From Lamprocystis purpurea DSM 4197 (lineage in GTDB: Bacteria; Pseudomonadota; Gammaproteobacteria; Chromatiales; Chromatiaceae), in the NCBI RefSeq assembly GCF_000379525.1, contig NZ_KB902527.1, forward strand, positions 1 through 47,247: DNA of 47,247 bases, given 5' to 3'. Shown piece by piece: positions 1 through 47,247 of the stretch (positions are counted from its first letter, which is position 1; each line of letters starts with the position of its first letter). The notes under the pieces were generated by a model. The model did no database searches. It saw nothing but the letters and a program-made list of their open reading frames with translations, and was not told the DNA's origin. The position numbers and the translations under genes are program-made.

Positions 1-195
1 GGTCTACAATCGACGCAAAATCGCCCGCGTATCAGCCCCGCGGCCCCCTCGGATGCCCGTCTTGCGCCGCTCCGAGCGTCGACCACGTGCTGAAATACCG
101 CCCGGCACCGGCCGGCGACCCTGGGCGCGGGGATACAATTCCCTATCTCTAAAGAAGGCCGCACCCGCAGCGGGCACCGTGCCAGGATCGGATTA

Positions 196-291
196 GTCCA
201 ACAAACGTTTATCCGTCGTGCGCGCCAGGCGCCGTGCCACAACCAGGGATCAGTGCGGCGCGCACGACGGATAAACGCTTAGTCGTTAGGC
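196..291 (+). other. attC-like integron recombination site
   Basis: Near-perfect 22-bp inverted arms lie at 205-226 and 257-278. They are framed on the left by GTCCAAC (197-203, fits RYYYAAC) and on the right by GTTAGGC (285-291, the classic core site GTTRRRY). Total length of about 95 bp fits an integron attC site. A short gene with a strong ribosome binding site begins 35 bp beyond the core site, as a cassette gene would. No integrase gene or second attC is visible here, and the arms are more perfect than in most attC sites, so this could instead be an unrelated hairpin. Confidence 0.42.
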
Positions 292-313
292 AATCAATGC
301 GCATCAGCAAGAT

Positions 314-320
314 AAGGAGG
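314..320 (+). promoter_or_regulatory. Shine-Dalgarno AAGGAGG setting a GTG start
   Basis: AAGGAGG ends 5 bases before GTG at 326. It is the reason for choosing this GTG as the start of the small membrane protein. Confidence 0.7.
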
Positions 321-325
321 GGCTA

Positions 326-565
326 GTGACCGGGTTCTGGATCGTTATTGCACTCGCGACCTTGATGATGGTTATCATTATAGGCATGATATACCATAAC
401 ATCATAAGTTGTCTCGTCTCCTTTATCGCTGGTGCGGTGGGGGTATTTGTCGCGCTTTGGGCGTTCACAAGTTGGGGCGAGCTCTCGGGTCTTGGCCTTA
501 TTCCACTGATATTTGGCGGACTTAGCTTCTGGACTGGGGTGCAAGAACTCAGAGCAGAGGACTAA
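326..565 (+). CDS. Small hydrophobic membrane protein
   Basis: This 79-residue protein has three hydrophobic stretches (about residues 3-23, 26-46 and 54-69) separated by very short loops, and ends in an acidic tail (ELRAED). It should be an inner-membrane protein. I do not recognise a named family and assign no function. The start is GTG at 326 with a canonical AAGGAGG upstream. Its position directly after an attC-like site suggests that it is or was an integron cassette gene, but no attC follows it. The downstream side is a dense block of interspersed repeats. Confidence 0.6.
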   Translation: MTGFWIVIALATLMMVIIIGMIYHNIISCLVSFIAGAVGVFVALWAFTSWGELSGLGLIPLIFGGLSFWTGVQELRAED

Positions 566-1190
566 TAGGGGGCAAAGGACTAATAGTGAGAGTAATAGGG
601 GACAGTGCGGCCTGGCAAGGCCGCGTGTTCTAGCGAGCATGGGACGGGGTCAGGGTCAGGGACGGGGTCAGGTCTTGTAATCCAGCACGTAATCGCCGTT
701 TCCTTGGTCTCGCAGGCAATAGGGGACAGACCACCAGGCAATAGGGGACAAGGCAATAGGGGACAAGGCAATAGGGGACAGACCAAGGCAATAGGGGACA
801 GACCACGGTTTCCCCCTTAAAGCCCAAGGCAATAGGGGACAAGGCAATAGGGGACAGACCACTGTGGGGACGGGGTCAGGTCTAGGGGGGGCGGGGTCAG
901 GTCTTGAACGACTTTGGGGGACAGACCACGGTTTCCCCGTTAGCCCGACACCATTGAGGCATAACGACTTTGGGGGACACGAGACTTTGGGGGCGGTAAT
1001 AGGGGACCGGTAATAGGGTAATAGGGGACAGACCACGATTATTACCCTGACTTGGCCTCATCGCGTCTTATGGCAATTAAACGTGGTCTGTCCCCGATAT
1101 ACCCCTGCATGACCCCGGTCCCTGTGGTGCAAGACCTGACCCCGGTCCCTGCGGTTTCGGCTTCGGCAACTAATTGGCTCAACATCAGCA
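566..1190. repeat. Interspersed repeat block with AATAGGGGACAGACCAC units
   Basis: This 600-bp stretch has no credible gene. It is built from irregular copies of a short motif (GGCAATAGGGGACAGACCAC and truncations, at least ten between 718 and 1034), copies of GGGGTCAGGTCTTG and, at 1111-1161, the inverted form of that last motif. The same motifs recur between genes up to 7300. They look like decayed REP-type units of the kind mobilised by REP-associated tyrosine transposases; no transposase is present in the window. Open frames here in all directions are repeat artefacts. Confidence 0.75.
664..709. repeat. 46-bp interspersed repeat, copy 1 (GGGGTCAGGTCTTG...)
   Basis: First of three well-conserved copies; the others are at 2643-2688 and 3569-3614. 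They start with GGGGTCAGGTCTTG and share the middle CCAGCAC followed by TAATCG. Each lies in an intergenic gap beside a small gene. Confidence 0.75.
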
Positions 1191-1205
1191 ACTGGAGTCA
1201 CAATA

Positions 1206-1403
1206 ATGAAATACACCGTTATTCTACATCGTACAGAAGAGGGCATCAGCGTTTCGGTGCCTGGACTTCCTGGGTGTTGGTCTGAGGGCGATACCGATGC
1301 AGAAGCCATCGAGAACATTCAGGATGCTATTCAGGAATATTTGGCTGCGGTTAAAGAAATGAGTCGTGGTCAGGAATTTCGTGAAGTGGATATAGCAGCT
1401 TAG
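1206..1403 (+). CDS. hicB: HicB-family antitoxin
   Basis: This 65-residue protein has the partial RNase H-like fold signature of HicB: MKYTVILHRTEEGISVSVPG, then LPGCWSEGDTDAEAIENIQDAI. HicB normally binds and neutralises the HicA mRNA interferase, and the complex often represses its own operon. The next gene starts 2 bases after the TAG stop and encodes a HicA-like protein, so antitoxin precedes toxin. There is no obvious C-terminal DNA-binding domain, which fits the short HicB class. The pair stands between repeat blocks, as expected for a mobile TA module. Confidence 0.85.
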   Translation: MKYTVILHRTEEGISVSVPGLPGCWSEGDTDAEAIENIQDAIQEYLAAVKEMSRGQEFREVDIAA

Positions 1404-1405
1404 AT

Positions 1406-1618
1406 ATGTCAAAGCTGCCAGGCGTCAATCATCTCGACGCAGTTCGCGCCTTTGAAAAGGCCGGGTTTCGCATAATCAGACAAAGCAAACACATTGTCAT
1501 GAGCGACGGCGTACATATCCTAACGATTCCTCGCCACAATCCCGTAAAAGCATTTACTATGGGCGGTATAGTTCAAGATGCTGGCCTTACGATCGAAGCG
1601 TTTCGCGCACTACTTTGA
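1406..1618 (+). CDS. hicA: HicA-family mRNA interferase toxin
   Basis: This 70-residue protein matches the HicA double-stranded RNA-binding-like fold. It has an N-terminal helix (HLDAVRAFEKAGFRIIRQSK), the catalytic histidine in SKHIVMSDG (about residue 31), and the strand/helix end HNPVKAFTMGGIVQDAGLTI. HicA toxins cleave mRNA and tmRNA and are held in check by HicB. The gene follows hicB with a 2-base gap and looks intact and full length. Many HicA proteins carry G-S-H at the catalytic site; here it is QSKH, a known variation. Confidence 0.85.
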   Translation: MSKLPGVNHLDAVRAFEKAGFRIIRQSKHIVMSDGVHILTIPRHNPVKAFTMGGIVQDAGLTIEAFRALL

Positions 1619-1852
1619 AAGCGAGACTAATAGGGGACAGTGCGGCTTGGCAATGTCGCGTAGTCTAGTGGGTGGAAATCCCACCTGGGTAATCGTGAGC
1701 CGCGAGCCCAGTATCGCGGAGGCAATAGGGGACAGGAGGCAATAGGGAGGCAATAGGGGACAGACCACGAGGCAATAGGGGACAGACCACGGTTTGCCAC
1801 TGAAAGTCCTGCCCCGGCAGCAAAGAAGACAAAGAATGGCCTAACTTTGGAC
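1619..1852. repeat. Interspersed repeat block after hicA
   Basis: Contains a GTGCGGCTTGGCAATGTCGC module (1637-1722, with a hairpin TGGGTGGAAATCCCACC inside) whose relatives lie at 601-640, 3365-3392 and 7184-7265, followed by more AATAGGGGACAGACCAC units up to 1797. No gene is seen. Confidence 0.65.
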
Positions 1853-1943
1853 AATTCCGGGGACAGTTTACTTAAGTTTCCCCGCATGACAGGCGGCCGC
1901 AATGCCAAAGAAAATTCGACATGTTACGGTGACAGTTTACTAA
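1853..1943 (+). pseudogene. 5' stub of a hicA gene with its upstream region
   Basis: Bases 1853-1916 duplicate 4269-4330 almost exactly, including the upstream GGGGACAGTTTACTTAA motif and the first six codons (MPKKIR) of the HicA part encoded at 4316. Here the frame starting at ATG 1902 runs into the left arm of an inverted-repeat element at 1924 and stops at 1941-1943, giving a 13-residue peptide. The element therefore lies exactly where the gene is cut off. This is a remnant with no predicted function. Confidence 0.6.
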
Positions 1944-2011
1944 ATTCACTGAATGCGGATGGGCGTTGAACGCAACCCGTAATTACTGTATTTAGTAAAC
2001 TGTCACCGTAA
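1924..2011. mobile_element. 88-bp element with perfect 22-bp terminal inverted repeats
   Basis: The left arm at 1924-1945 and right arm at 1990-2011 are perfect inverted copies (TTACGGTGACAGTTTACTAA and its complement at the outer ends). They enclose 44 bp. Single-arm or half copies of the GACAGTTTACT core occur at 1862-1872, 3292-3302, 3539-3550 and 4277-4287. It has no coding capacity. It may be a MITE or a REP/BIME-like hairpin; no clear target duplication is visible. Confidence 0.65.
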
Positions 2012-2059
2012 TTTTTAATGGCGAGTCCCTATTGTGCGCCGATAGCTTTGAGAGAAATC

Positions 2060-2329
2060 ATGCCTTCAATTTCAGCATTTTATGGGATCATCGTTTATAT
2101 GTATTTCATGGACAATAAACAACATAAACTGCCCCATATTCATGTTACATATTCAGGACAAGAGGTCATAGTAGCTATACCCGACGGAGAAATTCTTGAA
2201 GGAAATATTCCCTCTGCAAAAATGAAGCTGCTTAATGCCTGGATAGAAATACATAAGGAAGAACTAATGGCTAATTGGGAGCTAGCCGTGTCAGGCGAAC
2301 TACCTTATAAAATCGATCCTTTGAAGTAA
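2060..2329 (+). CDS. DUF4160 domain protein
   Basis: This 89-residue protein has the DUF4160 signature: MPSISAFYGIIVYMYFMDN, then LPHIHVTYSGQEVIVAIPDG, then the NIPSAKMKLLNAWIEIHKEELMANW helix. The family is a small, widely transferred accessory protein usually encoded directly upstream of DUF2442, as here. The biochemical role is unknown; the pair behaves genetically like a TA-type module. The start at ATG 2060 is chosen because the family begins with MP-x-I-S; an in-frame ATG at 2018 would add 14 repeat-derived residues. The gene is much AT-richer than the plasmid backbone, a sign of transfer. Confidence 0.8.
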   Translation: MPSISAFYGIIVYMYFMDNKQHKLPHIHVTYSGQEVIVAIPDGEILEGNIPSAKMKLLNAWIEIHKEELMANWELAVSGELPYKIDPLK

Positions 2330-2334
2330 AGAAT

Positions 2335-2622
2335 ATGAATCCAAGGGTTGAGCAAGTATCGGTCTTAAATGATTACAAACTGTCTATCGTTTTCAGTAAC
2401 GGTGAGCAAGGAATATATGATTGCTCTGGCTTGGTAGAATTTGGAGTTTTCAAGGAGTTTAAAAACTATAGCTATTTTAGACTAGCCAAGGTCTCTGCTG
2501 GCACCGTCGTTTGGCCTCATGAACAAGATATTTGTCCTGATACATTGTATCTAGACTCGACAAGAGAAATGGACCAGATGGTAAAGGGGCCAAGCTCAAT
2601 TATGAAATCCAAGAATGCCTAA
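2335..2622 (+). CDS. DUF2442 domain protein
   Basis: This 95-residue protein matches DUF2442: N-terminal VLNDYKLSIVFSNGEQGIYD, then GVFKEFKNYSYFRLAKVSAG, then VVWPHEQDICPDTLYLDS. It lies 5 bases after the DUF4160 gene, forming the standard pair. The family is predicted to act with DUF4160, but no activity is established. The gene appears full length, with the last 15 or so residues (MVKGPSSIMKSKNA) less conserved. Low GC matches its partner. Confidence 0.8.
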   Translation: MNPRVEQVSVLNDYKLSIVFSNGEQGIYDCSGLVEFGVFKEFKNYSYFRLAKVSAGTVVWPHEQDICPDTLYLDSTREMDQMVKGPSSIMKSKNA

Positions 2623-2642
2623 CCTTCGCCTCAAATAGGGAT

Positions 2643-2688
2643 GGGGTCAGGTCTTGTAATCCAGCACGTAATCGCCTTTTCCTGAGAA
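2643..2688. repeat. 46-bp interspersed repeat, copy 2
   Basis: Second copy of the GGGGTCAGGTCTTG repeat, placed between the DUF2442 gene and a decayed toxin fragment. Confidence 0.7.
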
Positions 2689-2744
2689 GGAGCGGCGCCG
2701 GATGATCCGCGTCCCTACGGCTAAGGCAAATAGTTTCGAGGTAA

Positions 2745-3051
2745 TTGCGTAGGAGATTTATTATTCCAGCATGTTGCAGCAATCAAGATATAGCGCATGA
2801 GATAGCTTGTGGGCATTTATTCGCCGGTCATGCGCATGAATTTGGCATTTCGACTCAAGCTCAATTTGAGGCCCTTATAAAAGATATACTGGATCTCCCA
2901 ACAAGAACAACAAAGCCTTCGCAGAGGCAGAGTGGCTTATTGGGATATGACTTTGGCGGCGATGGTAATAGTCGACCCTAATAGCCCGGATTGTGGAACA
3001 GCATTCATACCATATGATGGCAAGACTTATTTTGATAACTTAAGGTAATAA
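2745..3051 (+). pseudogene. Frameshifted C-terminal toxin domain (polymorphic-toxin type)
   Basis: One frame (from about 2783) encodes AHEIACGHLFAGHAHEFGIS then TQAQFEALIKDILDLPT; it shifts near 2935 and the next frame continues RVAYWDMTLAAMVIVDP then DCGTAFIPYDGKTYFDNLR with a stop at 3049-3051. The two pieces join into the module (H...F...ISTQAQF...AYWD...GGTAF-P..G..YFDNL) that I recognise at the C-terminal end of polymorphic/contact-dependent toxins. No N-terminal secretion or delivery region is present. The gene is truncated at its 5' end and broken by the frameshift, so it is probably inactive. The next gene is a plausible immunity partner. Confidence 0.5.
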
Positions 3052-3053
3052 CA

Positions 3054-3329
3054 ATGCATCTTATAGACATACAGGATTCTCATGGGCATTTAAAACTCTC
3101 GCTTGATAAGCTAATCACATTAAGTAACATTGTTAATGAGCTATGTTATGGGATAGGTATGTCAGATGCTGATTTTCAAGTAAGAATAGGGGCTTCTTCT
3201 TCAGAGGCAGTTGATCTACTTACTCAGTTAGTAGAACTCATAGATAAGATAGAAGCATATGAAAAAGACAACTCTGCGCCGAATGCCGGGGACAGTTTAC
3301 TTAGTTTGCGGAAAAGGAGGCAGCACTGA
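3054..3329 (+). CDS. Probable immunity protein partner of the toxin remnant
   Basis: This 91-residue acidic protein (MHLIDIQDSHGHLKLSLDKL, then LITLSNIVNELCYGIGMSDA, DFQVRIGASSSEAVDLLTQL) starts 2 bases after the toxin remnant stop. Small proteins of this layout commonly follow the AYWD...YFDNL toxin domain, so an immunity function is inferred from context. The last 14 residues (from about AGDSLLSLRKRRQH) are encoded by a GGGGACAGTTTACTTAG repeat, so the original stop codon has probably been lost. Confidence 0.5.
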   Translation: MHLIDIQDSHGHLKLSLDKLITLSNIVNELCYGIGMSDADFQVRIGASSSEAVDLLTQLVELIDKIEAYEKDNSAPNAGDSLLSLRKRRQH

Positions 3330-3737
3330 ACGCAAAATGCGCACGGGAAAAGCGCGAAAAGGGGCCAGCGCGGCTTGGCAATGTCGCGGAGTCGGCCTCG
3401 ATCAAGATTCCGGCCACTTGGGCTCGTCAGGTGCGTAGTCAGGCCATCCTGGCCTGATACCGTCAGGGCTGGTACGCATGCCGCTGGCCGGGATGACGAT
3501 CAAGGCCGCGGAGTCTAGGGAACCGAATGGAATGACGGTGACAGTTTACTAAATGCGCTATTGGGGGCGGGGTCAGGTCTTGCAATCCAGCACATAATCG
3601 TCGTTTCCTTGGTCACGTGAAGAATGCGTGATTGCAAGACCTGAACCCGGTCCCCGTCCGGGATTGTGACCCGTTCGGGATTGCGCCGGGGAACCGGCGT
3701 TCCTACGGTGGAGGTCAGAAACAGATCGCAGGCTTTC
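3330..3737. repeat. Composite repeat region
   Basis: No gene is seen. It holds a GCGCGGCTTGGCAATGTCGC module (3365-3392), a roughly 119-bp unit (3394-3512) that recurs inverted at 7990-8118 and itself contains the inverted pair GTAGTCAGGCCATCC / GGCCTGATACC, a GGTGACAGTTTACTAAAT half-element (3536-3553) and the third 46-bp repeat (3569-3614). Confidence 0.65.
3569..3614. repeat. 46-bp interspersed repeat, copy 3
   Basis: Third copy of the GGGGTCAGGTCTTG repeat, with CACATAATCG in place of CACGTAATCG. Confidence 0.7.
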
Positions 3738-3974
3738 ATGGATTTTGAGGTTGTCGGAAGCATTTCCAGCATTGAGCCTGTAGCTGTCGGCGCAGGCATA
3801 CGCGACTTGCCGCGGTTCCGAAAGCAATACGGCAAAGGAAGCTGGAAAAAGTTGAAAGGATTCGCAAGCGTCCGACTTATTGACGGCACAGTTCATACTG
3901 CCGAATTGCACTGGTATGAAGCTCATGGTATCGGCAAAAAAGAACTCAAGATAAAATTTCCGCTACTTGACTAA
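3738..3974 (+). CDS. Conserved small protein (MDFEVVGSI... type), unknown function
   Basis: This 78-residue basic protein is MDFEVVGSISSIEPVAVGAG then IRDLPRFRKQYGKGSWKKLK and ends AELHWYEAHGIGKKELKIK. I recognise the pattern (E-V-V-G..I..I..IA-G..IR....L.K.YG...W.K.KG...V.L.DG....AE.HWYEAHGIGK) as a widespread uncharacterised accessory family. The start at ATG 3738 fits the family; upstream codons derive from repeat DNA. It precedes another small conserved gene by 7 bases, which makes a two-gene unit likely. Confidence 0.65.
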   Translation: MDFEVVGSISSIEPVAVGAGIRDLPRFRKQYGKGSWKKLKGFASVRLIDGTVHTAELHWYEAHGIGKKELKIKFPLLD

Positions 3975-3981
3975 CTAAACC

Positions 3982-4218
3982 ATGGCCACAGACGAAAAAT
4001 CGCAATTGCCTTTTGCTGTTTGTATCAGTAATAAAGACTATCCAGCATCGCTGGAAGTCGGTAAGTTGTATCAAATTATACCAGACGAGGTTGCGGAATC
4101 ACACGGTTACATTCGCGTAATTGATGAAAGCGGAGAAGATTATGGCTATAGTAGGGATCGCTTTTTCCCTATCCAAATCCCCGCTGCGTTGCAGGAAGCT
4201 TTACTGAAAGCAGCCTAA
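3982..4218 (+). CDS. Conserved small protein (PFAVCISN... type), unknown function
   Basis: This 78-residue acidic protein is predicted to be mostly beta-strand: LPFAVCISNKDYPASLEVGK, LYQIIPDEVAESHGYIRVID, then ESGEDYGYSRDRFFPIQIP. The motif set (P-F-A-V-C-I.N..Y..SLE.GK.Y...PDE.A..HG.IRVIDESGEDY.Y....F) marks a small uncharacterised family found as single accessory genes in many bacteria. No catalytic residues stand out. It may be a partner of the gene at 3738, by adjacency only. Confidence 0.65.
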   Translation: MATDEKSQLPFAVCISNKDYPASLEVGKLYQIIPDEVAESHGYIRVIDESGEDYGYSRDRFFPIQIPAALQEALLKAA

Positions 4219-4268
4219 CGCCACGGAATGGCGCGGAATGGGTAAGGTCTCGCATTGTAGTATCCTCC

Positions 4269-4330
4269 AATTCCGGGGACAGTTTACTTAACTCCCCGCA
4301 TGAAAGGCGGCCGCAATGCCAAAGAAAATT
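4269..4330. repeat. Duplicated block shared with 1853-1916
   Basis: About 62 bp nearly identical to 1853-1916, covering the GGGGACAGTTTACTTAA motif, GGCGGCCGCAATGCC and the first codons of hicA. It serves here as the leader of the HicA::HicB fusion. Confidence 0.75.
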
Positions 4331-4615
4331 AGACAGCTAAGAGCCATTTTGCTAAAGGCTGGATGTACGTGTGAAAAGGCAAAAGGGAGTCATACAAAAA
4401 TGAACGCACACTATAGTATCTTAATTCAATGGTCCGAAGCAGATCAGGCTTACATCGCTTCGCTCCCGGAGTTCGGGCCTTATGCGCTAACGCACGGCGC
4501 TACCTACGAAGAGGCGCTTAAGAATGGTCAGGAAGCTCTAGACCTTCTGATGGAAGAAACCCTGCCATTGCCTCGTCCTCAAACTTTCGACGTCACTCAT
4601 AGGAAAGTTGCCTGA
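4316..4615 (+). CDS. HicA-HicB fusion created by an internal deletion
   Basis: Residues 1-28 (MPKKIRQLRAILLKAGCTCE then KAKGSHTK) are the N-terminal half of a HicA toxin up to and including the G-S-H catalytic motif. From M29 (ATG 4400) onward the protein is a HicB antitoxin: MNAHYSILIQWSEADQAYIA, SLPEFGPYALTHGATYEEAL, KNGQEALDLLMEE. In normal modules a complete hicA (70 or more codons) is followed by hicB with its own start. Here about 40 hicA codons are missing and the reading frame is kept across the join. HicB can still start at 4400 (GGGAG at 4385-4389). The toxin half lacks its later strands and helix, so toxicity is unlikely. Confidence 0.7.
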   Translation: MPKKIRQLRAILLKAGCTCEKAKGSHTKMNAHYSILIQWSEADQAYIASLPEFGPYALTHGATYEEALKNGQEALDLLMEETLPLPRPQTFDVTHRKVA

Positions 4616-4820
4616 CATACGCCTCAAAACTCGCGAGGAGACCCGCATCCATGTCCACGTTGCACACCCGGATGGTGAAGCGAAATTCTGGCTGACTCCC
4701 TCGGTACACTTGGCAGTGAATATCGGCCTTTCAAGTATGCAAATTTGTCAAGCGCAAGCAGTCGTTGAAGCGCATATTAAGGAGATTCAAGATGCCTGGC
4801 ATCGCCACTTTGGCTGCTGA
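4608..4820 (+). CDS. DUF4160 domain protein, N-terminally truncated
   Basis: This roughly 70-residue protein is TRIHVHVAHPDGEAKFWLTP, then HLAVNIGLSSMQICQAQAVV, then EAHIKEIQDAWHRHFG, which is the conserved C-terminal two thirds of DUF4160 (H-V-H-V, GEAKFWL, H...W...F). The usual first strand (F-R-x-Y-F-x-S) is missing. The likely start is TTG 4608, overlapping the end of the fusion gene and preceded by AGGAA at 4601-4605. It is followed by DUF2442 with a 28-base overlap, so it is another DUF4160-DUF2442 pair. Confidence 0.6.
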   Translation: MPDIRLKTREETRIHVHVAHPDGEAKFWLTPSVHLAVNIGLSSMQICQAQAVVEAHIKEIQDAWHRHFGC

Positions 4821-5094
4821 AGTCACCAATGTATCTAAGCATTGTTTCTGGCTCTTGCTGGATGATGAGGAATTGGCTGTACGGTTCTCGGAGTTCCCGT
4901 GGTTTAAGTCGGCAACCATTGAGCAACTCTCCGAGATTGAACGTCCAACGGAAAACCATCTATATTGGCCAAAACTTGACGTCGATCTTTCGGTTGAATC
5001 AATTCGCAAGCCTGAAGACTTTCCTCTGATCTCGACGGAGAAGAATAGGGGAAAGACCACGTTTTCCCCGACTGGACTGCCGCCAACTTGCTGA
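4792..5094 (+). CDS. DUF2442 domain protein with repeat-derived C-terminus
   Basis: The start is ATG 4792 with AAGGAG at 4779-4784. Residues 1-80 match DUF2442: SKHCFWLLLDDEELAVRFSE, FPWFKSATIEQLSEIERPT, then HLYWPKLDVDLSVESIRKP. The natural end should lie near FPLIS, but the frame runs on through an AATAGGGGAAAGACCACGTT repeat unit, adding about 18 residues (EKNRGKTTFSPTGLPPTC). Repeat insertion has therefore rewritten the stop. It is the partner of the preceding DUF4160 gene; function unknown. Confidence 0.7.
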   Translation: MPGIATLAAEVTNVSKHCFWLLLDDEELAVRFSEFPWFKSATIEQLSEIERPTENHLYWPKLDVDLSVESIRKPEDFPLISTEKNRGKTTFSPTGLPPTC

Positions 5095-5151
5095 TCTGTC
5101 GATTAGATTCGAGGGGATACCTCGGTAGCGGAATGGGGTCACGCCCGGAAT

Positions 5152-5265
5152 GGGGTCAGGTTTCGCATTGTAGCATTCCGATGAATGAGAAATGGCCTAA
5201 CCTCGCGCGCTGTCCGGGTCGCTTAACCCATGTCGGTAGGTAGGATGAGCAAGTTGCAAGCCTTC
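5152..5265. repeat. Direct repeat of about 115 bp, copy 1
   Basis: Starts with GGGGTCAGG(T/G) and continues through CCGATGAATGAGAAAT, CTGTCCGGGT and AAGTTGCAA. Copy 2 is at about 7281-7402. Each copy lies 100-140 bp upstream of an AT-rich accessory gene. The GCCTAAC / GCTTAACCC spacing inside has a faint attC flavour but no proper core sites. Confidence 0.65.
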
Positions 5266-5285
5266 CACCATGGTCGAGAGAATTA

Positions 5286-5391
5286 TGGCTACTGTCGCCA
5301 GAAAAATTGATGCATACAAATTGGTTGATCGCTCGCCCAATTTAATTGAGTCTGACCTTTTATCCCGGAAAGTCCGATCAATACTGAAATA
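5286..5391 (+). pseudogene. Short AT-rich frame, possible gene fragment
   Basis: ATG 5286 opens 34-35 codons (MATVARKIDAYKLVDRSPNL...) ending at TAA 5389-5391. It shares the AT-rich character of the next gene. I cannot link it to a family. It could be a short real gene or the decayed start of one. Confidence 0.25.
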
Positions 5392-5404
5392 AGCGTTTAA
5401 TATC

Positions 5405-5728
5405 ATGATTGATGATGAACAAGAAACGATGGGGCTGGTAAAAAAGATGAAGGATTGTCTACCCATTTTCGCCTATCCTTCGAAAGAGTTCGTCTCATTA
5501 TTGAAGAAGAGAAATATAAAACTCAAAGTCGATCAACTTCTGGAAATTATCGATACTGATTACTTTGGGGATGAAGGAGGGGTTGTCTGTAGTTTGAAGT
5601 TTCCCTTCGCAACTGAAGAGAATTTCGTTGTTTCGCTGACCCATCTTCGGCTTGTACCTAATCATCCCCTTCCGACAGATGTCAGAAAGTATCAAGTTCG
5701 CCGCGTTAGGAACTTAGCTCAACAATGA
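5405..5728 (+). CDS. Hypothetical protein, AT-rich
   Basis: This 107-residue protein has an acidic N-terminus (MIDDEQETMGLVKKMKDCLP), a central lysine/leucine helix (LLKKRNIKLKVDQLLEIIDT), a strand-like part (DEGGVVCSLKFPFATEENFV) and a basic end (VRKYQVRRVRNLAQQ). I do not recognise the family. Base composition is far more AT-rich than the backbone, like the DUF4160/DUF2442 genes, so recent acquisition is likely. It lies downstream of direct-repeat copy 1. Confidence 0.5.
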   Translation: MIDDEQETMGLVKKMKDCLPIFAYPSKEFVSLLKKRNIKLKVDQLLEIIDTDYFGDEGGVVCSLKFPFATEENFVVSLTHLRLVPNHPLPTDVRKYQVRRVRNLAQQ

Positions 5729-5822
5729 ATAATCAGCGAACACTCGGGAGGAAGAAAAACAGGTCGCATGAACCCCTGCCCCTGGAAGACGAAAAACCGA
5801 GGGAACCTCATTTTTTGGCCTC

Positions 5823-5852
5823 AGCCCTAAGCAGTCCCTCAAAGGGCTGCTG
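5823..5852 (+). terminator. Possible weak hairpin terminator
   Basis: AGCCCT (5823-5828) pairs with AGGGCT (5843-5848), and AGCAGTCCCT with AGGGCTGCT overlaps it. There is no T-tract, so rho-independent function is doubtful. Confidence 0.25.
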
Positions 5853-5948
5853 ATCATTGAATGACCTGACGAACAACTAAAGCTAACATGACGGCCTCTA
5901 TATCAACTACCTGCTTGTTATTGACATTAACATTGAGATTGGCGAACT

Positions 5949-6965
5949 ATGTCCAAATCACTCGCTGAGATTTTGCACGGGGGACCCGTTGACGCGGAGG
6001 AGGTAAGACGAGTCAGCGAGACATTGATATTTGAGCGGGCACGGCTATGGCCCAAGTTTTTTAGGTTTGCCAGTCTGCTGGTTCTCGCCGCAAGCATCGC
6101 AACTTTTGGGCTTCTGGGCGATTCGCTGGCAGTTGTAATCGGTGCCATGATCGTGGCCCCATTGATGCTGCCGATCATGGGGCTGGCGTTCAGCGTGAGC
6201 ATTGGCGACCGCAGTAAAATCGTCAGCACGCTGCTCGTAAGCTTTGCCGGGATTGCAATGGCGGTGGCCGTGGGATTCGTCCTGACGCTGCCGATCGCAC
6301 GGATCACGCATCCCGAGGCAATCCAACAGATCATGATCCGCACATCACCGCACCTGCTCGACCTGATGGCGGCACTTGCCACTGGCTTGGCAGGAGCTTT
6401 TGCGATATCGCGCAGGGATGTTTCCGACACGCTGCCAGGCGTAGCCATTGCGGTGTCGTTGGTGCCGCCACTCGCGAATGTGGGCATTCTGTTAGCTCTT
6501 GGCGAACCCAATCTCGCCTCCGGCAGCCTGCTGCTTTTCGTAACGAACTACGTGGCGATCCTGCTCACAGGCTCGCTTGTTTTCGTCGTGATGGGGTTCC
6601 GGCAGGCCGCGACGGCGCCGTTCGACGCGAGGGCACGACGCCGAGCGGTGGCAATCGCCTTCGCGGCCTTACTGATCATCGTGATTCCACTCTCAATGGC
6701 CAGTTATAACCTGATCGTCACTAACAAGATCTCCGCGCGAACCTACGCCCTTGGACAAGAGTGGCTCGAAGGTTCCGGATACCGGCTCATGTCGGTTGAT
6801 GCCGAAACGGCGGACGGAACGGTGAACCTCCTCCTCTTGGGCGACGGAGACCTGCCGCCGCTGAACAAGCTTGAAGAGCGCACCCGTGACCTCATTTTCG
6901 GCCGAACCATTCGCGTGAAGGTCGTTAAATCACAAACCCTCTATATCGGCACGAAGTCGCGTTGA
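5949..6965 (+). CDS. DUF389 (TIGR00341-type) integral membrane protein
   Basis: This 338-residue protein has a cytosolic N-terminus (MSKSLAEILHGGPVDAEEVR) and about six membrane segments between residues 30 and 250. It carries the DUF389 hallmark GAMIVAPLMLPIMGLAFSVS (about residues 66-85), then GVAIAVSLVPPLANVG (about 164-179). A soluble C-terminal domain of about 90 residues follows. The family is widespread and poorly understood; no transported substrate is established. The gene is GC-rich and looks intact, and it stands alone between repeat blocks. Confidence 0.85.
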   Translation: MSKSLAEILHGGPVDAEEVRRVSETLIFERARLWPKFFRFASLLVLAASIATFGLLGDSLAVVIGAMIVAPLMLPIMGLAFSVSIGDRSKIVSTLLVSFAGIAMAVAVGFVLTLPIARITHPEAIQQIMIRTSPHLLDLMAALATGLAGAFAISRRDVSDTLPGVAIAVSLVPPLANVGILLALGEPNLASGSLLLFVTNYVAILLTGSLVFVVMGFRQAATAPFDARARRRAVAIAFAALLIIVIPLSMASYNLIVTNKISARTYALGQEWLEGSGYRLMSVDAETADGTVNLLLLGDGDLPPLNKLEERTRDLIFGRTIRVKVVKSQTLYIGTKSR

Positions 6966-6977
6966 GGTGGAGAAAGG

Positions 6978-7192
6978 GGTCAGTGCGGAATGGCACTAAG
7001 TTAAGGCGCTTACGCTTTAAAAACAATAGGCTGTGCGGGTCGCGGAGGCCGAGAAACGTCGCGGAACCACCGTCGCAAGCCTGGAAAGCCAGGCGCGAGC
7101 CTCAGACTCAACAGTCTTTTGGCCGTTGCTCCTTCGTAAGGCAATGATATTACGAGGCATCCGCTTAACTTAGTGCCATTCTGGTCAGTGCG
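6978..7192. mobile_element. MITE-like element with about 20-bp TIRs and 10-bp target duplication
   Basis: The terminal inverted repeats are GAATGGCACTAAGTTAAGGC (from 6988) and CGCTTAACTTAGTGCCATTC (7162-7181). The element is about 194 bp and non-coding. It is flanked by direct GGTCAGTGCG copies (6978-6987 and 7183-7192), a 10-bp target-site duplication that fits IS4-like transposition. The target was a copy of the CAGTGCGGCCTGGCA interspersed repeat. A cognate transposase must be elsewhere in the genome. Confidence 0.7.
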
Positions 7193-7402
7193 GCCTGGCA
7201 CTGCCGCGTGTTCTAGCGGGTGTGAATCCCGCCTGGGCAATCGTGCGCCACGAGCCCAGTATCGAGCCTTGTAGCGGAAGGGGGTCAGGGCTCGCATTGT
7301 CGCATGCCGATGAATGAGAAATAACCTAACCTAGCGTGCTGTCCGGGTTGCGTAACGCATGCCGATAGGTAAGACGCACAAGTTGCAAACCTTCAAGCTC
7401 AA
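7184..7402. repeat. CAGTGCGGCCTGGCA module plus 115-bp direct repeat copy 2
   Basis: 7184-7265 repeats the GTGCGGC module also found at 601-640 and 1637-1722, including the small hairpin AGCGGGTGTGAATCCCGCC. 7281-7402 is the second copy of the direct repeat at 5152-5265. No gene is seen. Confidence 0.6.
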
Positions 7403-7492
7403 GAAAAACATGCCGAGCGAACGGGATCACGTTCATAGCATCGGCAAAAATGATTCAAGAATACACGATGATACAGATGATACAGGTGAACT

Positions 7493-7915
7493 ATGGTTGA
7501 TTATGACGAACAAGATAGAAGGATTGCCGGCGTCCTGGGTTCGGACGAAGTGCCCGAAGTCAATGATCAAACCTTGATAGCATATCTTGCTTATCTCAGA
7601 AATAGTTTAAGTTTTCCATGTCTCTTGACCGGCATTGAAGACTTCGAATGGGAAGAGCGTTACGTTTTTGGGCATGGCAGCAAATCAGAATATGAGAGAC
7701 TAAAAGAAAGTCAGCCTTCTCACACCGATATTTTTGAACTTCTGGGTTTCGATGAAGAGATTGACCAAGGATATGGAATCCTGGCTAGTGTGAAGCGAGT
7801 AAAAGATAAGAAGAGTTTCACATTACCATTGGCTGATTTACGAGATAGAGATGAGCACTCAGCGAACTATCAATTGCTTGATGACTATTCAGTATGGTTT
7901 GTTAACAACAGATGA
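7493..7915 (+). CDS. Conserved acidic protein, unknown function
   Basis: This 140-residue acidic protein has a core I recognise from a scattered uncharacterised family: LSFPCLLTGIEDFEWEERYV, FGHGSKSEYERLKESQPSHT, then FTLPLADLRDRDEHSANYQL and LLDDYSVWFVNNR. The pattern (TG.EDF.WEE.Y..G.GS..EY..L....PS.TD.F.L..FD.E.D...GI...VKR....K.F.LPL.DL.A.D..S.NYQL.DDY.VWF.N) covers the whole protein. Members are sometimes labelled calcium-binding because of the acidic content, which I would not rely on. The gene is AT-rich and single, downstream of direct-repeat copy 2. Confidence 0.65.
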   Translation: MVDYDEQDRRIAGVLGSDEVPEVNDQTLIAYLAYLRNSLSFPCLLTGIEDFEWEERYVFGHGSKSEYERLKESQPSHTDIFELLGFDEEIDQGYGILASVKRVKDKKSFTLPLADLRDRDEHSANYQLLDDYSVWFVNNR

Positions 7916-8413
7916 AATTCTGATTTATCGCGTTCAATAGAGAGCGTCAGCTCGGTAGGTGGGCAAATGAGAGTGAACCCAAACGTTCGCAGGCCTTGAT
8001 CGTAATCCCGGCCAGCGGCGTGCGTAGTCAGGGCTTCCAGCCCTGACGGTCAGGCCAGGATGGCCTGACTACGCATCCGGCGAGCCCAAGTGGCCGGAAT
8101 CTTGATCGAGGCCCGTTCGTAGCAGGAGGAAGAAGGGCCAGGCTCGATTGAATTCTCCGCTGGCTGCCGAATTTAATTGAGCCTGGCTCCTAGTCCCATC
8201 GACGAGCTGGCCTTGATCATCCTTCCGGCCAGCGACGGCCTGTCCGCAACTGGAGGCCGAGGCTTTAGCCGGTAGCGATTCCCGAGATCTCGAAGAAAAT
8301 CAGTGGTGTCTGCGCGCCGGACCGGCTAAAGCCTCGACCTCCAGTCGCCGGAACGATGACCAAGGCCGACGAGCTAGGCACCCCACGACCGCTATTTCCG
8401 CGAGCGCACCACC
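7916..8413. repeat. Repeat region with inverted 119-bp copy and a nested palindrome
   Basis: 7990-8118 is the inverted copy of 3394-3512. 8211-8372 is a large nested palindrome: inner arms ACTGGAGGCCGAGGCTTTAG (8249-8268) and its near-complement ending at 8345, and outer arms CTTGATCATCCTTCCGGCC / GCCGGAACGATGACCAAGG. The inner arm (GGCTTTAGCCGGT) is a REP-like sequence. No gene is seen. Confidence 0.65.
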
Positions 8414-9286
8414 ATGATCAATGGGCTTGTGATTCGTAATATGACCCGTCCCGAGGTGGACGCGCTCGTCAACTGGGCCGCGCAGGAGGGTTGGAACCCC
8501 GGCCTGCATGATGCCGAGCTGTTCTGGGCGACCGACCCCGCCGCCTTCATTGCCGCGGAGCTTGACGGGGGGTTGATTGGCGGCGGAGCCATCACCTCCT
8601 ATAACGGCGAATTTGGCTTCGTGGGTTTCTTTATCGTCCAGCCGGCCTTTCGCGCCAAAGGTCTCGGCCATGCCATTTGGCATGCGCTCCGGGAGCGCCT
8701 GATCGCCCGGCTGCGGCCGGGCGCCGGCATCGGCTTGGATGGCGTCTTTGCCATGCAGGACTATTACGCCAAGGGCGGTTTCGTCTTCGCGCATCGCGAC
8801 ATCCGTTTTCGCGCCGAGATTCCGAACCCTCCCGTTACCCCGGTGGTTGGCAACGAAGCGATTGTCCCGCTCGGCGAGGTTCCTTTCGAACAGATCCTTG
8901 CGTACGACCGCGGCTGCTTCCCCGCCCCGCGGCCGGAGTTCTTGACCGGGTGGATCGCCCAATCGGACGGCCTGGCCTTGGGCTGTCGGCGTGCCGGGAT
9001 ACTGAGCGGTTACGGCGTGGTACGCCGTTGTCGGGAGGGATGTAAGATCGGCCCCTTGTTCGCTGACGACGCGCAAGCAGCGACGGCCTTGTATGCTCAC
9101 CTGGCCGTGTTCGCCGCCGGCGGTCCGCTGTTCCTCGACACGCCGGAGAACAACCCCGCCGCGCTTGCGCTCGCGCACCAACACCAGATGGTCGAGGTCT
9201 TCGGTTGTGCCCGGATGTATCTGGGTCCGCCACCGGAGCTTGCGCACGAGCGCATCTTCGGCGTCACGACCTTCGAACTGGGCTGA
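8414..9286 (+). CDS. GNAT-family N-acetyltransferase (two-domain, YitH-like)
   Basis: This 290-residue protein has an N-terminal GNAT domain at about residues 3-135: FGFVGFFIVQPAFRAKGLGH (the acceptor strand and the R-x-K-G-L-G-H acetyl-CoA loop). The second half (about 145-285) resembles the GNAT-like C-terminal domain (Acetyltransf_18 type): FEQILAYDRGCFPAPRPEFL, then GCRRAGILSGYGVVRRC and GPLFADDAQAATALYAHLA. It should acetylate an amine substrate using acetyl-CoA in the cytosol; the substrate cannot be predicted. The gene is intact, GC-rich and not in an operon. The start ATG 8414 fits the GNAT N-terminus (MINGLVIRNMTRPEVDALV). Confidence 0.85.
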   Translation: MINGLVIRNMTRPEVDALVNWAAQEGWNPGLHDAELFWATDPAAFIAAELDGGLIGGGAITSYNGEFGFVGFFIVQPAFRAKGLGHAIWHALRERLIARLRPGAGIGLDGVFAMQDYYAKGGFVFAHRDIRFRAEIPNPPVTPVVGNEAIVPLGEVPFEQILAYDRGCFPAPRPEFLTGWIAQSDGLALGCRRAGILSGYGVVRRCREGCKIGPLFADDAQAATALYAHLAVFAAGGPLFLDTPENNPAALALAHQHQMVEVFGCARMYLGPPPELAHERIFGVTTFELG

Positions 9287-9380
9287 TGGGCGACGCGCCT
9301 CGGATTTTCACGTTCGCCCGCCGCGGGCGCGGGCAGAAAGTGAAAGCCGGAAGTAACCGGCTAAGCTAAAACGGGAAATT

Positions 9381-9424
9381 TGGGCGGGGTGACAGGATTT
9401 GAACCTGCGACTGCTGCGTCCAGA
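9381..9424 (-). tRNA. tRNA-like 3' fragment (T-arm, acceptor, CCA), nearest tRNA-Pro
   Basis: On the minus strand GCAGGTTCAAATCCTGT forms a T-arm, followed by CACCCCG, one discriminator base and CCA at 9383-9381. The order GTCGCAGGTTCAAATCCTGT then CACCCCG is typical of bacterial tRNA-Pro 3' ends. The matching 5' acceptor strand CGGGGTG is absent. A D-arm-like GCGCAG...GCGC lies further upstream (9448-9475), but the acceptor does not pair. It is probably a decayed tRNA or an attachment-site remnant, not a working tRNA. Confidence 0.45.
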
Positions 9425-9532
9425 AGACAGTGTGTCGAAACAAAGCGCATAAATATCAATGTGCTGCGCCACCGCCCCCAGCGTGAGCGCGTCTCGATAC
9501 ACCTGCAACCGCCTGATTGCGTCGGTACGGTT

Positions 9533-9790
9533 TCACGTGGCCCGGTGGCCGCGCAACGCCAGCAGTACCACCAAATACCCCTCCCTGGTCAGCCCGTTCG
9601 GCGGCTGCAACGAGCGCAACGCGCGCCACTCGATGGGGCGGATGTTCAAGCGTTCGCACAGGAATGCGTCGCCGGCCAGGCTCGCGAGACCGACCGAGGT
9701 CTTGCGATCCGCCACGATGTGCTCCCGGCTGATCTCAGTACTCGCCAGCGTTTCGTCGCTTTCGCCTCCCATCAGCCAATCCAGCGTCAA
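9533..9790 (-). CDS. Hypothetical protein beside the replication region
   Basis: The minus-strand frame of 85 residues opens with TTG 9790 (GAGG just upstream) as MTLDWLMGGESDETLASTEI and continues LCERLNIRPIEWRALRSLQP then PNGLTREGYLVVLLALRG. Residue choice is protein-like rather than shadow-like, and LDWLM is common in small phage/plasmid regulators. I cannot name a family. It may be the surviving part of a longer gene, since a related open frame continues below 9533 in another phase. Confidence 0.35.
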   Translation of the reverse strand: MTLDWLMGGESDETLASTEISREHIVADRKTSVGLASLAGDAFLCERLNIRPIEWRALRSLQPPNGLTREGYLVVLLALRGHRAT

Positions 9791-9883
9791 GCCTCGTGTT
9801 ATCTCTGAAAGTAGTCGACATTATTTATGTTTTCAAAGTGTCAGGCAACCAACGCGGCCAGCGACAAGAACATGGTGTAGCGG

Positions 9884-10136
9884 ATGATCACCGAGAACCC
9901 CAGTGACCAGGGCGCGGGTGTGATTGTCGGCGCCAATGTTCGCAAACTCCGCCAGGCCCTCGGGTGGAGCCAGGTGACGCTTGGCCAGAAAGCCGGTCTT
10001 CGAGGGCTACATCTCTGCGATCGAGCGGGGGGAGCGGTGTCCGTCCCTGGAGCGGCTGTTCGACCTGGCGCGTGCGTTTCGCGTCGCGCCATCGCGCCTG
10101 GTCAGTGCGCCGATCAGTGATGCAGGGGCGGGGTAG
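9884..10136 (+). pseudogene. XRE-type HTH regulator split by a frameshift
   Basis: The frame from ATG 9884 encodes VGANVRKLRQALGWSQVTLG then QKAG. From about 9997 the next frame encodes FEGYISAIERGERCPSLERL then FDLARAFRVAPSRLV, ending at TAG 10134-10136. Joined, they make one complete HTH_3 domain (helix-turn-helix plus the IERG...PSL..L..LA..F.V signature) of about 84 residues. The stop is 3 bases before the initiator gene, so it is the natural autoregulator or copy-control gene of this replicon. A one-base change near 9993-10000 (sequencing error, mutation or programmed shift) separates the halves. Confidence 0.65.
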
Positions 10137-10139
10137 GGC

Positions 10140-11366
10140 ATGGACGCGCAACGGCCGACTGATGCCGCAGCGGCGTCAGGCGAATCTCCAGCCACGCTGA
10201 CGCAGCAGTTGGTGCAACTGAACCAGATCGCGCGGGAGCGGGTTGGGCCGGACGCTGCTCCCGCCACCCATGGTCCAGCGCAGCCACACCAAGAAAGGCT
10301 CCAAGAGACCCTGAAACGATTAGAGAACGCCGGAAAACGGCGTGCCGAGCGCACACGCAACGAAGGGGTAGCCTGCGAGACAGCAGATTCCGCAATTTCA
10401 GCGTCGGATACTCCCGCGAAACGTCATCGAAACGGTCATTCCAATCAAACCCTGGTCAGCACCGCCAGTGACGCCCTGGAGACGATCGCACGTCAGCGGG
10501 GGCTGGAACAGACTGCCATGTGTGCGACGTCCGAATATCCAACCACGCTCACGCGGCTCCCACTGTTCCCCCCGGTGACGCGCGAAACGGCGATCGAGAT
10601 GTTCAAACGCGGCTGGGTAAAGTTACAGTCGTCATGGGATGGCGGTGGCGTCTATCGTTCCGGACCAGCGCTCAATATTTACGACGAAGACACGCTGCTG
10701 GGACTTATGGTCTTGCGCTCGCGGCGGTTGATGGGGCCGGCCGATCATATGCCGACTGCCGTGCGGCGGTTGGATACGGAAGACACGACACCAACGGATG
10801 AACGCGTACAAGTCGATATCGTGGTATTCACCATATCCCAGTTGGAGACGGCCATTCATGGCTACACTCCGCGAAAAGGGTGGGGTGGGCGGGAACTGGC
10901 GCGGCGGCGTGAGAGTATCGAGGATCTCTATGGGCTCCAGTTGCGTTTCGACAAAGTGCGGGACGGGTCGAGGTACCAAAGAGTAAAAATCTCGCTCTTT
11001 GATATTCCGGAGTTCTCGAAAGAGCGAGATGCCTGCTATTACGTCCAGTTCGATCCCCTGGTGTCGCGGTGGCTGGAGAATTATCACACGTTCATCAGTT
11101 TATCGCTGCGGAGAAAGCTCTCGGATCTCGGAAAAGCGCTCCATCGCTTTCTGGCAAGCCAGCGCAGTAATTCAGTCTATCGCATTGATGCGATCACGTT
11201 GTATGAAGCGATTGGGGCACAAGATCGCGTGTGGAAGCTCAATCAAAATGCACGCAAGCAGTTGACCATTATGCAACAAGAGAGGTTTATCACCTCGTTT
11301 CGTATCGACGGAACGGGTCGCTCCACGCCGTTCGTTCTGCATATCGTGTTTCCACGCAAGTCCTGA
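10140..11366 (+). CDS. Plasmid replication initiator protein (RepA-like)
   Basis: This 408-residue protein has a low-complexity, glutamine-rich N-terminal part (1-130) and then a conserved initiator core: LTRLPLFPPVTRETAIEMFK (about 135-154), VDIVVFTISQLETAIHG, LARRRESIEDLYGLQLRFDK and HTFISLSLRRKLSDLGKALH, with a C-terminal winged-helix-like part. This is the layout of RepA/TrfA-type initiators that bind iterons and load the host helicase. The exact Pfam family is uncertain. Six iterons, a perfect DnaA box and an AT-rich tract follow immediately downstream, which supports the function strongly. It is probably co-transcribed with the XRE gene 3 bases upstream. Confidence 0.8.
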   Translation: MDAQRPTDAAAASGESPATLTQQLVQLNQIARERVGPDAAPATHGPAQPHQERLQETLKRLENAGKRRAERTRNEGVACETADSAISASDTPAKRHRNGHSNQTLVSTASDALETIARQRGLEQTAMCATSEYPTTLTRLPLFPPVTRETAIEMFKRGWVKLQSSWDGGGVYRSGPALNIYDEDTLLGLMVLRSRRLMGPADHMPTAVRRLDTEDTTPTDERVQVDIVVFTISQLETAIHGYTPRKGWGGRELARRRESIEDLYGLQLRFDKVRDGSRYQRVKISLFDIPEFSKERDACYYVQFDPLVSRWLENYHTFISLSLRRKLSDLGKALHRFLASQRSNSVYRIDAITLYEAIGAQDRVWKLNQNARKQLTIMQQERFITSFRIDGTGRSTPFVLHIVFPRKS

Positions 11367-11605
11367 TCGCTGCCGTTAACGCGCGCCCGAACCACCCCGG
11401 GCGCCGAGTCAACGCGCAAACACCAAAACGTGCTCATGTAGCGGGCACGCCGGCACCAAAACGCCCACCACGATAAGCCTGCCCGCACCGACCACGACGC
11501 GCGCATGCGCTTGGGCGTCAGAGAAGACCAACCGCAAGTGCGCTATTCCCGGCAACAGCAACGTCTCGGTAGGTGCTGGCGATCCCTGCTGTCTTGCGGA
11601 AAACA

Positions 11606-11623
11606 CCGGGTTTTGAGGGTGCG
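11606..11623 (+). repeat. Iteron 1 (outlying copy)
   Basis: CCGGGTTTTGAGGGTGCG, identical in core to the clustered iterons but set 280 bp upstream, next to the DnaA box. An outlying iteron may serve in handcuffing or autoregulation (inference). Confidence 0.8.
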
Positions 11624-11636
11624 AAGCGCTCGAAAG

Positions 11637-11645
11637 TTATCCACA
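11637..11645 (+). promoter_or_regulatory. DnaA box
   Basis: TTATCCACA, a perfect match to the consensus DnaA-binding box, 13 bases after iteron 1. Confidence 0.8.
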
Positions 11646-11889
11646 TTAATCCGAAGTTCCAGACCGGAGCCTGCAATTTCTCTTTCGGAAACATAACGAT
11701 AAAGTAACTTTTCGCGCACTTACATGGGAACGTGTACCCATGTGCCGGTCGATTTCTGCTCGGACTCGGGCTATAGTCAGCCTTAGCGAATCAATCGCTT
11801 ACCTGTACCCAGACGCTTGCACGCGAAAATTTTTCAAGATTCTGATTCGCCTAAGAAACTTCTGTTTTGAGCCTGGAACTTCGGATTAA
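11646..11889. repeat. 17-bp inverted repeat bracketing the origin core
   Basis: TTAATCCGAAGTTCCAG at 11646-11662 and its exact complement at 11873-11889. CCACA abuts each arm on the outer side (11641-11645 and 11891-11895). They enclose 210 bp that contain the palindrome ACATGGG/CCCATGT (11722-11743). Confidence 0.75.
11722..11743. promoter_or_regulatory. Palindromic operator-like site
   Basis: ACATGGG and CCCATGT separated by 8 bases form an operator-like dyad in the middle of the origin. The regulator is not identified; the XRE protein is one candidate. Confidence 0.4.
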
Positions 11890-11901
11890 TCCACAGGACC
11901 A

Positions 11902-12008
11902 CCGTGTCTTGAGGGTGAGAGTGCCGGGTTTTGAGGGTGCAATCCACCGTGTTATGAGGGTGCGGGCACCGTGTTATGAGGTTGCGAGTAACGGGTTTTG
12001 AAGGTGCG
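11902..12008 (+). repeat. Five phased iterons
   Basis: Copies at 11902-11919, 11924-11941, 11947-11964, 11969-11986 and 11991-12008 fit CCG(T/G)GTT(A/T)TGAGGGTGCG with one to three changes each. The start-to-start spacing of 22, 23, 22 and 22 bp places them on one face of the helix, the classical arrangement for initiator binding. Confidence 0.9.
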
Positions 12009-12016
12009 AAGGCGGC

Positions 12017-12060
12017 TCTTAAATTCTCTTATATATATGTTTATTATGATAAAAAATTGC
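12017..12060. other. AT-rich DNA-unwinding tract
   Basis: A run of about 44 bases, nearly all A/T (TTAAATTCTCTTATATATAT and on), directly after the last iteron in an otherwise GC-rich context. Confidence 0.65.
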
Positions 12061-12181
12061 ATCTTGGGTGCTCTTAGTACTTCTTAGTACCTCTTCAGTA
12101 GTTAAAGAATTAGTACCGCGGCTGTGGCCGCGCCAAACTGATTTTCTTGAATATTTGAAGAGGGGACGTGACCAGTTGCCG

Positions 12182-12735
<554 letters not shown>

Positions 12736-13550
12736 TCAAGTGGTGGCGACCAGCGTCAAAGACACCGGCCGGTGGTCGCTGCTGCGTTGGCTCACCGTCG
12801 CCCCGGCGTTACCGCGCTCGAATGCCTCGTGCTCCACGGCTCCCGCATGGGCCTGGGCCACCAGCGGCAATTGGCCTCGACAGAGCGCCTGGCTCATCAT
12901 GATGTGATCGATGAGGAGCGGGTTATTCGCGGCCTTGACCCCGCCGATGGCATCGTCATAGCGCGCGGTCCAGCGCACCCGCTCCGGGAAGTCGAATAGG
13001 GCGTGGTTGAAGTAACGCTCCGCCCGCACGACATCGCCTTGCAGGTTGCTGACCAGGTCAAAGAAGAGATAGCGCGACTCGAAAAAGTCCCGCCCCGGGC
13101 CGTCGTTGCCGTCGCCCATGAGCAGGAGGCCCGGCGCGGGCTTCTGATCGAATTTGGCGTCGATGTAGCGGCGCACGTCCAGCGCCTCGGTAGCCAAGTT
13201 GACCCGGGCCCTGAGCGCTCGGCGAGGAAAGCTCCGGTCGGGTTGCCGTCCGCGTCCAGTTCCAGCTTGTTCAGGTTGATCTTGGACTTCAGGTGCAGGC
13301 CGATCAGCTCGATCTGCACGTCCCCACCGAGGTCGAGGACCAGGACCTGAGGGTGGCGGTAGTGGCGATGGGTGCTCGCCGCTAGCGCGCCCCAGTAATG
13401 CACCGGCCAGCTCGGCTGCCCGGTAAACGCCCGCCACACCGAAGGGTGCTGGAGTTGGCACTGCTCCAGCAGTGGGGGGCGCACCAGGAACCAGATCGAT
13501 AGTGACCGAATCGACTCGATCCGGGCGCGCAGGCCGCGACGCGTCGGCAC
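12736..13550 (-). pseudogene. Frameshifted endonuclease/exonuclease/phosphatase-family protein
   Basis: The minus strand begins in one frame (LLEQCQLQHPSVWRAFTGQP, VLVLDLGGDVQIELIGLHLK, SKINLNKLELDADGNPTGAF) and passes near 13225 into another (VNLATEALDVRRYIDAKFDQ, GLLLMGDGNDGPGRDFFESR, NPLLIDHIMMS, SQRSSDHRPVSLTLV). The GD-x-ND and C-terminal S-D-H-R-P motifs are those of the EEP fold of Mg-dependent phosphodiesterases. The N-terminal catalytic Asn/Glu strands are truncated. It is a broken gene, although both halves are well preserved. Confidence 0.7.
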
Positions 13551-13748
13551 CGGCGATTACCGGTTCGCTGCGGACGCTGCGGACGCTGCGGCGGGTTACC
13601 CGGTTCTGGGTCGGCGTTCGTGGTATTGGGTGTTCGGTATCGATCTGAGCAGCAATGATCAGCGCCGAGTGGAGGCAACGAGGGGTATGGTTATGGCACA
13701 GCGACCAGGATTATCAGACGCCCGTGGGAAACCCGCGGGAGGGCTAGC

Positions 13749-14968
13749 GTGACCGGTGGCGGGTACAGTCGGCAGTCGGGTCTGATCGCCAGGTTCCGCG
13801 CGGTGTTGCGTCTGGCCCTCGCAGTCGTCCTGTCGTTGGCGCTGGTCTGGCTGGTATCCACCGAGGACCAGCGGCGCGGCTACCTGAAGATGCTCGGTCT
13901 GTGGGAGGCAGCGCAGGCCCTTGGCGGCAAGAATCTGCGTATCGCTGCCTTCGGGTCAGAGTTTGAGATCGCCCATTTCCTGCCGCGGCCGATCGCGGCC
14001 CCGCCGCCGTCGGCGCTCACCACCGATGGCACCCGGTACGCTCAGGACGGCATCGGTCACCCCTGTCGCACCAGCGGTCCGGCGAACCCGACCCACAAGA
14101 CCCAACAGGAGGTCTATCGCTGGACCGGCGCCGATGGCCGACCAGCCTTCAGCGATCAGCCACCGCGGGGCGCGGACGCCCAGGTCGTCGGTCTGACGGC
14201 GGAGGGTGGGGTCGGGATGTTCTCCAGTGACTACCGCTTCGTCGGCGGGGCAGGGGACAACGCCTTCGAGACGGCGCTGCCGGCCAACATCGACGGCGTC
14301 TTCCGTTTCCTGGCAAAGGGCCTGGCCATGCATGGGGTGCAGCCGCTGCATGTCCGCCTGACCGTCATCGACGGCGAACGGCGCTTCGTCGACTACCTGA
14401 ACAGCAAGCCCCACAAGCTCATCGCCACCAGCACCAGCGGCTTCTATTCCTTCGACGGCAACGAGGCCGTGGCGCGCTGGATGGGGCCCGCGGTCACCCT
14501 GGCGGTGACGCGCCACGAGATCACTCACCTGGCGCTGGGCAACTGGCTCGGCGACACCCCCTGTGGCTCAACGAGGGCCTGGCCGAATTCATCGAGCGGC
14601 TCCAGTTCCAACAGTCCTATGCCACCGCCCCCGCGCCGGTCCAGGACCTGGACAACATCGCCCGGCTGCACCGCTCCGGCACCCTCCCGGCCCTGCGCAC
14701 CTTCGTGGCGATGGATCGGGACGACTGGAACCGCCTCGGCAACGACATCGCCTACCCCTACGCCTGGTCACTGGTGCACTTTCTCCTGAAGGACCCGCAG
14801 CATCGCCCCCTGGTCAGTGCCTATCTGAACACCCTGGCGCAACACCGTTGCCGTGCGTTCGACCACGCGGGCTACCTCGACCTCAACTACCCCGGCGGCC
14901 TGGACGCCCTGGCGGCCAACTGGGGGGCTTGGCTGATCGAGGGCCAAGCGGTTGCGTTGACGTATTAG
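13749..14968 (+). pseudogene. DUF4124 plus DUF1570-type zinc peptidase, one-base frameshift
   Basis: The product has an N-terminal membrane anchor (about residues 17-37, LALAVVLSLALVWLV), then a DUF4124 segment (VYRWTGADGRPAFSDQPPRG) and a gluzincin-like peptidase domain with RHEITHLALGNWLGDTP (HExxH, about 258). The frame breaks in a five-C run near 14557-14561. The second frame continues LWLNEGLAEFIERLQFQQSY (the third zinc-ligand Glu), then FVAMDRDDWNRLGNDIAYPY and ends at 14968. Without the indel this would be a complete 406-residue periplasm-facing peptidase MA-like protein. A homopolymer error or a real mutation are both possible. Confidence 0.75.
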
Positions 14969-15184
14969 GTCAAGTACCCAGAGGTCCATCGGGGTGGCCT
15001 TTGAGCGCTAAACAGACGCCTCTTGCAGATTCTGGCCGACTATTGCCCGCTAAGCATTGGATAACACGGCGATTGCTTGACTAAGGATGCAGTGGTAAGG
15101 TTTTGCTCCCGGTAGCACCCTGCTGGCCGAGATGGCTTGCCTGTGCTGCGAATTGAACGCAGAGCACGAAGAGACGCGTATCCA

Positions 15185-15400
15185 ATGCCGACTGAACCCT
15201 GGGTCTCCGTCGAAGATGTGTCGATTCACCTCGGCGTCGCGAAGGACTCCGTGTACCGGTGGATCGACCTCAAGGGGCTGCCCGCGCACAAGATCGGTCG
15301 GCTCTGGAAGTTCAAACTCTCAGAGGTTGACGACTGGGTCCGTTCGGGCGGTGCCGTCGACCAGGGGTCCGAGGAGTCCAGCCGGGAGGATCGGTCATGA
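15185..15400 (+). CDS. Excisionase-type (MerR-like) HTH protein, first gene of the BREX operon
   Basis: This 71-residue protein is one helix_turn_helix_17 domain: PWVSVEDVSIHLGVAKDSVY then RWIDLKGLPAHKIGRLWKFK and LSEVDDWVRSG. These proteins bind DNA as small winged helices. At the head of a BREX operon it is probably a regulator, although a structural role is possible. The start ATG 15185 (GAAGAG at 15166-15171) fits the domain edge; an earlier ATG at 15137 lacks support. Its stop overlaps the next start as ATGA, so the two are translationally coupled. Confidence 0.75.
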   Translation: MPTEPWVSVEDVSIHLGVAKDSVYRWIDLKGLPAHKIGRLWKFKLSEVDDWVRSGGAVDQGSEESSREDRS

Positions 15401-15966
15401 CGCAGCGATCATCCGGCGTCGATTTCGAGCGGCTACTCAAACTCCGGCTGGCGGTCGCTCGCCACGGGGAGATGGACGCGGCCGGCTGGTGGAACACCAA
15501 GGGCATCCTCGGCCGCCATGGCGCGCTGGCGCTGAAGCGCGGTTTTCCGTCGACTCACTATTTTGCGCAGGCCCGGATCGCCTTTGCGGTTGCGCGCAGC
15601 CGTTGCCGGGAGATCTTCGATCCGCCGGGGTGCATGACACTCTGGCATCTCCCCGCGGAGATTGAAGATCAGTTTGAAGCGCACTGGCAGGACTGGTTGG
15701 ACCAGGGAGAGCGCTGGGGGGCCTTCTTCGAGACGCTGGCGACGGCGGGCGGGAAAGACCTTCTCGCGGAACTCGTCGCGTTTGGTCTCGTCGATCAACG
15801 CCACCTCGACGTGGTCGCCAAGCTGCGCCGGTCAGACGAGGGCAGGTCGGTCCTGTTGTCCGGAACCGACCGGCCGAGCGACGAAGTCATCACGCTACTG
15901 GCGGCCGGCTTCGCCAGAGGCGAGCGCGGTAACCCGGCGATCCCCTATGCACGGCTTGAGGACTGA
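15397..15966 (+). CDS. brxE: BrxE-family BREX protein
   Basis: This 189-residue protein has the conserved start LLKLRLAVARHGEMDAAGWW, NTKGILGRHGALALKRGFPS and THYFAQARIAFAVARSRC, then FDPPGCMTLWHLP, as I recall for BrxE proteins, first defined in type 6 BREX. Its activity is unknown. It overlaps the HTH gene by 4 bases and is followed by brxA after 2 bases. The presence of brxE together with brxL (a type 1 component) makes this a mixed architecture. Family assignment rests on motif memory and gene order. Confidence 0.65.
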   Translation: MTQRSSGVDFERLLKLRLAVARHGEMDAAGWWNTKGILGRHGALALKRGFPSTHYFAQARIAFAVARSRCREIFDPPGCMTLWHLPAEIEDQFEAHWQDWLDQGERWGAFFETLATAGGKDLLAELVAFGLVDQRHLDVVAKLRRSDEGRSVLLSGTDRPSDEVITLLAAGFARGERGNPAIPYARLED

Positions 15967-15968
15967 GC

Positions 15969-16745
15969 ATGGAGGCTCGATCCAAGGTCTCTTCCTGCCT
16001 GGCCATCAAAGGATCCCTGATCGATGAAACCTTCGCGGTGTTCTGCGGCTGGGACTACGCCGCCTCGAAAACCGACAATCTCAAGCGTGCTCGCGACGAA
16101 AACACCATCGGCGCCAAGAGTGCCAACTGGGCGCAGAATGTGTCCTGGGCGGTCAGCCGCCGCTTCGATCCCGCGGGTCGCGACCGCCCGCTCGTGGAGC
16201 TTGCCAAATCGGGGTGTGACCGGGAAGTCTGGCAACCGCTGCTCCTCTACCACCTGACCCGCGACGAGTTGCTCGTCCGCGATTTCCTCGTCAACTGGCT
16301 TTACCCTCAGTTACGCGCCGGTGCCTACCGTCTGCGCCCCGAGGACGTGCTTCCCTACTTGCACAGCCTGAGCAACAGAAAAAACATCGAGTGGTCAGGC
16401 AACTGGAGCGAGGCCACGACCAAGCGTGTGGCGTCAGGCCTGTTGCGGCTCGCCGTCGACTTCGGGCTCCTCACGGGCACACAGTCACGGGAGTTTTCCT
16501 CCTACCACCTACCGGAGCAGAGCTTCATGTACCTGCTGCACGCCATGACGGACCGCGAGGCGAACGCCCGGCGTATCATTGATGCCGAGGACTGGCGCCT
16601 GTACTTGATGGACACCGCCGACGTGGAGCGCGAGTTGCTGCGCTTGCACCAGTTCCGCAAGCTGCACTACGAGGTCGCCGGCAGCCTCGCCCAAATCAAA
16701 CTGCCGGCGGCATCCGCCGCCGAGTACGTGAGGGAGCTCGGCTGA
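15969..16745 (+). CDS. brxA: BREX protein BrxA (DUF1819)
   Basis: This 258-residue protein has the DUF1819 pattern: SCLAIKGSLIDETFAVFCGW, LLLYHLTRDELLVRDFLVNW, then RSWGxx-like spacing through VASGLLRLAVDFGLLTG and SFMYLLHAMTDREANARRII. BrxA is a conserved small DNA-binding-type component of the BREX core. Length is normal for the family. The start ATG 15969 is 2 bases after brxE, and its TGA overlaps the brxB ATG by one base. Confidence 0.85.
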   Translation: MEARSKVSSCLAIKGSLIDETFAVFCGWDYAASKTDNLKRARDENTIGAKSANWAQNVSWAVSRRFDPAGRDRPLVELAKSGCDREVWQPLLLYHLTRDELLVRDFLVNWLYPQLRAGAYRLRPEDVLPYLHSLSNRKNIEWSGNWSEATTKRVASGLLRLAVDFGLLTGTQSREFSSYHLPEQSFMYLLHAMTDREANARRIIDAEDWRLYLMDTADVERELLRLHQFRKLHYEVAGSLAQIKLPAASAAEYVRELG

Positions 16746-17323
16746 TGCCCGACTGGAAGGCGCGCCTGACCCAGCAACTCGAACCGGTGCTGAAGCAACC
16801 GGACCCCCGGCAGCAGCTCAGCGCCTACCACGACATGCCTTATGCCATCTTCCGCTATCCGCCGGAGGAGGAGTTTGGCGTCCGCCGGCAGGTCTCGCTG
16901 TTGCGCACGCGACTGGAACAGTTGGGCAAACGGGTCACGGTCATCTCGCTGGCCGAATGCCTCGCAGCCGCCCTGGAAGCGGAAGGCATGGGGCCCGCGG
17001 CACTCATCGACGCCGAAAAATCAGTGGGCCTGGAGGTCACGGTCGACACCATCTTCCAGATCCTGAGCGAGTACCAACCTCTGGACGAACTGGTCGCCCG
17101 CCGCATCCCCAGTGACGCGGACCCCCTGCGCGACCTGGTGTTCATCGTGCGTGCCGGCGCGCTCTTCCCCATGTATCGCACCTCCGCGCTGCTGGAGCAG
17201 CTCAAGGGCAAGGTCCAGGTGCCCGCCGTCCTGTTCTACCCGGGCGAACTGGACGGCGCCGCGGGGCTGCGGTTCATGGGTGTGCTGGATGCGGAGCATA
17301 ACTATCGGCCGAAGATTTTTTAG
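16745..17323 (+). CDS. brxB: BREX protein BrxB (DUF1788)
   Basis: This 192-residue protein matches DUF1788: DPRQQLSAYHDMPYAIFRYP, PEEEFGVRRQVSLLRTRLEQ, then VFIVRAGALFPMYRTSALLE and VPAVLFYPGELDGAAGLRFM. BrxB is a core BREX component thought to work with PglZ and BrxC. It is full length. The stop codon TAG at 17321-17323 is the last codon before a long GTCGTC hairpin region, and the stop itself overlaps the repeat consensus (TAGTCGTCGG). Confidence 0.85.
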   Translation: MPDWKARLTQQLEPVLKQPDPRQQLSAYHDMPYAIFRYPPEEEFGVRRQVSLLRTRLEQLGKRVTVISLAECLAAALEAEGMGPAALIDAEKSVGLEVTVDTIFQILSEYQPLDELVARRIPSDADPLRDLVFIVRAGALFPMYRTSALLEQLKGKVQVPAVLFYPGELDGAAGLRFMGVLDAEHNYRPKIF

Positions 17324-17516
17324 TCGTCGGTCGTCGGTCGTCGGTCGTCGGTCGTCGGTCGTCAGTCGTCAGTCGTCAGTGGTCAGCCCGATGAAGATTT
17401 CAGCGCCGAAGCCCGAACCCGAACCCGAACCCGAAGACCAAAGACCAAAGACGAGAGACTGACGACTGACGACTGACGACTGACGACTGAGACTGAAGAC
17501 CGACGACTGAAGACCT
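17322..17516. repeat. GTCGTC palindromic repeat, copy A (brxB-brxC junction)
   Basis: Left arm 17322-17388 is a run of GTCGTCGGTCGTC/GTCAGTCGTC units; right arm about 17455-17513 is the complementary GACGACTGACGAC run. They can form a hairpin of more than 50 bp. A CCCGAA hexamer array (17414-17438) lies in the loop. The arrangement could attenuate or process the transcript between brxB and brxC. Confidence 0.8.
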
Positions 17517-20500
17517 ATGACTACAATCAAAACCCTCTTCGCCAACGCCATCGACCGTCGTATCGAGGAGGTCATCAAGGTCGATCAGGCCGACGCGGCG
17601 ATCATCCGCGACGAACTGGCCGAATACATCGTCACCGACTCGATCCGCGCGCATTTTCTGAAGATCTTCGAGCACTACCAGACCACCTGGCAGAAGCCCA
17701 ACGAAGGGATCGCCATCTGGACCTCGGGGTTCTTCGGCTCGGGCAAGTCCGGCTTCGCCAAGTACCTCGGTCTTGCGCTGGCCAACCGCGACATCCTCGG
17801 ACAGGGCGCCGGGGAACTGCTCGCTCAGCGCTGCAATGACACCAAGGCCCAGGTCCTGCTGACCAACATCGCCGAGCGCATCCCCACCGAGGCGGTGATC
17901 TTCGACGTCTCCACCGACCGTGGCATTCGCACCGGCAACCAGAGCATCACCGAGATCATGTACCGGCTCTTCCTGCAGAGCCTGGGCTATGCACGGGATC
18001 TCGATCTGTCCGAGTTGGAGATCACCCTGGAGGAAGAGGGCCGCCTCGACGCCTTCAAGTCCAACTACCGGGAGGTGTTCGACAAGGACTGGGACTACGA
18101 GAAGGGCAAGATCGCCACCGCCGTCCAACAGGCGAGCCGCGTCATGCACGTCATGGACCCGGCCACCTACACGACGGTCGACAGTTGGCGCGAATCGGCC
18201 ATGCAACGCGCCGACATCACCCCCGGCGATCTGGCCGCCCGCTGTCTGGAATTGATGTCCCGCCGGCGGCCCGGCAAGAACCTCCTGTTCGTCATCGACG
18301 AGGTCGGCCAGTTCGTCGCCCGCGACGTGCAGAAGATGCTCGATCTCTCGGCGGTCGTGCAAAGCCTCGGGCGGGTCGGGCGCGGCAAGCTGTGGATACT
18401 CGTCACCTCCCAGGAAAAACTCACCGAAGTTGTCGGCGGCCTGGACGACCGCCGGGTCGAACTCGCCCGCCTGATGGACCGCTTTCCGTCCGAACTTCAG
18501 GTCCACCTGGAGCCCTCCGACATCTCGGAGGTCACCAGCAAGCGCGTGCTCGCGAAGAACGCCGAGGCCGAAAAGCGGCTCCGCGAACGCTTCACCGAGC
18601 ACCGCGGCCGGCTGACCGACAACACTCGCCTCACGGCGGACATCACGCTGCCGGAACTGACGGCCGACGCCTTCATCGACCTCTATCCGCTGCTCCCTTA
18701 TCAGATCGACCTCATCATCCAGATCGTCTCCGGCCTGCGGACCCAGGGCGGGGCGAGCAAGCACGTCGGCGGCGCCAATCGCACCATCATCAAGCTCGCC
18801 CAGCAATTACTCATCCACCCGGACGTGGACCTGGCCAGCCAACCCATCGGCACCCTGGCGCGTGTGGACCAGATCTACGACCTCGTCTCCGGCAATATCG
18901 GCAGCGAGATTCGCGCCAAGATCGCGGACATCGGTACAAAGATCGCCCATCCGTCCGCCCAACCGGTCGCCAAGGTGATCTGCCTGTTGCAGTACGTGCG
19001 CAGCGTTCACCGGACGGCCGAGAACATCGCCGCCGCACTGCACCCGGCCATTGATGCCGATTCACGCCTGGTCGAGGTCCGACAGGCACTCGACGCCCTG
19101 GAGAAGGGCCTGATGGTCCGCCGCGGCGACGATGGCTACCGGATTCCCTCGCCGGCCGAGGATGATTGGGAACGCCAGCGCGCCGCGCTGGTCCCCAAGC
19201 CCGGCGACACCGCCCGCCTGCACGCCGAGGCCGTCACCGCCCTCTGGCAGCCGCAACCCTCCCACAACCTGCTGGACGTCAAGCCCTTCAAGGCGGGGCT
19301 CTACCTGGGTGAGCGCCTGGCGGTGGAGGGGGACATCCCGTTTCACCTGGCCCTGGCCGAGTCCGGGACTGAATTCGATCAACAAGTGGAGGCATTCCGC
19401 CGTCGCAGCCAGACCGAAACCCAGGCCGTCTTCTGGGTCGCTGCCATCCATGAGGTCATCGACCGCGAGACCGTCGAACTCCACCGCTCCAAAGAGATCC
19501 TGTCCCGCAAGGAGCGGGGCGCCCAGACCAAGGACGAGTCCGCCCTGGTGGCGGAGGAGAAGATCCGCCAGCGTCGCCATCAGGACGAGCTCCGGCGCCT
19601 CATCAAACAGTCCCTGCTCACCGGCACCATCTTCTTCCGCGGCAACGACCGCAGCCCGGACGAGGGGGCCGGCGAGGTCTCCCGCACCGCGGCCAAGGTC
19701 CTCTCCCAGGCCCTGCCGGAGGTCTTCGACCGCTTCGCGGAGGCCGCCGCGCGGGTCACCAAGAATGACCTGGATTCACTGCTGACCACCGAGAACCTGC
19801 GGGGACTGACACCCGTCTATTCAGACCTGGGACTGGTGCGGGACCAGGGCGGCAAGCCCGTCTTCGACGTGGAAACCGGGGTGCTCGCCGAGGTGCTGGC
19901 CCGCATCGAGAACCGCACCAGTTACGGTGAGACCGCCAGCGGGCGCTGGCTGACTGACGAGTTTGCCAAGGAACCCTTCGGCTGGGAATTTGACACCGTT
20001 CGGCTCCTCGTCATCGCCCTGCTGCGCGCCGGCAAGATCGAGGCGACCAGCAAGGGGCAGGTCATCGACTCCGCCCTGTCACTCGACGCGCGCACCACCT
20101 TCACCAACAACAACCTGTTCCGCCAGGCATCCTTTCGCCCGCGCACCACCGACTGCGAGTTCACGGACTACATCGAGGCCGGGGAGGCCTACAAGACCTG
20201 CTTCGGGAAAGAGATCCAGGAGTACGAGGAAAACCTCATCGCGGCGGCCATCCGCGAAACCACGGAGGGCTTCGAGGAAATGCTGCGGGAAGTCCTCGCC
20301 CAGCTCGACAAGCATGGGCTCCCCGGGGGCGAGGTGATTGCCGGGGCACTGAACAACAGCGTGGGCTTCCGCCGCCAGCGCGACTGCCAGACGCTCAAGG
20401 CCTTCACCGCCTGCCACCAGGCGCTGAAAGAGGCTATCAAGCGGGGGGCCGAACTCGCCAAGACCCTGACGGAGCCCGCGCTCCACGACCTGGGCCGGGC

Positions 20501-21056
20501 GCGCAAGGCGCTCGATAGTCTCTGGCCCTTCCTGGAGCACGAGCCGGACTTGAGCGACGGCGACCGGGACCACGCCGAGCAGCTCAAAGACCTGCTGGCG
20601 CGGGAGTCCTTCTTCCGCGAACTGCCGGCCATCGATCAGCACGCCAAGGCCCTGGAGACCGCCCACCAGGCCCGCCTGAAACAGGCGCTCGAGGCCCGAA
20701 CCGCGGCTTACGCGGACGCCCTCCAACAACTGCGCGGCACCCCTGGTTGGGAAGAGGTCGGCGACGAGCAGCGCGACCGCATCGCTGAGCCGCTGGCGAC
20801 ATACATTGTCGCGAAGGCCGCCACCGCGTCGATACCCCAGCTCAGAGCGGACCTCGACGCCTGCCCGGTCCGGCGCGATAAGGCCGTCGAAGACCTGATG
20901 CGCCTGATTGACGGCAACCGGGTCGTCAAGATCAGTGCCGCCGGCTTCTTCTCCGGGGGCATCGAGAACGAGGAACAGCTCGATCAGGCGCTCGACGGGC
21001 TCAAGGAACAGTGCCTGGAGCTCATCGGCGCCGGCAAAAAGGTCTTAGTCCAATAG
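17517..21056 (+). CDS. brxC: BREX protein BrxC, P-loop ATPase
   Basis: This 1179-residue protein has Walker A GFFGSGKS at residues 71-78, Walker B LLFVIDE with D261-E262, and the long helical C-terminus typical of BrxC/PglY. BrxC is the large ATPase shared by BREX types 1 and 5-like systems and is needed for host methylation and phage restriction. Length and motif spacing are normal. The start ATG 17517 (MTTIKTLFANAIDRRIEEVI) matches the family start and directly follows the hairpin repeat. The following gene starts 9 bases after the stop. Confidence 0.95.
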   Translation: MTTIKTLFANAIDRRIEEVIKVDQADAAIIRDELAEYIVTDSIRAHFLKIFEHYQTTWQKPNEGIAIWTSGFFGSGKSGFAKYLGLALANRDILGQGAGELLAQRCNDTKAQVLLTNIAERIPTEAVIFDVSTDRGIRTGNQSITEIMYRLFLQSLGYARDLDLSELEITLEEEGRLDAFKSNYREVFDKDWDYEKGKIATAVQQASRVMHVMDPATYTTVDSWRESAMQRADITPGDLAARCLELMSRRRPGKNLLFVIDEVGQFVARDVQKMLDLSAVVQSLGRVGRGKLWILVTSQEKLTEVVGGLDDRRVELARLMDRFPSELQVHLEPSDISEVTSKRVLAKNAEAEKRLRERFTEHRGRLTDNTRLTADITLPELTADAFIDLYPLLPYQIDLIIQIVSGLRTQGGASKHVGGANRTIIKLAQQLLIHPDVDLASQPIGTLARVDQIYDLVSGNIGSEIRAKIADIGTKIAHPSAQPVAKVICLLQYVRSVHRTAENIAAALHPAIDADSRLVEVRQALDALEKGLMVRRGDDGYRIPSPAEDDWERQRAALVPKPGDTARLHAEAVTALWQPQPSHNLLDVKPFKAGLYLGERLAVEGDIPFHLALAESGTEFDQQVEAFRRRSQTETQAVFWVAAIHEVIDRETVELHRSKEILSRKERGAQTKDESALVAEEKIRQRRHQDELRRLIKQSLLTGTIFFRGNDRSPDEGAGEVSRTAAKVLSQALPEVFDRFAEAAARVTKNDLDSLLTTENLRGLTPVYSDLGLVRDQGGKPVFDVETGVLAEVLARIENRTSYGETASGRWLTDEFAKEPFGWEFDTVRLLVIALLRAGKIEATSKGQVIDSALSLDARTTFTNNNLFRQASFRPRTTDCEFTDYIEAGEAYKTCFGKEIQEYEENLIAAAIRETTEGFEEMLREVLAQLDKHGLPGGEVIAGALNNSVGFRRQRDCQTLKAFTACHQALKEAIKRGAELAKTLTEPALHDLGRARKALDSLWPFLEHEPDLSDGDRDHAEQLKDLLARESFFRELPAIDQHAKALETAHQARLKQALEARTAAYADALQQLRGTPGWEEVGDEQRDRIAEPLATYIVAKAATASIPQLRADLDACPVRRDKAVEDLMRLIDGNRVVKISAAGFFSGGIENEEQLDQALDGLKEQCLELIGAGKKVLVQ

Positions 21057-21064
21057 ACTTCGCC

Positions 21065-22726
21065 ATGCTCGACTCGGACATCCCCACCACCGAAGCGCTG
21101 ACTATCGAGTTCAAGAGCGACCAGAAACGGTTGCCGGACAAGGATCTGGTGCTCGCGGCGGTCTGTCTGGCCAATACGGACGGTGGCCTCATCTACCTTG
21201 GCGTCGAGGATGACGGACAACCGACCGGGCTGCACCCGGACCACCATGATCTGAACGGGTTGGCCGCCTTGATCGCCAACCGCACGATTCCACCGCTGAG
21301 CGTTCGCACCGTCATGATGGAGTCCGCGGGACTGAAGATTGCGCGGATCGAGATTCCCCGGTCGACCCGATTGGTCGCCACCAGTGACGGCACGCTCCAG
21401 CGCCGGCGACTGTTGGCCGACGGTAAACCGCAGTGCGTGCCGTTTCTTCCGCACGAGTTCGCGTCGCGCGAATCCGATCTGCGGCTTTCGGACTACTCCG
21501 CGCTACCGGTCGCCGGCGCCGACCTCGACACGCTCGACCCCGCGGAGCGCCATCGGCTGCGCCAGGCCATCGAGCGTTACCGGGGTGACCGGTCCCTGCT
21601 CGGTCTCGACGATGCTGAACTCGACGGTGCGCTTGGGTTGACCCGAACCGAGTCCGGGCAGCGCGTCCCAACGGTCGCGGGCCTGCTGCTGATCGGCCGC
21701 GAATCGGCCATTCGGGCGCACCTACCCACCCACGAGGCGGCATTCCAGGTCCTGGACGGAACCGAGGTGCGCGTCAATGACTTCTACCGCTGGCCTTTGG
21801 TGCGGCTGTTCGAGCGCGTCGAAGAACAGTTTCTGGCGCGGGTCAGCGAGCGCGAACTCCAGGTCGGCCTGTTCCGGGTGCCGGTGCCGAACGTGGAACC
21901 GCGCGCATTCCGCGAAGCCCTCGTCAATGCGCTGACGCATCGTGACTACAGTCGTCTGGGCGCGGTGCAGACCCGCTGGCAGACCGAGACCCTGTCGATC
22001 AGCAGCCCCGGCGGCTTTGTCGAGGGCGTGTCCCTGGACAATCTACTGGTGGTCGAACCCCGCCCCCGCAATCCGCTGCTGGCCGATGCCTTCAAGCGCA
22101 TCGGGCTGGCCGAACGTACCGGCCGCGGCGTCGACCTGATTTACCAGGGCCTCCTGCGCTACGGACGCCCGCCGCCAAGTTACCTGCGCAGCGACCCATC
22201 GAGCGTCAGCGTCGACCTCAACTGCGCCGAGGCGGACCTCAACTTCCTGAAGCTCGTCTTGGAGCAGGAAAACCAGCTCGGTACAGGGCTCCCAATCGAG
22301 AGCTTGCTGGTTCTAGCGGAACTGCGCCATGCCCGCCGTCTCGATACACCTGAGACCGCCAAGCTGCTGCAACGCGACAGCGCTTATGGGCGCGCGGTCC
22401 TGGAGCGACTCGTCGAAGCGGGCCTCCTACAGGCCCATGGGGTACGCAAAGGGCGGACCTACACCCTGAGCGCAGCCGTCTACCGTCAACTGGGTAGCCC
22501 CCTTGACTACGTTCGCCAAGCGGGTTTCGATCCCCTCCAGCAGGAGGAGATGGTCAAACGCTACGTCCGCGAACACGGCAACATCCGACGCAGTGATGTG
22601 ATACGACTGTGTGGCCTCAGTCCTCAGCAGGCGACGCGCCTACTCAAAAAATTGAATAATAATGGTATTTTGGAGCCGCATGGCGAGGGCAAAGGCACCG
22701 TCTACGCCCGTGGTCCGAATTTATGA
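21065..22726 (+). CDS. AlbA_2 (Schlafen-like) / HATPase_c_4 ATP-binding protein
   Basis: This 553-residue protein has an N-terminal AlbA_2/Schlafen-type domain (about 10-120): LTIEFKSDQKRLPDKDLVLA then AVCLANTDGGLIYLGVEDDG. It is followed by an HATPase_c_4-type module at about 275-380 (FREALVNALTHRDYSRLGAV, LSISSPGGFVEGVSLDNLL, ADAFKRIGLAERTGRGVDLI) and winged-helix segments at the C-terminus (SDVIRLCGLSPQQATRLLKK). Such proteins are usually transcriptional regulators or defence accessories and recur inside BREX loci. The start is ATG 21065, since the extra upstream codons overlap brxC. The C-terminus runs into AT-rich DNA. Confidence 0.85.
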   Translation: MLDSDIPTTEALTIEFKSDQKRLPDKDLVLAAVCLANTDGGLIYLGVEDDGQPTGLHPDHHDLNGLAALIANRTIPPLSVRTVMMESAGLKIARIEIPRSTRLVATSDGTLQRRRLLADGKPQCVPFLPHEFASRESDLRLSDYSALPVAGADLDTLDPAERHRLRQAIERYRGDRSLLGLDDAELDGALGLTRTESGQRVPTVAGLLLIGRESAIRAHLPTHEAAFQVLDGTEVRVNDFYRWPLVRLFERVEEQFLARVSERELQVGLFRVPVPNVEPRAFREALVNALTHRDYSRLGAVQTRWQTETLSISSPGGFVEGVSLDNLLVVEPRPRNPLLADAFKRIGLAERTGRGVDLIYQGLLRYGRPPPSYLRSDPSSVSVDLNCAEADLNFLKLVLEQENQLGTGLPIESLLVLAELRHARRLDTPETAKLLQRDSAYGRAVLERLVEAGLLQAHGVRKGRTYTLSAAVYRQLGSPLDYVRQAGFDPLQQEEMVKRYVREHGNIRRSDVIRLCGLSPQQATRLLKKLNNNGILEPHGEGKGTVYARGPNL

Positions 22727-22963
22727 TCGCGAGCGAAAAATTTACGCTCGCGAGCGTATTTTTGCGCATCACCATTCACGCATTTGTTTTTACTAGCGTA
22801 TTTACGATTCAGCCTGGAGCAGGAAAGTTCGGAGTTCGGAGTTTGGGGTTCGGAGTTTGGGGTGCGGGACTCCAGGTGGGGCCTTCGTCTTGAGGGTGCT
22901 GACCGCTCGGAGCACACTGGGGCACCGGGAGCAAACCGGAATTTGGAGCGAGGTTTTCTGGCA
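22727..22963. repeat. Junction with GTTCGGAGTTTGGGG repeats
   Basis: 22822-22866 carries tandem GTTCGGAGTTTGGGG-type units. The inverted form (CCCCGAACCCCGAACTCCC) appears at 23550-23568, so the two bracket the antitoxin remnant between the ATPase gene and pglX. No complete gene is seen here. Confidence 0.55.
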
Positions 22964-23414
22964 TGACAACGCGTGTTGAAGGCATTTGTGAACACGGTCA
23001 GGTGCGCCTGCGTGGCCGCTGCCGGGGGTGGCGTGCGGGCGGATCGCGGTGACTGTCCTCCCGGATACCCTGCCCCCAAGGTCATCGCGAGCGCTCCCGC
23101 CCGCGGTGCATCCGCCAGCGGCAACGGCGCCAGACGAAGCGACGACGGCGACGCCAGTCGCGCCATTGACAGGTGATGCCGTAGTCGACCATTACCAGCC
23201 GCGCACTGAGCTTGGCCACGAACTCCTCGAATTGCGGCGTGCCTATATCCTGGGCGGAGGCAAACTGCTGAGCTGGGATGAACTCGATGAAGAAATGCGT
23301 GAACGTCGTGGCCATGTTTCGCGTCGGCAAGCGCCCGATGCGATCACTGCGGGCGACGACGACATGATCGCCCACCTGGAAGAGGTGTCGCACCTGCCAG
23401 GCAACGCACCATGA
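22964..23414 (+). pseudogene. Frameshifted antitoxin of a PIN-type TA module, toxin absent
   Basis: ATG 22964 opens MTTRVEGICEHGQVRLRG, then the frame shifts by one near 23025 into LPGVACGRIAVTVLPDTLPP and continues YQPRTELGHELLELRRAYIL, GGGKLLSWDELDEEMRERRG to 23414. The N-terminal motif (T-x-x-EGI-x-E-x-GQVRL...LPG) is the same as the intact antitoxin at 25560-25572, and the C-terminal motif (YQPRTE...GGGKLLS-x-E) matches the one at 28886. No PIN gene follows. It is a relic of an antitoxin inserted in front of pglX. Confidence 0.6.
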
Positions 23415-23571
23415 CGCTCGTGCGTGGCACGGCATAGACCGCCGCGAATATGAGCGCGCATATATTTTTCGCGCGCAAGTTTATTTATACGCATCCTTTA
23501 ACAAGAACAATGTATTAGCGACAGCCTACCGCTCAATTCTAAAGTCACCCCGAACCCCGAACTCCCAAAAC

Positions 23572-25554
23572 ATGGACAAAGACACCCGCAACCGCATCCA
23601 ACGCGCCACCCAGGCCGCGCGCGGACTGCTTGAACAGGATTTCGAGGACCAGTTGACGGGTGTGTTCGACATCCGGCTGGACGGCACCATCGCGGGCGAG
23701 CCAGGGAGCCATCTGGACCCGGCGCAGCGGATTGTGAGGATCAAGCTGGTCGCCGCGGTCGAGCACTGGGTGTCGTCAGTCGTCGGTCGTCAGTCTTCGG
23801 CCGACGACCGACGACCGACGACCGACGACTACGCCGAAGCGGTTGCGAGTTACCGGCGGGAGGCGGCGTTCACGACCCTGAACCGGTTCGTGGCGCTCAA
23901 GATGCTGGAGGCCCGTGGGCTGGTGCAGGAGTGCATCTCGCGGGGCGAGCAGTCGTCGGGGTTCAAGGAGTTCTGCGGGCTTGCGCCGGGGCTGGTACAG
24001 CTTCCGGACCGCGGCTACCGGCTCTACATTGAGAGCCTGTTCGACGAGATCGGTCGCGAGGTGCGAGTGCTGTTCGACCGGCGCGACCCGGCGAGCTTGC
24101 TGTGGCCCGCGCGTGCGACTCTCTTCGGCTCTCAGCAGCCGGGCTTGCTGGAGATCCTCAACGACCCCGAACTGGCCGGCGTCTGGGATCAGGACGAGAC
24201 CATCGGCTGGGTCTATCAGTATTTCAACGGCGACGACGAGCGCCGGCAGATGCGCGCCGAGAGTCAGGCGCCGCGCAACAGCCGCGAGCTGGCTGTCCGT
24301 AATCAGTTCTTCACCCCGCTCTATGTCGTCCAGTTCCTCACGGATAACAGCCTCGGCCGCATCTGGTACGAAATGCGCCGGGGCGACACCCGTCTCAAGG
24401 ACCTCGACTATCTGGTGCGGAAGGGGTCGTCGGTCGTCGGTCATCGGTCATCGGCGAAAGACTCTCCGGCTGACGACCGGCGACTGACGACTGACGACTC
24501 TCCGACCGACGACGCAGCCCCTACCCGCACCAAAAAAGACCCGCGGGATCTCAGGATTCTGGACCCCGCGTGCGGCTCCGGGCACTTCCTGCTCTATGCG
24601 TTCACCCTGTTGCTGACGATCTACCAGGAGGCCTGGGAGGACCCGGATGCCCCCGCCGCCGAGGTCACTGGCCGCACCCTGCGCGACGACTATCCGGACC
24701 GGGACGCCATGCACCGGGCACTGCCCGGCCTCGTCCTGCGCCACAACCTGTACGGCATCGACATCGACCCCCGCGCCGCCCAGATCGCCGCCCTGGCCCT
24801 GTGGCTGCGCGCCCAGCGGGGCTATCTGGAGCTGGGTGTCCCGCGCGGGGAGCGCCCGCCCATCCAGCGCACCAACATCGTTGTCGCCGAGCCCATGCCC
24901 GGCGAGCCCGAGTTGCGGCGGGAGCTGCTGACGACCCTGGACCCGGACCTGGCCCGGCTGATCGAGCAAGTCTTCCAGCGGATGGAACTGGCGGGGGAGG
25001 TCGGCTCCCTGCTGCGCATTGAGGAGGACATCCGCGCCGCCGTGCGGGAGGTCTACGGCGAGCAGGGACCCCTGTTCCGCGCCCTGGACGAGGCGCGCTG
25101 GCAGCAGGCGGAGGCGGCCGTCCTGCACGCCCTGCGACACTATGCCGAGCAGTCGGTCAACGGCCAGGCCTATCGGCGTCGCCTGTTCAGCGAGGACGCC
25201 GCCCGCGGTTTCGGATTCATCGACTTGTGCGGGCTGCGCTTCGACGTCACCCTGATGAATCCGCCCTTCGGCGCCCCCTGCGCCCGCGCCGGTCCCTACC
25301 TCGCGGGCGCCTATCCCCGCTCCAAGGGCGACCTGCTCGCCGCCTGCGTCGAGCGTGGGGTACAGTGGCTGCACCCCGCCGGTATCCTGGGCGCCATCAC
25401 CTCCCGTACCCCCCTGTTTCTGACCAGCTACCGGCACTGGCGCCAAGGCGTGCTGCTCGGCGAGGCCAGACCCACGGTGCTGGCGGATCTGGGCCACGGG
25501 GTCATGGACGCGGCGATGGTCGAGGCCGCGGCCTATTGTCTGATCAAACAGTGA
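23572..25554 (+). CDS. pglX: PglX N-terminal half: BREX adenine-specific DNA methyltransferase
   Basis: This 660-residue protein has a helical N-terminus, then SAM motif I DPACGSGHF at about 331-339, YGIDIDPRAAQIAALALWLR and the N6-adenine catalytic motif NPPF at 563-566 (VTLMNPPFGAPCAR). PglX methylates an asymmetric host sequence and marks self DNA for BREX. Family members are about 1200 residues. Here the protein ends with VEAAAYCLIKQ and the remainder is the separate gene at 26295. Two GTCGTC repeats are translated in frame (residues 68-86 and 286-314), the second just before motif I. Both halves may assemble into an active enzyme, or the locus may be phase-locked off. Confidence 0.9.
   Translation: MDKDTRNRIQRATQAARGLLEQDFEDQLTGVFDIRLDGTIAGEPGSHLDPAQRIVRIKLVAAVEHWVSSVVGRQSSADDRRPTTDDYAEAVASYRREAAFTTLNRFVALKMLEARGLVQECISRGEQSSGFKEFCGLAPGLVQLPDRGYRLYIESLFDEIGREVRVLFDRRDPASLLWPARATLFGSQQPGLLEILNDPELAGVWDQDETIGWVYQYFNGDDERRQMRAESQAPRNSRELAVRNQFFTPLYVVQFLTDNSLGRIWYEMRRGDTRLKDLDYLVRKGSSVVGHRSSAKDSPADDRRLTTDDSPTDDAAPTRTKKDPRDLRILDPACGSGHFLLYAFTLLLTIYQEAWEDPDAPAAEVTGRTLRDDYPDRDAMHRALPGLVLRHNLYGIDIDPRAAQIAALALWLRAQRGYLELGVPRGERPPIQRTNIVVAEPMPGEPELRRELLTTLDPDLARLIEQVFQRMELAGEVGSLLRIEEDIRAAVREVYGEQGPLFRALDEARWQQAEAAVLHALRHYAEQSVNGQAYRRRLFSEDAARGFGFIDLCGLRFDVTLMNPPFGAPCARAGPYLAGAYPRSKGDLLAACVERGVQWLHPAGILGAITSRTPLFLTSYRHWRQGVLLGEARPTVLADLGHGVMDAAMVEAAAYCLIKQ
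23772..23830. repeat. GTCGTC palindromic repeat, copy B, inside pglX
   Basis: A 59-bp hairpin unit with complementary arms, translated in frame as SSVVGRQSSADDRRPTTDD (PglX residues 68-86). Its length keeps the reading frame open. Confidence 0.85.
24427..24515. repeat. GTCGTC palindromic repeat, copy C, inside pglX
   Basis: Arms GTCGTCGGTCGTCGGTCATC and GACGACCGGCGACTGACGAC flank the loop GCGAAAGACTCTCCGGC. It is translated in frame as residues 286-314, immediately upstream of the SAM-binding motif. Confidence 0.85.
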
Positions 25555-25559
25555 AACGG

Positions 25560-25898
25560 ATGGGAACGGCCATGCTGACAAGCATCGAAGGTATATACGA
25601 GAACGGCCAGGTGCGGCTGCTGGAGCCGCTGCCCGGCGTGGCGCGGGCGCGGGTGGTGGTGACCCTGCTGCCCGAACCACCGGCACCCCTGCCGCCGCCC
25701 GCGCCAGACACCAGCGATCAAACCGGGAGCCTGGCCCCGGACGGGGCCGCAGTGGCGCTCAGTGCGTTGGGGCGCGATCTACTGGCCATCCGCCAACGCG
25801 CCCTGGCACGCGGGTTGGCACTCGCCCCCGTGGACGCCATCCTGGAGGAGGTCAGGCAAGGGCGCGCGGAGGCCGGCGATGACGACGACCTACGTTGA
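25560..25898 (+). CDS. Antitoxin of the PIN module inserted in pglX
   Basis: This protein of 112 residues from ATG 25560 (or 108 from ATG 25572) reads MLTSIEGIYENGQVRLLEPL, PGVARARVVVTLLPEPPAPL, then a proline/alanine-rich linker and ALGRDLLAIRQRALARGLAL with EEVRQGRAEAGDDDD. The N-terminal segment (T-x-x-EGI-YENGQVRLLEPLPG) is typical of short antitoxins paired with PIN-domain toxins. It starts 5 bases after the end of the pglX 5' part and overlaps the toxin gene by 20 bases, the usual tight coupling. The neutralising part is probably the acidic C-terminus. Confidence 0.75.
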   Translation: MGTAMLTSIEGIYENGQVRLLEPLPGVARARVVVTLLPEPPAPLPPPAPDTSDQTGSLAPDGAAVALSALGRDLLAIRQRALARGLALAPVDAILEEVRQGRAEAGDDDDLR

Positions 25899-26298
25899 CG
25901 CCAACGCCCTGATCGTCGCCTATCGCGGCGACCAACCGGCGGCCCAGGCGGCCATCGCCCTCCTGGGCGATCCGGTCCGGCGCTTCGTCGCCAGCCCCTA
26001 TCTGCGGCTGGAGACCCTGCGCAAACCGCTGTTCTACCGGCGTGAAGACGAGATCACCTTCATGGAACGGTACTTCGCCACGGTCAGCCTGTGCATCCCC
26101 ACCAGTGACCAACTGGTCGCGCGGGCGCTGAGCCTTGCGGCCCAGTGGCACCTGGGGGCGATGGACGCCTTGCACGCCGCCGCCGCATTGCAGGCCGGGG
26201 CCGAGGTCTTCGTGACCATGGAGCGTCCCACCAAGCCCTTGTTCCTGGTTCCGGGACTCAACGCCGTATCACTTCACCCCCAGGAGTCCCCTCAGTGA
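25879..26298 (+). CDS. PIN-domain ribonuclease toxin (VapC-like)
   Basis: This 139-residue protein has PIN acidic residues D7 (TTYVDANALIVAYRG), E45 (YLRLETLRKPLFY), D96 (LGAMDALHAAAALQAG) and E115 in the FVTMERPT segment where most PIN proteins have D. PIN toxins are Mg-dependent RNases that cut tRNA or rRNA when the antitoxin fails. The gene overlaps the antitoxin gene by 20 bases, and its TGA overlaps the GTG start of the second pglX part. The module therefore lies entirely within pglX and is co-transcribed with BREX. Confidence 0.85.
   Translation: MTTTYVDANALIVAYRGDQPAAQAAIALLGDPVRRFVASPYLRLETLRKPLFYRREDEITFMERYFATVSLCIPTSDQLVARALSLAAQWHLGAMDALHAAAALQAGAEVFVTMERPTKPLFLVPGLNAVSLHPQESPQ
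26282..26286 (+). promoter_or_regulatory. Ribosome binding site for the second pglX part
   Basis: AGGAG, 8 bases before GTG 26295, lies inside the PIN toxin coding region and gives the second pglX half its own translation start. Confidence 0.55.
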
Positions 26299-28817
26299 GC
26301 CTTTTCCTGCGCCTGCTGGAAGACGACGACAAGGCCCTGGCCCTGCGGACCGCCCTGCACGCCGTCGCCGCCGGCGAGTCCGATCCGCGGGTGTTCGAGG
26401 CCGATCCCAATGCCTTCGCGCTGGTGCCGGGGGCGCCGTTTGCGTATTGGATTAGCCCGAGTGCCCAAAGCGCATTCAGTCGCCTTCCGAATTTCGAGGG
26501 GGAACGACGGACCGCCAAGTGCGGAGCTGGGACGCTGGATGATTTTCGCTTCCTGCGATTGGACTGGGAAGTGCCGGTTTCAGTCGCCGAGTGGGTCTCA
26601 TTTGCGAAAGGAGGAGCCTTCGGACGTTATTATGCGGACTTGTATCTGCGCCTCGCTTGGGCCAATGCAGGCAGAGAGATCCAATGTTTTGTTGAAGCCA
26701 AGGTCGGCAGCGCTACCCGGAAGATCCAAGCCCAACCCTGGTACTTCCGCCCCGGCCTCACCTGGCCGCGGAGAACCAACGGGCTGAGCTTCCGTGCCAT
26801 GCCGGCAGGCTGCATCTTCGCCGACAAAGGCCCAGCCGCCTTCGTCGACGGCGACGACCCCGAGTCCCTGCTCGCGCTCTGTGCCCTGGTCAACTCGGCG
26901 CCCTTCGGCGCCTTGGTCGCGCTTCAATTGGCGAGAACCGAGCTCGCCCAATCCTATGAGGTCGGCCTGATCCAGCAGACCCCGGTCCCCCCGCTGACGA
27001 CCGACGACGGACGACCGACGACCCACGCCCAAACCCTGTCCACCCTGGCCCATCGCGCCTGGTCCCTCAAACACGCCCTCGACACCGCCACCGAAACCTC
27101 CCACGCCTTCCTGCTGCCGGCCCTGCTCCAGGTTCCCGGCGAGGACTTGGCCGGCCGCGCCGCGGCCTGGTCCGCTCGGGTCCAGGCCACGGAGGCGGAG
27201 CTTGCCGACATCCAGGCGGACATCGACGACCGCTGCTTCGCGCTCTACGGGATCGACGGCGAGGACCGACGGCGGATCGAGGTCGGCCCCGGCGGCACGC
27301 TCGATGCGGCGCCCAACGACCCAGGCGAGGACCTGGGCGAGGACGACGAGGGCCCCGGCGCGGTCGCCGACCCGGCCCCGCTGACCGCCTTGCTGGTCTC
27401 CTGGACCCTCGGTGTCGCCTGCGGACGCTTCGACCTGCGGCTCGCGACCGGCCAGCGCGCCGCGCCCGCTGCGCCGGGACCCTTCGACCCCCTGCCAGTC
27501 TGCCCGCCCGGCCAATTGCAGAACGCCCAGGGCCTGCCGGCAGGAGCCGATGACCTGCCCGCCGCGTATCCCGTCGACATCCCTTGGGACGGCATCCTGG
27601 TGGACGATGCGGGGCATGAGCGCGATCTCGCCGCGCGCAGCCGGCTGGTGTTCGATCGCGTCTTCAGCGATGACGCGGACTCCGCCTGGCGCGAGGCCGC
27701 CGAGATACTCGAAGGCCGGGGGAATGATCTCCGGACCTGGTTCGCGCGGTCATTCTTCGCGGACCACATCAAGCGCTGCTCCAAGAGCCGCCGCAAGGCC
27801 CCGATCTACTGGCAGCTCGCCACCCCCTCGGCGCGCTACTCGGTCTGGCTCTATTACCATCGCTTCACTCGGGACACCCTGTACAAGGTCCTCAACGACT
27901 CTGTGACCCCCAAGCTCCAACACGAGGAGCGCAAGCTGATGGGGCTGGTCCAGGGCGCCGGTGGCACCCCGACCGCCAACCAGCGCAAGGAGATCGCCGA
28001 GCAGGAAGGCTTCGTCGAGGAACTCCGAACCTTCCGAGAAGAGGTCGGTCGGGTTGCCCCATTGTGGAATCCGGACCTCAACGACGGCGTCATCATCAAC
28101 TTCGCGCCCCTGTGGCGCCTGGTGCCCCAGCACCGGGCCTGGCAAAAGGAGTGCAAGGATTGCTGGGGCAGACTCACCGCCGGCGACTACGACTGGGCAC
28201 ACCTGGCGATGCATCTCTGGCCCGAGCGGGTCGTCCCCAAGTGCGCCGCGGACCGCAGCCTCGCCATCGCCCACGGGCTTGAAGCGGTCTTCTGGGAAGA
28301 GTCGTCGGTCGTCAGTCGTCGGTCGTCGGCGCAAGACTCTCTTGCTGACGACCGAAGACTGACGACTGACGACGTACGACCCGGGAAGTGGCTGCCCCTC
28401 ACGGTTGCGCAGGCAGAGGTCGACCGCCTCATCGCGGAACGCACCTCCGCCGCGGTCAAGGACGCGCTGAACAGCCTGCTGGAGGCCCCCGCGCCGGCCA
28501 CTGGCAGTGGCGGTGGCCGCAAGTCGTCGGGACGGGGCCCGGTTCGGCGCGTTCCTACTGCCCCGAAGACAGATAATGCCGGCGCAGGCTCCGGACCTGC
28601 AACGGGTTCCGCTGCCCCTGATCCGGTCATGCTGGACGCCGTCAAGCAGGCCATCGCCGCGGCCCAGGGTGCGACCAGCAAGTCCGAGGTCCTCGCCGCC
28701 ACCGGCCTCACCGACGCCCAGTGGAATGCCGCCATCAACGCCTTGCTCGCCGCGGGCACAGTCACCAAGACCGGCGCCGGTCGCGGAACCCGCTACCATC
28801 TGAACCCTGAACCCTGA
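26295..28817 (+). CDS. PglX C-terminal half (BREX methyltransferase, specificity part)
   Basis: This 840-residue protein starts on GTG 26295, overlapping the toxin stop as GTGA. Residues 1-200 continue the PglX fold (SLFLRLLEDDDKALALRTAL, RKIQAQPWYFRPGLTWPRRT, SFRAMPAGCIFADKGPAAFV). The middle contains VSWTLGVACGRFDLR and WDGILVDDAGHERDL. The C-terminal part has YWQLATPSARYSVWLYYHRF and WRLVPQHRAWQKECKDCW, all standard PglX blocks that bear target recognition. The last 70 residues add a winged-helix-like tail. A half GTCGTC unit (26994-27025) and a full one (28302-28373, residues 670-693) are translated in frame. Confidence 0.9.
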   Translation: MSLFLRLLEDDDKALALRTALHAVAAGESDPRVFEADPNAFALVPGAPFAYWISPSAQSAFSRLPNFEGERRTAKCGAGTLDDFRFLRLDWEVPVSVAEWVSFAKGGAFGRYYADLYLRLAWANAGREIQCFVEAKVGSATRKIQAQPWYFRPGLTWPRRTNGLSFRAMPAGCIFADKGPAAFVDGDDPESLLALCALVNSAPFGALVALQLARTELAQSYEVGLIQQTPVPPLTTDDGRPTTHAQTLSTLAHRAWSLKHALDTATETSHAFLLPALLQVPGEDLAGRAAAWSARVQATEAELADIQADIDDRCFALYGIDGEDRRRIEVGPGGTLDAAPNDPGEDLGEDDEGPGAVADPAPLTALLVSWTLGVACGRFDLRLATGQRAAPAAPGPFDPLPVCPPGQLQNAQGLPAGADDLPAAYPVDIPWDGILVDDAGHERDLAARSRLVFDRVFSDDADSAWREAAEILEGRGNDLRTWFARSFFADHIKRCSKSRRKAPIYWQLATPSARYSVWLYYHRFTRDTLYKVLNDSVTPKLQHEERKLMGLVQGAGGTPTANQRKEIAEQEGFVEELRTFREEVGRVAPLWNPDLNDGVIINFAPLWRLVPQHRAWQKECKDCWGRLTAGDYDWAHLAMHLWPERVVPKCAADRSLAIAHGLEAVFWEESSVVSRRSSAQDSLADDRRLTTDDVRPGKWLPLTVAQAEVDRLIAERTSAAVKDALNSLLEAPAPATGSGGGRKSSGRGPVRRVPTAPKTDNAGAGSGPATGSAAPDPVMLDAVKQAIAAAQGATSKSEVLAATGLTDAQWNAAINALLAAGTVTKTGAGRGTRYHLNPEP
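26994..27025. repeat. GTCGTC repeat, half copy D, inside pglX 3' part
   Basis: Only the right arm (CTGACGACCGACGACGGACG and on) is present, translated as LTTDDGRPTT. Confidence 0.65.
28302..28373. repeat. GTCGTC palindromic repeat, copy E, inside pglX 3' part
   Basis: A 72-bp hairpin with loop GCGCAAGACTCTCTTGC, exactly 24 codons, translated as residues 670-693 (start SSVVSRRSSAQDSLADDRRL). Confidence 0.85.
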
Positions 28818-28885
28818 ACCCCCCACACTCATGAGACATCCAATGTTGGGCACTGTCCCAGGCCTTCTTGAAGAAGGAGTCAGCG

Positions 28886-29152
28886 ATGCACAACCTAACC
28901 TTTGAAACCAATGTCCCGACCGACCATCTGTTACACCTGCCGGATGATCTGCCGGCGGGTGTTCTGGTCAGGATTACGGTTGAGCGCCTGGCGGACAAGA
29001 CGATGACTGAGGACTATCAGCCACGCACCGAAATCGCACGATTGGCGCTCGCGGCGCGCAAGGCGCACCTTGCGGGCGGGGGCAAATTGCTGAGTACCGA
29101 GGAGATCAGCGCAGAGGTCCGCCGCCGTCGCGGTGGTCTGGCTGATGAATGA
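28886..29152 (+). CDS. Orphan antitoxin-like protein
   Basis: This 88-residue protein from ATG 28886 (AAGGAG at 28873-28878) reads MHNLTFETNVPTDHLLHLPD, DLPAGVLVRITVERLADKT, YQPRTEIARLALAARKAHLA, then GGGKLLSTEEISAEVRRRRG. The second half matches the C-terminus of the remnant at 22964. No toxin follows directly; instead another antitoxin-like gene starts 21 bases later. It may lend immunity against PIN toxins elsewhere or be a leftover of recombination. Confidence 0.6.
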   Translation: MHNLTFETNVPTDHLLHLPDDLPAGVLVRITVERLADKTMTEDYQPRTEIARLALAARKAHLAGGGKLLSTEEISAEVRRRRGGLADE

Positions 29153-29173
29153 CCGGCCAAGGGGTAAATCGCT

Positions 29174-29473
29174 ATGCAGACACTGACTTTTGAGTGCGAA
29201 ATAGGTACGGAGCGTGATCTGGTGCTGCGTCTTCCTGTTACGGTTAGGCCGGGTCGTCATCGTATTGCGGTCGTCATCGATCCGCTCGAACTGGTGGGAG
29301 ACGCGTCGGACCTGGTTCCGGTTGGTGACAGCGTGCCGCCCCGAACCGCGTTATGGGCTCGGTTGAACGCCTTGCGCGACCAGGCTGCGCGCGAGGGCGA
29401 ACTGCCGGAACCCATGTCTTGGGACGAAATTCTTGCGGAAGTGCAGCAACGTCGTGGGGAACAGGATGACTGA
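29174..29473 (+). CDS. Antitoxin of a broken PIN module
   Basis: This 99-residue protein reads MQTLTFECEIGTERDLVLRL, PVTVRPGRHRIAVVIDPLEL, then RTALWARLNALRDQAAREGE and MSWDEILAEVQQRRGEQDD. It has the same plan as the antitoxins at 25572 and 28886: a short beta-rich DNA-binding part, a linker and an acidic helical tail. Its end overlaps by 8 bases the start of a PIN gene that is truncated, so this antitoxin has lost its partner. Confidence 0.65.
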   Translation: MQTLTFECEIGTERDLVLRLPVTVRPGRHRIAVVIDPLELVGDASDLVPVGDSVPPRTALWARLNALRDQAAREGELPEPMSWDEILAEVQQRRGEQDD

Positions 29474-29600
29474 GCGGCGGACCTATCTCGATGCCAATGT
29501 GTTGATCGCCGCCTGGAATGGCGACACTGACACCCGAGCCTGGGCGCGTGCTGTCTTGGATGATCCTCAACGCGCCTTCGTTGTCGCCTGGACTTGGTAA
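29466..29600 (+). pseudogene. Truncated PIN-domain toxin
   Basis: ATG 29466 opens MTERRTYLDANVLIAAWNGD, then TDTRAWARAVLDDPQRAFVV and stops after WTW at 29598-29600, 44 residues. Alignment by eye to the toxin at 25879 is clear for the first 40 residues (TYLDAN-LI-A..G......A...L.DP.R.FV). The remaining three catalytic acids are lost, and the following DNA is the start of the ATPase gene. The module was cut off when the ATPase/HNH pair joined the locus, or before. Confidence 0.75.
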
Positions 29601-29636
29601 AGCGCCTTCTTGAAGCTGTGGGATGAGATACAAGCG

Positions 29637-30941
29637 ATGCTCGAATATCTGCACCTCGTCAACGTAGGTCCGGCCCCGGAGATGGAGATGGAGTTGGCAC
29701 CGAGACTCAACCTCATCACCGGCGACAACGGTCTCGGTAAGAGCTTCTTGCTGGACTTGATGTGGTGGGCGTTGACCCGGCGTTGGCCCCATGACCTCAA
29801 TCCGCGGCTTACGTCAGGCTACCCAGCGCGACCCACGGACCCGCGATCGCGGGCGACCATCGGTTTCCGACTCACATCCAAGTCACGGCAAGGTGTTGCC
29901 TATGAAAGCCACTATGTCGCGCGCGATGAGGCATGGACGGGCAAAGCCGGGCGACCATGGAATCCGGGCCTGATCGTCTACGCGCACTCCGATGGCGGGT
30001 TTTCCGTTTGGGATCCGGCGCGCAATTACTGGAAGCAGAAGGGACGGGTCGATGTTCAGGAACGTCTGCCGGGTTATGTATTCTCTGCGAACGATGTTTG
30101 GGACGGTCTTGCGATGCCTGTCGATGGCAAACCAACGCTGGTTTGCAGCGGGTTGTTGCGCGACTGGGCCATCTGGATTCGGGAAAACGGGGAGAACGCG
30201 CAGCATATGGCCTCAGTGCTCGCGGGGCTCGTCCCCGCGCCAGAGTACATCGCGCCAGGCCCCTTGATGCGGCTGTCGGTGAACGACGCCCGGGATATTC
30301 CGTCCATTCGGACTGCCTACAGCAAGGGGGTACCCATCGTTCATGCCTCGGCTGGGATTCGGCGAGCCGCTGGTCTGGCATACATGTTGATGTGGTCATG
30401 GACCGAGCATGTGCTCGCTGCGCGGCAGTTGGGTGAAGATTGTACAACACAGGTTGTGATGCTCTTCGACGAGTTGGAAAGCCATCTGCACCCACGGTGG
30501 CAGCGTTCAATCCTCCGATCTGTTTTCAATGCCGCACGGGTATTGTTGCCGCAGGCAACCATACAGATCGTGGCGGCGACCCATTCGCCACTAGTACTCG
30601 CTTCTGCCGAGCCCGAATTCGATGAGACGATGGACAAGATCTTTCATTTCGATCTGATGAACGGTCTCGTCGGCTTGCGGGAAGTCCCCTGGGCTAAACA
30701 GGGGGATGTGGTCAACTGGCTGGTCTCCGACATCTTTGGTCTGCAACAGGGTCGGTCCATCGAGGCGGAACGCGCCATTGAGGCGGCGGAAGCCTATATG
30801 CGGAACGACCATGGTGCCTTACCAATCGGGCTACAAACCAGAGATGACATTCATCGGGAGCTGGTGCGGGTGCTGGCCGGGCATGATCTGTTCTGGCCGC
30901 GCTGGGTCGTTTCAGGCGAGCGGCAGGAGGAAAAGTCTTGA
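29637..30941 (+). CDS. AAA_21-type ATPase, PtuA-like (Septu-type) subunit
   Basis: This 434-residue protein has Walker A GDNGLGKS at 29-36 and a combined signature/Walker B VVMLFDELESHLHPRWQ with D278-E279 and the H-L-H-P-x-W motif, followed by a switch histidine in VAATHSP. This is the SMC/ABC-like AAA_21/DUF3696 ATPase group. Start ATG 29637 is chosen over an upstream TTG. It overlaps the HNH-like gene by 4 bases (TTGATC context), so the two are a coupled pair. ATPase plus HNH nuclease is the Septu (PtuA-PtuB) defence plan. The assignment to Septu itself is inference. Confidence 0.75.
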   Translation: MLEYLHLVNVGPAPEMEMELAPRLNLITGDNGLGKSFLLDLMWWALTRRWPHDLNPRLTSGYPARPTDPRSRATIGFRLTSKSRQGVAYESHYVARDEAWTGKAGRPWNPGLIVYAHSDGGFSVWDPARNYWKQKGRVDVQERLPGYVFSANDVWDGLAMPVDGKPTLVCSGLLRDWAIWIRENGENAQHMASVLAGLVPAPEYIAPGPLMRLSVNDARDIPSIRTAYSKGVPIVHASAGIRRAAGLAYMLMWSWTEHVLAARQLGEDCTTQVVMLFDELESHLHPRWQRSILRSVFNAARVLLPQATIQIVAATHSPLVLASAEPEFDETMDKIFHFDLMNGLVGLREVPWAKQGDVVNWLVSDIFGLQQGRSIEAERAIEAAEAYMRNDHGALPIGLQTRDDIHRELVRVLAGHDLFWPRWVVSGERQEEKS

Positions 30942-31537
30942 TCAGATTCGAACAACCCCCGAAGCCTGAACGGTTCCACGCCGGGGTAGAGGTTCCGGGC
31001 GCACGCTGGCTTGCGGATCATCCCGACGCCAAGCGTCCGTATGATTATTGGACCGCGTTCAAGAGCGAACTGGCTGACGGATTCAGGAATCTGTGTGCCT
31101 ATAGCGCCATGTATGAGCCGGTCGGCACTGTCGATCACTTCGAGAGCTGGGATAAAGACCGTAGCCGCGCTTATGACTGGAGTAATTACCGCTACGCGGC
31201 GGGTTGGATCAATTCCAGCAAGAAAACTATTCCAGCCAGTCAGATTCTTGACCCATTCGAAGTAGGGGATGATTGGTTCAGCATCATTCTCCCCTCGCTG
31301 CAGCTCGTTGTGTCTGAAGCGATACCTGATGAGTTCATAGATCGGGCCGAATTCGTATTAAAGCGGCTGCATTTGCGGGATGATGAACGGGTTCTGCGCC
31401 AGCGGCGGGAATGGTATCGTATGTATCAGGAAGGCGGGTTGAGCCTCAAAGAACTTTGGCTGAAGGCCCCTCTGATTGCAGCAGCGGTTGCAAGAGACGC
31501 CAACTCATCCTCGTATACCGGCCCACTCGCTTCATGA
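30938..31537 (+). CDS. HNH-like nuclease partner, PtuB-like
   Basis: This 199-residue protein contains CAYSAMYEPVGTVDHFESWD then RAYDWSNYRYAAGWINSSKK (residues 53-95), which aligns with the TIGR02646/HNH pattern D-H-F...Y.W.N......N..K. D66-H67, N83 and N92 are candidate active-site residues. The zinc-binding Cys-x-x-Cys seen in many relatives is missing (AGWINSSK instead), as in some PtuB-like members. The gene overlaps the ATPase gene upstream and pglZ downstream (ATGA at 31534-31537). The ATPase probably controls nuclease activation on phage cues. Confidence 0.7.
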   Translation: MIRFEQPPKPERFHAGVEVPGARWLADHPDAKRPYDYWTAFKSELADGFRNLCAYSAMYEPVGTVDHFESWDKDRSRAYDWSNYRYAAGWINSSKKTIPASQILDPFEVGDDWFSIILPSLQLVVSEAIPDEFIDRAEFVLKRLHLRDDERVLRQRREWYRMYQEGGLSLKELWLKAPLIAAAVARDANSSSYTGPLAS

Positions 31538-34053
31538 ATCCCTTCCACGACTACCTCTGCGCGCACCTGGACGAGTTGCTGCGCAAGCGCTCGGTGGTGG
31601 TCTTCTACGACCCGCGCAATGAATTCAATCCGTTCTTTGATCGCGAACTGGAGCCGCAGGACGGCGATCCGCTGCCGCGCGTGACGATCGGTATCCGCAC
31701 CGCCTTGCTCGCCCGCTACGCGGGTAGCTTCTTCGGCCTGCACGCGGCGGCCGTGCCGATCGTGGCGGCTGACCAGCCGGAACCGCTGATCCTGTATCTG
31801 CCGGGCATCTCAAGGGACCACGCGGGCTCGGTGCTGATGGAGCTGGAGCGGGGTGGGGCCTGTTATGAGCCGCAACTCAAGCGGCTGGCGCTGAACGTGC
31901 TGCGCCAGCGGTTCACCGATGGACAGATCGACGAGATGCTCCGGCCGGCCGCAGTGACCTACGACGATATCGTGGCCTTTCTGGCTCAGGGCGGACAGGT
32001 AGCCTCAGTGCTTCGCACCCTGTTCGGCGGCGCTCAAGGCGAGGCGTTGCTCACCGAGTGGCTGGCGTCCGACGCCAAGGACGGCGTCCTGGTGGAGAAA
32101 GAGGCACTGCCCGAGCTCCTCAAGCTGATCAGGGTGCGATTGGGTCTAGAACTTCCGGACGGCGCGACCTTCTCCCAGGCGCGGGAGAAGACCTGCCGGT
32201 ATGTGTTGGTCAACGAGTTCCGTGCCGATCTCGCTTGTGCACCGCCGCCGTCGGTCGGGATGGTGCCGGGTCCATCGACCAAGGAGCACCTTGAGCGGAT
32301 TCGCGATGTGGCGGAGGGCCTGCGGCGGCGCTATCCGCAGGCGTACCCGGGCCTGGCGGATACCGTGGAGCAGCAGTTGGGGCTCGCGGGGGCCGGCGTA
32401 CCGGCCGCTCATCTGGGGTCCATCGACACCTTCCGGTTCGAGGAGGGGGGGCTGCTCGCCCATGCCACGGCACTGATTGTGGGAAAGGACTTCGACGCGG
32501 CCTTGGGCATCGTCACGGCGCGTGGCCGCAGCTTCTGGGTCGACCGTGAGCTGCGCCGCCAGGCCCAGTGGGAGACGTGTCGGCTGATGGCGGAGCTCGG
32601 GCTTGAGCTTGAGCGGGTCCGCGTGGCACTGGGCAAGATGACAACTGATCCCGCCAAGTGGCTCACCGCCTATACGGCCGAAGACGGTTGGCATCGCGCC
32701 GACAGCCTCCAGCGACGACTGGAGGCCTGGGTCGCCAAGATGGACGACGAGCCGGAAGCGGAGCAGGCGCTGGCAGTCATCCGCAAGGCGCATGAATACC
32801 TGCTGCGGACGATGGCGGATGGATTTGCCAAGGCGTTCGCCGCAGCCGCCTGGACGGTGCCCGGCGCGCTTCACCAGACCCGCATCTACCCGGAGGTGGT
32901 ACAGGCCATGGGCGGGCGGGTCGCCTATGTCCTCGTCGATGCCATGCGCTACGAGATGGGGGTGGACCTGGCGCGCCAGATCGAAGGTGCCAAAGACCTG
33001 AGGGTCCAAGCGGCCGTTGCGGCGCTGCCGTCGATCACCCCCGTCGGGATGGCGGCGTTGCTGCCGGGGGCCGCGGCCAGCTTCGACCTGATCGATGCGA
33101 AGGGCAAGCTGGCGGCACGCATCGAAGGCACGGAGATGGCCGGTCTTAACGAACGGCTGAAGTTCCTCAAGGCCAAGGTACCGGATGTGGTGGAGATGAC
33201 CCTGGGCAGGCTGCTCAGTAGCACCCCGGCAATGATCCGCAAGAAGATCGGCAGCGCCTCGCTGGTGGTGATCCGCTCTCAGGAGATCGATTTCGCCGGG
33301 GAAACGGACAGTGACCTGCTTGCCCGGCAGGTGATGGATACCGTCATCGGCAATCTCGCCCGGGCGGTGCGGAAGCTCGCTGTCGCCGACATCGAGCACT
33401 TCGTCATCACCGCCGACCACGGTCACCAGTTCGCCATCCGCAAGGACGACGACATGAAAACCGACAGCCCCGGCGGCGTCACCCTGGACCTGCACCGCCG
33501 CTGCTGGATCGGTCATGGGGGCAGCACGCCGGCCGGAACCGTGCGGGTAGCCGGGGCAGAGTTGGGATACCACACTGACCTGGACTATGTCTTTCCGACC
33601 GGGCTCGGGGTATTCAAAGCAGGTGGCAGCCTGAGTTTCCACCACGGTGGGTTCAGCCTGCAGGAGTTGGCGATCCCGGTCGTCAGTCTGCGCATGACAG
33701 TCGGCAAATCGGCGAAGGTTCCCTGCGTGCAGGTCCGGATCGACGGCTATCCAGCGGCGGTGACCAACCGTACCTTCGGGCTCAAGGTGGGCGATCTGCT
33801 CGCGACTGAGCGGATCGTGCTGCGGGTCGTGCTAATGGCCGGCGCAGAAGAGGTAGGTCGCATTGGGATGGCGGTTGGCGGGGAGCTCGACCGCGGGAAA
33901 GGCACGCTGACACTAGCGCCGGGGACCGAGGCGAGTGTGGGCATGATGCTGACCAACGACACCTGCCAGTCGCTGCGGGTGGTGGTGCTGGATGCGCATA
34001 CGGATAGCGTGTTGGCCGAAACCGCTGAGCTGCCGGTGAAATTGGGGATTTGA
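31534..34053 (+). CDS. pglZ: BREX protein PglZ, alkaline-phosphatase superfamily
   Basis: This 839-residue protein starts at ATG 31534 (MNPFHDYLCAHLDELLRKRS, then VVVFYDPRNEFNPF), the usual PglZ N-terminus, and overlaps the HNH gene by 4 bases. The PglZ metal-dependent hydrolase core has VAYVLVDAMRYEMGVDLARQ (D469) and HFVITADHGHQF (D628, H629, H631). PglZ is the hallmark BREX protein and is required for defence; nuclease-like activity has been proposed for some members. Full length. The overlap shows that the ATPase/HNH pair was fitted into the operon without separating pglZ from upstream translation. Confidence 0.95.
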   Translation: MNPFHDYLCAHLDELLRKRSVVVFYDPRNEFNPFFDRELEPQDGDPLPRVTIGIRTALLARYAGSFFGLHAAAVPIVAADQPEPLILYLPGISRDHAGSVLMELERGGACYEPQLKRLALNVLRQRFTDGQIDEMLRPAAVTYDDIVAFLAQGGQVASVLRTLFGGAQGEALLTEWLASDAKDGVLVEKEALPELLKLIRVRLGLELPDGATFSQAREKTCRYVLVNEFRADLACAPPPSVGMVPGPSTKEHLERIRDVAEGLRRRYPQAYPGLADTVEQQLGLAGAGVPAAHLGSIDTFRFEEGGLLAHATALIVGKDFDAALGIVTARGRSFWVDRELRRQAQWETCRLMAELGLELERVRVALGKMTTDPAKWLTAYTAEDGWHRADSLQRRLEAWVAKMDDEPEAEQALAVIRKAHEYLLRTMADGFAKAFAAAAWTVPGALHQTRIYPEVVQAMGGRVAYVLVDAMRYEMGVDLARQIEGAKDLRVQAAVAALPSITPVGMAALLPGAAASFDLIDAKGKLAARIEGTEMAGLNERLKFLKAKVPDVVEMTLGRLLSSTPAMIRKKIGSASLVVIRSQEIDFAGETDSDLLARQVMDTVIGNLARAVRKLAVADIEHFVITADHGHQFAIRKDDDMKTDSPGGVTLDLHRRCWIGHGGSTPAGTVRVAGAELGYHTDLDYVFPTGLGVFKAGGSLSFHHGGFSLQELAIPVVSLRMTVGKSAKVPCVQVRIDGYPAAVTNRTFGLKVGDLLATERIVLRVVLMAGAEEVGRIGMAVGGELDRGKGTLTLAPGTEASVGMMLTNDTCQSLRVVVLDAHTDSVLAETAELPVKLGI

Positions 34054-34056
34054 CGA

Positions 34057-34138
34057 TGTCGTCGGTCGTCGGTCGTCAGCCGGAGACTCTCTGGCCGGCG
34101 ACCGATGACTGAAGACCGAAGACTGGCGACTGACGACG
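34057..34138. repeat. GTCGTC palindromic repeat, copy F (pglZ - four-helix gene)
   Basis: GTCGTCGGTCGTCGGTCGTC, loop GGAGACTCTCTGGCC, then the complementary GACCGA/GACTGACGAC arm. It starts 3 bases after the pglZ stop and is not translated. Confidence 0.85.
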
Positions 34139-34153
34139 CATTCGAGAGAAACC

Positions 34154-34570
34154 ATGAACAAAGGCCACAGAGACTTGCGCGTCTGGCAGCAGGCGATGAC
34201 ACTCGTCGAGACGGTCTACCGGGCGACGAAGACCTTTCCCGCGGACGAGCGGTTCGGATTGACTTCCCAGATGCGCAGAGCGGCTGTTTCGGTTCCATCG
34301 AACATCGCCGAGGGTCGAGGGCGCGGCACCGATGCCGAGCTCATTCGCTTTTGTTGCATCGCCTACGGATCTTTGATGGAGTTGGAGACCCAATCCGAAT
34401 TAGCACATCGGTTGGGCTTTTTGCCGAACGAATCCCTAGAACCGATAATGAGTGCTTGCGTGGACGTGGGTCGAATGCTCAACGCCCTGCGATCATCTCT
34501 AGTCGTCGGTCATCGGTCATCAGCGAAAAAGTCTCCCGCTGACGACCGACGACCGACGACCGACGACTGA
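34154..34570 (+). CDS. Four-helix bundle protein (S23/IVP family) with repeat-encoded tail
   Basis: This 138-residue protein has the S23 family signature: HRDLRVWQQAMTLVETVYRA, FGLTSQMRRAAVSVPSNIAE, GRGRGTDAELIRFCCIAYGS, then LMELETQSELAHRLGF. The family was first found in 23S rRNA intervening sequences and later as accessory genes near defence and diversity-generating loci; the function is unknown. The last 25 residues (from about SSLVVGHRSSAKKSPADDRR) are encoded by repeat copy G, which also contains the stop. It sits between pglZ and brxL, an unusual place for this family. Confidence 0.85.
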   Translation: MNKGHRDLRVWQQAMTLVETVYRATKTFPADERFGLTSQMRRAAVSVPSNIAEGRGRGTDAELIRFCCIAYGSLMELETQSELAHRLGFLPNESLEPIMSACVDVGRMLNALRSSLVVGHRSSAKKSPADDRRPTTDD

Positions 34571-34596
34571 CGACCGACGACTGACGACCGATAACC
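34500..34596. repeat. GTCGTC palindromic repeat, copy G (four-helix gene - brxL)
   Basis: Arms GTCGTCGGTCATCGGTCATC and a long GACGACCGACGACC run flank the loop GCGAAAAAGTCTCCCGC. The 5' part is translated as the tail of the four-helix protein; the 3' part leads straight to the brxL start codon. Confidence 0.85.
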
Positions 34597-36636
34597 ATGA
34601 CTGACCCCCCCCCCTCCCGCGACACCCTCGACGACAAGGTCAACCGGGTCTTCGCCGGCAAGGTGGTCCGCAAGGACCTGGTCCGCAAGGTCAAGGTCGG
34701 CGCCAACGTGCCGGTCTTCGTCCTGGAGTACCTGCTCGGCAAGTACTGCGCCTCGTCCGACGAGATGGCGATCCAGATGGGGCTGCAGGTGGTCAACGAC
34801 ACCCTGGCGGACAACTACATTCGCCCGGACGAAAGCACGAAGGCCCAGAGTAAGGTCAAGGAGGACGGTCGGCACACCTTCATCGACAAGGTGAAGGTCC
34901 GCCTGGTGGACTCTCAATACTGGGCGGAGGTCACCAACTTCGGGCACACCCATGTGCACATCCCCGACCGCTATGTGCGGGACTTCGACCGGCTCCTGAC
35001 CGGCGGCATCTGGGCGCAGGTGGACATGCGCTTCGAGTATGACGAAGAAACCAAGGGCAGAAATCCGTTCTGGATCGACAAGCTCACGCCCATCCAGCTC
35101 GCGAGCTTCGACCTGGAGGAGTACCGCCGCCTGCGCGCCGAGTTCAGTACCGATGAGTGGCTGGATCTGATCATGCGCAGCATGGGGTACGAACCGACAG
35201 TGATGGAACGGCGGGTCAAGCTCTTGTTCCTGTGCCGGCTGATTCCCTTGTGCGAGCGCAATTACAACCTGGTGGAGCTGGGACCGCGCGGCACCGGGAA
35301 GAGTTATGCGGTGCAGGAGCTTTCGCCCTACGCGGCCCTGCTCACCGGTCCGACGACGGTGGCGAATCTGTTTGGCCACATGAACGGCAAGCAGAAAGGG
35401 ATGCTGATGATTTGGGATGTGGTCGGTTTCGATGAGGTGGCCGATCTGCAGAAAATGCCCAAGGAGGTCATCACGACGCTCAAGACCTTCTGCGAGTCCG
35501 GCCAGTTCCAGCGTGGTCAGGAGGCCATGGCGGGGTATGCCAGCATCGCGATGTTCGGCAACACCCAGCAACCGATCGATGTCATGGTCCAGACGGGGCA
35601 CCTGTTCGCGCCCATGCCGGATGTGATCCGCGACGACATGGCCTTCATCGACCGGCTGCACTTCTACCTGCCGGGTTGGGAAGTGCCGAAGATGCGCAAC
35701 GAGCACTTCACCGATCACTACGGGTTCGTCATCGACTACCTGGCCGAGGCCCTGCGGGAGCTGCGCAAGCACAATTTTACCGAGATCATCGACCACTATT
35801 TCTCGCTGGGCGCCCATCTGAACGCGCGTGACCGCAAAGCCGTCCGTCGCACCGTCTCGGGACTAGTGAAGATCCTGCACCCCCATGGGCAGGTGTCTCA
35901 GGAAGACCTTGCTGAATTGTTGGAGTTGGCATTGGAAGGACGGCGCCGGGTGAAGGAGCAGCTCAAGAAAATGGGCTCCTTTGAGTACTACCAGACCTCC
36001 TTCAGCTATCTGGTCAACGACACCGGCGAAGAGACCTTTGTCGGTGTGCCTGAGCAAGGCGGTCGGGGCCTTATCTCAGCAGACCCGCTGCCGCCCGGTA
36101 CCGTCTATGCCGCCGCCGTGAGCGGTGACGGCACCGTTGGTCTCTACCGCGTCGAGGTGACGCTGTCCTCGGGTACCGGAAAGCTCAAGCTCGCCGGTGG
36201 TGTGAGCGGGGCGATGAAAGAGTCCGTGAGCCGGGCCTTCAGTTACCTGTCCGCGAACAAGACCGCCTTCGGTGTGCCGCGGGAGCTCGACACCTCGGAT
36301 TTCCATGTCGAGGTCATCGACCTGCTCGGCAACAAGGTCGAGGCCGAGATTGGCGTCGCCTTCTTCGTCGCCGCCTACTCGGCGCTGCGCAAGTCGCCAT
36401 CCCAGCCCGCATTGCTGGTGCTCGGTGACCTGAGCATCCAGGGCAACATCAAACCCGTGCGTTCTCTCACCGAGCCACTCCAGGTCGCCATGGACAACGG
36501 CGGCAAGCGGGCGCTGATCCCGATCGAGAACAAGCGGCAGTTCCTGGATGTGAACCCGGACGTGCTGGAGCAGGTCGACCCGGTGTTTTTCGGCGATATG
36601 CGCCAGGCGGCGTTCAAGGCACTTGGCCTGACATGA
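34597..36636 (+). CDS. brxL: BREX protein BrxL, AAA+ ATPase with Lon-like C-terminus
   Basis: This 679-residue protein has the conserved N-terminal block (LDDKVNRVFAGKVVRKDLVR, KVKVGANVPVFVLEYLLGKY), Walker A GPRGTGKS at 229-236, then MLMIWDVVGFDEVADLQKMP (Walker B region). A Lon-protease-like C-terminal domain with SPSQPALLVLGDLSIQGNIK and GGKRALIP lies at about 600-650. BrxL is the marker of type 1 BREX and acts as a multimeric DNA-binding AAA+ machine in phage blocking. Full length; last gene of the operon. The start ATG 34597 follows directly after the hairpin repeat. Confidence 0.95.
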   Translation: MTDPPPSRDTLDDKVNRVFAGKVVRKDLVRKVKVGANVPVFVLEYLLGKYCASSDEMAIQMGLQVVNDTLADNYIRPDESTKAQSKVKEDGRHTFIDKVKVRLVDSQYWAEVTNFGHTHVHIPDRYVRDFDRLLTGGIWAQVDMRFEYDEETKGRNPFWIDKLTPIQLASFDLEEYRRLRAEFSTDEWLDLIMRSMGYEPTVMERRVKLLFLCRLIPLCERNYNLVELGPRGTGKSYAVQELSPYAALLTGPTTVANLFGHMNGKQKGMLMIWDVVGFDEVADLQKMPKEVITTLKTFCESGQFQRGQEAMAGYASIAMFGNTQQPIDVMVQTGHLFAPMPDVIRDDMAFIDRLHFYLPGWEVPKMRNEHFTDHYGFVIDYLAEALRELRKHNFTEIIDHYFSLGAHLNARDRKAVRRTVSGLVKILHPHGQVSQEDLAELLELALEGRRRVKEQLKKMGSFEYYQTSFSYLVNDTGEETFVGVPEQGGRGLISADPLPPGTVYAAAVSGDGTVGLYRVEVTLSSGTGKLKLAGGVSGAMKESVSRAFSYLSANKTAFGVPRELDTSDFHVEVIDLLGNKVEAEIGVAFFVAAYSALRKSPSQPALLVLGDLSIQGNIKPVRSLTEPLQVAMDNGGKRALIPIENKRQFLDVNPDVLEQVDPVFFGDMRQAAFKALGLT

Positions 36637-36800
36637 TGGATTTCGGCAAGACGAGGAGACGCTGCCGATCAAGAAGGGGCCATCTGTCATCGTGCGCAAC
36701 CTTTGGACTCAAAGCGGGGCACCTAGGTCCCGTTGCCCAAGCTTCTACGTGGCCAGCAAGTGTCTGAGAAGACGCGCGCGAAATCAAACTTAAGGCGGGG

Positions 36801-38042
36801 TTATTTCGGGCACTTCAGGGTTTCATCCAGGCCGCGGGCCGGATCCACAGGGTCCGTCGCGGACAGTCCACGGTGCAGGGCGCCGACGCCAAAGCGCGCG
36901 TGGATGCGATCGACCGCGACCGTGAGACGCCGCTCCCGGTCGTTGTCCACCGGGCGCTCGGCCGCGCCGTCGAACAGGTCCGGTTGGACCGGCTCCGGCG
37001 TCCCCAGATCGGCGATCCCCAGGCCGATCAGGCGCACCGGTTTGCCCTGCCAATGGCCGGCCTCGTACAGCGACCAGGCGGCGGCGAACAGGGTGCGGGC
37101 GTCGTCGCTGTGCCGCGGGAGCCGCCGCTGGCGGGTGTGGGTCTCGAAGCCGCAGAAGCGAATCTTGAGGGTGACGGTGCGCCCAGCGATGTTCTCCTGC
37201 CGGGCCGCGGCGGCGACCTCGGCCGCCAGCGCGCGCAGGGTGTCGCGTAGGACCTGGGGATCGGTCACGTCGACGCCGAAGGTGGTCTCCTTGGAGAGTG
37301 ACTGACGGGCGGCGCGCTCCCCGACCCGATCGGAGGCGATGCCCCGCGCCTGCTGGTACAGGCTGGTGGCGGCGCGGGGTCCCACCTGGGCCTGCAACTG
37401 GGTGAGCGACAACCGGCGCAGGTCCGCGACGGTGCGCAGCCCCAGCCGTTCGAGGAGGGGCAGGGTCCGGCGGCCAACCCCGCGCAGGATGGCGACCGGC
37501 TGCCCGCCCAGAAAATCCAGGACCTGTTCCGGCGGCACCACGACCAGCCCATCCGGCTTGCCGAAGTCCGAGGCGATCTTCGCCACCAACCGGTTCGGGC
37601 CGATGCCGACCGAGGCGGTCAGGTCGACCGCGTCGCGAATCGCCGCCTTGATCTGCCGGCCGATAACCTCCGGGGGACCGACCAGATGCCCGAGGCCGCT
37701 GACGTCGAGAAAGGCCTCGTCAATGGAAATCGGTTCCACCACCGGGGTACAGGTGGCCATGACCGCGCGAATCCGGCGGGCGACCTCCAGGTAGTGCGCC
37801 ATACGCGGGCGCAGGTAGACCGCGTGCGGACAGCGCCGGTGAGCCTCCTGGATGGGCATAGCCGAGTGGATGCCAAAGCGGCGCGCCTCATAGGAGCAGG
37901 TGGCCACCACCCCGCGACCGCCGGGCAGGGCGCCGACCACGACCGGCACGCCGCGCAAGGCCGGGTTGTCGCGCTGCTCCACCGCGGCGTAGAAGGCGTC
38001 CATGTCCAGGTGCATGATCCAGCGTGTGGGGCCGGTGGTCAT
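36801..38042 (-). CDS. dinB: DNA polymerase IV (Y-family)
   Basis: This 413-residue protein has the Y-family palm motifs MHLDMDAFYAAVEQRDNPAL and SIDEAFLDVSGL (catalytic D and D-E), then ASVGIGPNRLVAKIASDFGK and LRGVGRRTLPLLERLGLRTV (the helix-hairpin-helix), and a little-finger domain. It carries out error-prone translesion synthesis; dinB genes are common on plasmids and defence islands. Start ATG 38042 gives MTTGPTRWIMHLDMD; TTG 38060 is possible. The C-terminus is unusual, with a PVQPDLFDG-type beta-clamp-binding motif (QPDLF) about 50 residues from the end. Confidence 0.92.
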   Translation of the reverse strand: MTTGPTRWIMHLDMDAFYAAVEQRDNPALRGVPVVVGALPGGRGVVATCSYEARRFGIHSAMPIQEAHRRCPHAVYLRPRMAHYLEVARRIRAVMATCTPVVEPISIDEAFLDVSGLGHLVGPPEVIGRQIKAAIRDAVDLTASVGIGPNRLVAKIASDFGKPDGLVVVPPEQVLDFLGGQPVAILRGVGRRTLPLLERLGLRTVADLRRLSLTQLQAQVGPRAATSLYQQARGIASDRVGERAARQSLSKETTFGVDVTDPQVLRDTLRALAAEVAAAARQENIAGRTVTLKIRFCGFETHTRQRRLPRHSDDARTLFAAAWSLYEAGHWQGKPVRLIGLGIADLGTPEPVQPDLFDGAAERPVDNDRERRLTVAVDRIHARFGVGALHRGLSATDPVDPARGLDETLKCPK

Positions 38043-38094
38043 GGTCCTGACGCTCAGCAATGGAAAGGGACCGCGCGACCCGTGCCCACCCAGT

Positions 38095-38420
38095 TCACTC
38101 GAACGAGCACTCGATGAGTTGCGCGATCTCCTGCGCGATGCGTTCGTTCATCGCCGCGGGCAGACCGAGCTGGTCGTGTCCAGGAAGTAGGCACGGATGG
38201 CCGGAATCTCGGCGGTTTCGCGCGGGTCCTGGTCCCATCCGTCGAAGAAGAAGGTGACCTTTCCTTCCCAGGCGATGGCTGCCTCGCGGGTTGCCGCGAG
38301 CGGCAAGAGCTTGTCGAGCAGCGGCCGAATGTCGTGCTTCACCACCGACTCGCGCAGGATGGCAATGGCCAGCATCTCGTCTTTGGCCGGGGAGAATTGT
38401 GCCCGCGGGTACTTGGCCAT
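38095..38420 (-). pseudogene. Frameshifted small conserved gene
   Basis: From ATG 38420 the frame reads MAKYPRAQFSPAKDEMLAIA, ILRESVVKHDIRPLLDKLLP, then WEGKVTFFFDGWDQDPRETA and EIPAIRAYFLD. It stops soon after at 38148, while another frame continues HDQLGLPAAMNERIAQEIAQ LIECSFE to 38095. A deletion or frameshift near 38178 has removed part of the C-terminal region. The F-F-D-G-W-D-x-DPRE...IP-x-VRAYF pattern is one I associate with conserved hypothetical plasmid genes, function unknown. Confidence 0.5.
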
Positions 38421-39079
38421 TATTCCAACCCGCCTGGTTGCCTGGAGATGGGCATTGGCGCACTGACCAGCGCGGCGCAGCGTCGACATGGAACTCAGAC
38501 ATTGGGTGCTCCGTTTCACTGGTTTTACACATCGGGTTGGCCGCATCGTTCACATCCTGCGACCCGCAGTAACCGGGATTGCACCGCTATTGCGAGCCTC
38601 CCGGACCCTGATTATCCGCCTCTCACCTTGACTTATCAGCATCCTCGTCCGCGCGGGCCATCCTGGTGCCAGCCCCGGCCCTTGGCGGTCGTCGGGTGTC
38701 GCCGGCGGCCTGTGCGCCATGATCAGGGCGCTCAATGTCTACCAAGCGGGGCAGAACACCGTTCCTGCCGCCCGCCGACGCGTTGTTTGTTGTTGTTAAT
38801 AGAAAGAACAACAACACGGAGGCCACCGGAGCGCCTGCAGCATGTGTGCGAGTAATGCAGCGCAGGGACCGCCAGGCACGGGCCGGTTGCATCCCATGGT
38901 TCGGCGGTGTCAGTCGCTCAAGGGGGGGGTGCGGCAGTCAACGGGGCGCGCTACGTTGTGGGAAGATTGGCCTGTCGGGCGGCAGCGCCCGCCAGTGAAT
39001 CAAGCCGTGTGAGCGATGCCGCAGTCTCCCAAGAGGACCTCCTGATGTCCACCGCGTCCGCAATGTCCGCAGATTTCAT
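38421..39079. other. Non-coding stretch with a small hairpin
   Basis: No convincing gene is seen in about 660 bp. GTTGTTGTT (38789-38797) pairs with AACAACAAC (38807-38815) around a 9-base AT-rich loop, which could be a terminator-like or regulatory hairpin without a T-tract. Open frames here have atypical composition. Confidence 0.4.
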
Positions 39080-39394
39080 ATGAGTCTCCCGTCGCGCATC
39101 GCCGAGTTCGGTTGGTTCGGCGCCGGCTGGGCGGTGTTCAAGGGTGGCACCGATGATCCCGATTTTTATCCGCCGATCGACAATAGCGAGGCCCTGCGGC
39201 ACTGGCTCGCCGGCTTCGGCGCCGCGTGGGTGGAGTGTCCGGAGGGCGCGGCCGTGGAGTCGATCCAGAACGGGGACGGGATGGGCGGGGAGTCAGTGGA
39301 GGAGGCACTGGTCCGCACGCTGGCGACGCGACAGGACCTGCTGTGCGCCTTGTGGGCGCTTGGGCTGGGCAAGATTCCCCGCGTCTTGCACTGA
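39080..39394 (+). CDS. Hypothetical protein
   Basis: This 104-residue protein reads MSLPSRIAEFGWFGAGWAVF, KGGTDDPDFYPPIDNSEALR, HWLAGFGAAWVECPEGAAVE, then VEEALVRTLATRQDLLCALW. Composition is protein-like (tryptophan-rich, acidic). I do not recognise a family. There is no strong ribosome binding site. It is flanked by plasmid-type small genes. Confidence 0.45.
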   Translation: MSLPSRIAEFGWFGAGWAVFKGGTDDPDFYPPIDNSEALRHWLAGFGAAWVECPEGAAVESIQNGDGMGGESVEEALVRTLATRQDLLCALWALGLGKIPRVLH

Positions 39395-39464
39395 TGGCCC
39401 GGCACGCTGTGCTGAATGCCTCCAGGGACCCGGTTTCCCGCATTCCCCTAAGAAAACAGAATCT

Positions 39465-39722
39465 TCAGCGCTCACCTGCCGTCGTTCTGATCGGGTAGTC
39501 TGGCGTCTCGGGTCCTGCTTCGTAACCGTGCTGCTGACGTCGCTTGGCGATCTTCTGGATCTGGGCCTGGCCATCCGCGTAGGACGCCACGCCGGTGGTG
39601 CGCATCCGGCCTAACCGCGATCCCAGTCCGCCCCAGACCGTGATCAGGGTCCAATCGCCGAACAAGTCTTTCTCGAGGTGGGCCTGATAGTAGCGGGCCT
39701 TGGCGATGTGCAGCCAGCGCAT
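39465..39722 (-). CDS. WGR-domain protein
   Basis: This 85-residue protein from ATG 39722 (GGGGGA upstream on this strand) reads MRWLHIAKARYYQAHLEKDL, FGDWTLITVWGGLGSRLGRM, then ASYADGQAQIQKIAKRRQQH GYE. The WGR fold signature is clear: Y.Y...L..DLFG.W.L...WG..G...GR......S...A.......... K...GY, with the central W-G-G in place of W-G-R. WGR domains bind nucleic acids, best known from PARPs and bacterial MolR-like proteins; small stand-alone versions are common on plasmids and ICEs. An N-terminal in-frame extension to 39911 exists but looks non-coding. Confidence 0.75.
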   Translation of the reverse strand: MRWLHIAKARYYQAHLEKDLFGDWTLITVWGGLGSRLGRMRTTGVASYADGQAQIQKIAKRRQQHGYEAGPETPDYPIRTTAGER

Positions 39723-40043
39723 GGAGTGTCCCCCGAACCGAGCAAGCGTTTCGTAGGTGAGACCGTCGCGCCATCCACTGGCGGTGCGTCCTTGTTTTCT
39801 ATCCGGAGCCGCGGGAACCGGCGGGCGCTCGGTGGCCGGACGCGCGTCGTGCTGACCTTGATGTTGATCGGGGACAACGAAAAAGTCCAGGTGTCGAAGG
39901 CGCTGACGCATGGGCCGATGCGCGCGCCAACGCCAGGATACCCAAGCGGCTAGAACGCGTTCACCAGACCCGCGCAGAAGCCGAAATACTCCCCAAGGAC
40001 GGCCTGTTGCTCGGGGCTATGTTCTGCCACCGGCCGCTCGGCC
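39723..40043. other. Intergenic stretch with short minus-strand gene ends
   Basis: A minus-strand frame from about 40047 to 39950 encodes MAERPVAEHSPEQQAVLGEY then FGFCAGLVNAF and could be a 31-residue peptide or a gene end. Another minus-strand piece (RFPRLRIENKDAPPVDGATV, 39762-39830) is equally isolated. These look like remnants of plasmid genes. Confidence 0.3.
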
Positions 40044-40709
40044 ATGACCCATCCTCCCAGGGCTGGCCCTAGCCGCGGCCATCCGCACCGGCGAGCGCAG
40101 CGCCGCGGCCGTGCTGTATTGCCCGGACCAGCCCGCAATCCGCTGTGGGTGCGGGTGCCCGGGGGCCTGGAGGGACAGGGTCCCGCCCTGGAGGCGCAGA
40201 TCGCCGCCCTGTGGGACGACGCGCTGGTCGCGGTCGACATCCTGAAGCCCTACCTGCGCCTGCGCACGATCGACGGGGTCCGTGGGGTCGCCCTCAACGT
40301 CGAAGCCAGCGGCTACTTCGCAGCCTTGCTGCCGGCGGGAGCCCTGGATCTTTGTACGTCCCGGACGCGGGTTGGGGCAGCCCCAGGCACGACGGAACCG
40401 CCCCCGGCCCTCACCGGTCCCCACGCTCCCACGCCGACGCTGACCTCGCCTGACTCAACCCCTGCGTCCACGGCCGGACAAAGCCCGAGCGCAGTCGCCA
40501 CGGCCTTGATCAACCGCGTACGTGCGGCACATGCCGCAACGGCCGCGGGTGCGGTCGGGCCGGGCGCCGTGGTCCTGGTCACTCCCGCGGACATCGCCGC
40601 CGCGGCGCACGACGCGGGACTCAAGCTGCCATCGCTGAAACTCGCCCTGATGCACCGGCCCGGCTGCCGGATGACCCCGGATGGCGGCGCGCAGGTCACC
40701 GCCGTATGA
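40044..40709 (+). pseudogene. C-terminal fragment upstream of traD, possibly MOBH-type TraI
   Basis: The protein-like part starts at about residue 30 (NPLWVRVPGGLEGQGPALEA, QIAALWDDALVAVDILKPYL, RLRTIDGVRGVALNVEASGY), followed by a proline/threonine-rich linker and a winged-helix-like end (VTPADIAAAAHDAGLKLPSL). It overlaps the traD-like gene by 4 bases (ATGA at 40706-40709). In SXT/PFL-type conjugative elements the relaxase traI lies directly upstream of traD, so this is probably its tail. The relaxase domain itself is missing and the 5' end is out of frame with an earlier open stretch. Family assignment is by context. Confidence 0.4.
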
Positions 40710-42495
40710 GCGCGGCCGTGACCGATCCCTGGCGCCCCAATTATGAACGCCGGGCGTTCATCCTGTGGGTCCTCGTGGCCGGGGTCGCGCTGGTCACCGC
40801 GGGTCTGGGGGGGCTGCCGGCGGGGGCCTTTCACTGGCTGGCATGGCTGGCGCTCGCCATGGCGCTGACCTGGGTCCGGGGTGCCGCGCGGATCGCCAGC
40901 CACCACGCCTGGCTGCGCGGCCACCCGCTGGGGTGCATCGCCCCGGAGGACTTCGCGGCTCGCCTGCCGTCCTGGTCGGGGGACCTGTGGCTCGGCTGGG
41001 GCTTCGACTGGCTCCCCGTGCATACGCAACTGGCACTGGACCTGATGCGGGCCGGCCCCGAGCAGTTCGCCCCGCGCGATCCGCAGCGCATGGGTGCGAC
41101 CTGGCTGCACGGTCTGGGGGGACGGGATCAGGACCTGCGCACCTGGAAGGCGGTGCCGAGGCCCTGGTCGAGCGGGCGCTGCGGCGGCACTTCGCCGCGT
41201 GTCGGCCCGACTGGGAGACGGAAGCCGCGACCCTCCTGGCGCGCGCCCGCGACGCCACCGCCCGTGTCAAAGCACTGGTGCGCTACTACCGCGAGCGGGT
41301 CAGCAGCGATCATCCATCGACCGTGCTGGACGGGCTGCTCGGGCTCTACGAACACGAGCAAGTCCATTTCTCCAAGATGGTCGCGAGCCTGATGCCGATC
41401 CTGAACATGCTTACGTCCGGGGACCTGGAGAGGCTCCTGTCACCGGTGGCGGGCACGGCCGATGATCCGCGGCGGCTGACCAACCTGGCCGAGGTCATCG
41501 CGGCGGACGAGGTGCTCTATGTCGGTCTGGACTCCCTGTCAGACGCCATGGTGGGGTCGGCGATCGGCTCGATCCTCATTGCCGACCTGGCCGCGGTCGC
41601 CGGGGATCGCTACAACCACCAGGGGCGCCTGCGGCCGGTCAACGTGTTCATCGACGAGTCGGCCGAAGTGGTGAACGATCCCTTCATCCAACTGCTGAAC
41701 AAGGGCCGCGGCGCCGGCCTGCGCCTGGTGATCGCCGCGCAGACCTTCGCCGACTTCGCCGCCCGCACCGGCAGCGAGGCCAAGGCCCGGCAGGTGCTCG
41801 GCAACATCAACAACCTGGTCGCCTTGCGCGTACTCGATGCCGAGACCCAGGAATACGTGGCCGAAAGCCTGCCCAAGACCCGCGTGACCACCATCATGCG
41901 CTCGCATCTGAACGCGGCCCTGAAGCGCTCCCAGCGCGACGCCCTGACGCAAGTCGAGATCGACTGGCCGGACAGCCGCGGGTTACTCGAACGCCTCGCA
42001 CGCGGGCTCGGGGCGGGCGACCCCAGCGATGCGGCCCGCTCCACCCGCCTGCAGGCCATCGCCATGGCCGCGATCACATGGAGTTACCATCTCCTGGTCC
42101 CCGATCACCAGACGGCGGGGGCGGGGCTGGAGAAACTGGCCGACAGCCCGGTCTGGCCCTGGCTCGCGGGCCGGGTGCAGGTGGTGTGGTGGTCACTCGG
42201 GCAAGCCTGTCAGCGCCTGGCGATCCTGCGCTTCTGGTGGCCGTTCAGCCTGATCCTGTGTGCTGCCGCCGCGTACGATGCGTTGTTACGGCGGCGCATT
42301 CGGCAGCACAGCTTTTCCTATGCCAGTCCGTTGATCCATTTTTGGGCGGTGTGGGCGCTGCTGTGGATGCTGATCGGGACGCCGATGCTGTTGGTGGCGC
42401 CGATCCCGTTACCTGCGATGGGGGTGCCGGTTGGGGTGGGCGTGGTTGCCGTACTGTTGGGGCTGGTGCTCGCCAACAGCCAGAAGCGGCTGTAG
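40706..42495 (+). pseudogene. TraD-type coupling protein lacking the P-loop, fused to a DUF4400-like part
   Basis: The frame from ATG 40706 encodes two N-terminal membrane segments and WLRGHPLGCIAPEDFAARLP, WGFDWLPVHTQLALDLMRAG, then WLHGLGGRD. This is TraD up to the point just before the Walker A loop. Near 41139-41160 a deletion/frameshift moves to another frame: ALVERALRRHFAACRPDWET, VNVFIDESAEVVNDPFIQLL (Walker B), GAGLRLVIAAQTFADFAART. After about 41960 the protein continues into a four-helix membrane segment (AITWSYHLLVPDHQTAG, WWPFSLILCAAAAYDALLRR) resembling DUF4400, normally a separate gene after traD. The P-loop is gone, so no ATPase activity is expected. Confidence 0.7.
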
Positions 42496-42539
42496 GCAAG
42501 GGGCGGCCGGGTTGGGCTTGCGCCCAATCTCGCGCCGGT

Positions 42540-42962
42540 CTACTCGAACCAGTTCTCGATCGCCAATCCGCCAAAGTGCTCGAAGTCCGCCACGTTGCGG
42601 GTCACCAAGATCAGGCCGTTGGTCGCGGCGATGGCCGCGATCTGCCCGTCCGCGTAGGGCGTTGGGCGGCCTTGGGCATCCAATGCCACCCGCTGGTCGG
42701 CGTGCCAGATGGCCGCGTTGCGGTCATAGGCGAGCACCGCGATCGGCTGACGCAGCAGTCGCTCCAGATAGTCAGTCAACGCCTCGCGGCGGCGCCCCGG
42801 CGGCAGGCGGCCGAGCCCGTGGCGCATCTCGTGGATCACCGTCGCCGCGGTTGCAGACTCGGATTGGTGCTTGCGCAGACGGGTGAGGACCTTGGGCTCG
42901 GGGGACCGCTTGGTCGGCTCGGACAGGATGTTGGTGTCGAGCAGGAACCTCAGTCGGTCCAA
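42540..42962 (-). CDS. vapC: VapC-family PIN toxin
   Basis: The roughly 138-residue protein starts LRFLLDTNILSEPTKRSPEP and has VIHEMRHGLGRLPPGRRREA, PYADGQIAAIAATNGLILVT then RNVADFEHFGGLAIENWF. The PIN acids are D in LLDTN, E in IHEM, D in YADGQIA and D in RNVADF, all four present, so it should be active. No ATG fits; TTG 42962 or CTG 42953 overlaps the antitoxin stop, giving translational coupling. It ends 4 codons after ENWFE. Confidence 0.88.
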   Translation of the reverse strand: MDRLRFLLDTNILSEPTKRSPEPKVLTRLRKHQSESATAATVIHEMRHGLGRLPPGRRREALTDYLERLLRQPIAVLAYDRNAAIWHADQRVALDAQGRPTPYADGQIAAIAATNGLILVTRNVADFEHFGGLAIENWFE

Positions 42963-43237
42963 TCGACGACCCTCCCGGGGGAGGGATCGCGCCACCCGTC
43001 GACCTCCTGCGGCGTCAAGTCCGGCCAGTCGAAAGCGGCCTGGGTGCGCCAGTCGGCGATGGCGTCCCACAGACCCGGCCGCGTCCGGTCGGGATGCATG
43101 GCGGCATAGTCAGACTCCGACATGAGCACGGCCACCGATTTGCCGTGGCGCGTGAGATGCACGACCTCCCCGCCCTCGACCCGATGGATCAGGCCGGTCA
43201 GTCGGGTCTTTGCCTCGGCTACTGAGATCTCAGTCAT
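42950..43237 (-). CDS. Phd/YefM-family antitoxin
   Basis: This 95-residue protein has the N-terminal Phd/YefM DNA-binding fold (MTEISVAEAKTRLTGLIHRV, EGGEVVHLTRHGKSVAVLMS) and an acidic, tryptophan-rich toxin-binding tail (PDLTPQEVDGWRDPSPGRVV). The stop overlaps the start of the PIN toxin gene, giving a standard antitoxin-toxin order. It probably represses its own promoter in the 43238-43500 gap. Confidence 0.88.
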   Translation of the reverse strand: MTEISVAEAKTRLTGLIHRVEGGEVVHLTRHGKSVAVLMSESDYAAMHPDRTRPGLWDAIADWRTQAAFDWPDLTPQEVDGWRDPSPGRVVDWTD

Positions 43238-43507
43238 TTGGAATCACCCTCCGCGGGCTAGGGGTGTGGTGCGATGGCCACCAGTATGGGCATCTTAGCC
43301 GGGTCGGATCGGATCGAGAAGCCTGGCGGGCCGGCGGTCGGTTGGATAGAGACAACTCAGCTTGGCCGGGTCCACCACCAGCGCGAGGTCTCCGCAGCGC
43401 TGTGCGCCCCTGTGTTGCGCTGACCACCAGCGCTGCCCGCGGGTGGTGCCGGATCTTTTCCAATTGGAATAACATTATAATTTGTATCGTTTAAGCGCGG
43501 GGCTGTC

Positions 43508-46500
43508 TCAGGCCAGACACTCCTGCAAGACGACTTGGGCCTCGGTCAAGTCCGGTGATCGCAGTTCCGTGAAGATGGTCACTGCTCGCTCGGCGTGGCG
43601 GTAGCCTTCGGCGCCGCGTCCCTGTCGGGCCAGTGCCTTGGCGAGACGCCGACTGTCACGCGCAATTAATTCTCGGCGCTGGATGGTCTCGTCCAAGTCC
43701 AATGCCTCCGAGGCCAGGTGTTCAGCCTCCGGCCACTGCCTCCGGTCTAGTGCCAACTCTGCAAGATGACCCGTGTAAGCAGCAACACCGTTTGGATCGG
43801 GTAGTGATCGGGCGACTGCCAGTGCGTCCTGGAAGCAACCCTCGGCTTCAACGAGCTTTCCCGACGCTTGGTAAGCTTTGGCAAGCGAATTAAAGCAGTG
43901 GCCGACGAGATCAGTGCCCGGCGATAGGCTGCGCGAGAGTTCCAGTGCCTCTTTGAAGTCGCTGATTGCGTGAGCATAGTCCTTGTTCAAGCGATGGCCC
44001 TCGCCGCGCAGCCGGATGGCAGCCGCCGCCCGCTCGCGGGCGCCGGCTGCCTCCCAGTGGCCAGCAGCGCGCTCGGCCCATTTTAGGACCTCGGTGGCAC
44101 AGCCGAGTCGATACTGTGCCCAACCGGCGTCGAAGGCACGGCGGCCGGCATGCTTTAGATCCCCCTCACGCTCAGCTCTGATCTCGGCTGCAATGCTGAG
44201 TGCGAGTCGTTCATCCCAACGTCCTGTGAAATCTAAGAATTGCCGCAACGCGTCGCACAGGGCTTGTAAGCGGCGGTTGTCGCCCTTGCCCAATAGCGGA
44301 AGGGCTGCGTCGATCTGCGGCCAGGCATCCTCAAGGACTGGGAAGCGGTTATATGCCTCGTAGCCGTTCTCCAGGGCCAGGGCACAGGCTTGCTCAGCCA
44401 GGCGCTCGCCGCTCGTCCCCACCGCCTCCGGGCGCACCCGGCGCAGGTAGCGGACAGCCAGGGGCGGCAGTAGCCAGGTGCCGGCCTGGTCGTCACCTAC
44501 CACTAGGGCACGGTTGCGCAGATCGTCGAGGGCGGTCTCGGCGCTCTCTCGGCTCAGGTCGGTCAGGGGTAACAGCCACTCGATAGCGGCCGGCTGGGTG
44601 AAGTGGGTCAGGGCGGCGAGGACCGCGGTCTGGTCATCAGTGAAGGTCTCTACCAAGTCGCTGAAGATGAAGTTGAGCGGGTCGTTCTCTTCATTGATCC
44701 GTTGCAGCCGGTCGGCCTTTTGCAGACGTTCGATGGCCTCGGCAACGGTGCGGCAGCGCCCTTGCTCCAGACCGAGTTGGCCCGCGGTCCAAGTGAGGAG
44801 CAGGGGGTTACCACCGGTCGCCAGATAAAGCCGGGCGCGCTCGTCTGGGGTCAAGCGGGGGAACGGGGACCAGCGCCGGCCAAGCTCGTCCAGGAGTTCG
44901 TCGGCCGCTTCACGCTCCAACTTGTCGAGTCGCATGGCGTAGGCAGCGACCGATGAGCCGACGCGACGGCGGCTTGTGACGATCGCGCGGCAAGTCCTTG
45001 GCAACCGGTTCAGGAGTTCAAAGACCTCGCGACGCTCCTCGAGGCTAAAGGTCTCCAGGTTGTCCAGCACCAACAGTGCGCGATATTCGGCAAGCGCGTG
45101 GCGCACCAAGTCCGGCCGGTCCTCTGGCGAGGCCCTGGGTATATCGTCCCGGGCCAGGGCGCGGCCCAATTCGGCTAGCATGGCGTTGAGATCGCCGACC
45201 CGATGGCGTTCAATCCTGAACTCGCCTTCCGGGCGCAGTTCGCGGTTCTTGGCGGTGATCCAGAGTTTCAGCGGAAAGTGCTCGGCGGGCGCCCGATGCG
45301 CCGCCTCCAGGGCCAAAGCGGTCTTTCCCACCCCGCCTGGGCCGTCCAGTACCACGCCCCAACCCCGGTTTTCCGGGGTAAGGTATTGGGCAATCTTCGC
45401 GAGACAGTCCCGGCGCCCAAAAAAGGGCTGCGGGGCCGGCAGGGTCGAGTGGGGGCCGGCGGGGATAGGGACAAGCCGCGCGGGTGTTGGGGGCGGTACT
45501 GGGATGGATTTGTCTTTGCGTGACCGAGTGGACAGAGGCTCAGGTGCCGTTCCATCGTCGGACTCCAACACGCCATGGTCGTGGTCCGGGATAAACCGCC
45601 AGCCGCCGAGCTTGTTAGTAGCAATGCTCGGCCAGAGCCGCAGGAGCGGCTGCGGTTCACCGCACAGGATGCGCCCGGCCGCATAGCCGTGGGCCCGCTC
45701 AATCTGTGGCGGATCGCCCCTGCGCTCCATCCCAAAGACCGAGCATCCTTGGCAGAGAAGCACTGCGTCATGACCACCACCACCTCGGCGGATACTTTGG
45801 AAAGCCGCTTCGTGCATGTGGCCAAAAAGATGGGCGGCGAAACGCCCCGGTGGGGCAATCTCGACGCTCTGCCCTTGCGCCTCATCTGTCAGCCAATCCG
45901 TGCCCTGGTGGGTAAGCAGGAGGCACAGGTCGTGTTGGTCGGTCCAGAGATCAATACCCGCCGGAAAGAGGGCACCCAGTTGCTTTGGGTCCCAGACCAG
46001 GCACCCCTTATAGTTGCCGGGCTGGAGTTGGAGGAAGGCGGTGTTGAGTCCGACGATGCCGATGCGCAGGTCGCCGCGGTCAATGGTCACCGCAAAATCG
46101 CCGGGCAGGGTCCCAGCGGTCACCCCGGCTGGCCTGCGGGAGTTATGCTCCCACCACTGGCTGTAAGCCGCGAAGGCGTCTTGAATCACTCGCCGATAGC
46201 AGCAGTTCGGTTTGTCCCAGAACTTCCCAGCGATGCCCTGAAAGCCATCGTGTCTCAGCAGTGTGTCGACCGCGGCATCGTCATCGTCGGGATCGGGTCG
46301 ATGCAGGTCATGATTACCCGGCACCGCCAGCAACACTGCATCCCTGGAGCCCAGGTCCGCCAGGCGTTCCCAGAGGGGACCCAGAACGTCCGCCTCCATC
46401 CGCTCGAATTGGGCAGACTCGCCTGACTGCACCAGATCTCCCGTAAAGAATACAGCGTCCCACGGGCCGCAGCGGTCATGCAGTGCCCCCAGATGCTCCA

Positions 46501-46597
46501 AGAAGGGCTGACGCAGATTGGGCCACAGGCAGTCTTGGCCCTTGAGTCCATAGTGAAGATCGGTGAGGTGGAGCCACGAAAACGAGTCGGTAGACAT
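43508..46597 (-). CDS. Metallophosphoesterase - STAND NTPase - TPR protein (candidate immune receptor)
   Basis: This 1029-residue protein has three parts. Residues 1-320 are a calcineurin-like phosphoesterase with all motifs: D13-x-H15 (LTDLHYG), GD54 (FFTGDLVQSG), GNHD 94-97, TH 229-230 and GHMH 259-262. Residues 390-700 form a STAND/NB-ARC NTPase: FFGRRDCLAKI, P-loop GPGGVGKT 419-426, Walker B LLVLDNLE 508-515, TSRRR and GGNPLLLTW. Residues 760-1029 are TPR-like helical repeats (HAISDFKEALELSRSL, EAEGCFQDALAVARSL). The start ATG 46597 is set by the D-x-H motif. STAND proteins with enzymatic N-termini act as abortive-infection sensors; a phosphoesterase effector suggests cleavage of nucleotides or nucleic acid on activation (inference). 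Confidence 0.88.
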   Translation of the reverse strand: MSTDSFSWLHLTDLHYGLKGQDCLWPNLRQPFLEHLGALHDRCGPWDAVFFTGDLVQSGESAQFERMEADVLGPLWERLADLGSRDAVLLAVPGNHDLHRPDPDDDDAAVDTLLRHDGFQGIAGKFWDKPNCCYRRVIQDAFAAYSQWWEHNSRRPAGVTAGTLPGDFAVTIDRGDLRIGIVGLNTAFLQLQPGNYKGCLVWDPKQLGALFPAGIDLWTDQHDLCLLLTHQGTDWLTDEAQGQSVEIAPPGRFAAHLFGHMHEAAFQSIRRGGGGHDAVLLCQGCSVFGMERRGDPPQIERAHGYAAGRILCGEPQPLLRLWPSIATNKLGGWRFIPDHDHGVLESDDGTAPEPLSTRSRKDKSIPVPPPTPARLVPIPAGPHSTLPAPQPFFGRRDCLAKIAQYLTPENRGWGVVLDGPGGVGKTALALEAAHRAPAEHFPLKLWITAKNRELRPEGEFRIERHRVGDLNAMLAELGRALARDDIPRASPEDRPDLVRHALAEYRALLVLDNLETFSLEERREVFELLNRLPRTCRAIVTSRRRVGSSVAAYAMRLDKLEREAADELLDELGRRWSPFPRLTPDERARLYLATGGNPLLLTWTAGQLGLEQGRCRTVAEAIERLQKADRLQRINEENDPLNFIFSDLVETFTDDQTAVLAALTHFTQPAAIEWLLPLTDLSRESAETALDDLRNRALVVGDDQAGTWLLPPLAVRYLRRVRPEAVGTSGERLAEQACALALENGYEAYNRFPVLEDAWPQIDAALPLLGKGDNRRLQALCDALRQFLDFTGRWDERLALSIAAEIRAEREGDLKHAGRRAFDAGWAQYRLGCATEVLKWAERAAGHWEAAGARERAAAAIRLRGEGHRLNKDYAHAISDFKEALELSRSLSPGTDLVGHCFNSLAKAYQASGKLVEAEGCFQDALAVARSLPDPNGVAAYTGHLAELALDRRQWPEAEHLASEALDLDETIQRRELIARDSRRLAKALARQGRGAEGYRHAERAVTIFTELRSPDLTEAQVVLQECLA

Positions 46598-46623
46598 GGG
46601 CGTTGCCTCTCTCGTGGGAAATT

Positions 46624-46659
46624 CACCACAATTATAAAGACTGTTCGCCCAAGCGAAGG
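46624..46659 (-). promoter_or_regulatory. Putative promoter of the STAND gene
   Basis: TATAAT on the minus strand (46636-46631) lies 34 bases upstream of ATG 46597. The -35 region is weak (TTCGCT, 46657-46652, 15-base spacing). Confidence 0.35.
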
Positions 46660-47247
46660 AGGGGCGTAACACGTCCGTCGGCATCGCTGGCGAGCGGTTC
46701 ATCGCCGGTCCTTCCCCCTCCCAGGGCAACCGCGTGCTCGGCGGTCGCGAACTGTTCGGAGGGGGCGCCCGATGCATGGCGGCGCTACGCGCGTTCGCTG
46801 AAGGGGTTGCACCAGATCTTGACATAGCCGCTGAGATTTATCGCGTAGGCTCTTGATAGTCTGAGTGGCGGCCAAGACCGGGGGGCTAAACGGTTACACC
46901 ACGATATTCTCCGCTGACAATCCTCCTTACGATACCGCATCCATGAGGCGGACTCCTCTACTCTGTTTCAGAGAGACATTTGCGCTGCGGCGTTTTTCGC
47001 GGACGCGCCGGAACCCGGGGTCGGCGCCAGGTGGGCTGACGCACAGGCATTTCCTGGCGAGCATCGGCGAAATCGGGTCGCCGGGGCGCCCATTTGAGAA
47101 TTATTCTCAACAACCCTGTCCCGCGGACAGCCGCGCCCGCAGGCGACGCGCGAGCGGCCTGGCCGGACGTGGCAGTCGGTGAGGGGCTATCCGGTCGCGG
47201 GGATGGGCTGAACCAGCGAACGCATTTGTTCGAGGCGACCGGCTTTG
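46660..47247. other. Right-end intergenic region
   Basis: No convincing gene is seen up to the window edge. It contains a Fur-box-like palindrome (47094-47110). Open frames here have the composition of shadow frames. Confidence 0.4.
47094..47110. promoter_or_regulatory. Fur-box-like palindrome
   Basis: TTGAGAATTATTCTCAA is a perfect 8-1-8 palindrome and matches the core TGAGAATnATTCTCA of Fur boxes. The gene it would control must lie beyond the right edge or on short transcripts here. Confidence 0.5.

Follow-up and report, generated by a model that had tools for sequence, protein, structure and literature searches.

The BREX operon and its divided pglX gene

The window analysed here is a stretch of 47,247 nucleotides from Lamprocystis purpurea DSM 4197, one contig (C164) of a 6.9-Mb genome, and it carries a Type 1 BREX operon. 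The core set of such systems (brxA, brxB, brxC, pglX, pglZ and brxL) is present in full at the locus, and brxA, brxB, brxC, pglZ and brxL are matched by PADLOC models nearly from end to end. The features of the operon are as follows.

15969..16745, + strand: brxA (PADLOC PDLC02454, 2.4e-88)
16745..17323, + strand: brxB (PADLOC PDLC02459, 4.3e-56)
17517..21056, + strand: brxC (PADLOC PDLC02476, 1720 bits)
21011-22726: Schlafen/AlbA-HATPase gene between brxC and pglX-N
23028-23414: antitoxin-like remnant 5′ of pglX-N
23572..25554, + strand: pglX-N, helical bundle and methyltransferase (Pfam, PADLOC and NCBIfam)
25572..25898, + strand: antitoxin-like ORF of 108 aa (position and homologues; no family match)
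25879..26298, + strand: PIN-domain toxin with D7, E45, D96 and E115 (Pfam PF01850, 2.2e-9; alignment)
26295..28817, + strand: pglX-C (PADLOC PDLC02532, 1.9e-188, from model position 1)
28868-29152 and 29174-29473: two antitoxin-like ORFs between pglX-C and the Septu pair, neither with a PIN seen next to it
29610-30941 and 30938-31537: Septu pair PtuA and PtuB, between pglX-C and pglZ
31411..34053, + strand: pglZ (PADLOC PDLC02559, 1.9e-293; the match begins at ORF residue 42)
34597..36636, + strand: brxL (PADLOC PDLC02506, 3.8e-287)
17323-17507, 23772-23829, 24426-24498, 26992-27022, 28301-28380, 34058-34137 and 34502-34595: arrays of the heptamer TCGTCRG

A Type 1 BREX system would be expected to encode a single PglX of about 1200-1400 aa, but the window has two open genes instead, separated by 740 nt: pglX-N, of 660 aa, which ends in VEAAAYCLIKQ before a TGA stop, and pglX-C, of 840 aa, which begins with GTG. 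The translation of pglX-N contains the DPACGSG and NPPF motifs, while pglX-C comprises the last part of the methyltransferase edge, a linker, the target-recognition domain, a spacer and the C-terminal region. The two genes flank an antitoxin-like gene and a PIN gene, and the claim of an earlier note on this DNA, that pglX is divided by an intact-looking toxin-antitoxin (TA) module, is borne out. The antitoxin-like ORF begins 17 nt after pglX-N (an in-frame ATG also lies at 25560) and is overlapped by the PIN gene by 20 nt. The GTG of pglX-C in turn overlaps the PIN stop by 4 nt (GTGA), with AGGAG 8 nt upstream, an operon-like geometry that fits the restart by translational coupling proposed in the same note. 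The acidic residues of the toxin, also held there to be in place, are so: the protein passes Pfam PF01850, and D7, E45, D96 and E115 are invariant among 10 aligned PINs. The upstream ORF has no Pfam or NCBIfam match, and we label it an antitoxin because of its position and because its homologues stand beside PIN genes (in loci L035 and L039). The window PIN found no match among PADLOC models, PDB sequences or phages, and among plasmids it matched four distant cyanobacterial records. A transposon-like target duplication around the module was considered on account of 6-nt CAGTGA flanks in the window, and was rejected because these are absent from the near-identical locus L038.

The two halves together account for almost the whole of PglX. 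On PADLOC model PDLC02527 (1332 positions), pglX-N covers positions 3-658 and pglX-C 666-1306; on the NCBIfam BREX-1 PglX model NF033452 (1210 positions), pglX-N covers 2-609 and pglX-C, from its residue 24, 646-1209, which is near-complete coverage, the halves scoring 363 and 260 bits and each falling below the whole-protein cut-off of 500. About nine or fewer model positions are missing when the unaligned ends of the halves are counted. PADLOC already holds half-length PglX models, of which PDLC02526 (640 positions) is matched by pglX-N and PDLC02532 (682 positions) by pglX-C from its residue 1. By alignment the break (site A) maps at about residue 610|617 of Salmonella PglX (8c45/8q56), roughly 45 residues before the hinge at residues 654-659 (PMC11341690), and our reading of the sequence places it between the penultimate and the final strand of the methyltransferase fold. 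The expectation that the break would separate SAM domain from target-recognition part with no residues lost thus stands as regards the near absence of lost residues, while the break does not lie exactly at that boundary. A structure prediction for pglX-C was too poor for use (mean pLDDT 42).

Two further features of the operon deserve mention. At the place in locus L039 that is homologous to the orphan antitoxin-like ORFs of the window, both an antitoxin and a PIN are present (8254-8929). The TCGTCRG heptamers occur in tandem, mostly as inverted pairs, and almost only in the BREX operon: with up to two mismatches, 39 of 45 genome-wide matches to a heptamer 17-mer fall on the window contig (control, 4), and in genome G150 15 of 22 fall inside its pglX. 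Matches are found in six of seven genomes of the genus, some with just one to four. Four arrays lie in frame within the two pglX halves (SSVVGRQSSADDRRPTTDD and similar), and such arrays might permit phase variation by slippage or hairpin formation.

Recurrence of the split and variety of its cargo

Split pglX genes with exchangeable cargo are found in purple sulfur bacteria and in certain related bacteria. Among 210 genomes of the order we count 17 split loci in 16 genomes, beside 7 unsplit copies that were read and 22 more judged unsplit by an open frame or a continuous match. A search with the N-half found 18 genomes at 1e-60 or better, and the loci read comprised 13 split and 6 unsplit copies, 1 unclassed (G160) and 1 cut by a contig edge (the second copy of G053). 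A C-half search of the same genomes (38 at 1e-10) added four split loci (L058, L059, L060 and L066) and one unsplit (L074, on the contig of L033). Its matches ran on across the break in L065, L067 and L071, and 19 further places had open frames of 1140-1592 aa, which were not individually read and one of which has a stop inside the match. Relics and partial loci (L061-L064, L068-L070, L072 and L073) stand outside these counts.

When 398 genomes sampled from the phylum were searched with the N-half of L085, a query that is itself split and hence biased, 16 genomes matched, 10 of them over at least 390 residues. Three of these ten are split (L085, L086 and L106, the C-half of the last of which would fall beyond its contig), and the other seven are single open frames of 1167-1299 aa, six of which were fetched. 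A search of the same sample with PDLC02532 found 9 of the 398 genomes, own genome included. In a class sample of 369 genomes the N-half at 1e-40 found only its own genome and one relative, unsplit by open frame. The N-half also matched 123 plasmid records, and among the 60 listed, 53 have a pglX-named feature under the match. Two plasmid records were read for splits. Plasmid pTHIMO01 of Thioflavicoccus mobilis (L045) has a split pglX, whose pglX-C is annotated as 'hypothetical'; the apparent split on a plasmid of Hymenobacter sp. BRD67 (H63) was dropped, since many genes of that record are annotated in short, frameshift-like pieces. An assembly artefact was rejected, since splits are also present in assemblies that are complete or nearly so (pTHIMO01, the three-contig G150, and the single-contig G118, G181, G183 and G859). 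The case that the earlier note had set against its own reading, of halves always separate and a TA absent, is not what we see, as unsplit homologues exist. Among the loci fetched there is no clean empty site, and the nearest unsplit alleles already differ beside the break.

The break is found at two positions, which suggests at least two origins. All 13 split loci of the window's kind use site A, as do L058-L060, judged by their N ends, whereas L066, L085 and L086 are broken a little ahead of the hinge, at about Salmonella residue 640-648 (site B), and L106 shares that N end. Automatic placement was poor for the last N residues of the window, L039, L044, L045 and L051 and for the C starts of L045, L054, L058-L060, L066 and L085, and these were read by eye. 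The unsplit PglX proteins of L032 and L035 have an extra 70-90 residues or so (a very rough figure) at site A, as if the loop there may tolerate in-frame insertions too.

What lies between the halves is varied. PIN modules are the commonest cargo, in 10 of the 20 split loci read: a PIN with a small upstream ORF is present in the window, L038 and L005 (both assigned by near identity to the window), L039, L044, L048 (two modules), L049, L050 and L053, where the PIN-remnant-like ORF has no Pfam match, and L051 carries a PIN. The others hold an OLD-family ATPase with DUF4276 (L052), a UvrD-like helicase with DUF2290 (L045), Fic (L058), Fic, HEPN (under the Pfam cut-off) and a large ATPase (L059 and L060; Fic and HEPN were submitted from L059, the ATPase from L060), Schlafen and Fic (L066), Schlafen and an AriA/AriB-like (PARIS-like) pair (L085), Schlafen at a contig end (L106) and a UG5-nitrilase defence reverse transcriptase (L086); in L054 nothing could be recognised as cargo. 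All nine non-TA cargo proteins submitted to PADLOC match antiviral or candidate antiviral models, in a library that consists of such models only. The cargo of the window probably serves as a further layer of defence or is an addiction module carried along by the BREX operon.

The coupling seen in the window recurs with these unrelated cargoes. At 20 junctions both ends could be read (the window, L038 and L005 being near-copies), and at 14 of them the C-half start overlaps the last cargo stop, by exactly 4 nt at 11; at four it lies 2-19 nt downstream, and at two about 133 and 200 nt.

This distribution bears on the suggestion that the module is a fail-safe, in which the TA specifically guards the self-marking methyltransferase: should the operon be lost or repressed, the antitoxin would disappear and the PIN toxin be released. 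The single operon-like unit with its overlaps fits such a device, PIN modules are the most frequent cargo, and a scan of 22700-29200 found no promoter-like site, a weak test in which 0.7 would be expected by chance. Because half of the split loci have no PIN module, the fail-safe is not the general reason for the arrangement; in addition, one TA cassette has been exchanged as cargo (see below), and in Thiocapsa imhoffii a close relative of the window TA, with a PIN 72% identical, lies directly 5′ of an unsplit pglX (L035, 2451-3231). We therefore consider a guarding role doubtful.

Selection, decay and recombination around the break

The earlier note also raised the possibility of a silencing insertion, whereby the TA disrupted pglX and killed the methyltransferase, leaving the C-half to decay. 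Several loci do look damaged (L050, L051, L053, L054, L062 and L069; L062 and L069 are N-end relics only, outside the 20 split loci). The C-half is reduced to 234 aa in L051 and to a frame of 333 aa in L050, and in L005 it stops after 140 residues, near the contig end. In L048, L049 and L062 it is broken again near its residue 350 (13548-13982, 12190-12435 and 3209-3487, respectively), which corresponds by interpolation to about Salmonella residue 960, near which the spacer helices of that protein end (PMC11341690); in L049 and L062 this second break holds a HicB-like antitoxin gene (Pfam PF15919).

Against decay, 12 of 18 tabulated split loci keep an open C-half frame of 577-840 aa, although these were partly selected for being open; the others are rebroken or short, or run into a contig end or the limit of the stretch read. 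Between the window and G150, dN/dS is 0.16 for pglX-N (28 silent and 13 replacement changes), 0.33 for pglX-C (45 and 44), 0.19 for the antitoxin and 1.06 for the PIN, the last from only 2 silent and 6 replacement changes. Against G148 the values are 0.22 for pglX-N, 0.27 for the antitoxin and 0.34 for the PIN, and against G147, of the same genus, 0.40 for pglX-N, 0.16 for the PIN and 0.40 for pglX-C; other pairs give 0.11-0.19 for N-halves and 0.22-0.25 for C-halves. Both halves thus seem to be under selection, and the sign of it is clearest between the window and G150, both of which are split. Because both halves are under purifying selection, the split recurs in complete assemblies (and at two positions), and C-half starts are coupled to quite different cargo, silencing is disfavoured; the near full-length brxA, brxB, brxC, pglZ and brxL of the window also speak against it, and we regard it as improbable.

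Phylogenies suggest that the split has moved between alleles. In a tree of the whole N-half, which comes with a long-branch warning, split and unsplit forms alternate, with 9 changes of state, 8 of them forced by starred branches, and 109 of 500 shuffles gave as few; a tree of the first 330 residues likewise has 9 changes, 6 forced. In contrast, the split forms cluster in a tree of the last 120 or so residues before the break (4 changes, of which 2 are forced; no shuffle out of 500 gave so few). A count of fissions from the N tree alone was therefore rejected as a headline result, and there were possibly fewer independent fissions than that tree suggests. We read this as few fission events, recombined into different 5′ parts of pglX.

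In 60-nt windows, L048 and L049 are 75-93% identical in the body of pglX-N (62% in one window), 93-95% over its last 350 nt or so and 97-100% in the TA cassette, with lower values again in pglX-C, a pattern that shows a recent exchange of the cassette together with its pglX edge. The window and L005 agree in the N-half, the TA and about the first 53 residues of the C-half (94.8% at the DNA level to window position 26454) and differ in the target-recognition part beyond that position. Scars that fuse a start of pglX-C to an end of pglX-N occur in L048 (11293-11748), L051 (4392-3409) and L062 (1100-1260), and no two of them share a junction. Tandem split copies with a deletion between them would yield such scars, and L051 has a second pglX-N downstream.

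The cassette exchange and the scars, together with the orphan antitoxin-like ORFs elsewhere in the window operon, are also what would be expected if pglX can bear being split and modules of a selfish kind, TA or defence, simply gather there as the flanks recombine, with no functional link to the methyltransferase. Mere hitchhiking of this kind fits less easily with the stop-start coupling kept with many cargoes, or with the antiviral matches of all nine non-TA cargo proteins (from a library of such models, in which the window PIN matched none), and we consider it possible rather than probable.

A probable two-piece PglX and its relation to known systems

The explanation that we favour, and think probable, is that PglX is a two-piece enzyme in these bacteria and that the gap between its genes is a cargo slot. 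One operon would give both chains, pglX-N supplying the helical bundle and methyltransferase and pglX-C the DNA-recognition, specificity-like half, and the chains would associate into a working BREX methyltransferase, by analogy with the separate M and S subunits of Type I systems. The gap would be a tolerated slot for accessory defence or TA genes (in the window, an antitoxin and a PIN ribonuclease), with translation of pglX-C coupled to the last cargo gene, and strains could swap cargo when their pglX flanks recombine homologously. What the sequences show is the layout, its repeated appearance with varied cargo, the geometry of the coupling, the purifying selection on the halves and one recent cassette exchange; the two-chain assembly, the methylation and the role of the TA are inferred. 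That TA and antiviral genes exchange in the slot suggests that the enzyme functions as two chains and is encoded, on a common message, together with another tier of defence.

The literature lends the idea of a divisible PglX some support, because the protein is described as two lobes about a flexible linker, with a C-terminal domain that resembles Type I specificity subunits (PMC11842806, PMC11341690). Against two-chain function, the C-terminal domain of Salmonella PglX could not be expressed alone (PMC11341690), and assembly of an enzyme cut at site A may be demanding because part of the methyltransferase fold seems to lie on the C-half. The damaged loci, the higher dN/dS of pglX-C than of pglX-N (0.33 against 0.16 in the G150 comparison) and a terminator-like match on the + strand near the pglX-N end (25518-25533, one of four in the scan, a number at chance level) also weigh on that side. 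Alternatively, the halves could do separate jobs, with pglX-C acting, for example, as a stand-alone DNA-binding regulator. The genes are indeed apart, target recognition lies wholly within pglX-C, and G160 has a long C-half (L063) close to the beginning of a contig, where the preceding 790 nt or so hold no N-half. In the counted split loci, however, the halves are adjacent in one operon-like array, and we find this very improbable.

A bolder form of the two-piece reading can be put forward tentatively, and we think it rather unlikely as a whole: fission would have given PglX two subunits in the manner of Type I enzymes, and only a ribosome that has just finished the embedded defence gene would go on to make the specificity subunit, such that pglX becomes an exchangeable cargo bay tying self-marking, specificity and suicidal defence to one message, with recombination at its edges swapping cargo and specificity alike.

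With its split pglX, BREX is here a defence system that holds other defences within a core gene. If its halves work together, BREX methylation and specificity would be separable at a natural cut, providing a ready tool to study the assembly of PglX with other BREX proteins. Searches that expect a full-length PglX, or that meet half-genes recorded as 'hypothetical', will overlook such systems and their cargo.

The literature searched (preprints, subscription papers and supplements lay outside its scope) yielded no account of a pglX in two parts, in agreement with the earlier note's remark that a split PglX with a TA is not a standard BREX layout. Type 1 BREX systems are known to embed auxiliary nucleases or PARIS in the core locus, and PIN, HEPN, Schlafen and OLD-ABC/TOPRIM effectors occur in BREX loci (PMC12839542). 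The window resembles these in its core genes and in the classes of auxiliary effector within the operon. In that account the effectors are adjacent to or within core loci, whereas here they lie inside pglX, between its halves; a divided pglX is not mentioned in the main text of that paper, where the word 'split' is absent (PMC12839542). Type I restriction-modification systems offer a second parallel and a model of how the split may function, with separate modification and specificity genes in one operon and an embedded toxic or abortive module, as in the DarTG2 TA between hsdS and hsdR (PMC12255303) and the PrrC anticodon nuclease embedded in EcoprrI (PMC12707154). The window differs in that its methyltransferase is PglX, normally one chain and separated here by the division of pglX, and in that no HsdR was noted in the operon (no dedicated search was made). 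In Lactobacillus and others, pglX is accompanied by inverted or truncated second copies and undergoes phase variation by inversion; there, too, it is the variable gene of BREX, but the window shows fission with cargo rather than inversion. Finally, a 2024 preprint by Payne et al., cited in PMC12255303, reportedly describes 'guilt-by-embedding', the genetic embedding of defences between the genes of another system, and the PADLOC names HEC and PDC-M, which are among our cargo matches, presumably stem from that work. Both cases have defence genes carried in another system; for embedding within a single gene, as in the window, we found no earlier description.
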